Virus record (IMG/VR): IMGVR_UViG_3300050821_002805
Location: 1-39,799 of that record
DNA length: 39,799 nucleotides
Source of the DNA: a virus
Strand: one strand, 5' to 3'
The stretch's first letter is position 1, and every line of letters begins with the position of its first letter. This document shows positions 1 to 39,799 of this stretch, piece after piece. The translations under genes and the position numbers were made by a program. Under the pieces are notes generated by a model. It worked only from the letters and a program-made list of their open reading frames with translations. It was not told the DNA's origin and made no database searches.

Positions 1-8
1 GCTGGCCG

Positions 9-347
9 ATGCCGTTCATGGACAACATCGGAACCGGCCCGGCGAGCGCGCAAGGGACCGCCGTGCTGGCCACTCCGACCGTCGTGCGCGTGACCAAAAG
101 CGTGGCGAGCGGCAGCCTGATTCTGCCGTCGATCCTGACCAACGAGGCGGACCCGATGACCATTGTCATCAACGACAGCGGGCAGACGGTGCTGGTCTAT
201 GCCGCCAAGGGAGAGAGCATGGACGGCTCGCTCAACGGTAACCGCTCGGTTGCAACCGGCGGCGTGGCGTTTTTCCTGCGGGTCCGCGATGCGGAGGCCG
301 TGGGCGGCGGCGCCGGGCCGGACTGGCGCTCGAATGTGATCACCTGA
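9..347 (+). CDS. Putative head protein, 5' end uncertain
   Basis: 112-residue product from the first visible ATG. The frame is open to the window edge and no ribosome binding site is visible in the eight bases upstream, so the true start may lie outside. The protein is rich in Thr, Val, Ser and Gly, with alternating hydrophobic residues suggesting a beta fold (ASGSLILPSILTN, PMTIVINDSGQTVLVY). It sits just before the head-tail connector genes, where P22-like phages end the capsid operon, so a capsid decoration or head-surface protein is an inference from position. I do not recognise a named family. Confidence 0.7.
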   Translation: MPFMDNIGTGPASAQGTAVLATPTVVRVTKSVASGSLILPSILTNEADPMTIVINDSGQTVLVYAAKGESMDGSLNGNRSVATGGVAFFLRVRDAEAVGGGAGPDWRSNVIT

Positions 348-365
348 ACCAAAGGAGCAATGACG

Positions 366-992
366 ATGGAAAACGATAAGACGCACGATCCGCATCAGCC
401 GGTACCGGCACACGCCCCGGCGGCGCCCGCAACGGAACTCACGCCAGCCCAGAAGGCGGAGGCCGAAGAGGCCAAGCGCACGCCGCTGCAGCGGTTCGAG
501 GACCTGGTGCAGGAATCCGTGCGCCGGTTCCACGACGGATCGGGCTTCACCGCCGCATTTGTGATGGGCATGCGCGCTCATCTGGCCGAGCTGCGTGGCG
601 ACGGCAAGCACGAGATCGTCGATACCGCGGCATACGACGGCCGCAACTGGACCGTGACCAGGCCAGGGCTGCATGCGGTCCAGGTGGTCGGCACGCCCGG
701 CATGACGGTCGAGCAGGCCATTGCTGCCGCACAGGTGCAGCTCAACGCGGTCGACAAGTCCACCGGCAAGCCGGTTCTGGCGCTGGTGGACACCGCCACG
801 CTGGACGGCAAGGAATGGACGGTGACGCGCGCCGGCCTGCCGCCGGTCAAGGTGCCATCCGAGCCGGGCATGTCGGCGGAGGGCGCCATTGCGGCCGCGC
901 AGCCCAAGCTCGATGAAGAGCAAAAGGCGGCGGATGCTGCGGCGCAGAAGGAAATCGAGGCCAACAGGGCCGCAGCGGCGAAGGCGGCTTGA
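366..992 (+). CDS. Hypothetical virion-region protein with two tandem repeats
   Basis: 208 residues. ATG 366 is preferred over ATG 360 because AAAGGAG at 351-357 is 8 bases from the former and only 2 from the latter. The N-terminus (1-40) is Pro/Ala-rich, residues 41-80 look helical, and residues 85-126 and 141-182 are two copies of one unit (26 of 42 positions identical by eye; both contain WTVTR, PGM and AIAAAQ). The C-terminal tail is Ala/Lys/Glu-rich and helical. The stop is followed at once by the next ATG. Function unknown; location in the head operon suggests a structural or head-associated role. Confidence 0.75.
   Translation: MENDKTHDPHQPVPAHAPAAPATELTPAQKAEAEEAKRTPLQRFEDLVQESVRRFHDGSGFTAAFVMGMRAHLAELRGDGKHEIVDTAAYDGRNWTVTRPGLHAVQVVGTPGMTVEQAIAAAQVQLNAVDKSTGKPVLALVDTATLDGKEWTVTRAGLPPVKVPSEPGMSAEGAIAAAQPKLDEEQKAADAAAQKEIEANRAAAAKAA
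618..911 (+). repeat. Two imperfect direct repeats within the coding region
   Basis: Codons for residues 85-126 (618-743) and 141-182 (786-911) of the gene at 366-992 encode about 62% identical protein units with a period of 56 residues. This is seen directly in the translation. It reads as an internal duplication of a small beta-alpha module of unknown function. Confidence 0.8.
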
Positions 993-994
993 CC

Positions 995-1492
995 ATGGCG
1001 GGCACCGCAACTGCGCCGCGTGTGAGGCGCTTCACATATACGCCGCTCGATCCCGGCGACCGGCACGAGGTCAAGGTCCATGGCGTGACCTTCAAGGCCA
1101 ACGTGCCGGTCGAGCTCGACGACCAGAAGCACCGCGCGCATATCATGGAAACCGTGACGGTCGGCGAGCGGGACGGCCGCGCACTGACCGAGGGCCGCAT
1201 GGTCTATCGGCCGCTGGCCGATTTGCTCGCCGGCAACAAGACATTCGTCGAGGAGGGTGCGGATCGTCCCAAGCCGGGACGGCCGCCAACGCCGAAGACG
1301 GCCGAGGAGTACCGCGCGCATGCGGTGCGCTGGATCAACGCGGCCCCCAACGCAACGACCATGCTGGAGCGCTGGAAGGCTGAGGCCGACCTGCGCGCGT
1401 CCTGCGATGCGTCTGACGCCATTGCGGAGGACATCTGGAGCAACGTCTACCTGCCGCGCAAGCATGTGCTCGACAATCAGCCGCCGGATTAG
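995..1492 (+). CDS. Hypothetical phage head-region protein
   Basis: 165 residues from ATG 995, three bases after the preceding stop; an in-frame TTG at 989 is a less likely start. Residues 1-80 look beta-rich, the middle holds a basic, Pro-rich linker (PKPGRPPTPKTAEEYRAHAV), and the C-terminal 50 residues look helical and acidic. It is co-oriented and nearly contiguous with its neighbours between the putative head protein and the gp4-like connector, so a head-completion role is possible. No family recognised. Confidence 0.7.
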   Translation: MAGTATAPRVRRFTYTPLDPGDRHEVKVHGVTFKANVPVELDDQKHRAHIMETVTVGERDGRALTEGRMVYRPLADLLAGNKTFVEEGADRPKPGRPPTPKTAEEYRAHAVRWINAAPNATTMLERWKAEADLRASCDASDAIAEDIWSNVYLPRKHVLDNQPPD

Positions 1493-1495
1493 GCC

Positions 1496-1879
1496 ATGCC
1501 GGGCCAGTACCGCACGTCAACCGATCTGATCAACGAGGCGCTCGCCAATCTCGGCGTGCTCGCTGCTGGCCAGCCAACCGACCCGGAGGATTTCAGCTAC
1601 GTGCAGGAAAAGCTCGACGCCATCGTGCGCAAGATGGCTGGGCTGGAATTGCCGTACATTCCCGACATCGAGAACATCCCCGGCGCGTTTTTCTCTGATC
1701 TGGCGGCAATCGTGGCGGGGGAATGCGCGACCAAGTTTGGTTCGACTGCGGAGGATCAGCAGAACCTCGTATCGCAAGGGCTCGGCAATCCGCCAGGCAC
1801 CGGGGCGGCGGCACTTTCGCTGCGGCAGATGATGCGCGGGCGGCCAACTGGTGAACGCGCTCGCGTCGAGTACTTTTGA
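1496..1879 (+). CDS. Head-tail connector / packaged-DNA stabilisation protein, gp4-like
   Basis: 127 residues, mostly helical. The N-terminus (TSTDLINEALANLGVLAAG), a following predicted helix with KLDAIVRKMAGLEL, and a helix ending in CATKFG resemble the small connector proteins of the P22 gp4 (tail accessory factor) type, which bind below the portal and help seal packaged DNA. P22 gp4 is about 166 residues, so this one is short. Position directly before the gp10-like hub supports the call, apart from the inserted gene in between. Its TGA overlaps the next ATG (TGATG). The family call rests on pattern and synteny. Confidence 0.55.
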   Translation: MPGQYRTSTDLINEALANLGVLAAGQPTDPEDFSYVQEKLDAIVRKMAGLELPYIPDIENIPGAFFSDLAAIVAGECATKFGSTAEDQQNLVSQGLGNPPGTGAAALSLRQMMRGRPTGERARVEYF

Positions 1880-2514
1880 TGCCTGTTGACATCAATAGGC
1901 TTGCACGGATGGGCATTGTATCTGCTGACGCGATGCAGAAGGTCGGCGCGGCGGCCGGTCAGGGAGCGGCGTCAGCCGCCGACCAGTACTCGAAAACTCC
2001 GAGCTTTCTTGATCGTGCCGCGTCTGTTTATGGGTCACCTGTGACTGATCCACGTCGACTTGACATGGCAATGGGAATGGTGGGACCAGCGAGCACAAAG
2101 GCAATATTTCGCGGCACAAACTCTCTATCGGATATTCCGCGACCTAGCTCTTCAGGATTTACATGGTGGACTCCAAATAAAGAGTGGGCACAAAACTACG
2201 GTAGCAGAGTGGTCGAAGGTAAAATACCGGATGATGTGCGCCTGATCAAAGTGAAAGGACAAAGCGCTCAAGATGCCCATGACGCTATTTCAGATGCTGG
2301 TGTTAACACAAAAGGGTTGCGTCCTCCGTTTAATGGAGATGAAGAGTATCAATTGTCACCAGAAGAAGTTCATCAATATCTACTAAATACTCCTGGTCTA
2401 TCTGGTAGGATTAAGGATGCTGGATTTCATGGCGTGGAGCATGATGACATTAGAGAGGGCCAGGGAATCGAAAAGGCAATTGCATTTATCCATCCAAAGA
2501 TCGGATTACGATGA
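1879..2514 (+). CDS. AT-richer inserted gene; possible ADP-ribosyltransferase-like domain
   Basis: 211 residues; ATG 1879 overlaps the connector stop. Residues 1-65 are an Ala-rich, low-complexity leader (VGAAAGQGAASAADQY). From about residue 75 a different domain begins: FRGT, then GFTWWTPNKEWAQNYG, then E-rich loops, and near the end DAGFHGVEHDD and EKAIAFI. The order Arg-Gly-Thr, a Ser/Thr plus aromatic block followed by A..Y, and late Glu residues resembles ADP-ribosyltransferase-fold domains carried by phage polyvalent and toxin proteins; this is a weak analogy and no catalytic triad is proven. From about 2090 to 2510 the bases are visibly richer in A and T than both neighbours, and codons differ, as expected of a recently acquired accessory gene placed inside the tail operon. 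Confidence 0.6.
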   Translation: MPVDINRLARMGIVSADAMQKVGAAAGQGAASAADQYSKTPSFLDRAASVYGSPVTDPRRLDMAMGMVGPASTKAIFRGTNSLSDIPRPSSSGFTWWTPNKEWAQNYGSRVVEGKIPDDVRLIKVKGQSAQDAHDAISDAGVNTKGLRPPFNGDEEYQLSPEEVHQYLLNTPGLSGRIKDAGFHGVEHDDIREGQGIEKAIAFIHPKIGLR

Positions 2515-3998
2515 TGCCCACGCAGCGCCCCACACCGATCCCTTGGCCGTTGAGCAGCTTCCCCGGAGCATCTGGTCAGGAAAGCGCGGGCCGGCTCTAC
2601 AACTGCTCGGCCGAGCCGTTGGGAGAGGCATCGCCGCAGACTGGACCATCGCCGCAGGTATGGCGCCGGCAGCCGGGCCTGACCAAGCTCGCAACGACGG
2701 CACATAGCGGCTACCGCGGCGGGCTGATCGTCAACAATCTGTCCTATGAGACGTGGTCGGGCACCGCCTCAACGGTGGATTCTGGCGGTACGGAAACTAG
2801 CATCGGTACGTTTCCCGGCACCAAGAAAATCAGCATTGCGCGCAACCAGAATGGCGGCGGCGCCGACGTGGTTGCGGTCGATATTGACAACGGCGCATAC
2901 CGGCTGACGGGTGGCGGCGCGCCGGCTGTCTATAATGGGGGTGGCAACCTGCCCACGCCAAACTCTGTGTGCTTTCAGGACGGCTATTTCTTCTTCACGA
3001 TCGCCGATGGCCGCTGTTTTGCATCCGGCTTGAACGCTCTGACGCAGAACACGCAGACATTCATCACGGCAAATAGCAAGGCCGACGTGACGCTGCTGCG
3101 CGGCATCGCGTTTTCTGGACTGCTGTTCCTGTTCACGACAGGCGGTTGCGAGGTCTGGCAGGACACCGCGCAGCCATCGCCGGCCTTCCCGTACTCGCGG
3201 CTCGTGATCCTGCCCTATGGGCTGTTGCAGGCCAACGCCATCGCCGGATGGGAAACCGGCTTTGACGATCTGATGTGGGTAGCGCAGGACTTCGGCGTCT
3301 ATCGGCTGCCGTGGGCCTCGCTGGCGCCTGTCAAGATCAGCCCACCCGACTTGGATCGGTTCATTGAGGCGGCCAATCGCATCGGCAGCGTGCTTGAGGC
3401 ATCGGTCTATGCATTCGCCGGCAAGAAGTATTGGTGCATTCAGGGGCCGCTCGGCTCATGGGAATTCAATCTGTCCACCAGCAAATGGAACGAGCGCGGC
3501 AGCCTGAACACCACGACCGGACTGCAGGGCCGCTGGCGCGCGACGGGCGGGCATCCGGCGTTTGGGCGGTGGCTGTGCGGCGATGTCTACAGCGGCAATC
3601 TGCTCTATATCGACGATACCAACTATGCGGACAATGACACGCCGCAACTGTTCCGCATCGAGAGCGGGCCGGTTGACGATTTTCCCGGCCAGATCAGGAT
3701 TGCGCGGGCGGATTTTGATTTCGTATTCGGCGTCGGCATTGCGACGGGAGCCACGCCGAATATCGTCGATCCGAAGGTTGGGATATCGTTGTCCAAGGAT
3801 GGCGGCTTCAACTGGGGCAATATGCTGCTGCGCTCGCTCGGTCAGCAGCGGATGCAGAAGCGCACGCGCGTCTCGGTCAAGAACGTGGGGCTGAGCGGGC
3901 CGCTGGGTTGCCGCTGGCGGCTGGACGTATCCGATCCGGTCTATACAGCCTTTCTCAAGGGCACGCAGTCTGTCGATCCGCGATTCGTGGGGGCCTGA
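2511..3998 (+). CDS. Packaged DNA stabilisation protein, P22 gp10-like tail hub
   Basis: 495 residues, close to P22 gp10 (about 470). This family forms the hub below the connector, closes the portal channel and holds the tailspikes or fibres. The protein is beta-rich with many Trp, Gly and Tyr residues, includes the N-terminal R-x-P-G-L element (WRRQPGLTKL), a repeated propeller-like pattern (TGLQGRWRATGGHPAFGRWL) and a C-terminal section typical of the family (VGISLSKDGGFNWGNMLLRS, followed by RWRLDVSDPV). The start ATGATG at 2511 overlaps the preceding stop. Gene order connector-hub-ejection proteins agrees with P22-like phages. Confidence 0.85.
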   Translation: MMPTQRPTPIPWPLSSFPGASGQESAGRLYNCSAEPLGEASPQTGPSPQVWRRQPGLTKLATTAHSGYRGGLIVNNLSYETWSGTASTVDSGGTETSIGTFPGTKKISIARNQNGGGADVVAVDIDNGAYRLTGGGAPAVYNGGGNLPTPNSVCFQDGYFFFTIADGRCFASGLNALTQNTQTFITANSKADVTLLRGIAFSGLLFLFTTGGCEVWQDTAQPSPAFPYSRLVILPYGLLQANAIAGWETGFDDLMWVAQDFGVYRLPWASLAPVKISPPDLDRFIEAANRIGSVLEASVYAFAGKKYWCIQGPLGSWEFNLSTSKWNERGSLNTTTGLQGRWRATGGHPAFGRWLCGDVYSGNLLYIDDTNYADNDTPQLFRIESGPVDDFPGQIRIARADFDFVFGVGIATGATPNIVDPKVGISLSKDGGFNWGNMLLRSLGQQRMQKRTRVSVKNVGLSGPLGCRWRLDVSDPVYTAFLKGTQSVDPRFVGA

Positions 3999-4234
3999 TG
4001 GCACAAGCTCTCGTCAATCCGTTGCCGCCTGCAAACTTCGCGTGGGTTGATCGCGACGGCAAGCCCACGCAGGCGTTCTACACGTTCATGCAGAAGCATG
4101 CGGCTAGCATATTCGGAACGCTGATCGCGGTAGCCGTGCCAAACAACGCGAATGCAGCGGCGGCTGGTGTGCCCCTAGGCGGATTGTATAGCGGCACGGC
4201 TGACCCTGCCATCGTATATGTGAGGACCGCCTGA
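3998..4234 (+). CDS. Small tail-associated protein
   Basis: 78 residues from ATG 3998, which overlaps the TGA of the tail hub gene. The N-terminus (LPPANFAWVDRDGKPTQAFY) is the kind of short segment found at the N-terminus of phage fibre and tail-needle-associated proteins; the rest is Ala/Gly-rich. P22 places the tail needle gp26 at this position, but this protein is far too short and lacks a long coiled coil, so I do not call it a needle. Its stop overlaps the next ATG, indicating translational coupling. Confidence 0.7.
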   Translation: MAQALVNPLPPANFAWVDRDGKPTQAFYTFMQKHAASIFGTLIAVAVPNNANAAAAGVPLGGLYSGTADPAIVYVRTA

Positions 4235-5052
4235 TGGCCGGACCCTTCGACAATCTGTTTGCCGCGTTTTCCACGCAGCCGCAGCAGAACGCCGCCAACA
4301 TTCAGACTGGCGCGGCACAGCGCGGGTTTGACACGGTCGCGCAGAATTACGGGCTCGGGCAGGGCGCGCTGACAAGCAATTTCGGGCAAGGCGCCGATGC
4401 GCTGCGCACGAGCTACGCTGCCGGTCTTTCGCCGTTGCTTGCCAACTATGCCGCGTCATCTGGCGGTGCAAATGCTTACGGCAATGCAACCGGCGCGAAT
4501 GGTGCGGCTGGATACGCAGACGCATTCAAGAATTTCCAGACATCGCCGGGATTTCAGCAGGCAATCGACATTGGCAGCCAAAACGTCATGCGCAATCAGG
4601 CTGCAACGGGGCAGCTTGCATCCGGCAAGACAAATCTCGATCTGCAATCGTTTGCGCAGAACATGCAGAACCAGCAATGGCAGAATTACATCCAAAACCT
4701 GCTGCCGTTCCTTGGCCAGCAAACGACGACGGGCGGCCAGATTGCCGGCATGGATGCCGGGCTTGGCGGCCAGTTGAATGCCAATTCGATGGGCCTCGGC
4801 ACGGGTCTCAATCAAGGATTCCAAGGCGTCGGCAACGCCGGCTACGGCGCATACACCAGCGCCGGCAACGCTAACGCGAACGCCGCGCTTGCACCGCTGA
4901 CCGCATCCGGCAACATGCTAAACTTCGGCATGAACGCGGCGAAGGTGGCAAGCGGTACCGGTGGCATGGGGATGGGAAGCGATCTGTTTGGTGGTTTCAC
5001 GCCACCGCAGAATACCACTAACAATTATTCCGGCATGGGATCGTGGCGCTGA
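4234..5052 (+). CDS. DNA ejection protein, gp7-like
   Basis: 272 residues, rich in Ala, Gly, Asn and Gln with almost no charged residues in the second half. The central helical block SPGFQQAIDIGSQNVMRNQA, followed by a short Gly/Ser segment with SGKTNLDLQSFAQNM and QWQNYIQNLLPFL, matches the pattern of the smallest internal head protein (gp7 type) of P22-like phages and of related DNA transfer proteins. Such proteins leave the virion with the DNA and help it cross the envelope. The C-terminal 100 residues are Gly/Asn/Ala repeats. It is coupled at both ends by stop-start overlaps. Confidence 0.65.
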   Translation: MAGPFDNLFAAFSTQPQQNAANIQTGAAQRGFDTVAQNYGLGQGALTSNFGQGADALRTSYAAGLSPLLANYAASSGGANAYGNATGANGAAGYADAFKNFQTSPGFQQAIDIGSQNVMRNQAATGQLASGKTNLDLQSFAQNMQNQQWQNYIQNLLPFLGQQTTTGGQIAGMDAGLGGQLNANSMGLGTGLNQGFQGVGNAGYGAYTSAGNANANAALAPLTASGNMLNFGMNAAKVASGTGGMGMGSDLFGGFTPPQNTTNNYSGMGSWR

Positions 5053-6656
5053 TGGCCGGACCATCCGATTTCATGTTCGGCAATGCTCCTGGTGCCGCGA
5101 GCTATGCGGCACCGCTGCTGAACTTCGGCACAGTTGGCAGCTTGCCGCAGGACTTCCAGCAGGGCCAGCAGTACCAGCGTGAGCGGGCGCTGCAGACGGC
5201 GTTCAAGGACGGCCTGCCGCGATTGCCGGACGGCTCGATCGACATCAGGAGCATGTCGGACACGCTGGCTCGGCTCGGCGGCGCACAGACGGCAATGCCG
5301 CTCGTGCAGACGCAGATGCAGATGGATGCCGCGCGGCAGATGAGCGATGCAGCCAATGGGCAGCCACCGGGAATGCCGCCCGCAACGCCACAGGCACAAC
5401 CGGCAGCGGCAGGACCGGCAAACATCACCGGAAAGGCGCCGGGCGATACCGCCGCGCCGACGCTGCGCACGATGGTTTCCGAGCACTACGGCGGCAACGT
5501 CGACAGCTCGACGCGCATCGCCAATATGGCGAAGCTTCTCAGGGTCGATCCTGACGCGCCGTTGACGCCGGAAATGCAATCGCGCATCAGCCGCGGGCTG
5601 GCGCAGCGCGCTACCGCACCGGGCGAGACGGCAGGCGCTGGAGCATCGCTCGGCGGCAGCCCTGCGCCAGTATCAGATACGGACACCAGCCCACCATTTG
5701 CCCCGACTTCATCGCGGGAGGTCGCCAGCGCTTCCAAGCCGAACAACATCGGGCCATCGGAAGGATTGTTGCCAGGCGATAGCCCAGCCGCGCTTGAGGC
5801 TGGACGCGCAGAAGTGCGCCGGATGCAGAACGCGGCGACCGCCTACGCCAACCTGAACAAGCCGGGTGCGGAGGGGTTGCAGAAGCGTGCCGGCACCCGA
5901 GAGGCTGAACTCAAGGCCATGGAGGAGCGGCTGTCGAAGGCGGCACAGCGCCCGGCTGACATTCGCGAGGCGGGAATCAAGAAGCAGCAGGAACTCGACG
6001 CCGTCCATTATGACAGGCTGTATGGCGGCCTCGCAGCGCAAGGAGTGACCGGCGAACAGATGATGCAAGATGCCACCAACGCTCGTGCCCTCTTGCAGCA
6101 TCCCGATATGTACACCGGGACCGGAGCCGAACTGGTCAATACCGGAAAGAAGGTGCTCGGCGCGCTTGGGATTGCCAACCCGGAAGGTGCTGCTCCGCTT
6201 GAAGCTCTGGCAAAGACGAAGGCAGCAGCCATTCAGAACCAGATCAACGATTTGAAGGCGTTTACGACCGAGCTTGGCGGTACGTCGGCGCGCATCTTTG
6301 CTCCACAGATCGCTCTCATGCAGCAAGCCGCGCAGAGCACCGATACGTCGCTTGCCGGCAACCTCTATCTAACGACAGTTCAGCAGCGCGCCGGCAAGCT
6401 GTTCGCCGAAGTGTCGCAAATGGCGAATCAGTACAAGCAGGATCACGGCACACTTGATGCCAAGTTCGAGCGGCAGATGGCGGACTATGTTCGCGCTCAT
6501 CCGCTAATGCGTGCCGCCGAGCGCAACAATCCGATCCTGCTGAGCAAGCGGGAATTTGCAACGCCACAGGATGCGCTGGCCCATGGCGCCAAGCCGGGAG
6601 AAATCATCCGCACGCCCAACGGCGATTACGTGCAGCTTAAGGCGCCGGCCCGATGA
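5052..6656 (+). CDS. Large internal virion / DNA ejection protein (gp20- or gp16-like)
   Basis: 534 residues from ATG 5052, overlapping the previous stop; GTG 5043 is in frame but less likely. Residues 1-250 are Pro/Gln/Ala-rich and low complexity; residues 260-500 are predicted long helices with heptad-like spacing (RRMQNAATAYANLNKPGAEG, AELKAMEERLSKAAQ). No enzymatic motif is seen. Ejection proteins gp20 (about 471 residues) and gp16 (about 609) occupy this position in P22. Sequence in this class diverges quickly, so the call is based on composition, size and order. Confidence 0.65.
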   Translation: MAGPSDFMFGNAPGAASYAAPLLNFGTVGSLPQDFQQGQQYQRERALQTAFKDGLPRLPDGSIDIRSMSDTLARLGGAQTAMPLVQTQMQMDAARQMSDAANGQPPGMPPATPQAQPAAAGPANITGKAPGDTAAPTLRTMVSEHYGGNVDSSTRIANMAKLLRVDPDAPLTPEMQSRISRGLAQRATAPGETAGAGASLGGSPAPVSDTDTSPPFAPTSSREVASASKPNNIGPSEGLLPGDSPAALEAGRAEVRRMQNAATAYANLNKPGAEGLQKRAGTREAELKAMEERLSKAAQRPADIREAGIKKQQELDAVHYDRLYGGLAAQGVTGEQMMQDATNARALLQHPDMYTGTGAELVNTGKKVLGALGIANPEGAAPLEALAKTKAAAIQNQINDLKAFTTELGGTSARIFAPQIALMQQAAQSTDTSLAGNLYLTTVQQRAGKLFAEVSQMANQYKQDHGTLDAKFERQMADYVRAHPLMRAAERNNPILLSKREFATPQDALAHGAKPGEIIRTPNGDYVQLKAPAR

Positions 6657-8827
6657 GCGATGTCCAATACACCGGCCCGATGACGCCAAGCCCGACGACG
6701 GGCCAGCCGATTCCGCGCATCACGGTCACGCCGCTGGGGACGAAGGCCAAGGAGGTTGATCCGTGGGCGGCTGCCGGATTTGAAAAGGTCGATCTGACAC
6801 CCAAGCCGGCGGCGAAGGTCGAGGGCGACCCATGGGCCGCAGCCGGGTTCGAGAAGGCCGACCTGACATCGAAAGTTCCCGATCAGTCGCAGCGCCAGTT
6901 CGGTACCTTGGAGGCCGGGGGGCTCGGCGCGCTTCACGGCCTGACGTTCGGGGCGGCGCCGGCCATAGCCGGGCTTTCCGAGGCGGGCGGCACAGCGCGC
7001 CCCCGCGCTGAAATCCAGGCCGATCCGCAGGGGATGACGCTCGGTGACGTGGCCTCGCCATTCGTCGGGGCGGCCAAAATGATCGGCAACGCCGTCATGG
7101 GCGCCGACGATCCTGCCGTCCATGACGCCTACAATCGAGGCCGGGAAGCCGCCTTGAAGGACGAGCAGGCGGCAAATGAGCAACACCCATATGCGTTCTT
7201 TGCGGGCCAGATGGCCGGTTCCTTGGCCACGCCTGGCTTTGGGGCGGCCCGGGCCGGAACGGTGGGCGCGCGGGCGCTCAGCGGCGCCGTTGCCGGTGGC
7301 GTCGGAGGGGGCCTGTACGGGGCAGGCACGGCCACCAGCGAGGGGGGCGCACCGGCTGATGTTGCCACGCGGGCGGCCACGACTGCCGCAGTCGGGGCGC
7401 CGCTGGGGGGCGTCTTGGGTGCCACGTTCGGTCGGCGGGTCGTCGATCCCAATTCGCCGGGTCAGCGGGCCATTCGAACGGCTGCCGATCTAGGCGAAAC
7501 CATCCCCCGCGGGCTGGCGTCGGACAATCCGGTTGTGAGTGCATCGGGCGCCGCGGTGAAGTCGCTGCCGCTCGCCGGGGCGAAAATGTCGCGTGCCGTC
7601 GATCGCCTGCAGACGGCGGCGGGTGGCCGTGTCGAGGACATTGCCGGGCGGATGGCGCCGGCAACCGACCGGGCCGCGGCGGATGCCATGGTGCGGCCCG
7701 GCCTGCAGGGCGTCATCGACGCCAACCGGGCCGCACAGGACGCCGGATACAACGCGCTGCGTGCCCAGATTGACCAGAACGCCCGTTTCACCATGCCACG
7801 CACCGATGCGGCGCTGAACCGGATCATGGCAGCTCGCCGGGCGGCCGGCTGGACGAATCCCGCGCAGGGGCTTGAGCAATTCCGCAATGTGGCGGGCGGT
7901 GCGACCTTCAACGGGGCGCATCGAGCTCGCGTGGACGCGCGGGAGGCCGGCAACGTCCTGGTATCAAATCCCGGCTACAATGCTGGCGATTTCAACAGGA
8001 TCACGCGTGCCATGACGGCGGATTTGCGAGAAATGGTGCAACAGGCCGCAACGCGCAATCCGCGACGGGCATTGCAGGCTTTCGACGATGCCGAGCGGGA
8101 ATTCGGCAGGCTCGCCGAGCAGAACAAGATTTTGCACAGCTTGGTGAATGCCAAAGGTGAGGGCGCAATCGGTGCGCTATTACGGGCCGCCAACGAGAAG
8201 GGCGGCAATCTGCGGCTGCTGGCTCAGCTTCGCAACTCCATGCCGGCGCATGAATTCGAGGTCATCGGCGGGACGCTGCTGTCCGAGCTGGGCCACAACA
8301 ACGCCACCGGGGAATTCAGCCTCAACCAATTCGTGACGCGATGGGACAAGCTTTCCGACCGCGCCAAGTCGGTACTGTTCTCGCCGGGCCATCTGCAGAA
8401 CCTCGAGGACATCGTCAACCTTGGCCAGAAGATCAAGAGTGCGCTACGCACCCAGAACACCTCGCACACGTCGAACACCATCATCCTGTTCGATCTGGCC
8501 CGTGATGCGGTGTTGATGGGGGTGGGAATAGGCACCGGCGCTGTGACGGCGGCCGGAATGTTGCCGGGTGCGGTGGCGGCAACGCCTGCCGTGGTGTTCG
8601 CCCATTGGCTGGCCAGCCCGGCTAGGGCTGCCTCGATGGCGGCATGGTCAAGGGCCTATGGCGGTATTGCGCTCGGCACGCCAACGCCGGCTCGCATGGC
8701 CGCCTTCAATGCCGCGACCCGTAATCTGGCGAACAACCTTGGCGTTCCGGCCGAGCGGATCATGCAGACGATACAGGCTCGGCTTGCGGGCCGCGCCGAG
8801 GATCAGCCCATAGACCAGCAGAAATGA
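6653..8827 (+). CDS. Large DNA ejection / internal virion protein (gp16-like position)
   Basis: 724 residues; ATG 6653 overlaps the preceding stop. Near the N-terminus a 16-residue unit DPWAAAGFEKVDLTPK is repeated as DPWAAAGFEKADLTSK. Residues of about 90-270 are hydrophobic and Gly-rich, including a glycine-zipper stretch (GAVAGGVGGGLYGAG) suited to membrane insertion; residues 330-620 are helical; a further hydrophobic Ala/Gly segment (VLMGVGIGTGAVTAAGMLPG) lies near residue 625. This layout fits a protein ejected from the capsid to form a conduit through the envelope. No lytic transglycosylase or peptidase signature was recognised, so local peptidoglycan cutting is not supported. Confidence 0.65.
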   Translation: MSDVQYTGPMTPSPTTGQPIPRITVTPLGTKAKEVDPWAAAGFEKVDLTPKPAAKVEGDPWAAAGFEKADLTSKVPDQSQRQFGTLEAGGLGALHGLTFGAAPAIAGLSEAGGTARPRAEIQADPQGMTLGDVASPFVGAAKMIGNAVMGADDPAVHDAYNRGREAALKDEQAANEQHPYAFFAGQMAGSLATPGFGAARAGTVGARALSGAVAGGVGGGLYGAGTATSEGGAPADVATRAATTAAVGAPLGGVLGATFGRRVVDPNSPGQRAIRTAADLGETIPRGLASDNPVVSASGAAVKSLPLAGAKMSRAVDRLQTAAGGRVEDIAGRMAPATDRAAADAMVRPGLQGVIDANRAAQDAGYNALRAQIDQNARFTMPRTDAALNRIMAARRAAGWTNPAQGLEQFRNVAGGATFNGAHRARVDAREAGNVLVSNPGYNAGDFNRITRAMTADLREMVQQAATRNPRRALQAFDDAEREFGRLAEQNKILHSLVNAKGEGAIGALLRAANEKGGNLRLLAQLRNSMPAHEFEVIGGTLLSELGHNNATGEFSLNQFVTRWDKLSDRAKSVLFSPGHLQNLEDIVNLGQKIKSALRTQNTSHTSNTIILFDLARDAVLMGVGIGTGAVTAAGMLPGAVAATPAVVFAHWLASPARAASMAAWSRAYGGIALGTPTPARMAAFNAATRNLANNLGVPAERIMQTIQARLAGRAEDQPIDQQK

Positions 8828-8840
8828 CCACGGAAAGCCG

Positions 8841-9878
8841 ATGAAACCGCAGATCAGCGCATACCAGACGACGATCCACAGAATCATGCGGATGCTGGTG
8901 GTTGGTGGCGCTCTGCTTTGTGGCGCATTGCCCGCGCTCGCGCAAGGCACGCTCCCGGTCGCACTCTCGCAGCAGATGGACCCGAACGGCAAGCCGATGC
9001 CGGGTGCGCTGCTCTACACGTACCAGGTCGGCACGGTCGCTACGCCGCAGAACACCTACCAGGACAGCGGATTGACGCTGCTCAATCCGTGGCCGCTGTC
9101 AACTGACCAGAATGGTCGGCTGCCGATGTTCTACATGGGCTCTGGCTCGACCCAGGTCCGGCTGACCGACCGCACCGGCGTCGTGCAGTTCTACTATCCG
9201 TCCATGCTCGTCATTGGGGCGTCGGGCGGCGGTGGTGGCTCTACTCCGGTCGATCCGACCACGATAGCGGCGACCGGCGATGTGAAATGGCGGCCGACCG
9301 GCGAGACGCTGTCGGGCTGGGTCAAGCTCAACGGCCAGACCATCGGCTCGGCATCGAGCGGTGCCACGCAGCGCGCCAACGCCGACACGAGCGCGCTGTT
9401 TCTCTACCTGTGGGCCAATTGCACGGACGCGCATTGCCCGGTGGTCGGGGGGCGTGGCGCTACTGCGGCGGCCGACTTCTCTGCAAACAAGGCAATCACA
9501 CTGCTCGACATGCGCGGCCAGATGATCGCCGGCCTCGACGATATGGGCGCGTCGGCCCGTGGCCTGCTCAACAATTCCCTGAACGTGCTTTGCAGCGGCG
9601 ACACCGTGACGACGGCCGGTGGTTGCGGCGGTGAGAGCAGCCATACGCTATCGGTGGCGGAAATGCCGTCGCATGGTCATGGCATTCCTAACATCAATAT
9701 TTCCCAAAATGACATCGGCGGGTCGAGGAATTATCTGATGGAGTCCAATACCACTGGATCGCCAGGAAGTGCATCCAGTTTCTTTGGCAATGGCGGCGCA
9801 GTCGCCAATACGGGAGGCGGCGGGGCGCACAACATCATGTCGCCGTTCCGGCTCGGTACGATCTACATGAAGCTGTGA
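8841..9878 (+). CDS. Tail fibre with collar-type C-terminus and an N-terminal signal-like segment
   Basis: 345 residues. ATG 8841 has an SD-like GGAAAG; ATG 8886 would give a shorter product beginning with a textbook signal peptide (MRMLVVGGALLCGALPALAQ). Residues of about 45-120 resemble a fibre attachment region (QMDPNGKPMPGALLYTY). The C-terminal half has the features of the phage Tail Collar domain: DVKWRPTGETLSGWVKLNG, LLDMRGQMIAGLDDMG, AEMPSHGHG and the final HNIMSPFRLGTIYMKL-type ending. Such domains form receptor-binding fibre tips. The hydrophobic, Ala-x-Ala-ending N-terminus is odd for a virion protein assembled in the cytoplasm. Confidence 0.85.
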   Translation: MKPQISAYQTTIHRIMRMLVVGGALLCGALPALAQGTLPVALSQQMDPNGKPMPGALLYTYQVGTVATPQNTYQDSGLTLLNPWPLSTDQNGRLPMFYMGSGSTQVRLTDRTGVVQFYYPSMLVIGASGGGGGSTPVDPTTIAATGDVKWRPTGETLSGWVKLNGQTIGSASSGATQRANADTSALFLYLWANCTDAHCPVVGGRGATAAADFSANKAITLLDMRGQMIAGLDDMGASARGLLNNSLNVLCSGDTVTTAGGCGGESSHTLSVAEMPSHGHGIPNINISQNDIGGSRNYLMESNTTGSPGSASSFFGNGGAVANTGGGGAHNIMSPFRLGTIYMKL

Positions 9879-9881
9879 CAG

Positions 9882-10556
9882 ATGTTTCACTATCCCGACC
9901 TGTTGCCGCCGTTCTCGAACCGAGAGGATTTTCTCCTCTCGGTGTCGGTATTCGATGACGACACCGGACAGGCAATCGACATGACTGGAATTAAGCTCGC
10001 CAATCCCGGTGCAAGCTTCACGGCGGCGGCATGGACGGTAACGGACGGCGCAATCAACACCACATCGGCGACATCGATCACCATCCCGTCCTATCCGGTC
10101 GGCAACCAGCTGTCGGCCTTGGCACTGACGGTTGGAACCGGGCTTGACATCCTGCCGGGCGACCCAATCACGATTGCCGACACGGCGACCGGGCTGAACA
10201 CGATGACCGGGACCGTGCTGAGCTACACGCCGTCGAATGGTGCGCTATCGGTGCAGATCGGATGGACGTTCCAGTTCGAGATACGCCACGGCGGCCCGCG
10301 CAATGCGTGGGACGATTACTCGCCGCAGTTTTTGGTGGGTATTGCGCCGGTCTCGCAGCCGATCCTGACGGCATCGCTCGGCAACGGCATCATGCTGATC
10401 GACGTGGGCTATCTGCAAATTCAAATCCTTGAGGCGACATTCCGCCAGCTGATCCATCGCACGTATCAGGCGGCGCTGGTGGCGTTCAACGGCTACAGCA
10501 GGCGGCAATTGTTCGTGGCTAGGCTTCCCGTCCAATATGGAGGCGTTACGAATTAG
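9882..10556 (+). CDS. Hypothetical tail/baseplate-region structural protein
   Basis: 224 residues, beta-rich with Thr, Ile, Gly and Pro. ATG 9882 is 4 bases after the fibre stop. The N-terminal part (DDDTGQAIDMTGIKLANPGA) resembles the domains of phage proteins that describe a 'deviation' from a base value; the middle has an Ig-like pattern; the C-terminus is helical (LEATFRQLIHRTYQAALVAF). It lies between two fibre genes, so a fibre-associated or adaptor role is an inference. Confidence 0.65.
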   Translation: MFHYPDLLPPFSNREDFLLSVSVFDDDTGQAIDMTGIKLANPGASFTAAAWTVTDGAINTTSATSITIPSYPVGNQLSALALTVGTGLDILPGDPITIADTATGLNTMTGTVLSYTPSNGALSVQIGWTFQFEIRHGGPRNAWDDYSPQFLVGIAPVSQPILTASLGNGIMLIDVGYLQIQILEATFRQLIHRTYQAALVAFNGYSRRQLFVARLPVQYGGVTN

Positions 10557-10558
10557 CC

Positions 10559-11110
10559 ATGGCACAGCTCCCTAGCAATATCAGAGTGAACGCACAGTTT
10601 CCATTCCCGTCGCTCGTGCAGGGCAGCGGCCCGGTCACGATCACGAAACAGAACGGCGTCTGGATTGTCGGATGGGGCGTCACGCAGTTCGCCACGACGG
10701 TCCCGCCGGCAACCGATTATGCCGTCGATACCGTGCTGGTCTATAACGCAACCACCAAGACATTTTTCAATATGACGCTGAATGCCCTGATTGGCATTGT
10801 CAGCGGGGAGACGGCGCCCACCATTGTTACGGCGGCCGGGACCTACAACTCGGTCACGACTGACAGCCGCATCCTGATGAACAAGACGGTCGGCGCCGCG
10901 TCATCCGTCGTGCTGGCGGCATCTGCCGGCTATTCCGGGCCGGTGCTGGTCAAGGACTTGAAGGGCGATGCGGATACGCACAATATCACGGTAACATTCA
11001 ACGGCGCCGAGAAGGCTGACGGCCTATCCAGCGTCGTCATATCGACCAAATACGGGGCGTACTGGTTCAACCCGCTGGCATCCGGCGGATGGTATATCAC
11101 GGTGGCATGA
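10559..11110 (+). CDS. Hypothetical fibre-associated protein
   Basis: 183 residues, beta-rich, from ATG 10559 three bases after the preceding stop. The N-terminal segment (PSLVQGSGPVTITKQNGVW) is of the kind found at the start of phage fibre proteins; the second half has a repetitive Thr/Val/Ser beta pattern (TAAGTYNSVTTDSRILMNKT) such as is found in fibre shafts or small trimeric decorations. Its TGA overlaps the ATG of the long fibre, so the two are probably translationally coupled. Confidence 0.65.
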   Translation: MAQLPSNIRVNAQFPFPSLVQGSGPVTITKQNGVWIVGWGVTQFATTVPPATDYAVDTVLVYNATTKTFFNMTLNALIGIVSGETAPTIVTAAGTYNSVTTDSRILMNKTVGAASSVVLAASAGYSGPVLVKDLKGDADTHNITVTFNGAEKADGLSSVVISTKYGAYWFNPLASGGWYITVA

Positions 11111-13389
11111 TGAAACTCCGATCCATCGCTCTGGCGCTCGCCCTCGTCCTCGCATGGCCTCTTACTGCGGTAGCGCAATGCTCAGGCCAATTTGCCGCCA
11201 ATCGTGTGTGCGGCTCGGTAGCCGGTGGGTTGCCAAGCCAAGCCGATCCCGGCGGATTTGCACTGACGCTCACAAATGCACCGCTGACGATCAATCCGAC
11301 CGCCGCGTCAACGACGCAAGGCATTGCCATCACGCAAAGCGGCCCGGCGAGTGGAGTGGTCACGGGACCATTCTTCTTCAACCTCATCAACGTCACTTCC
11401 TACGGCGGCAACACGGCGGGATCGGCCGGCAACGACAGCTTCGGCCTGTTTAATTCAAACGTTAACGCGCTGCGCGTCAATCTCGCAGTTGGTGCTGCCA
11501 CGGGACAGGCGATGGGCGCCGGCACCTTCGCCGTTCGGCAGCAGGCGTCTGGCCAGAACAATGACATGGTTGGCGTGGCCGGTACGGTCTATGGCACTCT
11601 TGCTCAGTCTGGCGGCGCGATGTTTGGCGTGGTTGCCTACACGATGGCCGACACGGGTTACAGTGGGGCCGGACCACGCGCTCTGGAGATAGATAGCGGG
11701 GTCAAATCTGGCGTCGCCGCGACGAGTCGAGCGGGCCTCACCATCGTCAACATATCGACAGGAACCGGATCGACGACCGACGCGGCAATCATTCCGGCGT
11801 CGAACACGGCGGGCGGCGAGTGGAAGAACATCATTCTGCTGTCGAAGGCGATCTATGGGCAGTTCCCGACCGCTTCGACTTCCGCATTCCTGGCCGCCGA
11901 TACAGCGGCGACCCCGATAAATCATATCCTTGACCTGACTAACTTCACGATTAGTGGAAACATCATCAACAGCGCGAACGCCACTCTTCGCGGCGACGGC
12001 AGTCTGGCGTTGTCTACGACGAACTCTCTCCCGGTAACTATCACGGGGACCAATGCGAGCGGCAATATCTCGAACATGGTGACGACCGCTGGGTTGGCGA
12101 CAGGTTGGGCATTCGTCGATGGCGCCGTCTCTAAGTGGATTGTTGGAAAACAAACAGACAACACCTTCATCATTCGCGATGCAGTCAACTCGATCACCGC
12201 ACTCGTCGGTAATCCGGGAATCGTCTCGGCCGGTACCGTAGGCATCAACTATACGACCGATGCAAGCTCGACCTCGACAGGGGCGCTGCAATCGGCAGGC
12301 GGCCTCGGTGTGGCCAAGACCATCTGGGCCGGAACTAACGTCACGACGCCGATCGTCGCTGGCGGCTCGGGGGCGTCCTCGACTTTGAAGCTGGAGAGCA
12401 CGTCGGGCGCCGGTACAACCGACTCGATCATCTTCCAGACTGGCAGTCAGGCATTCGCCGGCAAGATCAACACGACGCAGCAATGGGTGATCGGCCAAAA
12501 CAATATAACGCCAGCAACAGGTGTGCCGCTCACAGTCTCACGCAACACGGCCGCCGCTGTCGCATCGGCGTCTTTACAGCCGCTCATTCACGCGATTGCC
12601 GCCGATGGTGTGCAATCATCAACTCTTATAGATTCGTTTGGCACGAGCACTGCGCCATTTTTTGTCATGCGTACTGCGCGCGGAACCGGCGCGGCATTTA
12701 CGCCCGTGCAAAGTCAAGACCCGCTTGGTTATTTTGGAATGCTTGGAGCATCACAGAACAATGTTTTTCCTGCTTACAACGGTACGGCAAGTGGGGTCTT
12801 TTTTGGTGGCAGAGCAAGCGAAACGTGGACAGCAACGGCTAATGGCACACAAATAGAAATTTATACAACACCAAATACCACAGCCGTAATCGCGAAAGTC
12901 GCAACATTTCAGAACAGCGGTGGGCTATCGATCGGCACTACGACCGATCCCGGCATCGGCAGCCTGCAACTGAACGCGCAAATGTTCATGCCGAACATAA
13001 CGACCACGTCGGCCGCTCAGACCGGAACAGTGTGCTGGACGACCGGCACTGGCAAGTTCACGGTGGACACCACGCTAGGATGCCTCTCGTCGAGCGAGCG
13101 GTGGAAGCAGAACATCACACCACTTGGCAGCGCCATGGCGGAAGTTATGGCGCTCAAGCCGGTGACCTACGAATGGCGCAATCCGATCGGCGATGGTCAG
13201 AAAGGCCAGCAGATAGGGCTGGTTGCCGAGGATGTCTATGCCATAGATCCACGGCTTGCTGGACTTGGCGAGGACGGCGCCCCCAGGGGATGGCGCCAGG
13301 ATGCGATGATCGCGACGCTGGTGCGAGCCTTTCAGGAGTTGAAGGCCGATAACGACAATCTACGGCGACAGATAAGGAAGGCTCAATGA
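11107..13389 (+). CDS. Long tail fibre with S74 self-cleaving chaperone domain and signal-like N-terminus
   Basis: 760 residues. The N-terminus is a clear Sec-type signal pattern: basic MMKLR, a hydrophobic core (SIALALALVLAWPLTAVAQ) with Ala-x-Ala before residue 27. Residues 30-640 are Thr/Ser/Gly/Ala-rich fibre shaft. From about residue 658 comes an intramolecular chaperone of the peptidase S74 family: LSSSERWKQNITPLG holds the Ser and Lys expected of the autocleavage dyad, followed by VTYEWRN, GQQIGLVAEDV and a C-terminal coiled coil (FQELKADNDNLRRQI). S74 domains trimerise fibres or spikes and then release themselves. Bases of about 12640-12910 are visibly AT-richer than the rest, suggesting a recombinant shaft segment next to the chaperone. 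Confidence 0.9.
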   Translation: MMKLRSIALALALVLAWPLTAVAQCSGQFAANRVCGSVAGGLPSQADPGGFALTLTNAPLTINPTAASTTQGIAITQSGPASGVVTGPFFFNLINVTSYGGNTAGSAGNDSFGLFNSNVNALRVNLAVGAATGQAMGAGTFAVRQQASGQNNDMVGVAGTVYGTLAQSGGAMFGVVAYTMADTGYSGAGPRALEIDSGVKSGVAATSRAGLTIVNISTGTGSTTDAAIIPASNTAGGEWKNIILLSKAIYGQFPTASTSAFLAADTAATPINHILDLTNFTISGNIINSANATLRGDGSLALSTTNSLPVTITGTNASGNISNMVTTAGLATGWAFVDGAVSKWIVGKQTDNTFIIRDAVNSITALVGNPGIVSAGTVGINYTTDASSTSTGALQSAGGLGVAKTIWAGTNVTTPIVAGGSGASSTLKLESTSGAGTTDSIIFQTGSQAFAGKINTTQQWVIGQNNITPATGVPLTVSRNTAAAVASASLQPLIHAIAADGVQSSTLIDSFGTSTAPFFVMRTARGTGAAFTPVQSQDPLGYFGMLGASQNNVFPAYNGTASGVFFGGRASETWTATANGTQIEIYTTPNTTAVIAKVATFQNSGGLSIGTTTDPGIGSLQLNAQMFMPNITTTSAAQTGTVCWTTGTGKFTVDTTLGCLSSSERWKQNITPLGSAMAEVMALKPVTYEWRNPIGDGQKGQQIGLVAEDVYAIDPRLAGLGEDGAPRGWRQDAMIATLVRAFQELKADNDNLRRQIRKAQ

Positions 13390-13631
13390 AACGAATTATT
13401 CTCGCCGTCGCATTGCTGGCCACTCCCGCATTCAGCCAGCAGCAGCCATCCGACCCGGCATTCCTGCAAGCCGCCATCGTGGCATTGCAAAAGCAGCGCA
13501 ATGACGCGCTGGACGCCCAAGCCGGTACGCAAGCCCAGCTCGCGCTGGCCACCGAGGAAAAGGCCAAGCTGGCGACTCGCGTGAAGGAGCTTGAGGCCAA
13601 GTACGAGCCCAAGCCGCCGTCCGACAAGTGA
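13386..13631 (+). CDS. Small exported coiled-coil protein
   Basis: 81 residues. Start ATG 13386 overlaps the fibre stop (ATGA). Residues 1-18 form a signal peptide (MKRIILAVALLATPAFSQ); the rest is a predicted coiled coil with heptads (AALQKQRNDALDAQ-like, then EEKAKLATRVKELEAKYE) and a Pro/Lys tail. Exported coiled-coil proteins of this size occur in phage lysis modules as spanin subunits, but there is no lipobox or transmembrane anchor retained after cleavage, so the role is open. It may also pair with the preceding fibre. Confidence 0.7.
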   Translation: MKRIILAVALLATPAFSQQQPSDPAFLQAAIVALQKQRNDALDAQAGTQAQLALATEEKAKLATRVKELEAKYEPKPPSDK

Positions 13632-14116
13632 CCGGCTGGACTTTCCGCGCCGGCCGGGGCAGCACCCCCGCTAAATGGGGGATGAACATGCGGAAACGGA
13701 CACCGGAAGAAAAGAAGGCGCGGCGCCTGCGCAAGCGTGCAAGGCGCTTGGCCAGAATGCATACGCGGACGCAGATGGCGTTGGGGCATTCGGGTAATGC
13801 TGCGCCGTCGCAAAAGGAAATCGACGCATTTTATGAATCGTGGGACTGGAAGCGGCTGCGGTACGAATTTATCCGCGGCCAGAAACGGCGCTGCCAATGC
13901 TGCGGTGCAACCCCGCTCGACGGCATCAGGATCGTGGTCGACCACATTCGGCCGATCCGGCGATTTTGGTCGGCCCGGCTCGACATCCGAAACCTGCAAT
14001 TGCTCTGTGACCCATGCAATCAGGGCAAAGGCAGCCACGACACGACGGATTGGCGGCCAGCGGATGAATTTGCATGGCTGGCAGCCAAGGACCCGAGCCC
14101 GGTCACTTGGGAATAA
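13628..14116 (+). CDS. HNH endonuclease
   Basis: 162 residues from GTG 13628, which overlaps the previous stop; ATG 13682 or ATG 13688, behind a G-rich stretch, would give a shorter basic protein and may be the real start. The N-terminal third is very basic (KKARRLRKRARRLARMHTRT). The HNH core is plain: CQCCGATPLDG, then VVDHIRPIRRFW with the catalytic Asp-His, then NLQLLCDPCNQGKGS, giving two Cys pairs for a zinc ion and the late Asn/His region. HNH proteins near terminases assist packaging, but this one lies far from the terminase, beside the fibre and lysis genes, so a free-standing homing-type nuclease is as likely. Confidence 0.85.
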   Translation: MTGWTFRAGRGSTPAKWGMNMRKRTPEEKKARRLRKRARRLARMHTRTQMALGHSGNAAPSQKEIDAFYESWDWKRLRYEFIRGQKRRCQCCGATPLDGIRIVVDHIRPIRRFWSARLDIRNLQLLCDPCNQGKGSHDTTDWRPADEFAWLAAKDPSPVTWE

Positions 14117-14168
14117 TCCTATCCGGCCCGAATTTGTATTGCCGCCACAATTGTGCAAAATCGGCAAA

Positions 14169-14339
14169 ATGAAGGTGCTTCGCTGGTTTCCGACGCTCCT
14201 GTTCGCGCTGGCCGCTGCGGCCATGGCGGAGCGCGGCGGCTACGTGGCGCTATGCCGGCTATCGGTGCTCTCGGATTGCTGTGCGGTGCCGGCGCACTCG
14301 ATGCTGTACGCGCATTCGATCTCAACCGGGCGACCGTGA
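14169..14339 (+). CDS. Small exported or membrane protein
   Basis: 56 residues. The N-terminus (MKVLRWFPTLLFALAAAAMA) is a signal peptide or single membrane anchor, followed by a Cys-containing tail (CRLSVLSDCCAVPA). No strong SD is visible before ATG 14169. The gene lies in the run of small envelope-directed proteins downstream of the fibres. Function unknown; it is too short to assign. Confidence 0.45.
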   Translation: MKVLRWFPTLLFALAAAAMAERGGYVALCRLSVLSDCCAVPAHSMLYAHSISTGRP

Positions 14340-14351
14340 GGGTTTTGAACC

Positions 14352-14735
14352 ATGTCCATGCCCACCATCGACCAAGTCCTTGCCGCTGGCCGCAATCTGG
14401 TGTCCTACGCCATGGGAATTGCCACTGCATTCGGCATTCTCAAGGTCAATGGCATTGACCTTTCGGTGATCAGCACATCGCTGGATCACATCTTCAACGG
14501 CATCAAGGAAATCTCGATCGGGCTTGGGCCGCTGGTCACGATCGCCGCCGGCTGGTGGGCTGCGCACCGTTCGAGCAAGGCCGTACAGGTCGCAAACGTC
14601 AATGCCATGCCCGAGGTCAAGGGCGTGGTGACGACGGCCACACCGGAGGGCCGTGCGCTCGCTGACGCCATTCCGAGCCCGACGGTTGCCGCCGCAGGGA
14701 CACCGGCCGCGGCGAATGTTGCCGCAAAAACATGA
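14352..14735 (+). CDS. Putative holin-like membrane protein
   Basis: 127 residues. Two hydrophobic segments, at about residues 16-35 (LVSYAMGIATAFGILKVNGI) and 54-70 (IGLGPLVTIAAGWWAAH), are separated by an amphipathic stretch; the remainder is a hydrophilic Ala/Pro-rich tail ending in Lys-Thr. Size, two membrane segments and location fit a phage holin or envelope protein. Its stop overlaps the next start. Several other membrane proteins nearby could equally be the holin. Confidence 0.6.
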   Translation: MSMPTIDQVLAAGRNLVSYAMGIATAFGILKVNGIDLSVISTSLDHIFNGIKEISIGLGPLVTIAAGWWAAHRSSKAVQVANVNAMPEVKGVVTTATPEGRALADAIPSPTVAAAGTPAAANVAAKT

Positions 14736-15085
14736 GAATCCCGAAGCCAATTCCTGAGTTGCTGGGGCTGATCGGGTTCCTGTTTCTGATCTGGTCCATC
14801 GGCTCCCTTCTTCTCTCTTGTTGTGCATGGCCGCATGACCACTGGATCGCGCACGGCTACTATGCAAAGGACGGATCGGGACAAAGTTGCTGCGGGCCGG
14901 AGGATTGCGCCATCACCAACGCGCAGCATGTCACGTTGCCAACCGAGGGATTCCGCCTGCCCTCGGGAGAATACATCCCGCGCAACCAGGTCCAGGCATC
15001 GCGGGATGAGTATTCATGGGTGTGCCGGCGCAAGGCGGATGATTCCATTCGATGCTTCTTCGCGCCGAGCAGTGGGGACTCCTGA
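14732..15085 (+). CDS. Membrane-anchored Cys-rich protein with CCG-x-x-DC motif
   Basis: 117 residues. One transmembrane segment (LGLIGFLFLIWSIGSLLLS) leads to an extracytoplasmic domain with several Cys residues: HDHWIAHGYY, then SCCGPEDCAI, then a beta-rich part with PSGEYIPRNQV and a late Cys pair (WVCRRKADDSIRCFFAP). The pattern resembles small exported proteins seen in rhizobial genomes and their phages; no function is known to me. It might act in the periplasm during lysis or exclusion. It is coupled by overlaps to both neighbours. Confidence 0.6.
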   Translation: MRIPKPIPELLGLIGFLFLIWSIGSLLLSCCAWPHDHWIAHGYYAKDGSGQSCCGPEDCAITNAQHVTLPTEGFRLPSGEYIPRNQVQASRDEYSWVCRRKADDSIRCFFAPSSGDS

Positions 15086-15258
15086 TGAGCGCCGTCGGGG
15101 TTCTGCGGGTGATGCTGCGCAAGGCTGAGCGGGCGCTCACCCGGGCGGTCAAGGACTACGACAACCTGCCGGCCGAACGCATCGACCGGCGCACCGAGGT
15201 CTCACGATGCCGAGCCCGCGTCCGCGAGCTCGAACGACTGCTGCGCAAAAGGAGATGA
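15085..15258 (+). CDS. Small basic coiled-coil protein
   Basis: 57 residues from ATG 15085, overlapping the previous TGA. An almost fully helical, Arg-rich protein (RVMLRKAERALTRAVKDYDN, ending ERLLRKRR). No membrane segment or motif. It could be a cytoplasmic partner of the adjacent membrane proteins; function unknown. Confidence 0.55.
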   Translation: MSAVGVLRVMLRKAERALTRAVKDYDNLPAERIDRRTEVSRCRARVRELERLLRKRR

Positions 15259-15260
15259 CC

Positions 15261-15599
15261 ATGCGCAAGATCGTTATCGTCACGGCGCTGCTCGCCCTCA
15301 TGGGGTGTTCGCACCTCGCCGCCAACCTGCAGGCCATCAGCGACGCCATAGCGGCCGGGGAGCGGGATATTGCCAAGCTGTGCGCCGGAATGCCGGTCTA
15401 CGCCATGACCGCCCAGACGCTCGCCTGTGCCGCCAAAGCCACCGGCAAGACGCAGGCGAAGATCGCCAGTGTGATTGCGGCCGCACAAGCGATCTGCGCC
15501 GGGACGGCAGCCCCACCTTCCGTAACGTCAGCGGTAGCGCAGATCGGCGCGGCGGCGGACGCGGCAGCCAACGCAGTAGCGGCGGGGTGCTCGCTATGA
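15261..15599 (+). CDS. Phage lipoprotein
   Basis: 112 residues. ATG 15261 is chosen over ATG 15255 because the SD (AAAGGAG, ending 15254) is 6 bases away. A lipoprotein signal is clear: MRKIVIVTALLALMGCSHLA, with lipobox LMGC and Cys at residue 15. The mature part is Ala-rich and helical with Cys residues (KLCAGMPVYA, ICAGT, GCSL). Outer-membrane lipoproteins in phage lysis modules are often o-spanins, but these are typically Pro-rich and shorter, so the assignment remains open; superinfection exclusion is an alternative. Confidence 0.65.
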   Translation: MRKIVIVTALLALMGCSHLAANLQAISDAIAAGERDIAKLCAGMPVYAMTAQTLACAAKATGKTQAKIASVIAAAQAICAGTAAPPSVTSAVAQIGAAADAAANAVAAGCSL

Positions 15600-15883
15600 C
15601 CTTCGCACAGCTGGTCAGCCTGGCGCTGACCTACGGCCCCGAGGTCATGCAGCTCGTGGACCGTTACGGCCCCTATGTGGCGGCGTTCGTCAAGGCGATC
15701 ACGCCGGCCGTCGAGGAGATCGTCAATATACTCGGCATCGACGTGTCCAAGTTGCCACATGCCGACCTGGTGGCGGCGATCTTGGCCGCGCTCAATCACG
15801 CGCCAATGACGGCAGAAGAGGCGTTCCAGGTCGAAAAACACGCACAGGAGCGGGCTTCGATCGATCGTGGTAGCCCAGGTTGA
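15596..15883 (+). CDS. Hypothetical small helical protein
   Basis: 95 residues from ATG 15596, overlapping the lipoprotein stop. The N-terminal half is amphipathic and hydrophobic (QLVSLALTYGPEVMQLVDRY, then AFVKAITPAVEEIVNIL); the C-terminal part is charged and helical (EEAFQVEKHAQERASI). It may associate peripherally with the membrane. No family recognised. Confidence 0.55.
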   Translation: MTFAQLVSLALTYGPEVMQLVDRYGPYVAAFVKAITPAVEEIVNILGIDVSKLPHADLVAAILAALNHAPMTAEEAFQVEKHAQERASIDRGSPG

Positions 15884-15909
15884 CCCGTGAACGAAAAGGA
15901 GACTGCGCT

Positions 15910-16086
15910 ATGGGTGCCAATATCTGGTTCTGTCTATTTTACGTGCTGGCTGGGGTATTTGGCCTCTGGGGCATGAACCCGTGGCGGCCGATGAACAACA
16001 CTTGGGGGCCGTTCGGCGGCTGGCTGATCCTGTTCATCCTCGTGGGCATTCTCGGGTTGCATGATTTTGGGAGCCCCATTCGCTGA
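15910..16086 (+). CDS. Small two-segment membrane protein
   Basis: 58 residues. ATG 15910 is preferred over an upstream TTG at 15880 because AAAAGGAG at 15894-15901 lies 8 bases before it. Two hydrophobic segments (IWFCLFYVLAGVFGLWG and GGWLILFILVGILGLHDF) flank a short loop with MNPWRPMNNTW. The size and hairpin topology fit a small holin or a membrane pinholin, but this is inference. Confidence 0.6.
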   Translation: MGANIWFCLFYVLAGVFGLWGMNPWRPMNNTWGPFGGWLILFILVGILGLHDFGSPIR

Positions 16087-16177
16087 CGCGCGGGAGACGG
16101 ACGCTCCTACGTCGTTGACTGATCCGCTGCCGCCCTATCCGCCAGCGCCGCCCTCTATCTGCAAAGGATGCTGATCC

Positions 16178-16342
16178 ATGGGAATCGGAACGATTATCCT
16201 CATTTTGCTGGTTATCCTCCTGCTCGGTGGTTTTAGTGGTTGGGGCGGCGGCCCGTTCTACGGGACGGGATACGGCGGAGGTGGCGTGCTCGGGGTGGTG
16301 CTGGTCGTCGTTCTGATCCTCGTATTGCTCGGACGTATCTGA
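16178..16342 (+). CDS. DUF3309-like small membrane protein
   Basis: 54 residues. Two strongly hydrophobic helices (TIILILLVILLLGGF and VLGVVLVVVLILVLLGRI) are joined by a Gly/Trp/Tyr loop (GWGGGPFYGTGYGGGG). This is the size, layout and C-terminal LLGRI ending of the DUF3309 family common in Rhizobiales and other Proteobacteria, whose function is unknown. SD AAAGGA at 16163-16168. In a phage it may be a captured host gene or part of the lysis module. Confidence 0.65.
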   Translation: MGIGTIILILLVILLLGGFSGWGGGPFYGTGYGGGGVLGVVLVVVLILVLLGRI

Positions 16343-16344
16343 GC

Positions 16345-16701
16345 ATGAGGGTCGACATTCACCTTCACATCGAGCCGGGCGCCGAGGTCTCGGCTCGGCT
16401 CGATGAAATATCGCAAAAACTGAGCCTCATCATCGAAAAGGAAAACCTCATCATGGCTGCGATTGACGACGCATTGACGCAAGCGGAAGCCGCCGCAAAG
16501 GCCAACAGCGACGCGGATGATTCGGCGGAAAAACTTCTGGTCACGATCTCCAAGATGATCGCCGATCTGAAAGCATCAGGGACCGATCCGGCAACGGTGG
16601 CTCGTATCACGGCGCTGGCATCAGCATTGAATGCCAGGGCGGCGCAGTTGGGTGTGGCGGTCGCGGCGAATACGCCCGCTGCGCCGACACCGTCGCCGTG
16701 A
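16345..16701 (+). CDS. Hypothetical phage protein with central helical region
   Basis: 118 residues from ATG 16345, two bases after the preceding stop. The N-terminus is a beta strand with alternating polar/apolar residues (MRVDIHLHIE), followed by a heptad helix (ARLDEISQKLSLIIEKENLI) and a further Ala-rich helix ending in a Pro/Thr tail. This arrangement resembles small proteins found next to tail or lysis genes in many proteobacterial phages. No function known to me. Its TGA overlaps the next GTG. Confidence 0.6.
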   Translation: MRVDIHLHIEPGAEVSARLDEISQKLSLIIEKENLIMAAIDDALTQAEAAAKANSDADDSAEKLLVTISKMIADLKASGTDPATVARITALASALNARAAQLGVAVAANTPAAPTPSP

Positions 16702-17387
16702 TCCCCGACTGGCTCATCCGCCGCGCGCTTGCGCTCACGCTTGGGATAGGCGGTGGATATACCGCCCATCTCATCATGAGCGAAAACGCATGGGCGGTCG
16801 GGTCGTCGCTCGGTGTCGATGATACCGTGTGGCTGGCGATTGTCGTGGCATTCTCTGGCACGCTGTCTCCCGTCCTCCTGTCGTATCTGACAAACAGGAA
16901 TCGCCGCGCCGAGCGAAAAGAGGATTATGATCGTCAAGACGCGGTCGCGGCGCAAGCGGCCGAAGCCGCCCGGCTGTTGGCGGAGCAGCAGACCGACATC
17001 GCGCGCAAGGTGCGGGAGAATGCCGTGATGGCCAGCCGTGCCACAGAAGAAGTGGCGGCGAAGGCCGATGAAGCGGCGCGACTCCTGTTGGATGAGAATC
17101 GCAAGGTTGCCGACAGGGCCGATCAGACAATCGAGAAGCTTGATATCATCCACACGCTCGTCAACTCGAACATGACGGCGGCGATGAAGGCGGAGATGGA
17201 CGCCACGGTACGGGAACTAGCCTTGATGCGGGAGATTGTTGCCATGAAAAAGACATCTGGCCAGGAGCCAAGCGTCGAGACGCTGGCGGCGATCGAGGCG
17301 ACCGGCGCGAAGATCGCCGAATTGAGTGCGTCGCTGAGCGACAGAATAGAGGCGACGAAAGCGGCAGCGAAATCGGGAGAGAGTTGA
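16698..17387 (+). CDS. Membrane-anchored long coiled-coil protein
   Basis: 229 residues from GTG 16698. Hydrophobic segments at about 8-26 and 40-65 (DDTVWLAIVVAFSGTLSPVL) are followed by about 150 residues of charged coiled coil (AAEAARLLAEQQTDIARKV, then ASRATEEVAAKADEAARLL). An inner-membrane protein with a long coiled coil could be an i-spanin paired with the nearby lipoprotein, although two membrane segments and this length are unusual for that role. It is the last rightward gene before the convergent leftward block. Confidence 0.65.
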   Translation: MIPDWLIRRALALTLGIGGGYTAHLIMSENAWAVGSSLGVDDTVWLAIVVAFSGTLSPVLLSYLTNRNRRAERKEDYDRQDAVAAQAAEAARLLAEQQTDIARKVRENAVMASRATEEVAAKADEAARLLLDENRKVADRADQTIEKLDIIHTLVNSNMTAAMKAEMDATVRELALMREIVAMKKTSGQEPSVETLAAIEATGAKIAELSASLSDRIEATKAAAKSGES

Positions 17388-17498
17388 TCTCACATTGCGT
17401 ACATGACGCTGAGGCCGCATCCGTGACGCACCTGCGCTGGTGGTCGCCTGCCGCATGGGGAGGATTGACCGCCGGGGGTCCTGGCATGGTGGCCTCTG
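17388..17498. other. Convergent intergenic interval
   Basis: Rightward late genes end at 17387 and the leftward block ends at 17499, so transcripts meet here. I see no hairpin followed by a T-run on either strand, so no intrinsic terminator is called. A leftward ATG at about 17476, behind an AGAGGCCACC element like the start-associated sequences elsewhere, opens a reading frame that would run antisense into the 3' end of the coiled-coil gene; it is not called as a gene. Confidence 0.4.
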
Positions 17499-17714
17499 TC
17501 AATACTCAGTCGAGTTTGCGGATGGCGGCGGCAGTTTGGCATAACCAAATCTTACCCAACGTCGCGCGGCAAGCTCACACAATGGCGCCGTCAGGGCGAT
17601 GCCGTTTGCGAACCCGCCGTGCGTCGCCCGTCTCTTGCATCCGCACCAGCAGCGCCGACGCGTGCTCACGGGCTGCATGTAGCGTCGATGCTCGATTGCT
17701 GATGCCCAGAGCAT
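17499..17714 (-). CDS. Small Cys/Arg-rich phage protein
   Basis: 71 residues from ATG 17714 (leftward), just after the stop of the upstream gene, with GAGACG as SD. The core RRRCWCGCKRRATHGGFANG and the end ARRWVRFG resemble a small Cys-x-Cys-x-x-Arg protein family that I have seen in rhizobial phages; the Cys pair and His may bind metal. Function unknown. Last gene of the leftward operon. Confidence 0.6.
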   Translation of the reverse strand: MLWASAIEHRRYMQPVSTRRRCWCGCKRRATHGGFANGIALTAPLCELAARRWVRFGYAKLPPPSANSTEY

Positions 17715-17724
17715 GACGCGCGTC

Positions 17725-17964
17725 TCAGTCGGGTTTGCCAAGCGCTTTGTCGATGATGTGCTTGACCGGCGTGCCCCGGCGAATGACCTCCAAACCGCAA
17801 CCATCCCCGCTCGGGTGATCTAGACATTTCAGCGCCTCGCGAGCATCGGAGAGAGCTGATCGCAGTTCGGCTATCTCCGCGAGATCATCGCCACGTAGAC
17901 AGCCCCAATGACATCCGCATGAGAGCAGACAGGTAGCACACTTGGTTTCAAGTCCTGTCCACAC
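17725..17964 (-). CDS. Small Cys-rich hypothetical protein
   Basis: 79 residues from GTG 17964 (leftward), with GAGG 7 bases upstream within a TAGAGGCCCGC element. The N-terminus carries closely spaced Cys residues (KCATCLLSCGCHWGC) suitable for metal binding; a helix follows (LAEIAELRSALSDAREALKC) and then a short tail. Function unknown. It is one of a series of short leftward genes with matching start-associated sequences. Confidence 0.5.
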   Translation of the reverse strand: MWTGLETKCATCLLSCGCHWGCLRGDDLAEIAELRSALSDAREALKCLDHPSGDGCGLEVIRRGTPVKHIIDKALGKPD

Positions 17965-17966
17965 TT

Positions 17967-17977
17967 GCGGGCCTCTA
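17967..17977 (-). repeat. Start-associated sequence, TAGAGGCCCGC class
   Basis: Second copy of the 11-mer TAGAGGCCCGC, starting with the TAG of the gene at 17975-18142 and followed by GTG 17964. Confidence 0.55.
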
Positions 17978-18142
17978 TTGCTTCAGCGCGTCACGCGCGA
18001 TTTTGGTCATTTGCCGTACTGTTGAGAAGGCGCGATCCAGCGGCATTACGTCGATCATTTCCGGCGTCAGATTGGCGATCTCTTGGAGCGCCGCCCGCAG
18101 GCGCGCAACCTCGTGGCTGGCTCTGTGGGCTACATGCTGCAT
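17975..18142 (-). CDS. Small helical hypothetical protein
   Basis: 55 residues from ATG 18142 (leftward) behind TGAGCCCGCC, a variant of the start element used by its neighbours. Helical throughout (EVARLRAALQEIANLTPEMI). An in-frame TTG at 18160 overlaps the upstream gene and is less likely. Function unknown. Confidence 0.5.
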   Translation of the reverse strand: MQHVAHRASHEVARLRAALQEIANLTPEMIDVMPLDRAFSTVRQMTKIARDALKQ

Positions 18143-18149
18143 GGCGGGC

Positions 18150-18413
18150 TCAGTTGACAATCTCGAAGACCAGTGGAACGCGGCGCTTGATGCCGCGCTG
18201 TGAACCGTATCGGCCGTTCGCCGGCACGTAGCGCTTGGCCGATTTGTCGTAGCGGCTCGCCTCGGGATAGAGCCGATGGAACTCGGCGAGATCGGCAGAC
18301 GCTTGTCCCTCCGACACCTCGAATGCCCGCATGATGTCGCTGCGGCGGATGGCGCCCGCCGTGAGCAGGCGCCAGTCGATGTAGTCGAGGCGGCGGTCGG
18401 TGGCCCAGGTCAT
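18150..18413 (-). CDS. Helix-turn-helix regulator (WYL-regulator N-terminal type)
   Basis: 87 residues from ATG 18413 (leftward; SD-like GGAAGAGACGG). The segment RRLDYIDWRLLTAGAIRRSD followed by IMRAFEVSEGQASADLAEF and YDKSAKRYVP is the pattern of the winged helix-turn-helix at the N-terminus of a class of DeoR/WYL-like regulators found in Proteobacteria, here without the WYL effector domain. It probably binds DNA and is the best candidate within this operon for the repressor of the promoter at 18.85 kb, upstream of it. An open extension to 18491 exists but has no good start. Confidence 0.7.
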   Translation of the reverse strand: MTWATDRRLDYIDWRLLTAGAIRRSDIMRAFEVSEGQASADLAEFHRLYPEASRYDKSAKRYVPANGRYGSQRGIKRRVPLVFEIVN

Positions 18414-18519
18414 CCGTCTCTTCCAATGAGGCCCAGGGCCGAAGCCCGGAGAGGTGTCAGGCGGCTGGCGCTGCAATCCAGCCGGGAACATCGCAGCGCC
18501 TAACGACGGCCGTCGCCGA

Positions 18520-18801
18520 TTAGATCGTGTATGTGCCCGCAGGAGTTTTGGGCTGGCGCCACGTCCGGTCGCGGAAGTGCCGGCCGATCATGCGATCAAT
18601 CGCGTCCCAATCGTCGTGGTACAGCAGCGACGCGACGACCCTGGCATCGCCGATCGTTCCGCACGACTGCCAACCGTCCGCCGTCAGCCTAGAGCGCTCC
18701 AGGGTATCGCCGGTGGCCTGGATATCATCCTGCCCCGACACGCAATAGCGCGACACCAAAATGGTGGCGACCTCGTCGGGTGTCATCAGTTGCTGTGCCA
18801 T
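18520..18801 (-). CDS. Hypothetical early protein
   Basis: 93 residues from ATG 18801 (leftward) with SD GGAGAGACGAG immediately upstream. The first part is helical (MTPDEVATILVSRYCVSGQD), the middle holds DGWQSCGTIGDARVVASLLY and the end is aromatic and basic (DRMIGRHFRDRTWRQP). No known motif. It is the first gene after the operator-covered promoter, so it should be the most tightly controlled member of the leftward operon. Confidence 0.55.
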   Translation of the reverse strand: MAQQLMTPDEVATILVSRYCVSGQDDIQATGDTLERSRLTADGWQSCGTIGDARVVASLLYHDDWDAIDRMIGRHFRDRTWRQPKTPAGTYTI

Positions 18802-18830
18802 CTCGTCTCTCCATCCAGGGCACCATGCCC

Positions 18831-18847
18831 CTATCCACAATGGATAG
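18831..18847. promoter_or_regulatory. Inverted repeat, putative operator
   Basis: CTATCCA-CAA-TGGATAG is a perfect 7-bp inverted repeat with a 3-base spacer. It lies just downstream of the leftward -10 element, near the expected transcription start, where a bound protein would block initiation. It shares the half-site core ATCCA/TGGAT with the larger repeat 9 bases away. It also contains an 8-of-9 DnaA-box match (CTATCCACA). Confidence 0.6.
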
Positions 18848-18874
18848 AGTATAGACATGGATTGATAAAGTCAA
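18848..18874 (-). promoter_or_regulatory. Putative leftward promoter
   Basis: On the minus strand -35 TTGACT (18874-18869) and -10 TATACT (18853-18848) are separated by 15 bases, shorter than the usual 16-18. It would transcribe the genes from 18801 downward. It lies at the 3' end of the preceding small gene and is overlapped or flanked by two inverted repeats, suggesting repression. Confidence 0.5.
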
Positions 18875-18880
18875 TCCATG
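18856..18880. promoter_or_regulatory. Perfect inverted repeat, putative operator
   Basis: CATGGATTGA-TAAAG-TCAATCCATG is a perfect 10-bp inverted repeat with a 5-base spacer covering the -35 and spacer of the leftward promoter. This is the geometry of a binding site for a dimeric repressor. It also contains the stop of the gene at 18871-19002, so a role as RNA hairpin is an alternative, though no T-run follows. Confidence 0.65.
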
Positions 18881-19002
18881 CATTCGGGACTATGATCACG
18901 AAATGTTACAAGCTTGGGACTATGCGATGCGCGGACATGCGGCCCAAGACAAGATCGCACCAACGCGTGAGCCTTCTCACGATTGTCGTCGTTCGGCGGC
19001 AT
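18871..19002 (-). CDS. Very small hypothetical protein
   Basis: 43 residues from ATG 19002 (leftward). The start follows TAACTCGACTGAGGCCCGCC, where the upstream gene's TAA runs directly into a conserved element shared with 21914-21927. The product (NDDNREKAHALVRSCLGPHV and a His/Asp-rich tail) has no motif. Its stop lies in the large operator repeat. The start context is the main support. Confidence 0.4.
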   Translation of the reverse strand: MPPNDDNREKAHALVRSCLGPHVRASHSPKLVTFRDHSPECMD

Positions 19003-19008
19003 GGCGGG

Positions 19009-19022
19009 CCTCAGTCGAGTTA
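19009..19022 (-). repeat. Start-associated sequence, CTCGACTGAGG class
   Basis: TAACTCGACTGAGG read leftward, starting with the TAA stop of the gene at 19020-19184 and providing the SD for ATG 19002. Identical to 21914-21927. Confidence 0.65.
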
Positions 19023-19184
19023 ATCGTCTAGCTGCTTGGCAAGGCGCCGCGCCTCGTCGAGGCACTTGAACAGCGCCACCTTGGTCGAACTTTCTCCGCT
19101 GTCGATCGCCTCGTCGGCATGCTCGATCGCGGCCACCTGAGCGGCGATCAGCGATCGGATCAGTTTTTGGTGTGTCTCGTTCAT
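19020..19184 (-). CDS. Small acidic helical protein
   Basis: 54 residues from ATG 19184 (leftward). The start follows TAGAGGCCCGCC, in which the TAG of the upstream metallopeptidase gene is part of the SD region. The product is helical and acidic (KLIRSLIAAQVAAIEHADEA, then LFKCLDEARRLAKQLDD). Small acidic early proteins are often inhibitors of host enzymes, but nothing specific supports this here. Confidence 0.5.
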   Translation of the reverse strand: MNETHQKLIRSLIAAQVAAIEHADEAIDSGESSTKVALFKCLDEARRLAKQLDD

Positions 19185-19185
19185 G

Positions 19186-19196
19186 GCGGGCCTCTA
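19186..19196 (-). repeat. Start-associated sequence, TAGAGGCCCGC class
   Basis: TAGAGGCCCGC read leftward, starting with the TAG of the metallopeptidase gene and supplying the SD of ATG 19184. The same 11-mer precedes GTG 17964 at 17967-17977. Confidence 0.55.
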
Positions 19197-19562
19197 CTGA
19201 GCGGCGAGCGCGTGGACCGGATGGTCCGGCGCAGCCTGTTTCATATGCGGGCTTCGCTCGACCTTGGCGAGGTACGCCCGCAGACACCTTTGCATCGTGC
19301 GGGACATCGGCAGTGTCCAGCGCAGCGCGTGTTCGAGCGCCCATTCCCAGGCGCCGACTTCCTTGTCGAGCCGCGTTCCGTTTTGGCGCTTGCCGAGAAT
19401 GTGGCCGATCTCGTGCAGGGCGATCGCGTAGGTGATCTCGCTCTTGACCGGGCGGATTTTGATCCGGCGCGACCGGCGGTAAGCACGACCGCCGCGCGAG
19501 TGGTTGGCGACCTCTATGCTCTTGATCTTGCAGATGCGGGCGATGTGGGCGGCTAGTTCCAT
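19194..19562 (-). CDS. Putative zinc metallopeptidase (HExxH)
   Basis: 122 residues from ATG 19562 (leftward; AGGGAC as SD). The N-terminus is basic ([17 protein letters not shown]). The motif [10 protein letters not shown] at residues 48-57 has the HExxH zinc-binding and catalytic residues of zincins; Glu68 in [10 protein letters not shown], 14 residues after the second His, could be the third ligand. The helix after it is Trp-rich. Small stand-alone zincins in phages may cleave host regulators, as ImmA-like proteases do for repressors, but the target is unknown. First gene of the leftward operon, driven by a strong predicted promoter. Confidence 0.7.
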
Positions 19563-19587
19563 GGCGCGTGTCCCTGCTGACCACAGC

Positions 19588-19616
19588 AATATGCGCCCTT
19601 GCGTTTAGATTGTCAA
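19588..19616 (-). promoter_or_regulatory. Leftward early promoter
   Basis: On the minus strand a consensus -35 TTGACA (19616-19611) and a -10 CATATT (19593-19588) are separated by exactly 17 bases. The predicted start lies about 20 bases before the metallopeptidase ATG. It overlaps the divergent rightward promoter, so both cannot be occupied by polymerase at once. Confidence 0.6.
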
Positions 19617-19627
19617 GGGTCTATATT
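19599..19627 (+). promoter_or_regulatory. Rightward early promoter, likely leaderless
   Basis: -35 TTGCGT (19599-19604) and -10 TATATT (19622-19627) with a 17-base spacer. The expected start, 6-7 bases after the -10, coincides with the A of ATG 19634, and no SD precedes this ATG. The mRNA would therefore begin at or next to its start codon. The -35 of the opposing promoter lies within this promoter's spacer. Confidence 0.55.
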
Positions 19628-19633
19628 GGCCCA

Positions 19634-20212
19634 ATGGAGACGACGGCTGCAAAAGTTGCTGCGTTGCGGGAGGAAAACCCGAATATATCGGGAGCTTCCA
19701 TGGCAGCTATGTTCGGGGTGTCACGTCAGCGCGTTGCCCAGATTCTTGCTGCTCTCGGGCTGCCCACTCGGGTAGTCAGGCTGAAACGGGTTTCCAAGCC
19801 GACCGAGAGGCCGGAATATCTCTGCTGGTGGAATATGATCGACCGCTGCACCAACCCAGAACACAAGGGATTTAGCTATTACGGCGGGCGTGGAATATCC
19901 ATCTGTGAACGCTGGCGCAGTTTTCAGGCATTCTTTTCCGACATGGGGCCGCGTCCGTCGCCGCAACATTCGATTGATCGGATCGACAACGACGGCAACT
20001 ATGAGCCGGGAAATTGCCGGTGGGCGACGAAAGGTGAGGGGCGGGAAGTCAAGATGACGGCGGTCGTCATGGGCAAGATGGAATTGCTGCTGAAGGGCGG
20101 CGCGACTGCCGAGGATGTCGCCAAGAAATTCGGCGTTGGCAAGTCGTCGATCTACACTTACTTTTCATTCGCGCGGGGCAAGGTCCGGCGCAAGCGTAAA
20201 CCCGTCATCTGA
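19634..20212 (+). CDS. HNH endonuclease with helix-turn-helix domains
   Basis: 192 residues. Residues 18-42 form a helix-turn-helix ([20 protein letters not shown]). The nuclease part has the pattern of phage HNH homing endonucleases: [29 protein letters not shown] and the core [18 protein letters not shown] at 113-130. A second helix-turn-helix follows ([20 protein letters not shown]). The ATG at 19634 has no SD and lies at the predicted transcription start. An endonuclease as first gene from an early promoter is notable: it may be a mobile intruder at the control region, or a nuclease that acts early on host or competitor DNA. Confidence 0.8.
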
Positions 20213-20224
20213 GGAGAGAAAGCT

Positions 20225-20359
20225 ATGACTGAGACCCAACGCCGAGACATCGAAACCGCTTGCGCGTTGCTTACGAACCACCCCGACGATCTGCCGAGCG
20301 TAGGACGGGCACGGGAACTTCTAGAGCAGGTGCTAGCTGTGAAGGACGGAGAATCGTGA
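20225..20359 (+). CDS. Very small hypothetical protein
   Basis: 44 residues from ATG 20225. The SD lies in TGAGGAG (20210-20216), where TGA is the stop of the HNH gene. Helical, acidic product (DIETACALLTNHPDDLPSVG, ARELLEQVLAV). Its TGA overlaps the next GTG. Function unknown. Confidence 0.5.
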   Translation: MTETQRRDIETACALLTNHPDDLPSVGRARELLEQVLAVKDGES

Positions 20360-20748
20360 CCGACCTTGTGGCCGACATCTTCTCTGGCTTGCTTGATCCC
20401 AACTTTTCGTTTGACGAGACGGGATGTCCAGCGTGCGCCGCGAAGGTACAGAAGTGGTGGTCATACTGCGCAATGTGTGGGTGGCATATTGCTGGCGGTC
20501 AGGCATGCATGGAGGGGCCTAAAGCCGTATGCGAGGTTGCGGCCAAGGTTCTCCGTCGCGAAGGCCGCCCCTTGTCTCGCGGAAAGCTCACTGCCGCCCT
20601 TGAGGCGGAAGGTGTCAAAATCATCGGGACCGACAAAGAGAGCAGATCGCGATATGTCGGCACCATTCTTTGGCGCCATCCAAAGCGTTTCGTTCATGTC
20701 GAGAAGCTGGGATACTGGCTCGCCGACCAACCAACCGACGCAAAATAG
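20356..20748 (+). CDS. Zinc-ribbon protein with HARE-HTH-like winged helix
   Basis: 130 residues from GTG 20356, overlapping the previous stop. Residues 19-40 hold two CxxC pairs (CPACAAKVQKWWSYCAMC), a zinc ribbon. After a linker, residues 55-120 have the pattern of the HARE-HTH domain (AAKVLRREGRPLSRGKLTAA, GVKIIG, then FVHVEKLGYW): a winged helix that in other proteins accompanies restriction endonucleases and chromatin factors and is thought to sense DNA. Here it is a stand-alone early protein, possibly a regulator or anti-restriction factor. The domain call is by pattern. Confidence 0.65.
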   Translation: MTDLVADIFSGLLDPNFSFDETGCPACAAKVQKWWSYCAMCGWHIAGGQACMEGPKAVCEVAAKVLRREGRPLSRGKLTAALEAEGVKIIGTDKESRSRYVGTILWRHPKRFVHVEKLGYWLADQPTDAK

Positions 20749-20757
20749 GAGGCCGAC

Positions 20758-20973
20758 GTGCCGCTCGTATTCCAGGACTGGATGCTCCAGCTTTCGATGC
20801 AACAGCAATCGGTTCTCGTGCTCGCGTGTCGCGGCCCCGATGGCGTCGGCAAGTTCCATCCGACCAAGCAGGTCGTGGCACGCTATCGGGCGACGGTGCT
20901 CAAAGCCGCCTATTCGCCCCATGCGGATCGACGAGGGCGACGATACAACCTTCATGACGCTGATCCAGTTTAG
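20758..20973 (+). CDS. N-terminal part of a possibly frameshifted phage protein
   Basis: 71 residues from GTG 20758, SD AGGAGG inside TAGGAGGCCGACGTG, where TAG is the upstream stop. The N-terminal 50 residues (LVFQDWMLQLSMQQQSVLVL, RGPDG, KFHPTKQVVARYRATVLKAA) resemble the start of a longer protein seen in rhizobial phages, whose second half matches the next, overlapping frame. After residue 54 the sequence (HADRRGRRYNLHDADPV) looks out of frame. Omitting one C of the run 20917-20920 fuses both frames. It may be a mutation, a sequence error or +1 frameshifting at CCC-C. Confidence 0.6.
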   Translation: MPLVFQDWMLQLSMQQQSVLVLACRGPDGVGKFHPTKQVVARYRATVLKAAYSPHADRRGRRYNLHDADPV

Positions 20974-21232
20974 CGATGACGCCTTTTGGGCAACGCTCGT
21001 CAAGGCGTTTTTTGACCACGTAGACGAGCTACCGCATCACTACTACATGCACCTGATGCACGGCACGCAGATTGCGGGCTACAAGCATTCTCTACCGCTC
21101 ATGCGACAGCGATGGACTGCGTTTTATCATCGATGTTGCCACGATCTGCATCTATACCCCGAGGATGAACAGCAGATGGACGAGCGGCTTGGTGACTGGC
21201 AACACAAATATTGGGATGAAGCGGTCGCGTGA
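20921..21232 (+). CDS. C-terminal part of a possibly frameshifted phage protein
   Basis: 103 residues from ATG 20921. The sequence contains VKAFFDHVDELPHHYYMHLM, IAGYKH, then HLYPEDEQQMDERLGDWQ, a helical region that I associate with the second half of a roughly 155-170-residue rhizobial phage protein of unknown function. There is no SD directly before ATG 20921; translation may depend on the upstream frame, whose coding overlaps by 53 bases. Could also be an independent gene by coupling. Confidence 0.6.
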   Translation: MRIDEGDDTTFMTLIQFSDDAFWATLVKAFFDHVDELPHHYYMHLMHGTQIAGYKHSLPLMRQRWTAFYHRCCHDLHLYPEDEQQMDERLGDWQHKYWDEAVA

Positions 21233-21260
21233 CCGCCTCGACAGAGGAGCCGGTTTCGGG

Positions 21261-21332
21261 GTGAGTTACAAACGGACTTTCTGGCGCGCGACGGCCATAC
21301 GGGTCGCCACCCCGGCCACCATTTCGGAGTGA
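21261..21332 (+). CDS. Possible 23-residue peptide
   Basis: GTG 21261 to TGA 21330-21332 encodes a short basic peptide (SYKRTFWRATAIRVATPATI). An AGAGGAG element sits 10 bases upstream, as for other genes here, and no other start follows it. The element is the only support; it may be a remnant or a spacer between cassettes. Confidence 0.2.
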   Translation: MSYKRTFWRATAIRVATPATISE

Positions 21333-21369
21333 CCAATGCATCCATTAGCCCAACAGAGGAGATTTGCCC

Positions 21370-21657
21370 ATGAAGCTGGCCTCAATACTACAGCAGATTG
21401 GTGATGAACGTTCGCCGAGCGCGCCGCCCGTCATCATGTATATGCCGCCATCAGGTGCGGCGATCGAGTGCCCGTCGCTTGAAGCGGCGAAGAATGCAGC
21501 GCCGCGGCTCGCCGCAAAATATCCAGGGGCCACAGTCGCCGTTTACGAACTGGTCGGCTGGGCACGCGCGCCGGTAAGAGAGCCAGAGTTTACGTCCGGT
21601 AGCTCTCAGCTGGCCATTGAAGATCGCACAGACGAAGTCGCCGAACTGTTAGATTAG
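21370..21657 (+). CDS. Hypothetical early protein
   Basis: 95 residues from ATG 21370; GAGGAG lies 9 bases upstream. Contains MKLASILQQIGD, a Pro-rich turn, and an alpha/beta part (CPSLEAAKNAAPRLAAKYPG, ATVAVYELVGWARAP). The pattern suggests a small alpha/beta fold that could belong to the generic phage 'protein with terminal -VY-L' group, without known function. It ends in TAG, followed by a GCATTTTTGAGGAG element. Confidence 0.6.
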   Translation: MKLASILQQIGDERSPSAPPVIMYMPPSGAAIECPSLEAAKNAAPRLAAKYPGATVAVYELVGWARAPVREPEFTSGSSQLAIEDRTDEVAELLD

Positions 21658-21670
21658 CATTTTTGAGGAG
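21657..21670 (+). repeat. Start-associated sequence, GCATTTT class
   Basis: GCATTTTTGAGGAG differs by one base from the 14-mer at 22200-22213 and 27827-27840. It begins at the last base of the upstream TAG and supplies the SD for TTG 21680. Confidence 0.6.
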
Positions 21671-21679
21671 CGCGGACTT

Positions 21680-21916
21680 TTGGCTGCGGACATCAAGGTC
21701 GAAGTGCGGTACGATGCCGTCCAGGTATTGATCGACGGCGTGTTGCACCTGCATGTGATCCGCTCCAAACTGCTCGGCGTGCAGTCGTGGGTACGCGAGG
21801 CCGAAGGCGCCTACGTCATTGAGTTTGCGATGCAGGGCGGCTCGATGGAAAGCGACTATGATACCAAAGAGAAATGGCTGGCGGTTCTTGCCGGGCTGAG
21901 CAAGGCGCTGGTGTAA
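21680..21916 (+). CDS. Hypothetical early protein with TTG start
   Basis: 78 residues. TTG 21680 is supported by GAGGAG 9 bases upstream and the lack of an ATG before residue 50. The protein alternates beta strands (DIKVEVRYDAVQVLIDGVLH, IRSKLLGVQSWV) and ends in a helix (KWLAVLAGLSKALV). No family recognised. Its TAA is part of the 14-base element shared with the leftward gene block. Confidence 0.6.
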   Translation: MAADIKVEVRYDAVQVLIDGVLHLHVIRSKLLGVQSWVREAEGAYVIEFAMQGGSMESDYDTKEKWLAVLAGLSKALV

Positions 21917-21927
21917 CTCGACTGAGG
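21914..21927 (+). repeat. Start-associated sequence, CTCGACTGAGG class
   Basis: TAACTCGACTGAGG, identical to the sequence at 19009-19022 on the other strand. The first three bases are the stop of the upstream gene; the GAGGAG that it leads into is the SD of GTG 21936. Confidence 0.65.
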
Positions 21928-21935
21928 AGCGGGCC

Positions 21936-22208
21936 GTGACGACGCCGAAAGAGATCATCGCCAATCGCGCCGCCGAGCATATGCCAAAACCGGCGCACAA
22001 CATGTTTGCTGCGGAGGTCATCCGCGCCCTCATGGATGGCGGATACGTCATCGTCCCAAAATATCCGACCGACGCAATGGTCGGTGCGGTGTTTTGTCAT
22101 CATCTTGGCGAGCGTCGTTTTCTGGATACACCGCCGACGAAAGACAATGAGGTAGTAAACACTGACACGTCGATTTCCATCTATTGCAAGATGGTCGACG
22201 CATTTTAG
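21936..22208 (+). CDS. Hypothetical early protein
   Basis: 90 residues from GTG 21936 with TGAGGAG upstream. The first part is helical (PKEIIANRAAEHMPKPAHNM), the middle has GGYVIVPKYPTDAMVGAVFC, a pattern seen in many small phage and rhizobial proteins that combine a short helix with 'G-Y-x-I-V-P-x-x-P-T', and the end lacks motifs. Function unknown. Its TAG is followed by an SD-like element that has no rightward gene. Confidence 0.6.
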   Translation: MTTPKEIIANRAAEHMPKPAHNMFAAEVIRALMDGGYVIVPKYPTDAMVGAVFCHHLGERRFLDTPPTKDNEVVNTDTSISIYCKMVDAF

Positions 22209-22213
22209 AGGAG
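22200..22213 (+). repeat. Orphan start-associated sequence
   Basis: GCATTTTAGAGGAG, identical to 27827-27840, followed by GCCGGCGTC. It has all features of the elements that precede small rightward genes, but no start codon and no rightward gene follow; the next gene is the 3' end of the leftward ERF gene at 22221. It looks like a broken cassette junction. Confidence 0.55.
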
Positions 22214-22220
22214 GCCGGCG

Positions 22221-23597
22221 TCACCCCGCCGCCTTCAGCTCCGCAATTGCCTTCTCAATCCTCTTCTTGATCGCCTGCCATTCTGGCGGATCGCCCCATG
22301 TGATCAGCTCGCGCATGCGTTTCTCGGAGGCCCATTGCTCGCCGATCTGATTGGCATGCTCGGGCCGCGATGCGCGGTCGATGCGCGCGTTCCAGTCGGC
22401 GGCGTAGAGCTCGGCGGTGGGGATAGGATCGGCGGCGCCTGCGGGGGCCGGGGGATTGGCGTTGTTCGCAGGCGCCTTTGCCGCCTCCTGGGTTGCCCCC
22501 GCGGCGGGTTCTGTGACGGCCGGCTCGCGCTGCCAGGCGCGGTATTCGGCGACCAGTGCGCGCCAGAGTTTGCCAGATGGATGGCCGTTCTTGATGTCGG
22601 CTCGGCTATCGACGATGCAGTGAGCGCGGACGGCCGCGGCTGCGCTGTCAGCGCCGTTGACGGCGAATTGCGAGTGCGTGTCGTTCAGGAACCGCCAGAA
22701 CGCGGGCTCATTGCATAGGATGCCGGCCTGCTGCGCCGGGCTCATGTCCTCCCACTTGCTGCTCGTCTCGGGACGCATTTCCTTGTCCCACGCCTCGGGC
22801 GTCGGTGTTAGCTCTCCGGTCTGCTCGTCCCACGTCTCGGTCGTTTGGCTCGCTTCCTTCAGGTCGGCCATTTTCTCGTTGTACCGGAGCCGCAAATGCG
22901 CCTGCCAGTCCGGCGGCAGCACCTTGGCGCGCTCGATGGCACCCTTGCCCCACGTTTGCAACTCGACCACACTGCGTGCCGCGTAAATCTCGGCCTGCAT
23001 CGTCTTGTAGAGCGGCGTCGAATCCTTCTTGGGCAGATGCGTGACCGCCCCGTCGCCAGCGTCGTTGTCGATCGCGTCCGACGTGCGAATCTTGAACTGC
23101 TTGATGCAGAAATACTTTTCCGCCTGTGTGTGGCACTTGGCGGCGGCCTTGTCGTCCGTGATTCCCTTCTGGTCGCGCAACCGGGAAATCGCCGTCCATG
23201 TGATCGGAGGCCATTGCTCGCCGTGCTCGTTGACAATGGTGAACTCATACACGATGGCTAGCGTCGAGCCCTTGTCGTTTTCCTCGAGCAAGCTGCGCGA
23301 TGTTTCCGACTGGATGATCAGGATGCCGTGCTCGGCAAGCAGCGGAGAGAGTTTGTCGTTGATGTCCTCCCACCGCGCGTAGTTGTACCGCTGGAAGTCG
23401 TTGCGGCCTTCCTTGCCAATCAGGCCGATCTCGCGCGTGATGGCGAGCAGTGCCTTGGCCAGTCGCGGCGGGAAATGCTTTGGCTCGGGCTTGGCGGCCG
23501 GCGTCTTTGGCTGCGGCGCAGACGGCACGGCCGGCAGGTTGTTCGGCGCCGGCTCGGACATATCCACAACTTTTTCTGCGGTCGTTTGCACGTTCAT
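22221..23597 (-). CDS. erf: ERF-family single-strand annealing protein
   Basis: 458 residues from ATG 23597 (leftward; AGGA upstream). After a Pro-rich leader (residues 20-45), residues 45-190 match the ERF (essential recombination function) pattern: LAITREIGLIGKEGRNDFQR, WEDINDKLSPLLAEHGILI, then strands with IVYEFTIVNEHGEQ and the late KAAAKCHTQAEKYFCIKQFK. ERF proteins anneal complementary single strands and support recombination and genome circularisation in P22-like phages. P22 Erf has about 200 residues; here an additional 260-residue helical and Pro/Ala-rich C-terminus follows, of unknown role. Confidence 0.85.
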   Translation of the reverse strand: MNVQTTAEKVVDMSEPAPNNLPAVPSAPQPKTPAAKPEPKHFPPRLAKALLAITREIGLIGKEGRNDFQRYNYARWEDINDKLSPLLAEHGILIIQSETSRSLLEENDKGSTLAIVYEFTIVNEHGEQWPPITWTAISRLRDQKGITDDKAAAKCHTQAEKYFCIKQFKIRTSDAIDNDAGDGAVTHLPKKDSTPLYKTMQAEIYAARSVVELQTWGKGAIERAKVLPPDWQAHLRLRYNEKMADLKEASQTTETWDEQTGELTPTPEAWDKEMRPETSSKWEDMSPAQQAGILCNEPAFWRFLNDTHSQFAVNGADSAAAAVRAHCIVDSRADIKNGHPSGKLWRALVAEYRAWQREPAVTEPAAGATQEAAKAPANNANPPAPAGAADPIPTAELYAADWNARIDRASRPEHANQIGEQWASEKRMRELITWGDPPEWQAIKKRIEKAIAELKAAG

Positions 23598-23605
23598 GAC
23601 GTTTC

Positions 23606-23803
23606 CTATCGGTTCAAATATGACTCGCGTTGAGCATCGTTCCACGGTTTCATCACGTCTTTGCGCGTGTCGCCGGGGCGGGCCTCAAGCGTATGTTGGT
23701 TGAATTCTCCCAGGATCACTTCGCCGGTCTGCGAAGCCATCATAACCATGCGATTGGCAAAGACATTGATGCACTCTGTAGGCTCTGCGATCATGATAAT
23801 CAC
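23606..23803 (-). CDS. Small hypothetical protein in the replication block
   Basis: 65 residues from GTG 23803 (leftward), overlapping the stop of the DnaA-like gene (GTGA), with AAGG as SD. Contains IAEPTECINVFANRMVMMAS and EVILGEFNQHTLEARPGDTR. No motif recognised. Position between the DnaA-domain gene and erf, with coupling, suggests a role in replication or recombination. Confidence 0.55.
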   Translation of the reverse strand: MIIMIAEPTECINVFANRMVMMASQTGEVILGEFNQHTLEARPGDTRKDVMKPWNDAQRESYLNR

Positions 23804-24261
23804 GGCGTCACCTTCAAAGCCGGATTGATCTGTCTCGCGATAGTCCGCACGGCGTCGACCGCGATTGCTGTCTGCGCGTCGCCTCGGTCAATCAGCCGCC
23901 CGATTTTCTGCGCGCCATGGAGCACGCTCGTATGATCCATGCCACCGAAGCGCCGTCCGATCTCAGGAAAGCTGGCGCCGGTCATTTCCCGGCACAGATA
24001 CCAACAGATGTGCCGAGCATAAACCAATTTGTTCATCCGCCGCCGCGCCATGATCTGCACCCGGTTCATGCCGAAGTGCCGGCATGTGGCCTCGATCACG
24101 CTGTCCACGGCTTTGATCGGCGTCATGATGTCGGGCCATTTTGCGCGGATGGCGGCTATCTGCTCGGCGATTGATGGCGGTGGGGGAGGTTCGACCGGAC
24201 GGAGCTTGCGCTTGTCATATGTGATGATGATGCCACTCACGCCGCTACAAACCGCCATCAT
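23800..24261 (-). CDS. Stand-alone DnaA domain IV (DNA-binding) protein
   Basis: 153 residues from ATG 24261 (leftward; GAGGA 7 bases upstream). After a Pro-rich linker at residues 22-30, residues 44-125 follow the C-terminal domain of the replication initiator DnaA: an N-terminal helix (IKAVDSVIEATCRHFG), the basic helix RRRMNKLVYARHICWYLC, and the signature IGRRFGGMDHTSVLHG at 101-116, which holds the Asp-His-Thr triplet that reads the DnaA box. The AAA+ ATPase domain is absent. It may bind DnaA boxes in the phage origin and recruit host factors, or compete with host DnaA. Confidence 0.85.
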   Translation of the reverse strand: MMAVCSGVSGIIITYDKRKLRPVEPPPPPSIAEQIAAIRAKWPDIMTPIKAVDSVIEATCRHFGMNRVQIMARRRMNKLVYARHICWYLCREMTGASFPEIGRRFGGMDHTSVLHGAQKIGRLIDRGDAQTAIAVDAVRTIARQINPALKVTP

Positions 24262-24276
24262 TATATATCCTCACTG

Positions 24277-24561
24277 TTATATGCCGTTTCGGTATCGATA
24301 GAAGCGCCAGCATGACCAGCGCAGATCAACGCCGAGCTCGGACCAATTGGCGGTTGGCCCGTCCCAACTATGCGAGACTTCAAGATGGCCGATTGCAACT
24401 GGCACATTCGAGCAAATGTAAGGGTCAGTTCCTTCTCGTTTTAGCAAGATACAGATTGAGCACTTGATACGGAGCAAAAACCCCATCCATCCACTGACTG
24501 CCGATCCTTGTGGATACTGGCCGATGTCTTTTCCCCACAGCCACGTTAGATCATCCCACAT
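24277..24561 (-). CDS. Hypothetical Trp-rich protein
   Basis: 94 residues from ATG 24561 (leftward), overlapping the upstream gene by 11 bases. Trp- and Tyr-rich (MWDDLTWLWGKDIGQYPQGS, then SHSWDGPTANWSELGVDLRW), with a Cys pair in IKCSICILL. It could bind metal; no family recognised. Located next to the DnaA-like gene. Confidence 0.5.
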   Translation of the reverse strand: MWDDLTWLWGKDIGQYPQGSAVSGWMGFLLRIKCSICILLKREGTDPYICSNVPVAIGHLEVSHSWDGPTANWSELGVDLRWSCWRFYRYRNGI

Positions 24562-24799
24562 GGCGCACTCTCTTGCTCAGCATGGCGGACAACACCTGAA
24601 CCGTCTGCGCCGTATGTGCCAGATGCGCGGTTGCTCGCGTGACGCCTGCCGCGTCCTGCTTGCCGAGCGCGATTTCCAGATCGGTCGCGTGGATGATGGC
24701 CTCGTGCAGCGCGGTGGCGATTTGCGTGCCGAGCCGGGCAGCGCCAACCATGACGGTGGGCTGCGGCACGTAGTCGGTGAACTGGCGGGTGGCGGTCAT
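24551..24799 (-). CDS. Hypothetical small helical protein
   Basis: 82 residues from ATG 24799 (leftward), overlapping the preceding stop by 4 bases. Mainly helical (AARLGTQIATALHEAIIHAT, LEIALGKQDAAGVTRATAHL). No motif. Part of the coupled leftward block 25640-22221. Confidence 0.55.
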   Translation of the reverse strand: MTATRQFTDYVPQPTVMVGAARLGTQIATALHEAIIHATDLEIALGKQDAAGVTRATAHLAHTAQTVQVLSAMLSKRVRHVG

Positions 24800-25203
24800 T
24801 CGGCTGCCTCTGCGGTAAATGTAGGATGTTTGCTCGCCATATGGCGTTTCAAGTTTTCAAATGTGCGATTGCAGCATGGACAAACGCCATGACCAACACG
24901 GTTCTTGATCTTGGTCACTTGCCCGCGCGTCGCAGACAGGCGTCGCTCGGTCGCCTCTCGCAATTCGCGCTGTCGTCTGATCTCGTCGTCGCGTTCGGCG
25001 AGCCGCTGTGTCAGCCGGTCGCGTTCACGGCGCAGCCTTTCCGCCTCAGTCTCCCCAATAAAATGCTGGCGGTGTCCGTTCGGACAATTCCAGCAGCGTT
25101 TTTCGTTTGCGGCTTCGGCGCACCATTTTTCCGGAAAAAAATAAATTACTGCACACGTCGAACATATAAGGCGCCGATACTCGTTCGTCTCGGTGATCAT
25201 CAT
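24796..25203 (-). CDS. Zinc-finger and coiled-coil protein
   Basis: 135 residues from ATG 25203 (leftward). N-terminal Cys pairs (CSTCAVIYFF, then CWNCPNGH) form a likely zinc ribbon; residues 55-95 are a charged coiled coil (RLRRERDRLTQRLAERDDEI); the C-terminus has a C2H2-like finger (CPCCNRTFENLKRHMASKH). C2H2 fingers in proteobacteria and phages are of Ros/MucR or replication-associated kinds, so DNA binding is plausible. Function unknown. Confidence 0.65.
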   Translation of the reverse strand: MMITETNEYRRLICSTCAVIYFFPEKWCAEAANEKRCWNCPNGHRQHFIGETEAERLRRERDRLTQRLAERDDEIRRQRELREATERRLSATRGQVTKIKNRVGHGVCPCCNRTFENLKRHMASKHPTFTAEAAE

Positions 25204-25213
25204 CGCTCGCTAC

Positions 25214-25444
25214 TCACCAATAATGCGAGCCGCTCTCGTCGCGGCCCTCCAGATTATGCTGCTCAACCGCCGGCTCGTGCCGCTCGTTGTAATCCACCCG
25301 CACCGCATTTGCGCGCCACCATTCGTTGCGCTCCTGCAGGCAGGCATCGCACAGCCATTGCGCGGAGGGGGCGGTCAGGTCGATCATCACGGACTGATCG
25401 CCGCATCTGCTACAAGTGCGGCCTGTACGGATCAGGTCAGTCAT
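25214..25444 (-). CDS. Zinc-ribbon protein
   Basis: 76 residues from ATG 25444 (leftward), overlapping the stop of the first gene of the block. Two Cys pairs (CSRCGDQSVMIDL and LCDACLQER) fit a treble-clef or zinc-ribbon fold; the rest is polar. Small zinc ribbons of this sort are common in phage early regions. Function unknown. Confidence 0.6.
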   Translation of the reverse strand: MTDLIRTGRTCSRCGDQSVMIDLTAPSAQWLCDACLQERNEWWRANAVRVDYNERHEPAVEQHNLEGRDESGSHYW

Positions 25445-25640
25445 CGGCGTAGCTCGCGAACTGGACGCCCGTTTCGTCGCCGGCATTGACGCGCTGGCAA
25501 GCCGCCTCTGCCTCGGCGCGATCAGTCCACCGCGGCGACGTGCTCTCGATAACCGTAGCGGTGTTGCCGTTCGGATACTGAACAAGCTTCCATCCGGTGG
25601 TGCTGCAGGCTTGCACTGTGAAGTTTGCTCGGTGGGTCAT
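25437..25640 (-). CDS. Small hypothetical protein, first gene of leftward block
   Basis: 67 residues from ATG 25640 (leftward). Beta strands (FTVQACSTTGWKLVQYPNGN) followed by a helix (DRAEAEAACQRVNAGDE). The start is about 20 bases after the predicted transcription start of the promoter at 25.67-25.70 kb. No family recognised. Confidence 0.6.
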   Translation of the reverse strand: MTHRANFTVQACSTTGWKLVQYPNGNTATVIESTSPRWTDRAEAEAACQRVNAGDETGVQFASYADD

Positions 25641-25667
25641 GGCGCATCCACGTTGTTCGATGACCCA

Positions 25668-25696
25668 TGTGTACCGCGCGGTATTTTCGTTGTCAA
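25668..25696 (-). promoter_or_regulatory. Leftward promoter of replication block
   Basis: On the minus strand a consensus -35 TTGACA (25696-25691), a 17-base spacer and TACACA as -10 (25673-25668). It would drive the eight genes from 25640 down to erf. The -35 lies in a near-palindrome (GTTG-T-CAAC), a possible operator for the divergent Cro-like gene. Confidence 0.55.
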
Positions 25697-25748
25697 CAGC
25701 TAATCGCGGCTATTGCAAAAATAGTTTCCCTCTGGTATGCCCGCCGTC

Positions 25749-25946
25749 ATGACCTTACGAGAATTTATGGATCATGCCAACCTGAACGCCACCGAGGTAG
25801 CGCGGGGCGTTGGCGTGGCTGCGCCGATCATCACGCGGTTTCTTGCCGGCCGGCGGTCGCTTTCGCTGGATACGGCCATCAAGATCGAGAAATGGTCGAA
25901 GGGTGCCGTCACGGCGCGTGACCTGCATCGGGAATCGGAGGCATGA
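25749..25946 (+). CDS. Cro/YdaS-like helix-turn-helix regulator
   Basis: 65 residues from ATG 25749; ATG 25737 would add four residues and no clear SD decides. The sequence MTLREFMDHANLNATEVARG followed by VAAPIITRFLAGRRSLSLDT is a helix-turn-helix of the Cro/CI or YdaS type, and the C-terminus is a short helix ending in DLHRESEA. Divergent from the replication block and directly next to its promoter, it is likely to control that promoter and its own. Confidence 0.75.
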   Translation: MTLREFMDHANLNATEVARGVGVAAPIITRFLAGRRSLSLDTAIKIEKWSKGAVTARDLHRESEA

Positions 25947-26373
25947 CCCGTTCCCGCCTAGTCCGCCCGCACCGCGCCGCCGGGAGCATCCCGAGGCCAA
26001 GCTCCAGATTGCTCTATTTGAGCATATCAGGCTGCGCGGCGTGCCCGGCTTGCTTGCCTTCCATGTCCCGAATCAAGGGAAGCGCGACGCGGCCCAGAAT
26101 GCCATCCTGAAGGCCATGGGCGTGCGCGCGGGCGTCAGTGACGTGATCCTGGTGCATCGGGGGCGGATTTACGCTTTGGAGCTCAAGGCCGCTGGTGGGC
26201 GACTCTCCGAGGCACAACGTAAATTCAAAGGGGATTTTCTCGAGGCTGGTGGCATTACGGGGACGGCCGAGGGGTTGTCCGACGCGCTGGCCACGCTGGA
26301 GGATTGGGGCCTGCTGCTGCGCGGCACGACGTTGCGCGATGCCGGATTGACACATGCGCCGCGCTCAGCCTAA
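25918..26373 (+). CDS. VRR-NUC family nuclease
   Basis: 151 residues from GTG 25918, the only in-frame start before the domain; it overlaps the regulator by 29 bases. The sequence has the PD-(D/E)xK pattern of VRR-NUC domains: EAKLQIALFEHI with the first Glu, FHVPNQGKR, MGVRAGVSDVIL with the catalytic Asp, and LELKAAGGRLSEAQ with the E-x-K pair. Such stand-alone VRR-NUC proteins are Holliday-junction-resolving or structure-specific nucleases common in phages. It would act with ERF in recombination and debranching before packaging. Confidence 0.8.
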   Translation: MTCIGNRRHDPFPPSPPAPRRREHPEAKLQIALFEHIRLRGVPGLLAFHVPNQGKRDAAQNAILKAMGVRAGVSDVILVHRGRIYALELKAAGGRLSEAQRKFKGDFLEAGGITGTAEGLSDALATLEDWGLLLRGTTLRDAGLTHAPRSA

Positions 26374-26378
26374 CGTAG

Positions 26379-26738
26379 ATGCGCCGGCCCGAGCATGTGC
26401 TCCAAGGCCGGCGCAGAATGTCCGATCAGCTTGGCGGCGGCGGACACCCGAGAGCCTTGATATGCCCCGTGGGGCGGCTTTCGTCAACCTCCAGCCAAGC
26501 AACCGGACATCGTATCGCTGGCCCGCAAGGGCGCTGGCAGCAGAAGCGATGGCCGCAGGGTGTGAGGGCTTGCCCTTCTGGGATGTGGCGCTGCCGAAAA
26601 TGCCTGGATGCCGGTTATCCGGCAGCGGCTCTACAATGGCTCGTCTCAAGGGTCAGGAGTCCGCTCACGTCTCCCGCCTTTCTGTGGATAAATCATCCAT
26701 GGGGGGTAGGGGGGGTGTTTGAGCGGATACATGGCTGA
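26379..26738 (+). CDS. Doubtful ORF, possible Cys-containing phage protein
   Basis: 119 codons open from ATG 26379. The translation is Gly/Arg/Pro-rich, but CPSGMWRCRKCLDAGYP looks like a metal-binding end of a phage zinc-ribbon protein, and the first Cys in LICPVGRL could be its partner. A different rightward frame (26354-26722) and a leftward frame (26365-26649) are also open, so coding is not settled. No SD. If not coding, this 390-base stretch holds a perfect DnaA box and a G-run and may be a regulatory or origin region. Confidence 0.3.
   Translation: MRRPEHVLQGRRRMSDQLGGGGHPRALICPVGRLSSTSSQATGHRIAGPQGRWQQKRWPQGVRACPSGMWRCRKCLDAGYPAAALQWLVSRVRSPLTSPAFLWINHPWGVGGVFERIHG
26683..26691 (-). 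other. Perfect DnaA box
   Basis: TGTGGATAA, the reverse complement of the E. coli consensus TTATCCACA. It lies in the poorly coding stretch 26374-26765, near a G-run at about 26700-26717. Best candidate here for an origin-linked box. Confidence 0.5.
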
Positions 26739-26765
26739 ACTCAGGGTCAGCGAGGAGTTAAGAAG

Positions 26766-27194
26766 CTGATCTTTCTTACACTTCTGGACTTGGTTTTCTA
26801 TGCGATCGACGAGGTGACGGCGCGGCTCTCACGCAAGGGAGAGTTTGGCGAATGGCTCGGATGGGCAAAGGCATGGAAGGACGGGCGCCGTTCTCCGCAG
26901 GGATGCGTGGACATTGCCCACTTCTGTTTCGGACATAAAGGGTGGGGGGTCGATGGCAGCGGGACCGATCCGGTCTGGCACACCCTCGGTCAACTTGCGT
27001 GGGGCGCCAAGGAAGCGTGCTACAGCACCGAGACAGGCGGGTGGCTTGTGGTTCGATATATAGCCGACGCGATGGTCGCGTTTGGTATCAAATATCCTGA
27101 CCGAATGACTGCGATGCTTGAGCCGCCGACAATCTCTCACGAATTGGAAGCAGCGCCAATCGCCACTCTTTCGTTACCGCAGCTTATCGACTGA
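26766..27194 (+). CDS. Hypothetical protein with unusual start
   Basis: 142 residues if translation begins at CTG 26766, which lies 8 bases after GAGGAG (26752-26757); TTG 26790 gives 134 residues but has no SD. The N-terminus (IFLTLLDLVFYAIDEVTARL) could be a membrane-associated helix. The remaining sequence contains WLGWAKAWKDGRRSPQG, CVDIAHFCFGH and WGAKEACYSTETGGWLVVRY; it resembles the helical, Trp/Ala-rich short proteins common in phages. Function unknown. Its TGA continues into the ATCGACTGAGGAGGCC element. Confidence 0.6.
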   Translation: MIFLTLLDLVFYAIDEVTARLSRKGEFGEWLGWAKAWKDGRRSPQGCVDIAHFCFGHKGWGVDGSGTDPVWHTLGQLAWGAKEACYSTETGGWLVVRYIADAMVAFGIKYPDRMTAMLEPPTISHELEAAPIATLSLPQLID

Positions 27195-27201
27195 GGAGGC
27201 C
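27186..27201 (+). repeat. Start-associated sequence, CGACTGAGGAG class
   Basis: ATCGACTGAGGAGGCC, containing the TGA of the upstream gene and the SD of GTG 27206. Shares CGACTGAGGAG with 27606-27618 and with 21919-21929. Confidence 0.6.
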
Positions 27202-27205
27202 GACC

Positions 27206-27379
27206 GTGGACGACGACAAAGGCATCGTCAAGAGTGTGTCGCGAGTAGAAGAAGATGGGCGGATCGTGTGCCGCGTCGTCGTGGATTTCTTTGACGGTGC
27301 GTGTCCCGATATCACATTCGGAACCGTCTGGCAGCAAACTCCGGTTCGCATTGTTCCGGTTTCTGCCGACGCAACATAG
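27206..27379 (+). CDS. Small acidic hypothetical protein
   Basis: 57 residues from GTG 27206. An acidic N-terminus (MDDDKGIVKSVSRVEEDGRI) leads to a beta-rich remainder (VCRVVVDFFDGACPDITFG). Ends in TAG that is part of TAGGAG, the SD of the next gene. Function unknown. Confidence 0.5.
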   Translation: MDDDKGIVKSVSRVEEDGRIVCRVVVDFFDGACPDITFGTVWQQTPVRIVPVSADAT

Positions 27380-27390
27380 GAGTTTTGCTC

Positions 27391-27612
27391 GTGGCGCTTG
27401 TCGGAACCAAACTTCGAAGTTGGCGGCGCCGACTTGAGACTGCGCACCGAAAGGTGCTGGAGGTCTCGGAGGAAATAGACGGCGCAGGTGACCCAGAGCT
27501 TGCCGACCGGATCGCGCTCGCGCATTGCGACCTGCACGAATGTCTGAGTATCTTGGAAGCAACGATCGAGATTGCCCGCGACCCGCGCGGCGCTCGATCC
27601 GCGCACGACTGA
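27391..27612 (+). CDS. Small helical hypothetical protein
   Basis: 73 residues from GTG 27391, with TAGGAG 8 bases upstream. Basic first helix (GTKLRSWRRRLETAHRKVLE) followed by acidic helices (ELADRIALAHCDLHECLSIL). No motif. Member of the series of stop-SD linked small genes. Confidence 0.55.
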   Translation: MALVGTKLRSWRRRLETAHRKVLEVSEEIDGAGDPELADRIALAHCDLHECLSILEATIEIARDPRGARSAHD

Positions 27613-27618
27613 GGAGCG
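27606..27618 (+). repeat. Start-associated sequence, CGACTGAGGAG class
   Basis: CGACTGAGGAGCG, containing the TGA of the upstream gene and the SD of ATG 27623. Confidence 0.55.
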
Positions 27619-27622
27619 CGAC

Positions 27623-27835
27623 ATGGCGTTGGACGATGTCAAAAGCTGGATGAGGTTCTATGGCTGGACCAATGGCGGCGGCCATGGCGCGGTTAAGCTG
27701 AATGCACGGAGCCAGACAATTGGTTGCCACGGCGATGCCGTGTGGATCAAGGATGTCGATGAGGCAATCGACGCAGTCGACCGCGTGCGAGCCAAAGAGG
27801 CCAAGGCAGAGTTAGAGCGCCGAGGCGCATTTTAG
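27623..27835 (+). CDS. Small hypothetical protein
   Basis: 70 residues from ATG 27623. An aromatic N-terminal part (DVKSWMRFYGWTNGGGHGAV), a strand-rich middle and a charged helix (EAIDAVDRVRAKEAKAELER). Unknown function. The stop TAG is within the GCATTTTAGAGGAG element. Confidence 0.55.
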   Translation: MALDDVKSWMRFYGWTNGGGHGAVKLNARSQTIGCHGDAVWIKDVDEAIDAVDRVRAKEAKAELERRGAF

Positions 27836-27840
27836 AGGAG
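27827..27840 (+). repeat. Start-associated sequence, GCATTTT class
   Basis: GCATTTTAGAGGAG, identical to 22200-22213. Encodes the last residues Ala-Phe and stop of the upstream gene and the SD of ATG 27843. Confidence 0.65.
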
Positions 27841-27842
27841 AA

Positions 27843-28154
27843 ATGGACGTGGACTGGCAGCCGATTGAGACCGCACCGAAGGATGGATCACTCGTCCTGC
27901 TGCTCTCTGCTCCGCAGATCGTGACCATACCCTCATACGTTGAGGGCGGACCCGACGAGGTGTTCAACCATGCGCCCCGAGCCAACCTCGGCAAATGGAA
28001 TGCCGAAGGTGATTCGTGGGTTGACGAAAATGGCCTGCTTGGCGGTGATTGCTACACGCTTGCGGTGACCGGCATCTGGGAAAGTGGTGGCGGGTGGTTT
28101 CAACCGAATGAAGTCACTCACTGGTGTCCCATTCCGAAACTGCCGTCATTTTAG
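27843..28154 (+). CDS. DUF551-like protein
   Basis: 103 residues from ATG 27843. It starts with DWQPIETAPKDGSLVLLL and ends with EVTHWCPIPKLP, the two hallmarks of the DUF551 family (W-x-P-I-E-T-A-P at the N-terminus and H-W-x-P-x-P near the C-terminus), with Trp-rich beta strands between. These proteins are widespread in phages and prophages; function is not known. The stop TAG again lies in a CATTTTAGAGGAG element. Confidence 0.75.
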   Translation: MDVDWQPIETAPKDGSLVLLLSAPQIVTIPSYVEGGPDEVFNHAPRANLGKWNAEGDSWVDENGLLGGDCYTLAVTGIWESGGGWFQPNEVTHWCPIPKLPSF

Positions 28155-28159
28155 AGGAG
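28146..28159 (+). repeat. Start-associated sequence, GCATTTT class
   Basis: TCATTTTAGAGGAG, one base different from the copies at 22200 and 27827. Contains the stop of the DUF551-like gene and the SD of GTG 28168. Confidence 0.6.
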
Positions 28160-28167
28160 TTTCGGAG

Positions 28168-28473
28168 GTGACCGCCATACTATCAGATTGGACACGCACC
28201 TGCCGCAAGGCGGTGACGTGCGACCAGTGTCTGCGGTTAATCCAGGTCGGGCAGCGCTACCGCCGGCAAGTCTATAGCGATGGCGAGCTTGTCACCTACC
28301 GCGCACACGAGGATTGCGACAACGCCGCGTCTGAGTACATGGCAATGTCGGGTTTCGATCCGCGCTACGATGATCCGATCATTCTACGAGAAATCGTCTG
28401 TCTTGAGGATGATGGGCCGTGGCTGCTCGAAAAATATCCCGCCGTCGCCGAACGGCTTGGCGTGTCATCATAG
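28168..28473 (+). CDS. Small metal-binding hypothetical protein
   Basis: 101 residues from GTG 28168. Cys/His pattern: TCRKAVTCDQC, then VGQRYRRQVYSDGELVTYRA followed by HEDCDNA, plausible ligands of one zinc ion. C-terminus acidic and helical. The pattern is known from short phage proteins of unknown role. The TAG is followed by GGAGCAATCCC, another SD-like stretch without a rightward start. Confidence 0.6.
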   Translation: MTAILSDWTRTCRKAVTCDQCLRLIQVGQRYRRQVYSDGELVTYRAHEDCDNAASEYMAMSGFDPRYDDPIILREIVCLEDDGPWLLEKYPAVAERLGVSS

Positions 28474-28485
28474 GAGCAATCCCGT

Positions 28486-28749
28486 TCACCACCGCCGCGC
28501 CTGCGTAGGACTGCGGAACGTCGCCGCGATATGCCGGCTGAGCGGCAGCGGAATCTTGGCGATCATGGCGCTGGCCATCTTGTGGGCGGGGATGTTGCCG
28601 CTTGTCGTCCGGGGTGATTTCCAACCGAATGCCGCCGGATGGTTGCGCTCGTATCCGTCCTGATCTTTCAGTTTCCTTCCGTCCGGGTTCTGCCCCTTCC
28701 CGCTCGTGGTGTTGTGGGCAATCGCAAACTTAACGGCGCGCGAGGGCAA
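28486..28749 (-). CDS. Possible leftward gene, weak support
   Basis: 87 codons open leftward from TTG 28749. The composition is not extreme (DGRKLKDQDGYERNHPAAFG, PAHKMASAMIAKIPLPLSRH), the rightward strand here has no convincing gene over 278 bases, and the ORF fills exactly that interval. However, no SD precedes the TTG and no promoter was seen. Equally possible is a decayed rightward gene behind the orphan SD at 28474. Confidence 0.3.
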   Translation of the reverse strand: MPSRAVKFAIAHNTTSGKGQNPDGRKLKDQDGYERNHPAAFGWKSPRTTSGNIPAHKMASAMIAKIPLPLSRHIAATFRSPTQARRW

Positions 28750-28751
28750 AA

Positions 28752-28982
28752 ATGGCTGATATGTCGCCGCAAGGCATGTTGACGGAATATCGTCGGCAAT
28801 CTGATGACCAGATGCGAGAGCAGGCCCGCCTGTTTCGGCAGATGAATGCCGGCGATCAGCGCGAGCTTGTCATGTGGATGGTGATGCACTTGACGGCTGG
28901 TTTGCAGGCCGTCCACAGCCTCGTTGAAGGCCAAGACACGCGCACGCGATCATTCGACGACATCAAGAGCACGACGCAATGA
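28752..28982 (+). CDS. Small helical hypothetical protein
   Basis: 76 residues from ATG 28752. Helical, Met/Gln-rich (MLTEYRRQSDDQMREQARLF, MNAGDQRELVMWMVMHLTAG). The stop overlaps the next ATG. No SD of the usual type is seen. Function unknown. Confidence 0.55.
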   Translation: MADMSPQGMLTEYRRQSDDQMREQARLFRQMNAGDQRELVMWMVMHLTAGLQAVHSLVEGQDTRTRSFDDIKSTTQ

Positions 28983-29500
28983 CCGACGCCACCGAGCTGG
29001 AGCGCCAGTATTTCGAGCGCGGCAAGTCGCTGCTCGGTCGCAATGCCGGCGGCCTGCTGGCGAACCTGCTGCGGGCCAAGTCGGGCAATATCGCGCTGGC
29101 CCGCGCCGAGCTCGAACGGGCCTCGACCAAGCAGGACCCGCGCGAATGGCTGGCCAAGGTCGCGGCGCCGCGGGGAAGTGGGCTGGCCGGCAATGGCTAT
29201 GTGGATGAATTCGTGCTGCGGGCCGCGGCGCAGCTGCGCGAGCGCGAGCTGGCCCGCGAGCCGACGCCGGCCGATCGCGAAGCCGTGGCGGCCATTCATG
29301 AGCGGTATCGGGGGCATAAATCTGTGGATAACTCAGAGCCGTGCCGGCGCGATGGCCGCAAGGCCCGGACCAGCGAGCACGGCCGCCGCGTGCTGGCCGA
29401 TCTGGAGCGGCGGCGCGCCCAGGCCGAGCACCCGGACGACGTGCTGGCGCGCACCACGAAACTCGCGGCAGAGGCGGATGAACTGGATAGGCAGCCATGA
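28979..29500 (+). CDS. Hypothetical replication-region protein
   Basis: 173 residues from ATG 28979, overlapping the preceding stop. The segment RGKSLLGRNAGGLLANLLRA with NIALARAELERASTKQDP resembles the C-terminal module that follows replication proteins or helicase loaders in many proteobacterial phages (KxLLGxxAGGLI pattern). The C-terminal half is charged and helical. It directly precedes the methyltransferase and overlaps it by 4 bases. A replication role is inference. Confidence 0.6.
   Translation: MTDATELERQYFERGKSLLGRNAGGLLANLLRAKSGNIALARAELERASTKQDPREWLAKVAAPRGSGLAGNGYVDEFVLRAAAQLRERELAREPTPADREAVAAIHERYRGHKSVDNSEPCRRDGRKARTSEHGRRVLADLERRRAQAEHPDDVLARTTKLAAEADELDRQP
29323..29331 (-). 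other. Perfect DnaA box inside a gene
   Basis: TGTGGATAA within the gene at 28979-29500, in the same context (TCTGTGGATAA) as the box at 26683. May be functional or a chance match. Confidence 0.4.
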
Positions 29501-30192
29501 GCGATCCGTTTGCCGGCCTGCCGCGCGGGCATTTCGGGGTGATCCTGGCCGATCCGCCGTGGTCGTTCGAGGTTTGGTCGAAAGACACTGGTAATGGGCG
29601 CTCGGCGAGCGCCCATTACCAGACCCTGTCATTCGGCTCCTTGTGCGAGCTGCCCGTGAAAGCAGTGGCGGCTGACAATTGCGTCCTGTTTATGTGGGCT
29701 TGCTGGCCCACGATCAAAGATGCCTTCAATCTGATTGATGCTTGGAGATTCACGTACAAGACGTGTGCCTTTGATTGGACGAAGGCGCACGCGAATCAAA
29801 TCGAAATGTTCCGCGACGACGCGGACGGCCAAGTCGGCATGGGATATTGGACCCGCGCAAACACTGAGCCGTGCCTGTTGGCAACGCGCGGTACACCAAA
29901 GAGAATCAACGCCGATGTTCGGCAAGCAATCATCGAGCCGCGCCGCCAGCACAGCCGCAAGCCCGATTGCGTGCATGAGCGCATCGAGCGCCTGGTCGCT
30001 GGCCCATACCTCGAATTATTTGCTCGGCAATCGCGCCCCGGCTGGACGACATGGGGCAACGAGGCGACGAAGTTCGACAAGCCGCTACAGCCCGGCTGGG
30101 AAAACGACGACATGGCCGAATCAATCAAGGCAGGCTTCGACGCCGTCCGCGACCGCGTAGCACAGGGAGGACCCACATGGACGCCAAAATGA
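29497..30192 (+). CDS. MT-A70 family adenine-specific DNA methyltransferase
   Basis: 231 residues from ATG 29497. The N-terminal catalytic motif DPPW (residues 19-22, in VILADPPWSFEVW) is the hallmark of the MT-A70-like N6-adenine methyltransferases; it is followed by GRSASAHYQTLS, VLFMWACWP, YKTCAFDWTKAH, GYWTRANTEPCLLATRG and ERIERLVAGPYLELFARQ, all in the family order, the last being near the SAM-binding end. It transfers methyl groups from S-adenosylmethionine to adenine in DNA and could protect phage DNA from host restriction or mark replication sites. A striking 35-base hairpin lies inside the coding sequence. Confidence 0.9.
   Translation: MSDPFAGLPRGHFGVILADPPWSFEVWSKDTGNGRSASAHYQTLSFGSLCELPVKAVAADNCVLFMWACWPTIKDAFNLIDAWRFTYKTCAFDWTKAHANQIEMFRDDADGQVGMGYWTRANTEPCLLATRGTPKRINADVRQAIIEPRRQHSRKPDCVHERIERLVAGPYLELFARQSRPGWTTWGNEATKFDKPLQPGWENDDMAESIKAGFDAVRDRVAQGGPTWTPK
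29588..29622. repeat. Perfect 16-bp inverted repeat inside the methyltransferase gene
   Basis: CTGGTAATGGGCGCTC, loop GGC, and its exact reverse complement GAGCGCCCATTACCAG. All 16 pairs match, and the bases beyond do not pair. It encodes residues of the conserved GRSASAHY part of the enzyme. In RNA it would be a very stable stem; in DNA a cruciform candidate. Confidence 0.9.
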
Positions 30193-30527
30193 CCACCAAC
30201 GGAACCGACCAGCAGCCCGCCGCCGTCGAGGCGTTCGTGCCACCACCCGTGCCGGGATTTGTCACCGATGCCGTCGACAAGGCCGCCGCCTCGATTGCCA
30301 ATATGTGCGACGAGCTGGAGCACGGCCTCGACGCGATCCAGCGCCTCGTGGACGAGACGCGGATGAAAATCTCCAACATCCGCGCCGAGGATCATGCCGA
30401 CAACGCGCGCAAGGCCAAATATGCCTCGGAGGCCGTTGAGGTCATGGCAAGGCTGGACAAGCTCACGAACGGGATTGCGACCATCGTCAGCCAAGCACCG
30501 CGGCCGGGAAATGGTGCGGCGCAATGA
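30177..30527 (+). CDS. Hypothetical helical protein
   Basis: 116 residues from ATG 30177, overlapping the methyltransferase by 16 bases, with GGGAGG upstream. After a Pro-rich leader (VEAFVPPPVPGFVTDAVDKA), three helices with Met/Asp/Lys residues (ISNIRAEDHADNARKAKYAS). It may form a coiled-coil oligomer. No family recognised. The TGA overlaps ATG 30524. Confidence 0.6.
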   Translation: MDAKMTTNGTDQQPAAVEAFVPPPVPGFVTDAVDKAAASIANMCDELEHGLDAIQRLVDETRMKISNIRAEDHADNARKAKYASEAVEVMARLDKLTNGIATIVSQAPRPGNGAAQ

Positions 30528-30649
30528 CCGGGCCGGCCTTCGTCACCCAAATTCACCCGCGCGGGCCGCCGTCCTGCTGGACCACAGGCGCGTCAGGACG
30601 GCAATCCTGGTGTTCGGCCGGCATGTGCGGCTGGTCGTGCGCATCCTGA
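30524..30649 (+). CDS. Possible small Trp/Cys-rich peptide
   Basis: 41 residues from ATG 30524, which overlaps the preceding stop. The product (SCWTTGASGRQSWCSAGMCG, then WSCAS) is unusual in Cys and Trp. The only support is the ATGA overlap typical of this genome. The interval 30650-30772 has no better gene. Confidence 0.3.
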   Translation: MTGPAFVTQIHPRGPPSCWTTGASGRQSWCSAGMCGWSCAS

Positions 30650-30772
30650 TTGCCATGACTGGGCAAATCAGCCATGCTCGCCGCGCCTCAGTCCTCCCAG
30701 ACTTCGGGCAATCTGCATCCCCCGGCCCGGTGTCTATGGCGGACGCGCGGCCGGGGGAAACCAGGCCACGCC

Positions 30773-30913
30773 ATGACCCCGATCGAGCTGAGCCTCGCAA
30801 TCGCCTTCGGCCTGTTCGGGGCGTTCTGGCTCATCACCATATCGCTCAGCCTGTACGAGCAGATCGTCGATTGGCGCGGCACCTATCGCCGCGAGACGGA
30901 GCACCTGCACTGA
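30773..30913 (+). CDS. Small single-pass membrane protein
   Basis: 46 residues from ATG 30773. One transmembrane helix (SLAIAFGLFGAFWLITISLS) followed by a charged tail (DWRGTYRRETEHLH). The frame is open upstream to 30674, but that part is Pro/Arg-rich and not convincing. The stop overlaps ATG 30913. Function unknown. Confidence 0.5.
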   Translation: MTPIELSLAIAFGLFGAFWLITISLSLYEQIVDWRGTYRRETEHLH

Positions 30914-31605
30914 TGGCAGTCGGGCACCAACACGCCGAAGGCCAGAAAAAGACGCTTGCCGAGCTGTATCAAATGCTCGGCGAAGGCGACACGGCGCGTC
31001 TGTATGCTCGCCCGGTCACGCTCGATACCAGCCACGACATAGCGTATGCAGGTGGAAATTCTGTGGACGGTAAAACCGTCTACATCGACCGCCGCCTGTA
31101 TGCCGACATCCAGTCCGGCAAGATCGCCGTGCGCGGCATGACCGCCAAGCAGATTGTGCGGTGCATCGTCGAGCATGAGCACACCGAATGGGCGATCATG
31201 GCCGGCGACAACCCGGTCGATACCTACCTGCCGAGCCACCTGTTCGCCGAATGCAAGGAGGACGAGGAGGCAGGTTCATCGCGTGAACGATACGAGGCCG
31301 CACTGAAAGGTCCGGTGGCCGCCTGCGCCCGCCGCGACCCGGAAAACCCGCCGCGGGATTTGTGGTGCGGGCCGTACCGGGATAGCGAGGATGCCCGCGA
31401 CAAGGAACTGCTGCGGCTCATGCGCGCCAAGGGCGTGGTCGATGCGTTCAAGCGCTCTAAGTTCGACGTGCATTACGGCATCAGGGCCAACAAGTGCGGC
31501 CAATGCGAGCACTACGGCGAGCCCGGCAAGGTGCTGTCGCCATGCAGCGAAGTCGGGGGCCTCGTGCGCGCCGATCGCGTCTGTGACTTGTGGGAGGCCA
31601 AATGA
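30913..31605 (+). CDS. Phage protein with EHEHTEWA motif, possible metal hydrolase
   Basis: 230 residues from ATG 30913. After an acidic helix, the sequence TVYIDRRLYADIQSGKIAVR and RCIVEHEHTEWAIMAG suggests a zincin-like helix in which His-Glu-His-x-Glu replaces classical HExxH; related proteins in other phages carry a similar HEHTE core. The C-terminus has Cys pairs (KCGQCEHYGEPGKVLSPCSE), as in zinc-bound ends of small phage enzymes. Function unknown; hydrolase activity is speculative. Overlaps the next ATG. Confidence 0.65.
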   Translation: MAVGHQHAEGQKKTLAELYQMLGEGDTARLYARPVTLDTSHDIAYAGGNSVDGKTVYIDRRLYADIQSGKIAVRGMTAKQIVRCIVEHEHTEWAIMAGDNPVDTYLPSHLFAECKEDEEAGSSRERYEAALKGPVAACARRDPENPPRDLWCGPYRDSEDARDKELLRLMRAKGVVDAFKRSKFDVHYGIRANKCGQCEHYGEPGKVLSPCSEVGGLVRADRVCDLWEAK

Positions 31606-31832
31606 CTGAGCTTGATCGACGAATTGCGGCAATCGAGAATGGCTCGCGGCCAGATTGGGCAAGTACGTCCGATATTTGGTTTGCATGGCATCCGGTGCGG
31701 CTAGGAGCGTTGGGGACTGGCCCAATAGCCTTCGGCCGGGAGGTTTGGCGCAATCGGTGCTGTAGCGTCACGATCTACCAGGAATTGGATATTGTGCCGC
31801 CAGAGGAAATTGTGCGGCTGAGGGCGCTCTGA
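31602..31832 (+). CDS. Small hypothetical protein
   Basis: 76 residues from ATG 31602, overlapping the preceding stop. Contains TELDRRIAAIENGSRPDW, FAWHPVRLGALGTGPIAFG and a short acidic end. The middle part (HPVRLG....G...FGREVWRN) resembles a common small phage protein without known function. The TGA overlaps the next ATG. Confidence 0.6.
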   Translation: MTELDRRIAAIENGSRPDWASTSDIWFAWHPVRLGALGTGPIAFGREVWRNRCCSVTIYQELDIVPPEEIVRLRAL

Positions 31833-32041
31833 TGCCGTGGACCGGCAAGAGCTTTGCTGCAAAGCACAATCACAGCCTCAGGGGCAAGGCTGCCAGCAAG
31901 GCTGCGTCAATCGCCAGCGCCATCGTGCGCGGCGGTGGCGATGAAGGCATCGCAATCGCCACCGCGAACAAGCGCGTTGCCAAACTGCGCAAGCGCGGCG
32001 CAATATCAGACAGGGCGGCAGCCCGCATGAAAGGACGCTGA
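31832..32041 (+). CDS. Small basic helical phage protein
   Basis: 69 residues from ATG 31832. The sequence KSFAAKHNHSLRGKAASKAA followed by GGGDEGIAIATANKRV is the pattern of small phage and bacterial proteins with a ChaB-like or DUF7218-like helical core. Basic, possibly nucleic-acid binding. Function unknown. Confidence 0.6.
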   Translation: MPWTGKSFAAKHNHSLRGKAASKAASIASAIVRGGGDEGIAIATANKRVAKLRKRGAISDRAAARMKGR

Positions 32042-32044
32042 CCA

Positions 32045-32437
32045 ATGGAATCGCTCGACAAACTGCGCCGATCCGGCTCGATCTCCCACGCCGCATTCAA
32101 CCGCCTGCAGGCCGCCACCAAATCGCAGCGCACCAAACTTGCCGAATTCGACGGCAAATCCCGCGACGAAGGCCAGCACGGCAAGGGCGAGGTCCCAGCG
32201 ACCGAGATCAACCACAAGACCAATCAGCGCAAGGCCATCAAGGGCCGCAAGCCCGCCAACTTCGGCGAGCGCGACGGCAAATCGCCCAGCCGCAGCCACA
32301 TCAACACGTTCGGCCAGGCCGGCGGCAAGTTCCCGGCCGGTGGCAAGATGGGCACCGCCAGCAAGCGCGTCGGCGTCAAGGGCGGCGTGATCCAGTCGGG
32401 ACCGCAGTACGGTGGCGGCGGGCGTGGTGTGCAATGA
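32045..32437 (+). CDS. Basic, disordered hypothetical protein
   Basis: 130 residues from ATG 32045. After a short helix (LRRSGSISHAAFNRLQAATK) the protein is Gly/Lys/Arg/Asn-rich and probably disordered (KTNQRKAIKGRKPANFGERD). It may bind nucleic acid or scaffold packaging components. It shares a Lys/Arg-rich style with the preceding gene; together they may form a DNA-handling pair. The end overlaps the next start. Confidence 0.55.
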   Translation: MESLDKLRRSGSISHAAFNRLQAATKSQRTKLAEFDGKSRDEGQHGKGEVPATEINHKTNQRKAIKGRKPANFGERDGKSPSRSHINTFGQAGGKFPAGGKMGTASKRVGVKGGVIQSGPQYGGGGRGVQ

Positions 32438-32613
32438 TGGAATTCCGCATCATGAAGCTACGTGATGGCGGATACATTGTATGCCACCAGAGCGATTACA
32501 TGATGCGCGATGCAGGAGGTTTTTCACCGCCAGTGTTCGCATCTGCGAAGATCGCCGAAGCCCTTGAATACATTCGGGAACGCTTCGACCATCCTGAACA
32601 GTCGAAAACCTAA
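32434..32613 (+). CDS. Small hypothetical protein
   Basis: 59 residues from ATG 32434. Beta-turn-beta start (FRIMKLRDGGYIVCHQSDY) followed by a helix (AKIAEALEYIRERF). Too short for the usual 60-residue cut-off, but coupling by ATGA with the preceding gene and good sequence character support it. Function unknown. Confidence 0.55.
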   Translation: MMEFRIMKLRDGGYIVCHQSDYMMRDAGGFSPPVFASAKIAEALEYIRERFDHPEQSKT

Positions 32614-32643
32614 CGCGGCTTCTTGGCCGCCGCCGAAGGCGGA

Positions 32644-32916
32644 ATGGACCGGCAAATGACCATCATCCTTTATGGCGCTCTGGCGGTATCCGTGGCGGCG
32701 TGCCTCTATGTGATTTTCTTCGTCGCCGAGCCGCTTCGCCGCGACCGCGACAAATGGCGGGAATTGGCTCATGGCGGCGGTGATTTGCTCTCGCGCCAGC
32801 AGGAGATGGAAAAAGAGGCGCATCTGGCCCGCAAGGCTTACGATGCGCGTATCCATCGCAAGATCAACGCAAGCGATCTGGAATCCGCGCGAGGCCGACC
32901 GCCGCAAAGGTCGTGA
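32644..32916 (+). CDS. Small membrane-anchored protein
   Basis: 90 residues from ATG 32644; ATG 32656 is an alternative. A transmembrane helix (MTIILYGALAVSVAACLYVI) precedes a charged helix (FFVAEPLRRDRDKWRELAHG) and a basic tail. It is the last gene before the terminase and could be an envelope factor or exclusion protein. Unknown function. Confidence 0.6.
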   Translation: MDRQMTIILYGALAVSVAACLYVIFFVAEPLRRDRDKWRELAHGGGDLLSRQQEMEKEAHLARKAYDARIHRKINASDLESARGRPPQRS

Positions 32917-32948
32917 GACCTGTCACATTTTCGCTGATTTGGCAATGA

Positions 32949-32967
32949 GGTTATGGAAACCATTACC
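32949..32967. other. Imperfect inverted repeat before terminase small subunit
   Basis: GGTTATGG-AAA-CCATTACC pairs at 7 of 8 positions. It sits in the 69-base gap upstream of the terminase small-subunit gene, where a late-gene operator or packaging-recognition site is plausible. It is not followed by a T-run, so a terminator is unlikely. Confidence 0.35.
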
Positions 32968-32985
32968 TGACGTTTCACGGGAAAC

Positions 32986-33624
32986 ATGTCTGTTCTCAGC
33001 AATCCGAAATGGGAGCTTTTTGCTCAATTCTGCGCCAAGGGCGTTGAAGAGGTCGACGCTTATGAAAAGGCAGGTTTTGTTCGACATTATGCGAACGCTC
33101 GGCGGCTGAGCTTAAATGAGGCCGTTCGGAGTAGAATTGAGGAGATTTTGAGTGCTGCGGCTCAGAGGACAGAAATCACTGTGGCCAAGGTATTGAATGA
33201 GTTGGCAAAAATTGCGTTTGGTGATCTCCGAAAGGCGGTTCGCTGGCGCGGAAACCTCGTTGAGATTAGGGAAGCTGATCCAAACGCGCCGGACGAAGTC
33301 GCCATCATCAAGCTGATCGTCAACAATCAGGTGGAGCTGGTCGATTGCGACAAGCTGGACGATGATACGGCATCGACGATTGCTGAGGTCAAGCAGAACG
33401 TTACGGGCGGCGTGTCGATCAAGCGCTATGACAAGGTGCGCGCCTTGCAGCTCATCGGCGAATATCTCTCAATGTGGAAAGGCGATGCTGATCGGCCGGC
33501 TGATGGGGTAAAGCCAAGCGAGATCGATCGGCCGCCGCCAGAGAGTTACGAGGACTATCTTGCAAGACGCCGTGCAGAAATGGGCCTGGAGTCCCCAGCT
33601 CGGCCCCCAGGTCGAAGCCATTAG
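32986..33624 (+). CDS. terS: Terminase small subunit
   Basis: 212 residues from ATG 32986. The N-terminus NPKWELFAQFCAKG, VDAYEKAGF and NARRLSLNEAVRSRIEEILS follow the Terminase_2 small-subunit pattern: a helix-turn-helix that recognises the packaging site, then a central region for oligomerisation (EITVAKVLNELAKIAFGD) and a C-terminal part for binding the large subunit. Residues 190-212 are encoded in the overlap with the large subunit. Confidence 0.85.
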   Translation: MSVLSNPKWELFAQFCAKGVEEVDAYEKAGFVRHYANARRLSLNEAVRSRIEEILSAAAQRTEITVAKVLNELAKIAFGDLRKAVRWRGNLVEIREADPNAPDEVAIIKLIVNNQVELVDCDKLDDDTASTIAEVKQNVTGGVSIKRYDKVRALQLIGEYLSMWKGDADRPADGVKPSEIDRPPPESYEDYLARRRAEMGLESPARPPGRSH

Positions 33625-35134
33625 GGCCACATGGGCAGGAGAATTGTTCTATGGCGGGGCTGCGGGCGGCGGTAAGAGCGATTTCCTGCTCGGCGACTTC
33701 CTGCAGGACGTTCCGGTCTATGGCGCGGCCTGGCGCGGCATCATCTTCCGGCGCACTTACGGCGAGCTCCAGGACCTGTTCGAGCGTGCCCAGGAGATTT
33801 ATCCACAGACCGGCGCAACGTGGAACGAGCAGAAGCACACCTGGAAATGGCCGAACGGCGCAACACTGCGGTTCCGCTATCTTGAGCAGGACAAGCACAA
33901 GACGCGGTACCAGGGGCATTCATACACATGGATAGGGTGGGACGAATTGACGCAGTGGCCGACCGATGCGGCCTATCGATACTTGCGCGCTCGGTTGCGC
34001 TCCCCGCACCATGTACCGACGAAACGCATCCGTGCCACGGCCAACCCTGGCGGCGTTGGTCACCATTGGGTGAAAGCGTACTTTGTGACGCCTGCCCCAG
34101 GCGGCTGGGTGCCGCTGGAGGACACCGTTACCAAGATGCGCCGGATGTTCATCCCGGCCAAGCTGACCGACAATGCGATTCTGCTGAGGGGTGATCCGAA
34201 CTACGCCGATCGGCTCCGCGGGCTCGGCTCCGATGCGCTGGTCAAGGCATGGCTGGATGGAGACTGGAATGTCGTCGAGGGAGCGTTCTTTGACTGCTGG
34301 TCGCAGCGCAACATTATCGCGCCGTTCACTGTTCCGCGCGATTGGCTGCGCTTTCGCAGCGCTGACTGGGGCAGCGCTTCCCCGTTCAGCATCGGCTGGT
34401 GGGCCGTTGTCCAAGACGATTTCAGCCCAGCAGGCATGGAACATGCGCCAGTCGGAGTTGATACACGGGGAGTGGATGACGATCGAAGAATGCGCGACGG
34501 AATTTCCCTTCTCCCTCGTGGAGCCATTGTCCGTTATCGAGAATGGTACGGCTCAACCGATCCCGCCACCGGAGCTAAGGGCCTCAAGCTGACCGCCGAG
34601 CAAGTGGGAGACGGCATTGTGCAGCGCGAAAAGGAACTGGGCCTCAATGACAAGCCGGCGCTCAGCTACGGCGTGCTAGACCCGTCAGCGTTCCGTGAGG
34701 ATGGCGGCCCGAGCTTGGCGGAGCGCATCAACTCTGTTCTGCTCGCCAAGCGCCTTGCTCCCTTTCATGCTGCGGACAACACCCGCGTTTCGACTGCGGA
34801 AAGCAAGGACCGCCGCGGCGCAATGGGCGGCTGGGATCAGATGCGCTCGCGCATCATTGGGGCGGACGGCAAGCCCATGATATACTGCTTTGACACCTGC
34901 GTTGCATCGATCCGCACCATTCCGATGCTGCAGCACGATCCGGTAAAGGCAGAGGACTTGGACACTAACAGCGAGGACCACGCGGCCGATGACTGGCGTT
35001 ATGCGTGCATGAGCCGGCCGTGGCCCAAGTCGAAGCCGGAAAAGCCCAAGCCGGAATATGCGTACCGGCCAGGCGGCCCGCACGGCGGGGGCGAGGAATA
35101 CGGCAGGCAGATCGACGAATGGAAAACCACATGA
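33560..35134 (+). CDS. terL: Terminase large subunit
   Basis: 524 residues from TTG 33560, behind GAGG at 33550-33553; no ATG lies in frame before the ATPase motif. Walker A GGAAGGGKS at residues 32-40, Walker B YTWIGWDEL at 122-130, and TANPGG at 160-165 form the packaging motor ATPase. The nuclease domain has the three Asp regions expected of an RNase H-like fold: SADWGSASPF (D269), GVLDPSAF (D374) and SEDHAADDWRY (472-481). It cuts concatemeric DNA and pumps it through the portal. The gene overlaps terS by 65 bases. Confidence 0.95.
   Translation: MQDAVQKWAWSPQLGPQVEAIRATWAGELFYGGAAGGGKSDFLLGDFLQDVPVYGAAWRGIIFRRTYGELQDLFERAQEIYPQTGATWNEQKHTWKWPNGATLRFRYLEQDKHKTRYQGHSYTWIGWDELTQWPTDAAYRYLRARLRSPHHVPTKRIRATANPGGVGHHWVKAYFVTPAPGGWVPLEDTVTKMRRMFIPAKLTDNAILLRGDPNYADRLRGLGSDALVKAWLDGDWNVVEGAFFDCWSQRNIIAPFTVPRDWLRFRSADWGSASPFSIGWWAVVQDDFSPAGMEHAPVGVDTRGVDDDRRMRDGISLLPRGAIVRYREWYGSTDPATGAKGLKLTAEQVGDGIVQREKELGLNDKPALSYGVLDPSAFREDGGPSLAERINSVLLAKRLAPFHAADNTRVSTAESKDRRGAMGGWDQMRSRIIGADGKPMIYCFDTCVASIRTIPMLQHDPVKAEDLDTNSEDHAADDWRYACMSRPWPKSKPEKPKPEYAYRPGGPHGGGEEYGRQIDEWKTT
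33799..33807 (+). other. Perfect DnaA box inside the terminase gene
   Basis: TTATCCACA in the terminase large subunit gene, where it encodes Ile-Tyr-Pro-Gln context. Third exact match in the window; coding constraint may explain it. Confidence 0.35.
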
Positions 35135-35283
35135 CCCTCATCATTGCCTTCGCGTGGCTGGCCGCCGCCGTCATCATTGGTGCGCTCGTGGCACAGCCGC
35201 AGGCGCATTGCCGCGATGGTGACTATGCGTTCTATCTCGGCGGCGTGAAGCAGTACGGCTGCGGGCCAGTGGTGAAGCCATGA
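35131..35283 (+). CDS. Small membrane protein
   Basis: 50 residues from ATG 35131, overlapping the terminase stop (ATGA); ATG 35119 would add four residues. One transmembrane or signal segment (MTLIIAFAWLAAAVIIGALV) followed by a short Cys-containing tail (HCRDGDYAFYLGGVKQYGCG). Function unknown. Coupled to the next gene. Confidence 0.55.
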   Translation: MTLIIAFAWLAAAVIIGALVAQPQAHCRDGDYAFYLGGVKQYGCGPVVKP

Positions 35284-35411
35284 TTCATCTGGCCAAAAAG
35301 CTCAAGCCATTGCTGTATCTGTTCGATCCAGCCGAGCCTCCGCCGCGCAAATACACGCTATATTGCTACATCGTGTTTCCGTTCGCGGTATGGAAAGCTT
35401 CCCATGACTAA
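35280..35411 (+). CDS. Very small hypothetical protein
   Basis: 43 residues from ATG 35280 (overlaps previous TGA). Hydrophobic and aromatic (AKKLKPLLYLFDPAEPPPRK, YTLYCYIVFPFAVWKASHD). The overlaps at both ends support translation. Function unknown. Confidence 0.45.
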   Translation: MIHLAKKLKPLLYLFDPAEPPPRKYTLYCYIVFPFAVWKASHD

Positions 35412-35676
35412 CACTCTCCCCGCCGACGTTGTCGAGCTCGTTGATCGCCGCGCTGCGCTGGAATCCCTGCGCATGTCGGTCTATTGGGCATGCCGCGGTC
35501 CCACGCCGAGCATCCGCGAGACCGCGCTCGGCTGCGCATCGCCGTATGCCGTGCTCGCACCGGGTCTCGTGCCGCCGGTTCATAATCTGTCGCATCAGAC
35601 CTGCGTGTTCCGGGCTGCGCTGCGGCTGGGCATCATTGACCCGCTGACCGGGCAAGAAATGGCAGGATCGGCATGA
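35404..35676 (+). CDS. Hypothetical protein between terminase and portal
   Basis: 90 residues from ATG 35404, overlapping the preceding stop by 8 bases. Contains ADVVELVDRRAALESLRMSV, a Cys-containing middle and FRAALRLGIIDPLTGQEMAG. Soluble, alpha-helical. No family recognised. Coupled to the next ATG by overlap (ATGAG). Confidence 0.6.
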   Translation: MTNTLPADVVELVDRRAALESLRMSVYWACRGPTPSIRETALGCASPYAVLAPGLVPPVHNLSHQTCVFRAALRLGIIDPLTGQEMAGSA

Positions 35677-35846
35677 GACATCCATTCGAGGGATGGACGC
35701 GAGACCTGCTGATCATGAAAATCAGAGAGGAAAAGATCGGCTTTGATCGCGCTTGGCCGCTGGAGAGCAGGTCAACCGCCGAGCTGCAGCGTATCTTGCG
35801 CGAATGGTTGCAATGTCGGCCGCGGTTGGTGGTGGAGAACGCCTGA
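35673..35846 (+). CDS. Small protein preceding the portal
   Basis: 57 residues, ATG 35673 to TGA 35844-35846. Basic and amphipathic helices (MRHPFEGWTRDLLIMKIREE, TAELQRILREWLQCRPR). Its start overlaps the preceding TGA and its stop overlaps the portal ATG. Falls below usual length cut-offs; overlap at both ends is the support. Could aid portal assembly; not demonstrated. Confidence 0.5.
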   Translation: MRHPFEGWTRDLLIMKIREEKIGFDRAWPLESRSTAELQRILREWLQCRPRLVVENA

Positions 35847-37879
35847 TGGTATTCGCCGGCGCACCAGCTCGCAGGGCAGGCCAAGGCGAAAGCCCGCGCT
35901 TTCAATCGCGCACCGGCACGCTCGGCACATGGGGCACCAACGCGCCGGACGACTTCGATTGGTCGGGCGATGATGATGGTCGGTTTCCTGTCACCCGGCT
36001 GCGGCAGCAATACATCGACTATCTGGCGACGAAGGTCGACGAATATGAAGAGCAGAAGCAGGCGCGGCACTACTACAACGCGGCGCACTGGACGCACGAG
36101 GAAATCCGCATCCTGCGCGCTCGCCGCCAACCGATCATTACCTTCAACAGGATCGGGCGCAAGATTGATTCCATTGTCGGTTTGGTACAGCGCTTTAGGC
36201 AGGAACCTAAAGCATATCCAAGACACCCTTCGCAGGCTCAAGGCGCCGACATAGCCACGCAATGCCTGCGTGCCGCACTGGACGGCATGGACTTCGCGGC
36301 GCTGGACTTCCAGATTTGCCGGCAGGCAGCAATCGAGGGCATCGGTGGAATCGAGCTCAAGCTTACAGAGGGAGATCATCAGGACCCTGACATTACGGGC
36401 GACTTCATTTTCGGTGATGACTTCTTCTATGATCCTCGATCATTTAAGCCGGACTTCTCTGACTCACGTTGGATGGGAATCGCCAAATGGTTGGACGTGG
36501 AGGCGGCAATTGAGCTATTCCCTGATAAGGAGCACGAGCTCCGAACGCTCATGGTCGATACCGGCTTTGATCTGACCACGCATGCCGACCGCGAATTCAA
36601 ATGGGTGTACGTCAACGAGCAGCGCTTGCGCCTCGTCGAGCACTGGTACAAGCACCGCGGAAAATGGTTCTGGTCATTCTACTGCTCGAACATGGAGCTG
36701 GCACACGGCGTCAGCCCGTTTCTCGACGAGCGCAACCGGCCAATGAACCGCTTTGTCATGTTCAGCGCGGCGGTGGATCATGACGGCGACCGTTACGGCT
36801 TCGTGCGCAACCTGAAAGGGCCGCAGGACGAGATCAACCAGCGCCGCTCCAAGATGCTGCATATCAGCAACACGTCGCGGGTATTCGCGCGCAAGGGCAG
36901 CGTGGACGATGTCGAGACGGCGCGCCGCGAGATGATGAAGCCGGACGGCTGGGTCGAGGTCAATCCGGGCTTTGATCTGCCGCAGGAAACGCAGAAGGCG
37001 GAAAACCTTGCGGCACAGGGCGAGCTTTACCAGTCAGCCACGCTTGAGGTCGACAGCTTCGCCAACATCAATCCGGCACTGATGACGCAGGACGACGATC
37101 ACTCTGGCAAGGCCATCAATCTGCTGCAGAAGGCCGGAATTGCCGAGATCGGCTCGTTTGTCCTCTACTACAAGCAATGGAAACATCGTGTTTACCGCGC
37201 CGTGTGGAACATCATCAGCCGCGAGTGGCAGAACGAGCGCTGGATTCGCGTCAGCGGTCAGGACAGCAAGATACCGCAATTCCTGCAGCTGAACGCGCCG
37301 CAGCCAGGCATGATCAATCAGTGGGGACAGCCGGTCATCATCAATGCCATCGGCTCGCTGGACGTGGATATCGTGCTCGACGACGGGCCGGACACGCCAA
37401 ACCTGCTGATGGAAGCCTACGAGATGGTCAAGGACGATCCGTCCGTGCCGTGGCCGATCAAGTTGATGCTCATGCCGATGTCGCAGGAGATGAAAGACAA
37501 GATCGACCAGATGCAGCAGCAGGCGGCGCAGCAGCAGAAGCCAGACCCGCAGACGCAGGCCAAGATACAGACGGAGCAGATCAAGCAGCAGGGCATGCAG
37601 GCCAAGAACCAGACCGAGCTTGCGCGCGAGCACATGGCGGCACAGGCCGACGCGGCGCAGTCTCAGGCCGAGGTCCAATCTCGCATGCAGGATTTGGCGA
37701 TCCAGCGCGAGAAGGCGCAGGCCGAGCGGCAGAAAATCCATCTTGAGATGGTGCAGGCGACGCAGGAGCACGCATTCCGCATGCAGGAATTGCGCGAGCA
37801 GGCGCGGACGCGTTTCGAGCAGCATGCGCAAAAGCGGGCTGAGGCCCGGCGGCGGCCGAAACAGGCGGCGGCGCGATGA
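35846..37879 (+). CDS. P22-type portal protein
   Basis: 677 residues from ATG 35846; an in-frame ATG 35753 upstream would overlap another gene. Family features of P22-like portals (P22 gp1, 725 residues) are plain: QPIITFNRIGRKIDSIVGLV, RQEPKAYPR, FQICRQAAIEGIGGIELKLT, FIFGDDFFYDPRSFKPDFSD, NRFVMFSAAVDHDGDRYGFV, and IIINAIGSLDVDIVLDDGPD. The C-terminal 150 residues are a Gln/Ala/Arg-rich coiled coil corresponding to the barrel that extends into the capsid. The portal forms the dodecameric DNA channel used by the terminase. Confidence 0.93.
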   Translation: MVFAGAPARRAGQGESPRFQSRTGTLGTWGTNAPDDFDWSGDDDGRFPVTRLRQQYIDYLATKVDEYEEQKQARHYYNAAHWTHEEIRILRARRQPIITFNRIGRKIDSIVGLVQRFRQEPKAYPRHPSQAQGADIATQCLRAALDGMDFAALDFQICRQAAIEGIGGIELKLTEGDHQDPDITGDFIFGDDFFYDPRSFKPDFSDSRWMGIAKWLDVEAAIELFPDKEHELRTLMVDTGFDLTTHADREFKWVYVNEQRLRLVEHWYKHRGKWFWSFYCSNMELAHGVSPFLDERNRPMNRFVMFSAAVDHDGDRYGFVRNLKGPQDEINQRRSKMLHISNTSRVFARKGSVDDVETARREMMKPDGWVEVNPGFDLPQETQKAENLAAQGELYQSATLEVDSFANINPALMTQDDDHSGKAINLLQKAGIAEIGSFVLYYKQWKHRVYRAVWNIISREWQNERWIRVSGQDSKIPQFLQLNAPQPGMINQWGQPVIINAIGSLDVDIVLDDGPDTPNLLMEAYEMVKDDPSVPWPIKLMLMPMSQEMKDKIDQMQQQAAQQQKPDPQTQAKIQTEQIKQQGMQAKNQTELAREHMAAQADAAQSQAEVQSRMQDLAIQREKAQAERQKIHLEMVQATQEHAFRMQELREQARTRFEQHAQKRAEARRRPKQAAAR

Positions 37880-38073
37880 AAAAGGTTCATTTGATGTGGC
37901 TGCGCAATGCGGACGGCACTCATTCATTTGTCGCCTATGAAAATCCCGATGATGCTAGGGCCAAGATCGCAGACATAGCGCGTATGGCTCCCGGCTGGAA
38001 AGGTGAGAGCGAAGTATGCGAAATTCCATATATGGAAGATAGGTGGTATATGTGGAGGCCGGGAGCCCGATAG
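37876..38073 (+). CDS. Small hypothetical protein
   Basis: 65 residues from ATG 37876, overlapping the portal stop. Trp/Met-rich beta strands (KKVHLMWLRNADGTHSFVAY) followed by a helix and a Trp-rich end (YMEDRWYMWRPG). Function unknown. Adjacent to the next ATG without a gap. Confidence 0.55.
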   Translation: MKKVHLMWLRNADGTHSFVAYENPDDARAKIADIARMAPGWKGESEVCEIPYMEDRWYMWRPGAR

Positions 38074-38277
38074 ATGGCACGAATCGCCAAGATCAAATGC
38101 GACAAGTGCGCCAGCGAGGTTGAGGCGCGCAACGTGCCGCTGCCGAATGGATGGTCGCTGTTCGTCATCACGGACTATCGCGGTGGCGCGCATCCCGATA
38201 AAACCACGCAGCACGAGCTCTGCGAGAAATGCACCGAGATGGTCAAGATGTACATCAAGGATGGGGGCATGAGATGA
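38074..38277 (+). CDS. Zinc-ribbon protein
   Basis: 67 residues from ATG 38074. CxxC pairs in KIKCDKCASEV and LCEKCTEMV fit a zinc ribbon around the strand-rich middle NVPLPNGWSLFVITDYRG. Small proteins of this type are common in phage head operons; function unknown. The TGA overlaps the next ATG. Confidence 0.65.
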   Translation: MARIAKIKCDKCASEVEARNVPLPNGWSLFVITDYRGGAHPDKTTQHELCEKCTEMVKMYIKDGGMR

Positions 38278-38681
38278 AACGGCTGATCATCGGAGTTCTG
38301 GCGTTGCTGGCGAGCGCTTCGCTGTCCGTCGCCGAGCCGCCGACCGAGGCGCATCCGGTCAAATACCTCAGCGCGGCGAGCAACAATGCAACGCTGGTGC
38401 AGGTCGGGCGCGTGCGGTTGCTCGCAATAGCAGCCGTGAACACGACGGCGACGATCTATTACCTCAAGTTCTACGACAAGGCGACGGCGCCGACATGCGG
38501 GACCGATACGCCGGTGTGGACGCTGCCGCTGCTGGTATCGACCGTGGCGCCAACGCTCGTGCCGACGCCGGATGGGCTGGAATTCTTCGCCGGGCTCGGG
38601 TTCTGCCTCGTGGCAAATCTCGTGGACAGCGACAACACCAACGCCGCGACGGGCGTGGCGATCAATCTGGGGATCAAGTGA
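38274..38681 (+). CDS. Exported hypothetical protein
   Basis: 135 residues from ATG 38274. Clear signal peptide (MKRLIIGVLALLASASLSVA) with cleavage predicted near residue 20. The mature part is beta-rich (ATIYYLKFYDKATAPTCGTD, TVAPTLVPTPDGLEFFAGLG, ATGVAINLGIK) with two Cys residues that could form a disulfide. The pattern resembles small phage structural or decoration proteins that have a signal sequence; either secretion or an unprocessed virion protein is possible. Confidence 0.65.
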   Translation: MKRLIIGVLALLASASLSVAEPPTEAHPVKYLSAASNNATLVQVGRVRLLAIAAVNTTATIYYLKFYDKATAPTCGTDTPVWTLPLLVSTVAPTLVPTPDGLEFFAGLGFCLVANLVDSDNTNAATGVAINLGIK

Positions 38682-39799
38682 GCTTCTGTCTCAGCCTCAT
38701 CAGCTTCGCGGTTGCGAGCGCCTATCTGCCAGGCATCAGCAACGCCGCGAACGCGCCGCGCTGGGCGATCATGTCGGTTGTAGTGCCGATTTTCCTGTGG
38801 GTGCTCCGTCGCCCATTGGCTTCGTCACTCGACTACGGACATGCGCTCGGCGCGGCGCTGCTAATCTGGGCGGCGCTATCCATGTGGTGGACGCCGAGCC
38901 GCTGGGACGGGGCGGACGCGCTTTGGCATTGGCTGCTGCTCGGCGGCGTGTTTGGGCTCTTTGCCCAGATCGATGACATGCGGCCGGTTTACATCGGTTT
39001 TGGGCTCGGCGTGTGCGCGAGCTCGGCGCTGATGGCTTGGCAATGGCTCGGCGCCGGGGCACCACTGACCGGGACCGTGCATATGGCCTACAAATGGGGC
39101 CTGTACCATCCGGGCGGCCTGTTTGGTAATTCGAGCTTTGCCGGGGAGGCCGCGGCGCTGGCGATCGTGGGGGCTCTTTCGCGCACATGCGATGACGACA
39201 AAACACTGCCCGTTTTGGAGCGGTTTCGCCGGCTGAAGCAGGATTGGCTTTGGTGGTTGCTTGCAGCCGGCTGCCTGCCCTGCCTCGTCCTGTCCGGCAG
39301 CCGCGGCGGCTTGTTCGCGCTCGGCGTGGTCGGCCTCGCATGGCTATGGGGCCGCTTCAAGCCACTGACGGTCGGACTTGGCTGCGTTGGCCTGGCGGTC
39401 CTGTGGGACATTGCCGGCAGCCGGACCGCGCTGGAGCGTTTTGACATTTGGGCCGATACGGCGCAAAACTTGCGCCTGTTCGGCCATGGTGTCGGGTCGT
39501 TCTGGGTCAATTTCCCAAATGGTGCAACGCACACCGATACGCTGGCAATCCGGTATGACCACGCGCATAACGACTTTCTCGAGATTGCTTACGAATTCGG
39601 CCTATGTGGCGTGGTGCTGGTCGGCGCCATCGTGGCTTTTGCGCTTCGTCATTCTCTGCGAATGGATCGGCTCGTTGTGGTCGCGTTTCTCGCGGAGGCG
39701 ACGGTCGGTTTTCCGACGTTCACCCCGGCGACGGCCTTTCTGGGAGTCGCGGTTATTGGCCATATTTGCGGTGGCTGGTATGGTCTATACGGCCGGCTC
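38678..39799 (+). CDS. O-antigen ligase/polymerase-like membrane protein (3' end outside)
   Basis: 374 codons open from GTG 38678 (overlapping the preceding TGA) to the window end; no stop reached. About ten hydrophobic segments. The Wzy_C/WaaL signature is visible: VLSGSRGGLFALGVV at about residue 203 and, after the large periplasmic loop, an HAHNDFLEIAYEFGLCGVVL block with His295 near residue 295. These proteins join or polymerise O-antigen repeats on lipid carriers in the periplasm. In a phage it would change host surface polysaccharide, possibly excluding other phages. It is in the head operon, where such a gene is not expected. Confidence 0.8.
   Translation, partial: MSFCLSLISFAVASAYLPGISNAANAPRWAIMSVVVPIFLWVLRRPLASSLDYGHALGAALLIWAALSMWWTPSRWDGADALWHWLLLGGVFGLFAQIDDMRPVYIGFGLGVCASSALMAWQWLGAGAPLTGTVHMAYKWGLYHPGGLFGNSSFAGEAAALAIVGALSRTCDDDKTLPVLERFRRLKQDWLWWLLAAGCLPCLVLSGSRGGLFALGVVGLAWLWGRFKPLTVGLGCVGLAVLWDIAGSRTALERFDIWADTAQNLRLFGHGVGSFWVNFPNGATHTDTLAIRYDHAHNDFLEIAYEFGLCGVVLVGAIVAFALRHSLRMDRLVVVAFLAEATVGFPTFTPATAFLGVAVIGHICGGWYGLYGRL

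Follow-up and report, generated by a model that had tools for sequence, protein, structure and literature searches.

What is a gene resembling O-antigen ligases and polymerases doing among the packaging and head genes of a phage? To our knowledge, the O-antigen enzymes described from phages so far are encoded by temperate phages as conversion genes that the prophage expresses. The window analyzed here, that is, the whole stretch of 39,799 bases with linear ends that constitutes IMG/VR record IMGVR_UViG_3300050821_002805, ends in such a gene, which the original prediction had read as a Wzy/WaaL-like gene co-expressed with the capsid genes. The features that bear on this question lie at the two ends of the window, as follows.

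3..347, + strand: 5'-truncated homologue of the small p123 gene that stands after coat in relatives; right-hand continuation of the late operon
989..1492, + strand: homologue of the p185 gene that lies between coat and neck genes in relatives
1496..1879, + strand: homologue of the gene in the adaptor position of relative L038
2511..3998, + strand: head closure Hc3 (phrog_578, E 3.8e-57)
32986..33624, + strand: terminase small subunit, TerS (PF03592, E 3.7e-17)
33560..35134, + strand: terminase large subunit, TerL (PF03237; phrog_979)
35753..37879, + strand: portal protein, P22 type (PF16510, E 1.8e-88; phrog_156)
37876..38073, + strand: small ORF of 65 aa with no assigned function
38074..38277, + strand: small ORF of 67 aa with no assigned function
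38229..38681, + strand: small protein with a predicted Sec signal peptide (MKRLIIGVLALLASASLSVA-EPP, judged by eye from the sequence)
38678..>39799, + strand: gene for a predicted Wzy_C/WaaL-type polytopic membrane glycosyltransferase (PF04932; profile and fold match to 7TPG; viral relatives)

The predicted place of the gene in a head and packaging cluster was confirmed, as TerS, TerL and a P22-type portal precede it in the window, and scaffold and coat follow it in relative L088. The late operon appears split across the record ends, with neck genes on the left (1-3998) and packaging and portal genes on the right (32986-39799). Neck genes normally come after coat in phage maps, and because the left end (3-3998) holds just those genes, the record reads as a phage map cut within the late operon and does not run on into a host chromosome. 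From the gene order of the relatives, we infer that the DNA lacking between 39799 and 1 would hold scaffold, coat and the 3' end of the Wzy-type gene. The window gave no match to a tyrosine integrase, in agreement with the original prediction, and none to a GT2 glycosyltransferase, while each family was found in 14 of 14 control genomes. A scan of 32500-39799 for promoters and terminators did not rise above shuffled sequences, so that a promoter before the Wzy-type gene is neither supported nor excluded; gene order suggests late timing. Elsewhere the window encodes an MT-A70 family DNA methyltransferase (29497-30192; PF05063, E 5e-28), an ERF-family single-stranded DNA annealing protein (22221-23645; - strand, the late genes being on the +) and a 766-aa protein (11089-13389) with a C-terminal endosialidase-type chaperone domain (Peptidase_S74), which is probably a tail spike or fiber.

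The frame begins at GTG 38678 and stays open for 374 codons up to the contig end; complete relatives are mostly about 340-440 aa long. Its GTG overlaps the TGA (38679-38681) of the gene at 38229-38681, which bears out the predicted start by overlap; as a refinement, the overlapped gene, third after the portal, encodes a small protein with a predicted signal peptide and not a known portal component. The motifs on which the family assignment had been based are present, namely, GSRGG (R209) and HAHNDFLE (H295, H297 and N298), and Pfam Wzy_C (PF04932) matches residues 196-315 above its cut-off (E 1.8e-10, 41.3 bits versus 31.7), so the profile search upholds the assignment. Wzy_C was matched by 9 of the 10 family members scanned and was the only Pfam family among them, PglL_A (PF15864) included in the search; NCBIfam gave no match for ten members and PHROGs none for the window protein, and the search with PF13425 was empty here as it was in the control genomes.

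We then compared the fold with solved structures, using an AlphaFold model built from 21 members (mean pLDDT 87.4, pTM 0.88). The model contains about 11-12 membrane-length helices, and the polytopic nature of the protein is borne out. It resembles the O-antigen ligase WaaL (7TPG) with a Z score of 23.5 over 323 residues (rmsd 3.9 A), a match that stands alone among solved structures, the next being SEDS proteins at Z 9-11; Foldseek gave E 2.2e-6 for the same pair. A profile of 21 relatives likewise finds 7TPG (E 3.3e-11, chain residues 56-337) as its only convincing solved relative. Three residues of the window protein align with the putative catalytic set of this structure.

39302..39304, + strand: codon of R209 (SRGG), aligned with R191 of 7TPG
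39437..39439, + strand: codon of R254 (ERFDIW), aligned with R265 of 7TPG
39566..39568, + strand: codon of H297 (HAHN), aligned with H313 of 7TPG

Across the 21 aligned members, H297 never varies, and conservation is 90% or more for R209 and R254. By alignment, we take R191, R265 and H313 of 7TPG to be the equivalents of R215, R288 and H338 in Escherichia coli WaaL. These E. coli residues are reported to matter for function and are common to PglL enzymes (PMC3643930), and R290 and H323 of MagA, a polymerase with Wzy_C, are essential (PMC3485256). The window protein is therefore a member of the Wzy_C/WaaL superfamily with an intact set of the putative catalytic residues. Among the viral structures of BFVD, no match to the model was found at E <= 0.001. 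The best viral fold match there was A0A3G2KG04, an uncharacterized protein of Arthrobacter phage Faja (probability 1.00, TM 0.41, E 0.018), which is perhaps a remote Wzy/WaaL-like protein in a phage of a Gram-positive host.

The Wzy_C/WaaL type spans ligases, polymerases and protein O-glycosyltransferases, and sequence and fold cannot separate the three. A WaaL ligase hands O-antigen carried on undecaprenyl pyrophosphate over to lipid A-core; a Wzy polymerase joins O-units into chains, and cells that lose it have semi-rough lipopolysaccharide. A Wzy polymerase that alters the linkage or length of the O-antigen repeat, like Wzy-beta of phage D3, would suit the family because PF04932 covers polymerases as well as ligases, phage-borne serotype-converting Wzy enzymes are known, and most Wzy proteins that form beta linkages are reported to carry Wzy_C (PMC12502699). 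On the other hand, the only solved relative is a WaaL, a weak point given that no solved Wzy came up for comparison, and hhalign of the family against D3 Wzy-beta detected no sequence relation (probability 0.1%, the lone D3 sequence being a weak template). The parallel originally drawn with the D3 serotype-converting polymerase is one of function, and we consider a polymerase rather unlikely, against a ligase.

To learn whether the gene belongs to phages at all, we looked for its relatives. Viral contigs scanned with the single window protein gave none, and relatives were reached first through the portal and then through alignments of the growing family. The portal search returned 70 viral loci, and only 1 of the 45 records behind them carries Wzy_C (L038, whose 387-aa protein shares 36% identity with that of the window). 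Besides the window, about 25 viral contigs hold members of the family, with relatives of 27-39% identity among them, and the tree comprises 26 different members with the window included; weak family-profile matches (L083-L085, L106 and L107) were left out of the membership, and L086 and L087 gave no match. The existence of these relatives together with the profile match to 7TPG puts the observation far beyond chance. The window protein and the L073 and L081 members found no match by tblastn in 50,697 phage records. Species genomes of bacteria and archaea, 84,980 in all, were scanned by way of short conserved motifs, a method that could miss divergent cellular relatives; it gave only partial matches, nearly all of them to residues of about 180-370, the generic Wzy_C region. 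No cellular match extended over the N-terminal part of the family, which has a PRW motif, though the search patterns included N-terminal motifs. Because cellular genomes yielded partial matches only, the full-length family would be restricted to viruses, as far as the collections searched show.

These results also bear on the idea that the gene is a stray host gene or a chimeric contig end with no phage role. The truncation at the very end of the contig would fit it. Yet the relatives on independent viral contigs sit in the same modules and are flanked by phage genes to the left and right, the cellular matches are partial, and substitution patterns show constraint (dN/dS of about 0.26-0.46 in four pairs, by a simple Nei-Gojobori estimate with some rows taken stop to stop). 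We regard this explanation as close to negligible in probability, and a host run-on was rejected outright on the contiguous portal, Wzy-type gene, scaffold and coat of L088.

The positions of the relatives are mostly within late modules. The order in L088 is portal, Wzy-type gene, scaffold, coat, p197, p185, adaptor and Hc3, and in L038, L075 and L078 the gene lies between the coat and neck genes. The terminase large subunit is encoded just upstream in 11 contigs (in L076 its match falls just below the Pfam cut-off), 7 of which, L076, L077, L089, L096, L098, L102 and L105, also have the portal downstream. Terminase is two genes upstream in L073, L074 and L079, the last of which then has a tail-fiber gene, and downstream in L090 and L091; a tail gene follows at 3 kb in L093, an endolysin gene adjoins in L094, and the neighbors in L092, L095, L099 and L100 lack a clear structural assignment. 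When four slot classes were placed on the family tree, they required 4 changes (the minimum being 3) versus a mean of 12 after shuffling, and 0 of 200 shuffles were as low. Support is firm for the coat-neck group (98/95) and for the core of the TerL group (100/99), but weak for deep branches. Since the slot follows the gene tree, the gene has long been in its slot, a pattern more in keeping with a resident function of the phage than with recent captures happening repeatedly. We thus view it as a virus-specific, long-resident WaaL/Wzy_C-type family and not as a recent pick-up from a host.

The endolysin neighbor in L094 and the fold shared with SEDS peptidoglycan polymerases (Z 9-11) raise another explanation, in which the protein would divert or sequester undecaprenyl-linked intermediates and slow envelope synthesis, helping lysis or arresting the cell with no surface decoration. 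We hold it to be highly improbable, as the WaaL match is far stronger than the SEDS match, the active-site residues are kept, and the gene stands away from lysis genes in most relatives.

The gene is also patchy and counts as an accessory. The portal of L049 is 84% identical to that of the window, and a different ORF follows the same exported-protein gene there. This ORF (L049:6993-7136) starts like an Acb2/Tad1 hairpin protein (PF24729, 13.2 bits versus a cut-off of 27, with 48 residues seen), and from this similarity a counter-defense gene in the slot of the Wzy-type gene is possible.

The product of the predicted exported-protein gene has no Pfam match, and homologues of it lie downstream of the portal in many relatives that lack the enzyme; behind the portal of many relatives its domain is seen again, either as a protein by itself or as part of a larger exported ORF. 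Between portal and scaffold the relatives have anything from almost no DNA to 9 kb. Many large ORFs in this interval start with clear Sec signal peptides, which are unusual on structural-looking late phage proteins. Large ORFs of 650-1180 aa with this feature are as follows.

L006:9932-13075: signal-peptide ORF in the portal-scaffold interval
L016:5618-8584: signal-peptide ORF in the portal-scaffold interval
L025:14370-17912: signal-peptide ORF in the portal-scaffold interval
L041:14785-16980: signal-peptide ORF in the portal-scaffold interval
L068:15149-17335: signal-peptide ORF in the portal-scaffold interval
L075:4456-6429: signal-peptide ORF in the portal-scaffold interval

Four of these large ORFs were scanned against Pfam and gave no match. 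The L075 ORF holds a tailspike-like RRPEDFGAICNG stretch.

Such neighbors invite the reading that the enzyme is a protein O-oligosaccharyltransferase of the PglL/PilO kind, which would move a host lipid-linked glycan onto exported proteins, possibly the adjoining phage signal-peptide proteins. PglL enzymes likewise fall under Wzy_C, and their genes frequently adjoin the target gene (PMC3643930). In the window the enzyme gene overlaps the gene for a predicted exported protein, an exported p197-type gene lies just upstream of it in L075 and L078, and the portal-scaffold regions of relatives are rich in signal-peptide ORFs. Against this, Wzy_C is the sole Pfam family in the 10 members with no PglL_A, a point tempered by PilO, an O-oligosaccharyltransferase without PglL_A motifs (PMC3643930); exported proteins of this kind are encoded by many relatives that do not have the enzyme as well; and the gene follows TerL in 11 contigs, so no fixed substrate gene travels along with it. 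We judge this reading unlikely. Very unlikely, in our estimate, is a bolder version that joins the virus-specific WaaL-type enzyme to an exported late module, the enzyme glycosylating the phage's own signal-peptide proteins in the periplasm, or anchoring host glycan on them, and building a phage-made surface coat late in infection. That the slot varies while the enzyme is kept, with no fixed partner gene, favors autonomous action on the envelope.

Taking these lines of evidence jointly, the reading we lean toward, with confidence only a little above even, is that a late-made WaaL/Wzy_C-type enzyme alters the host surface glycan and keeps virions from adsorbing to infected cells and debris. The product would be an integral glycosyltransferase of the inner membrane whose active site faces the periplasm. 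As its gene is embedded among packaging and head genes, it is probably produced late in infection, along with the capsid proteins. It would probably take a host-made glycan linked to undecaprenyl-pyrophosphate and pass it to a new acceptor; with no GT2 match in the window, the donor glycan would come from the host. This transfer would change the O-antigen or another surface glycan of the infected cell, a host with O-antigen being assumed, and the altered surface would no longer bind the phage's own, or competing, virions, so that superinfection would be prevented and progeny kept off dying cells and debris. Against the proposal, a late-made enzyme may be too slow to recoat the cell before lysis, and the gene is patchy, with Wzy_C in only 1 of 45 records that have a related portal. 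It is an old idea that phages change their receptor before lysis so that progeny avoid debris. If our reading is true, the remodeling of cell surfaces would belong among the late lytic functions as well, in uncultured phages that have P22-type portals, and the family makes the old idea testable and serves as a marker for finding such phages.

Comparison with known systems places the family more precisely. WaaL of Cupriavidus metallidurans (PDB 7TPG/7TPJ; PF04932) shares the full-length fold, the Wzy_C domain, the Arg/Arg/His set and the HAHN motif, but identity is only about 14-15%, and the phage gene sits in a packaging/head cluster and not in a lipopolysaccharide locus. The SEDS polymerases RodA and FtsW have a related multi-helix membrane glycosyltransferase fold, but their match is much weaker than that of WaaL, and the window protein carries Wzy_C motifs, not SEDS motifs. 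PglL and PilO share the same Wzy_C domain and three catalytic residues (PMC3643930), whereas the scanned phage members lack a PglL_A match and a constant neighboring substrate gene. Bcep22-like podoviruses (Lessievirus, including CSP3) have a distantly related P22-type portal (about 24-25% identity), but no counterpart of the enzyme was found with three family members as queries in the 50,697 phage records. Infection by Burkholderia phage CSP3 requires host waaL and O-antigen (PMC10269572), and, given the distant portal kinship, O-antigen is a plausible receptor in this broad group and might be that of the window's phage. D3 Wzy-beta and VarioGold p25 are likewise polytopic O-antigen enzymes of similar size borne by phages, in these cases temperate ones. 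VarioGold p25 is reported to carry Wzy_C, and its gene is oriented against the late genes, near lysogeny genes (PMC9658991); D3 wzy-beta runs counter to the late genes of its phage, in the space that separates them from the integrase. In contrast to this separate lysogenic-conversion placement, the window gene is co-directional and overlapping in the head/packaging cluster, and the present family lies within the late genes and reads in their direction; the window record has no integrase match. The superfamily itself is known; what is new is a virus-specific WaaL/Wzy_C family, otherwise undescribed, in the late genes of uncultured phages.
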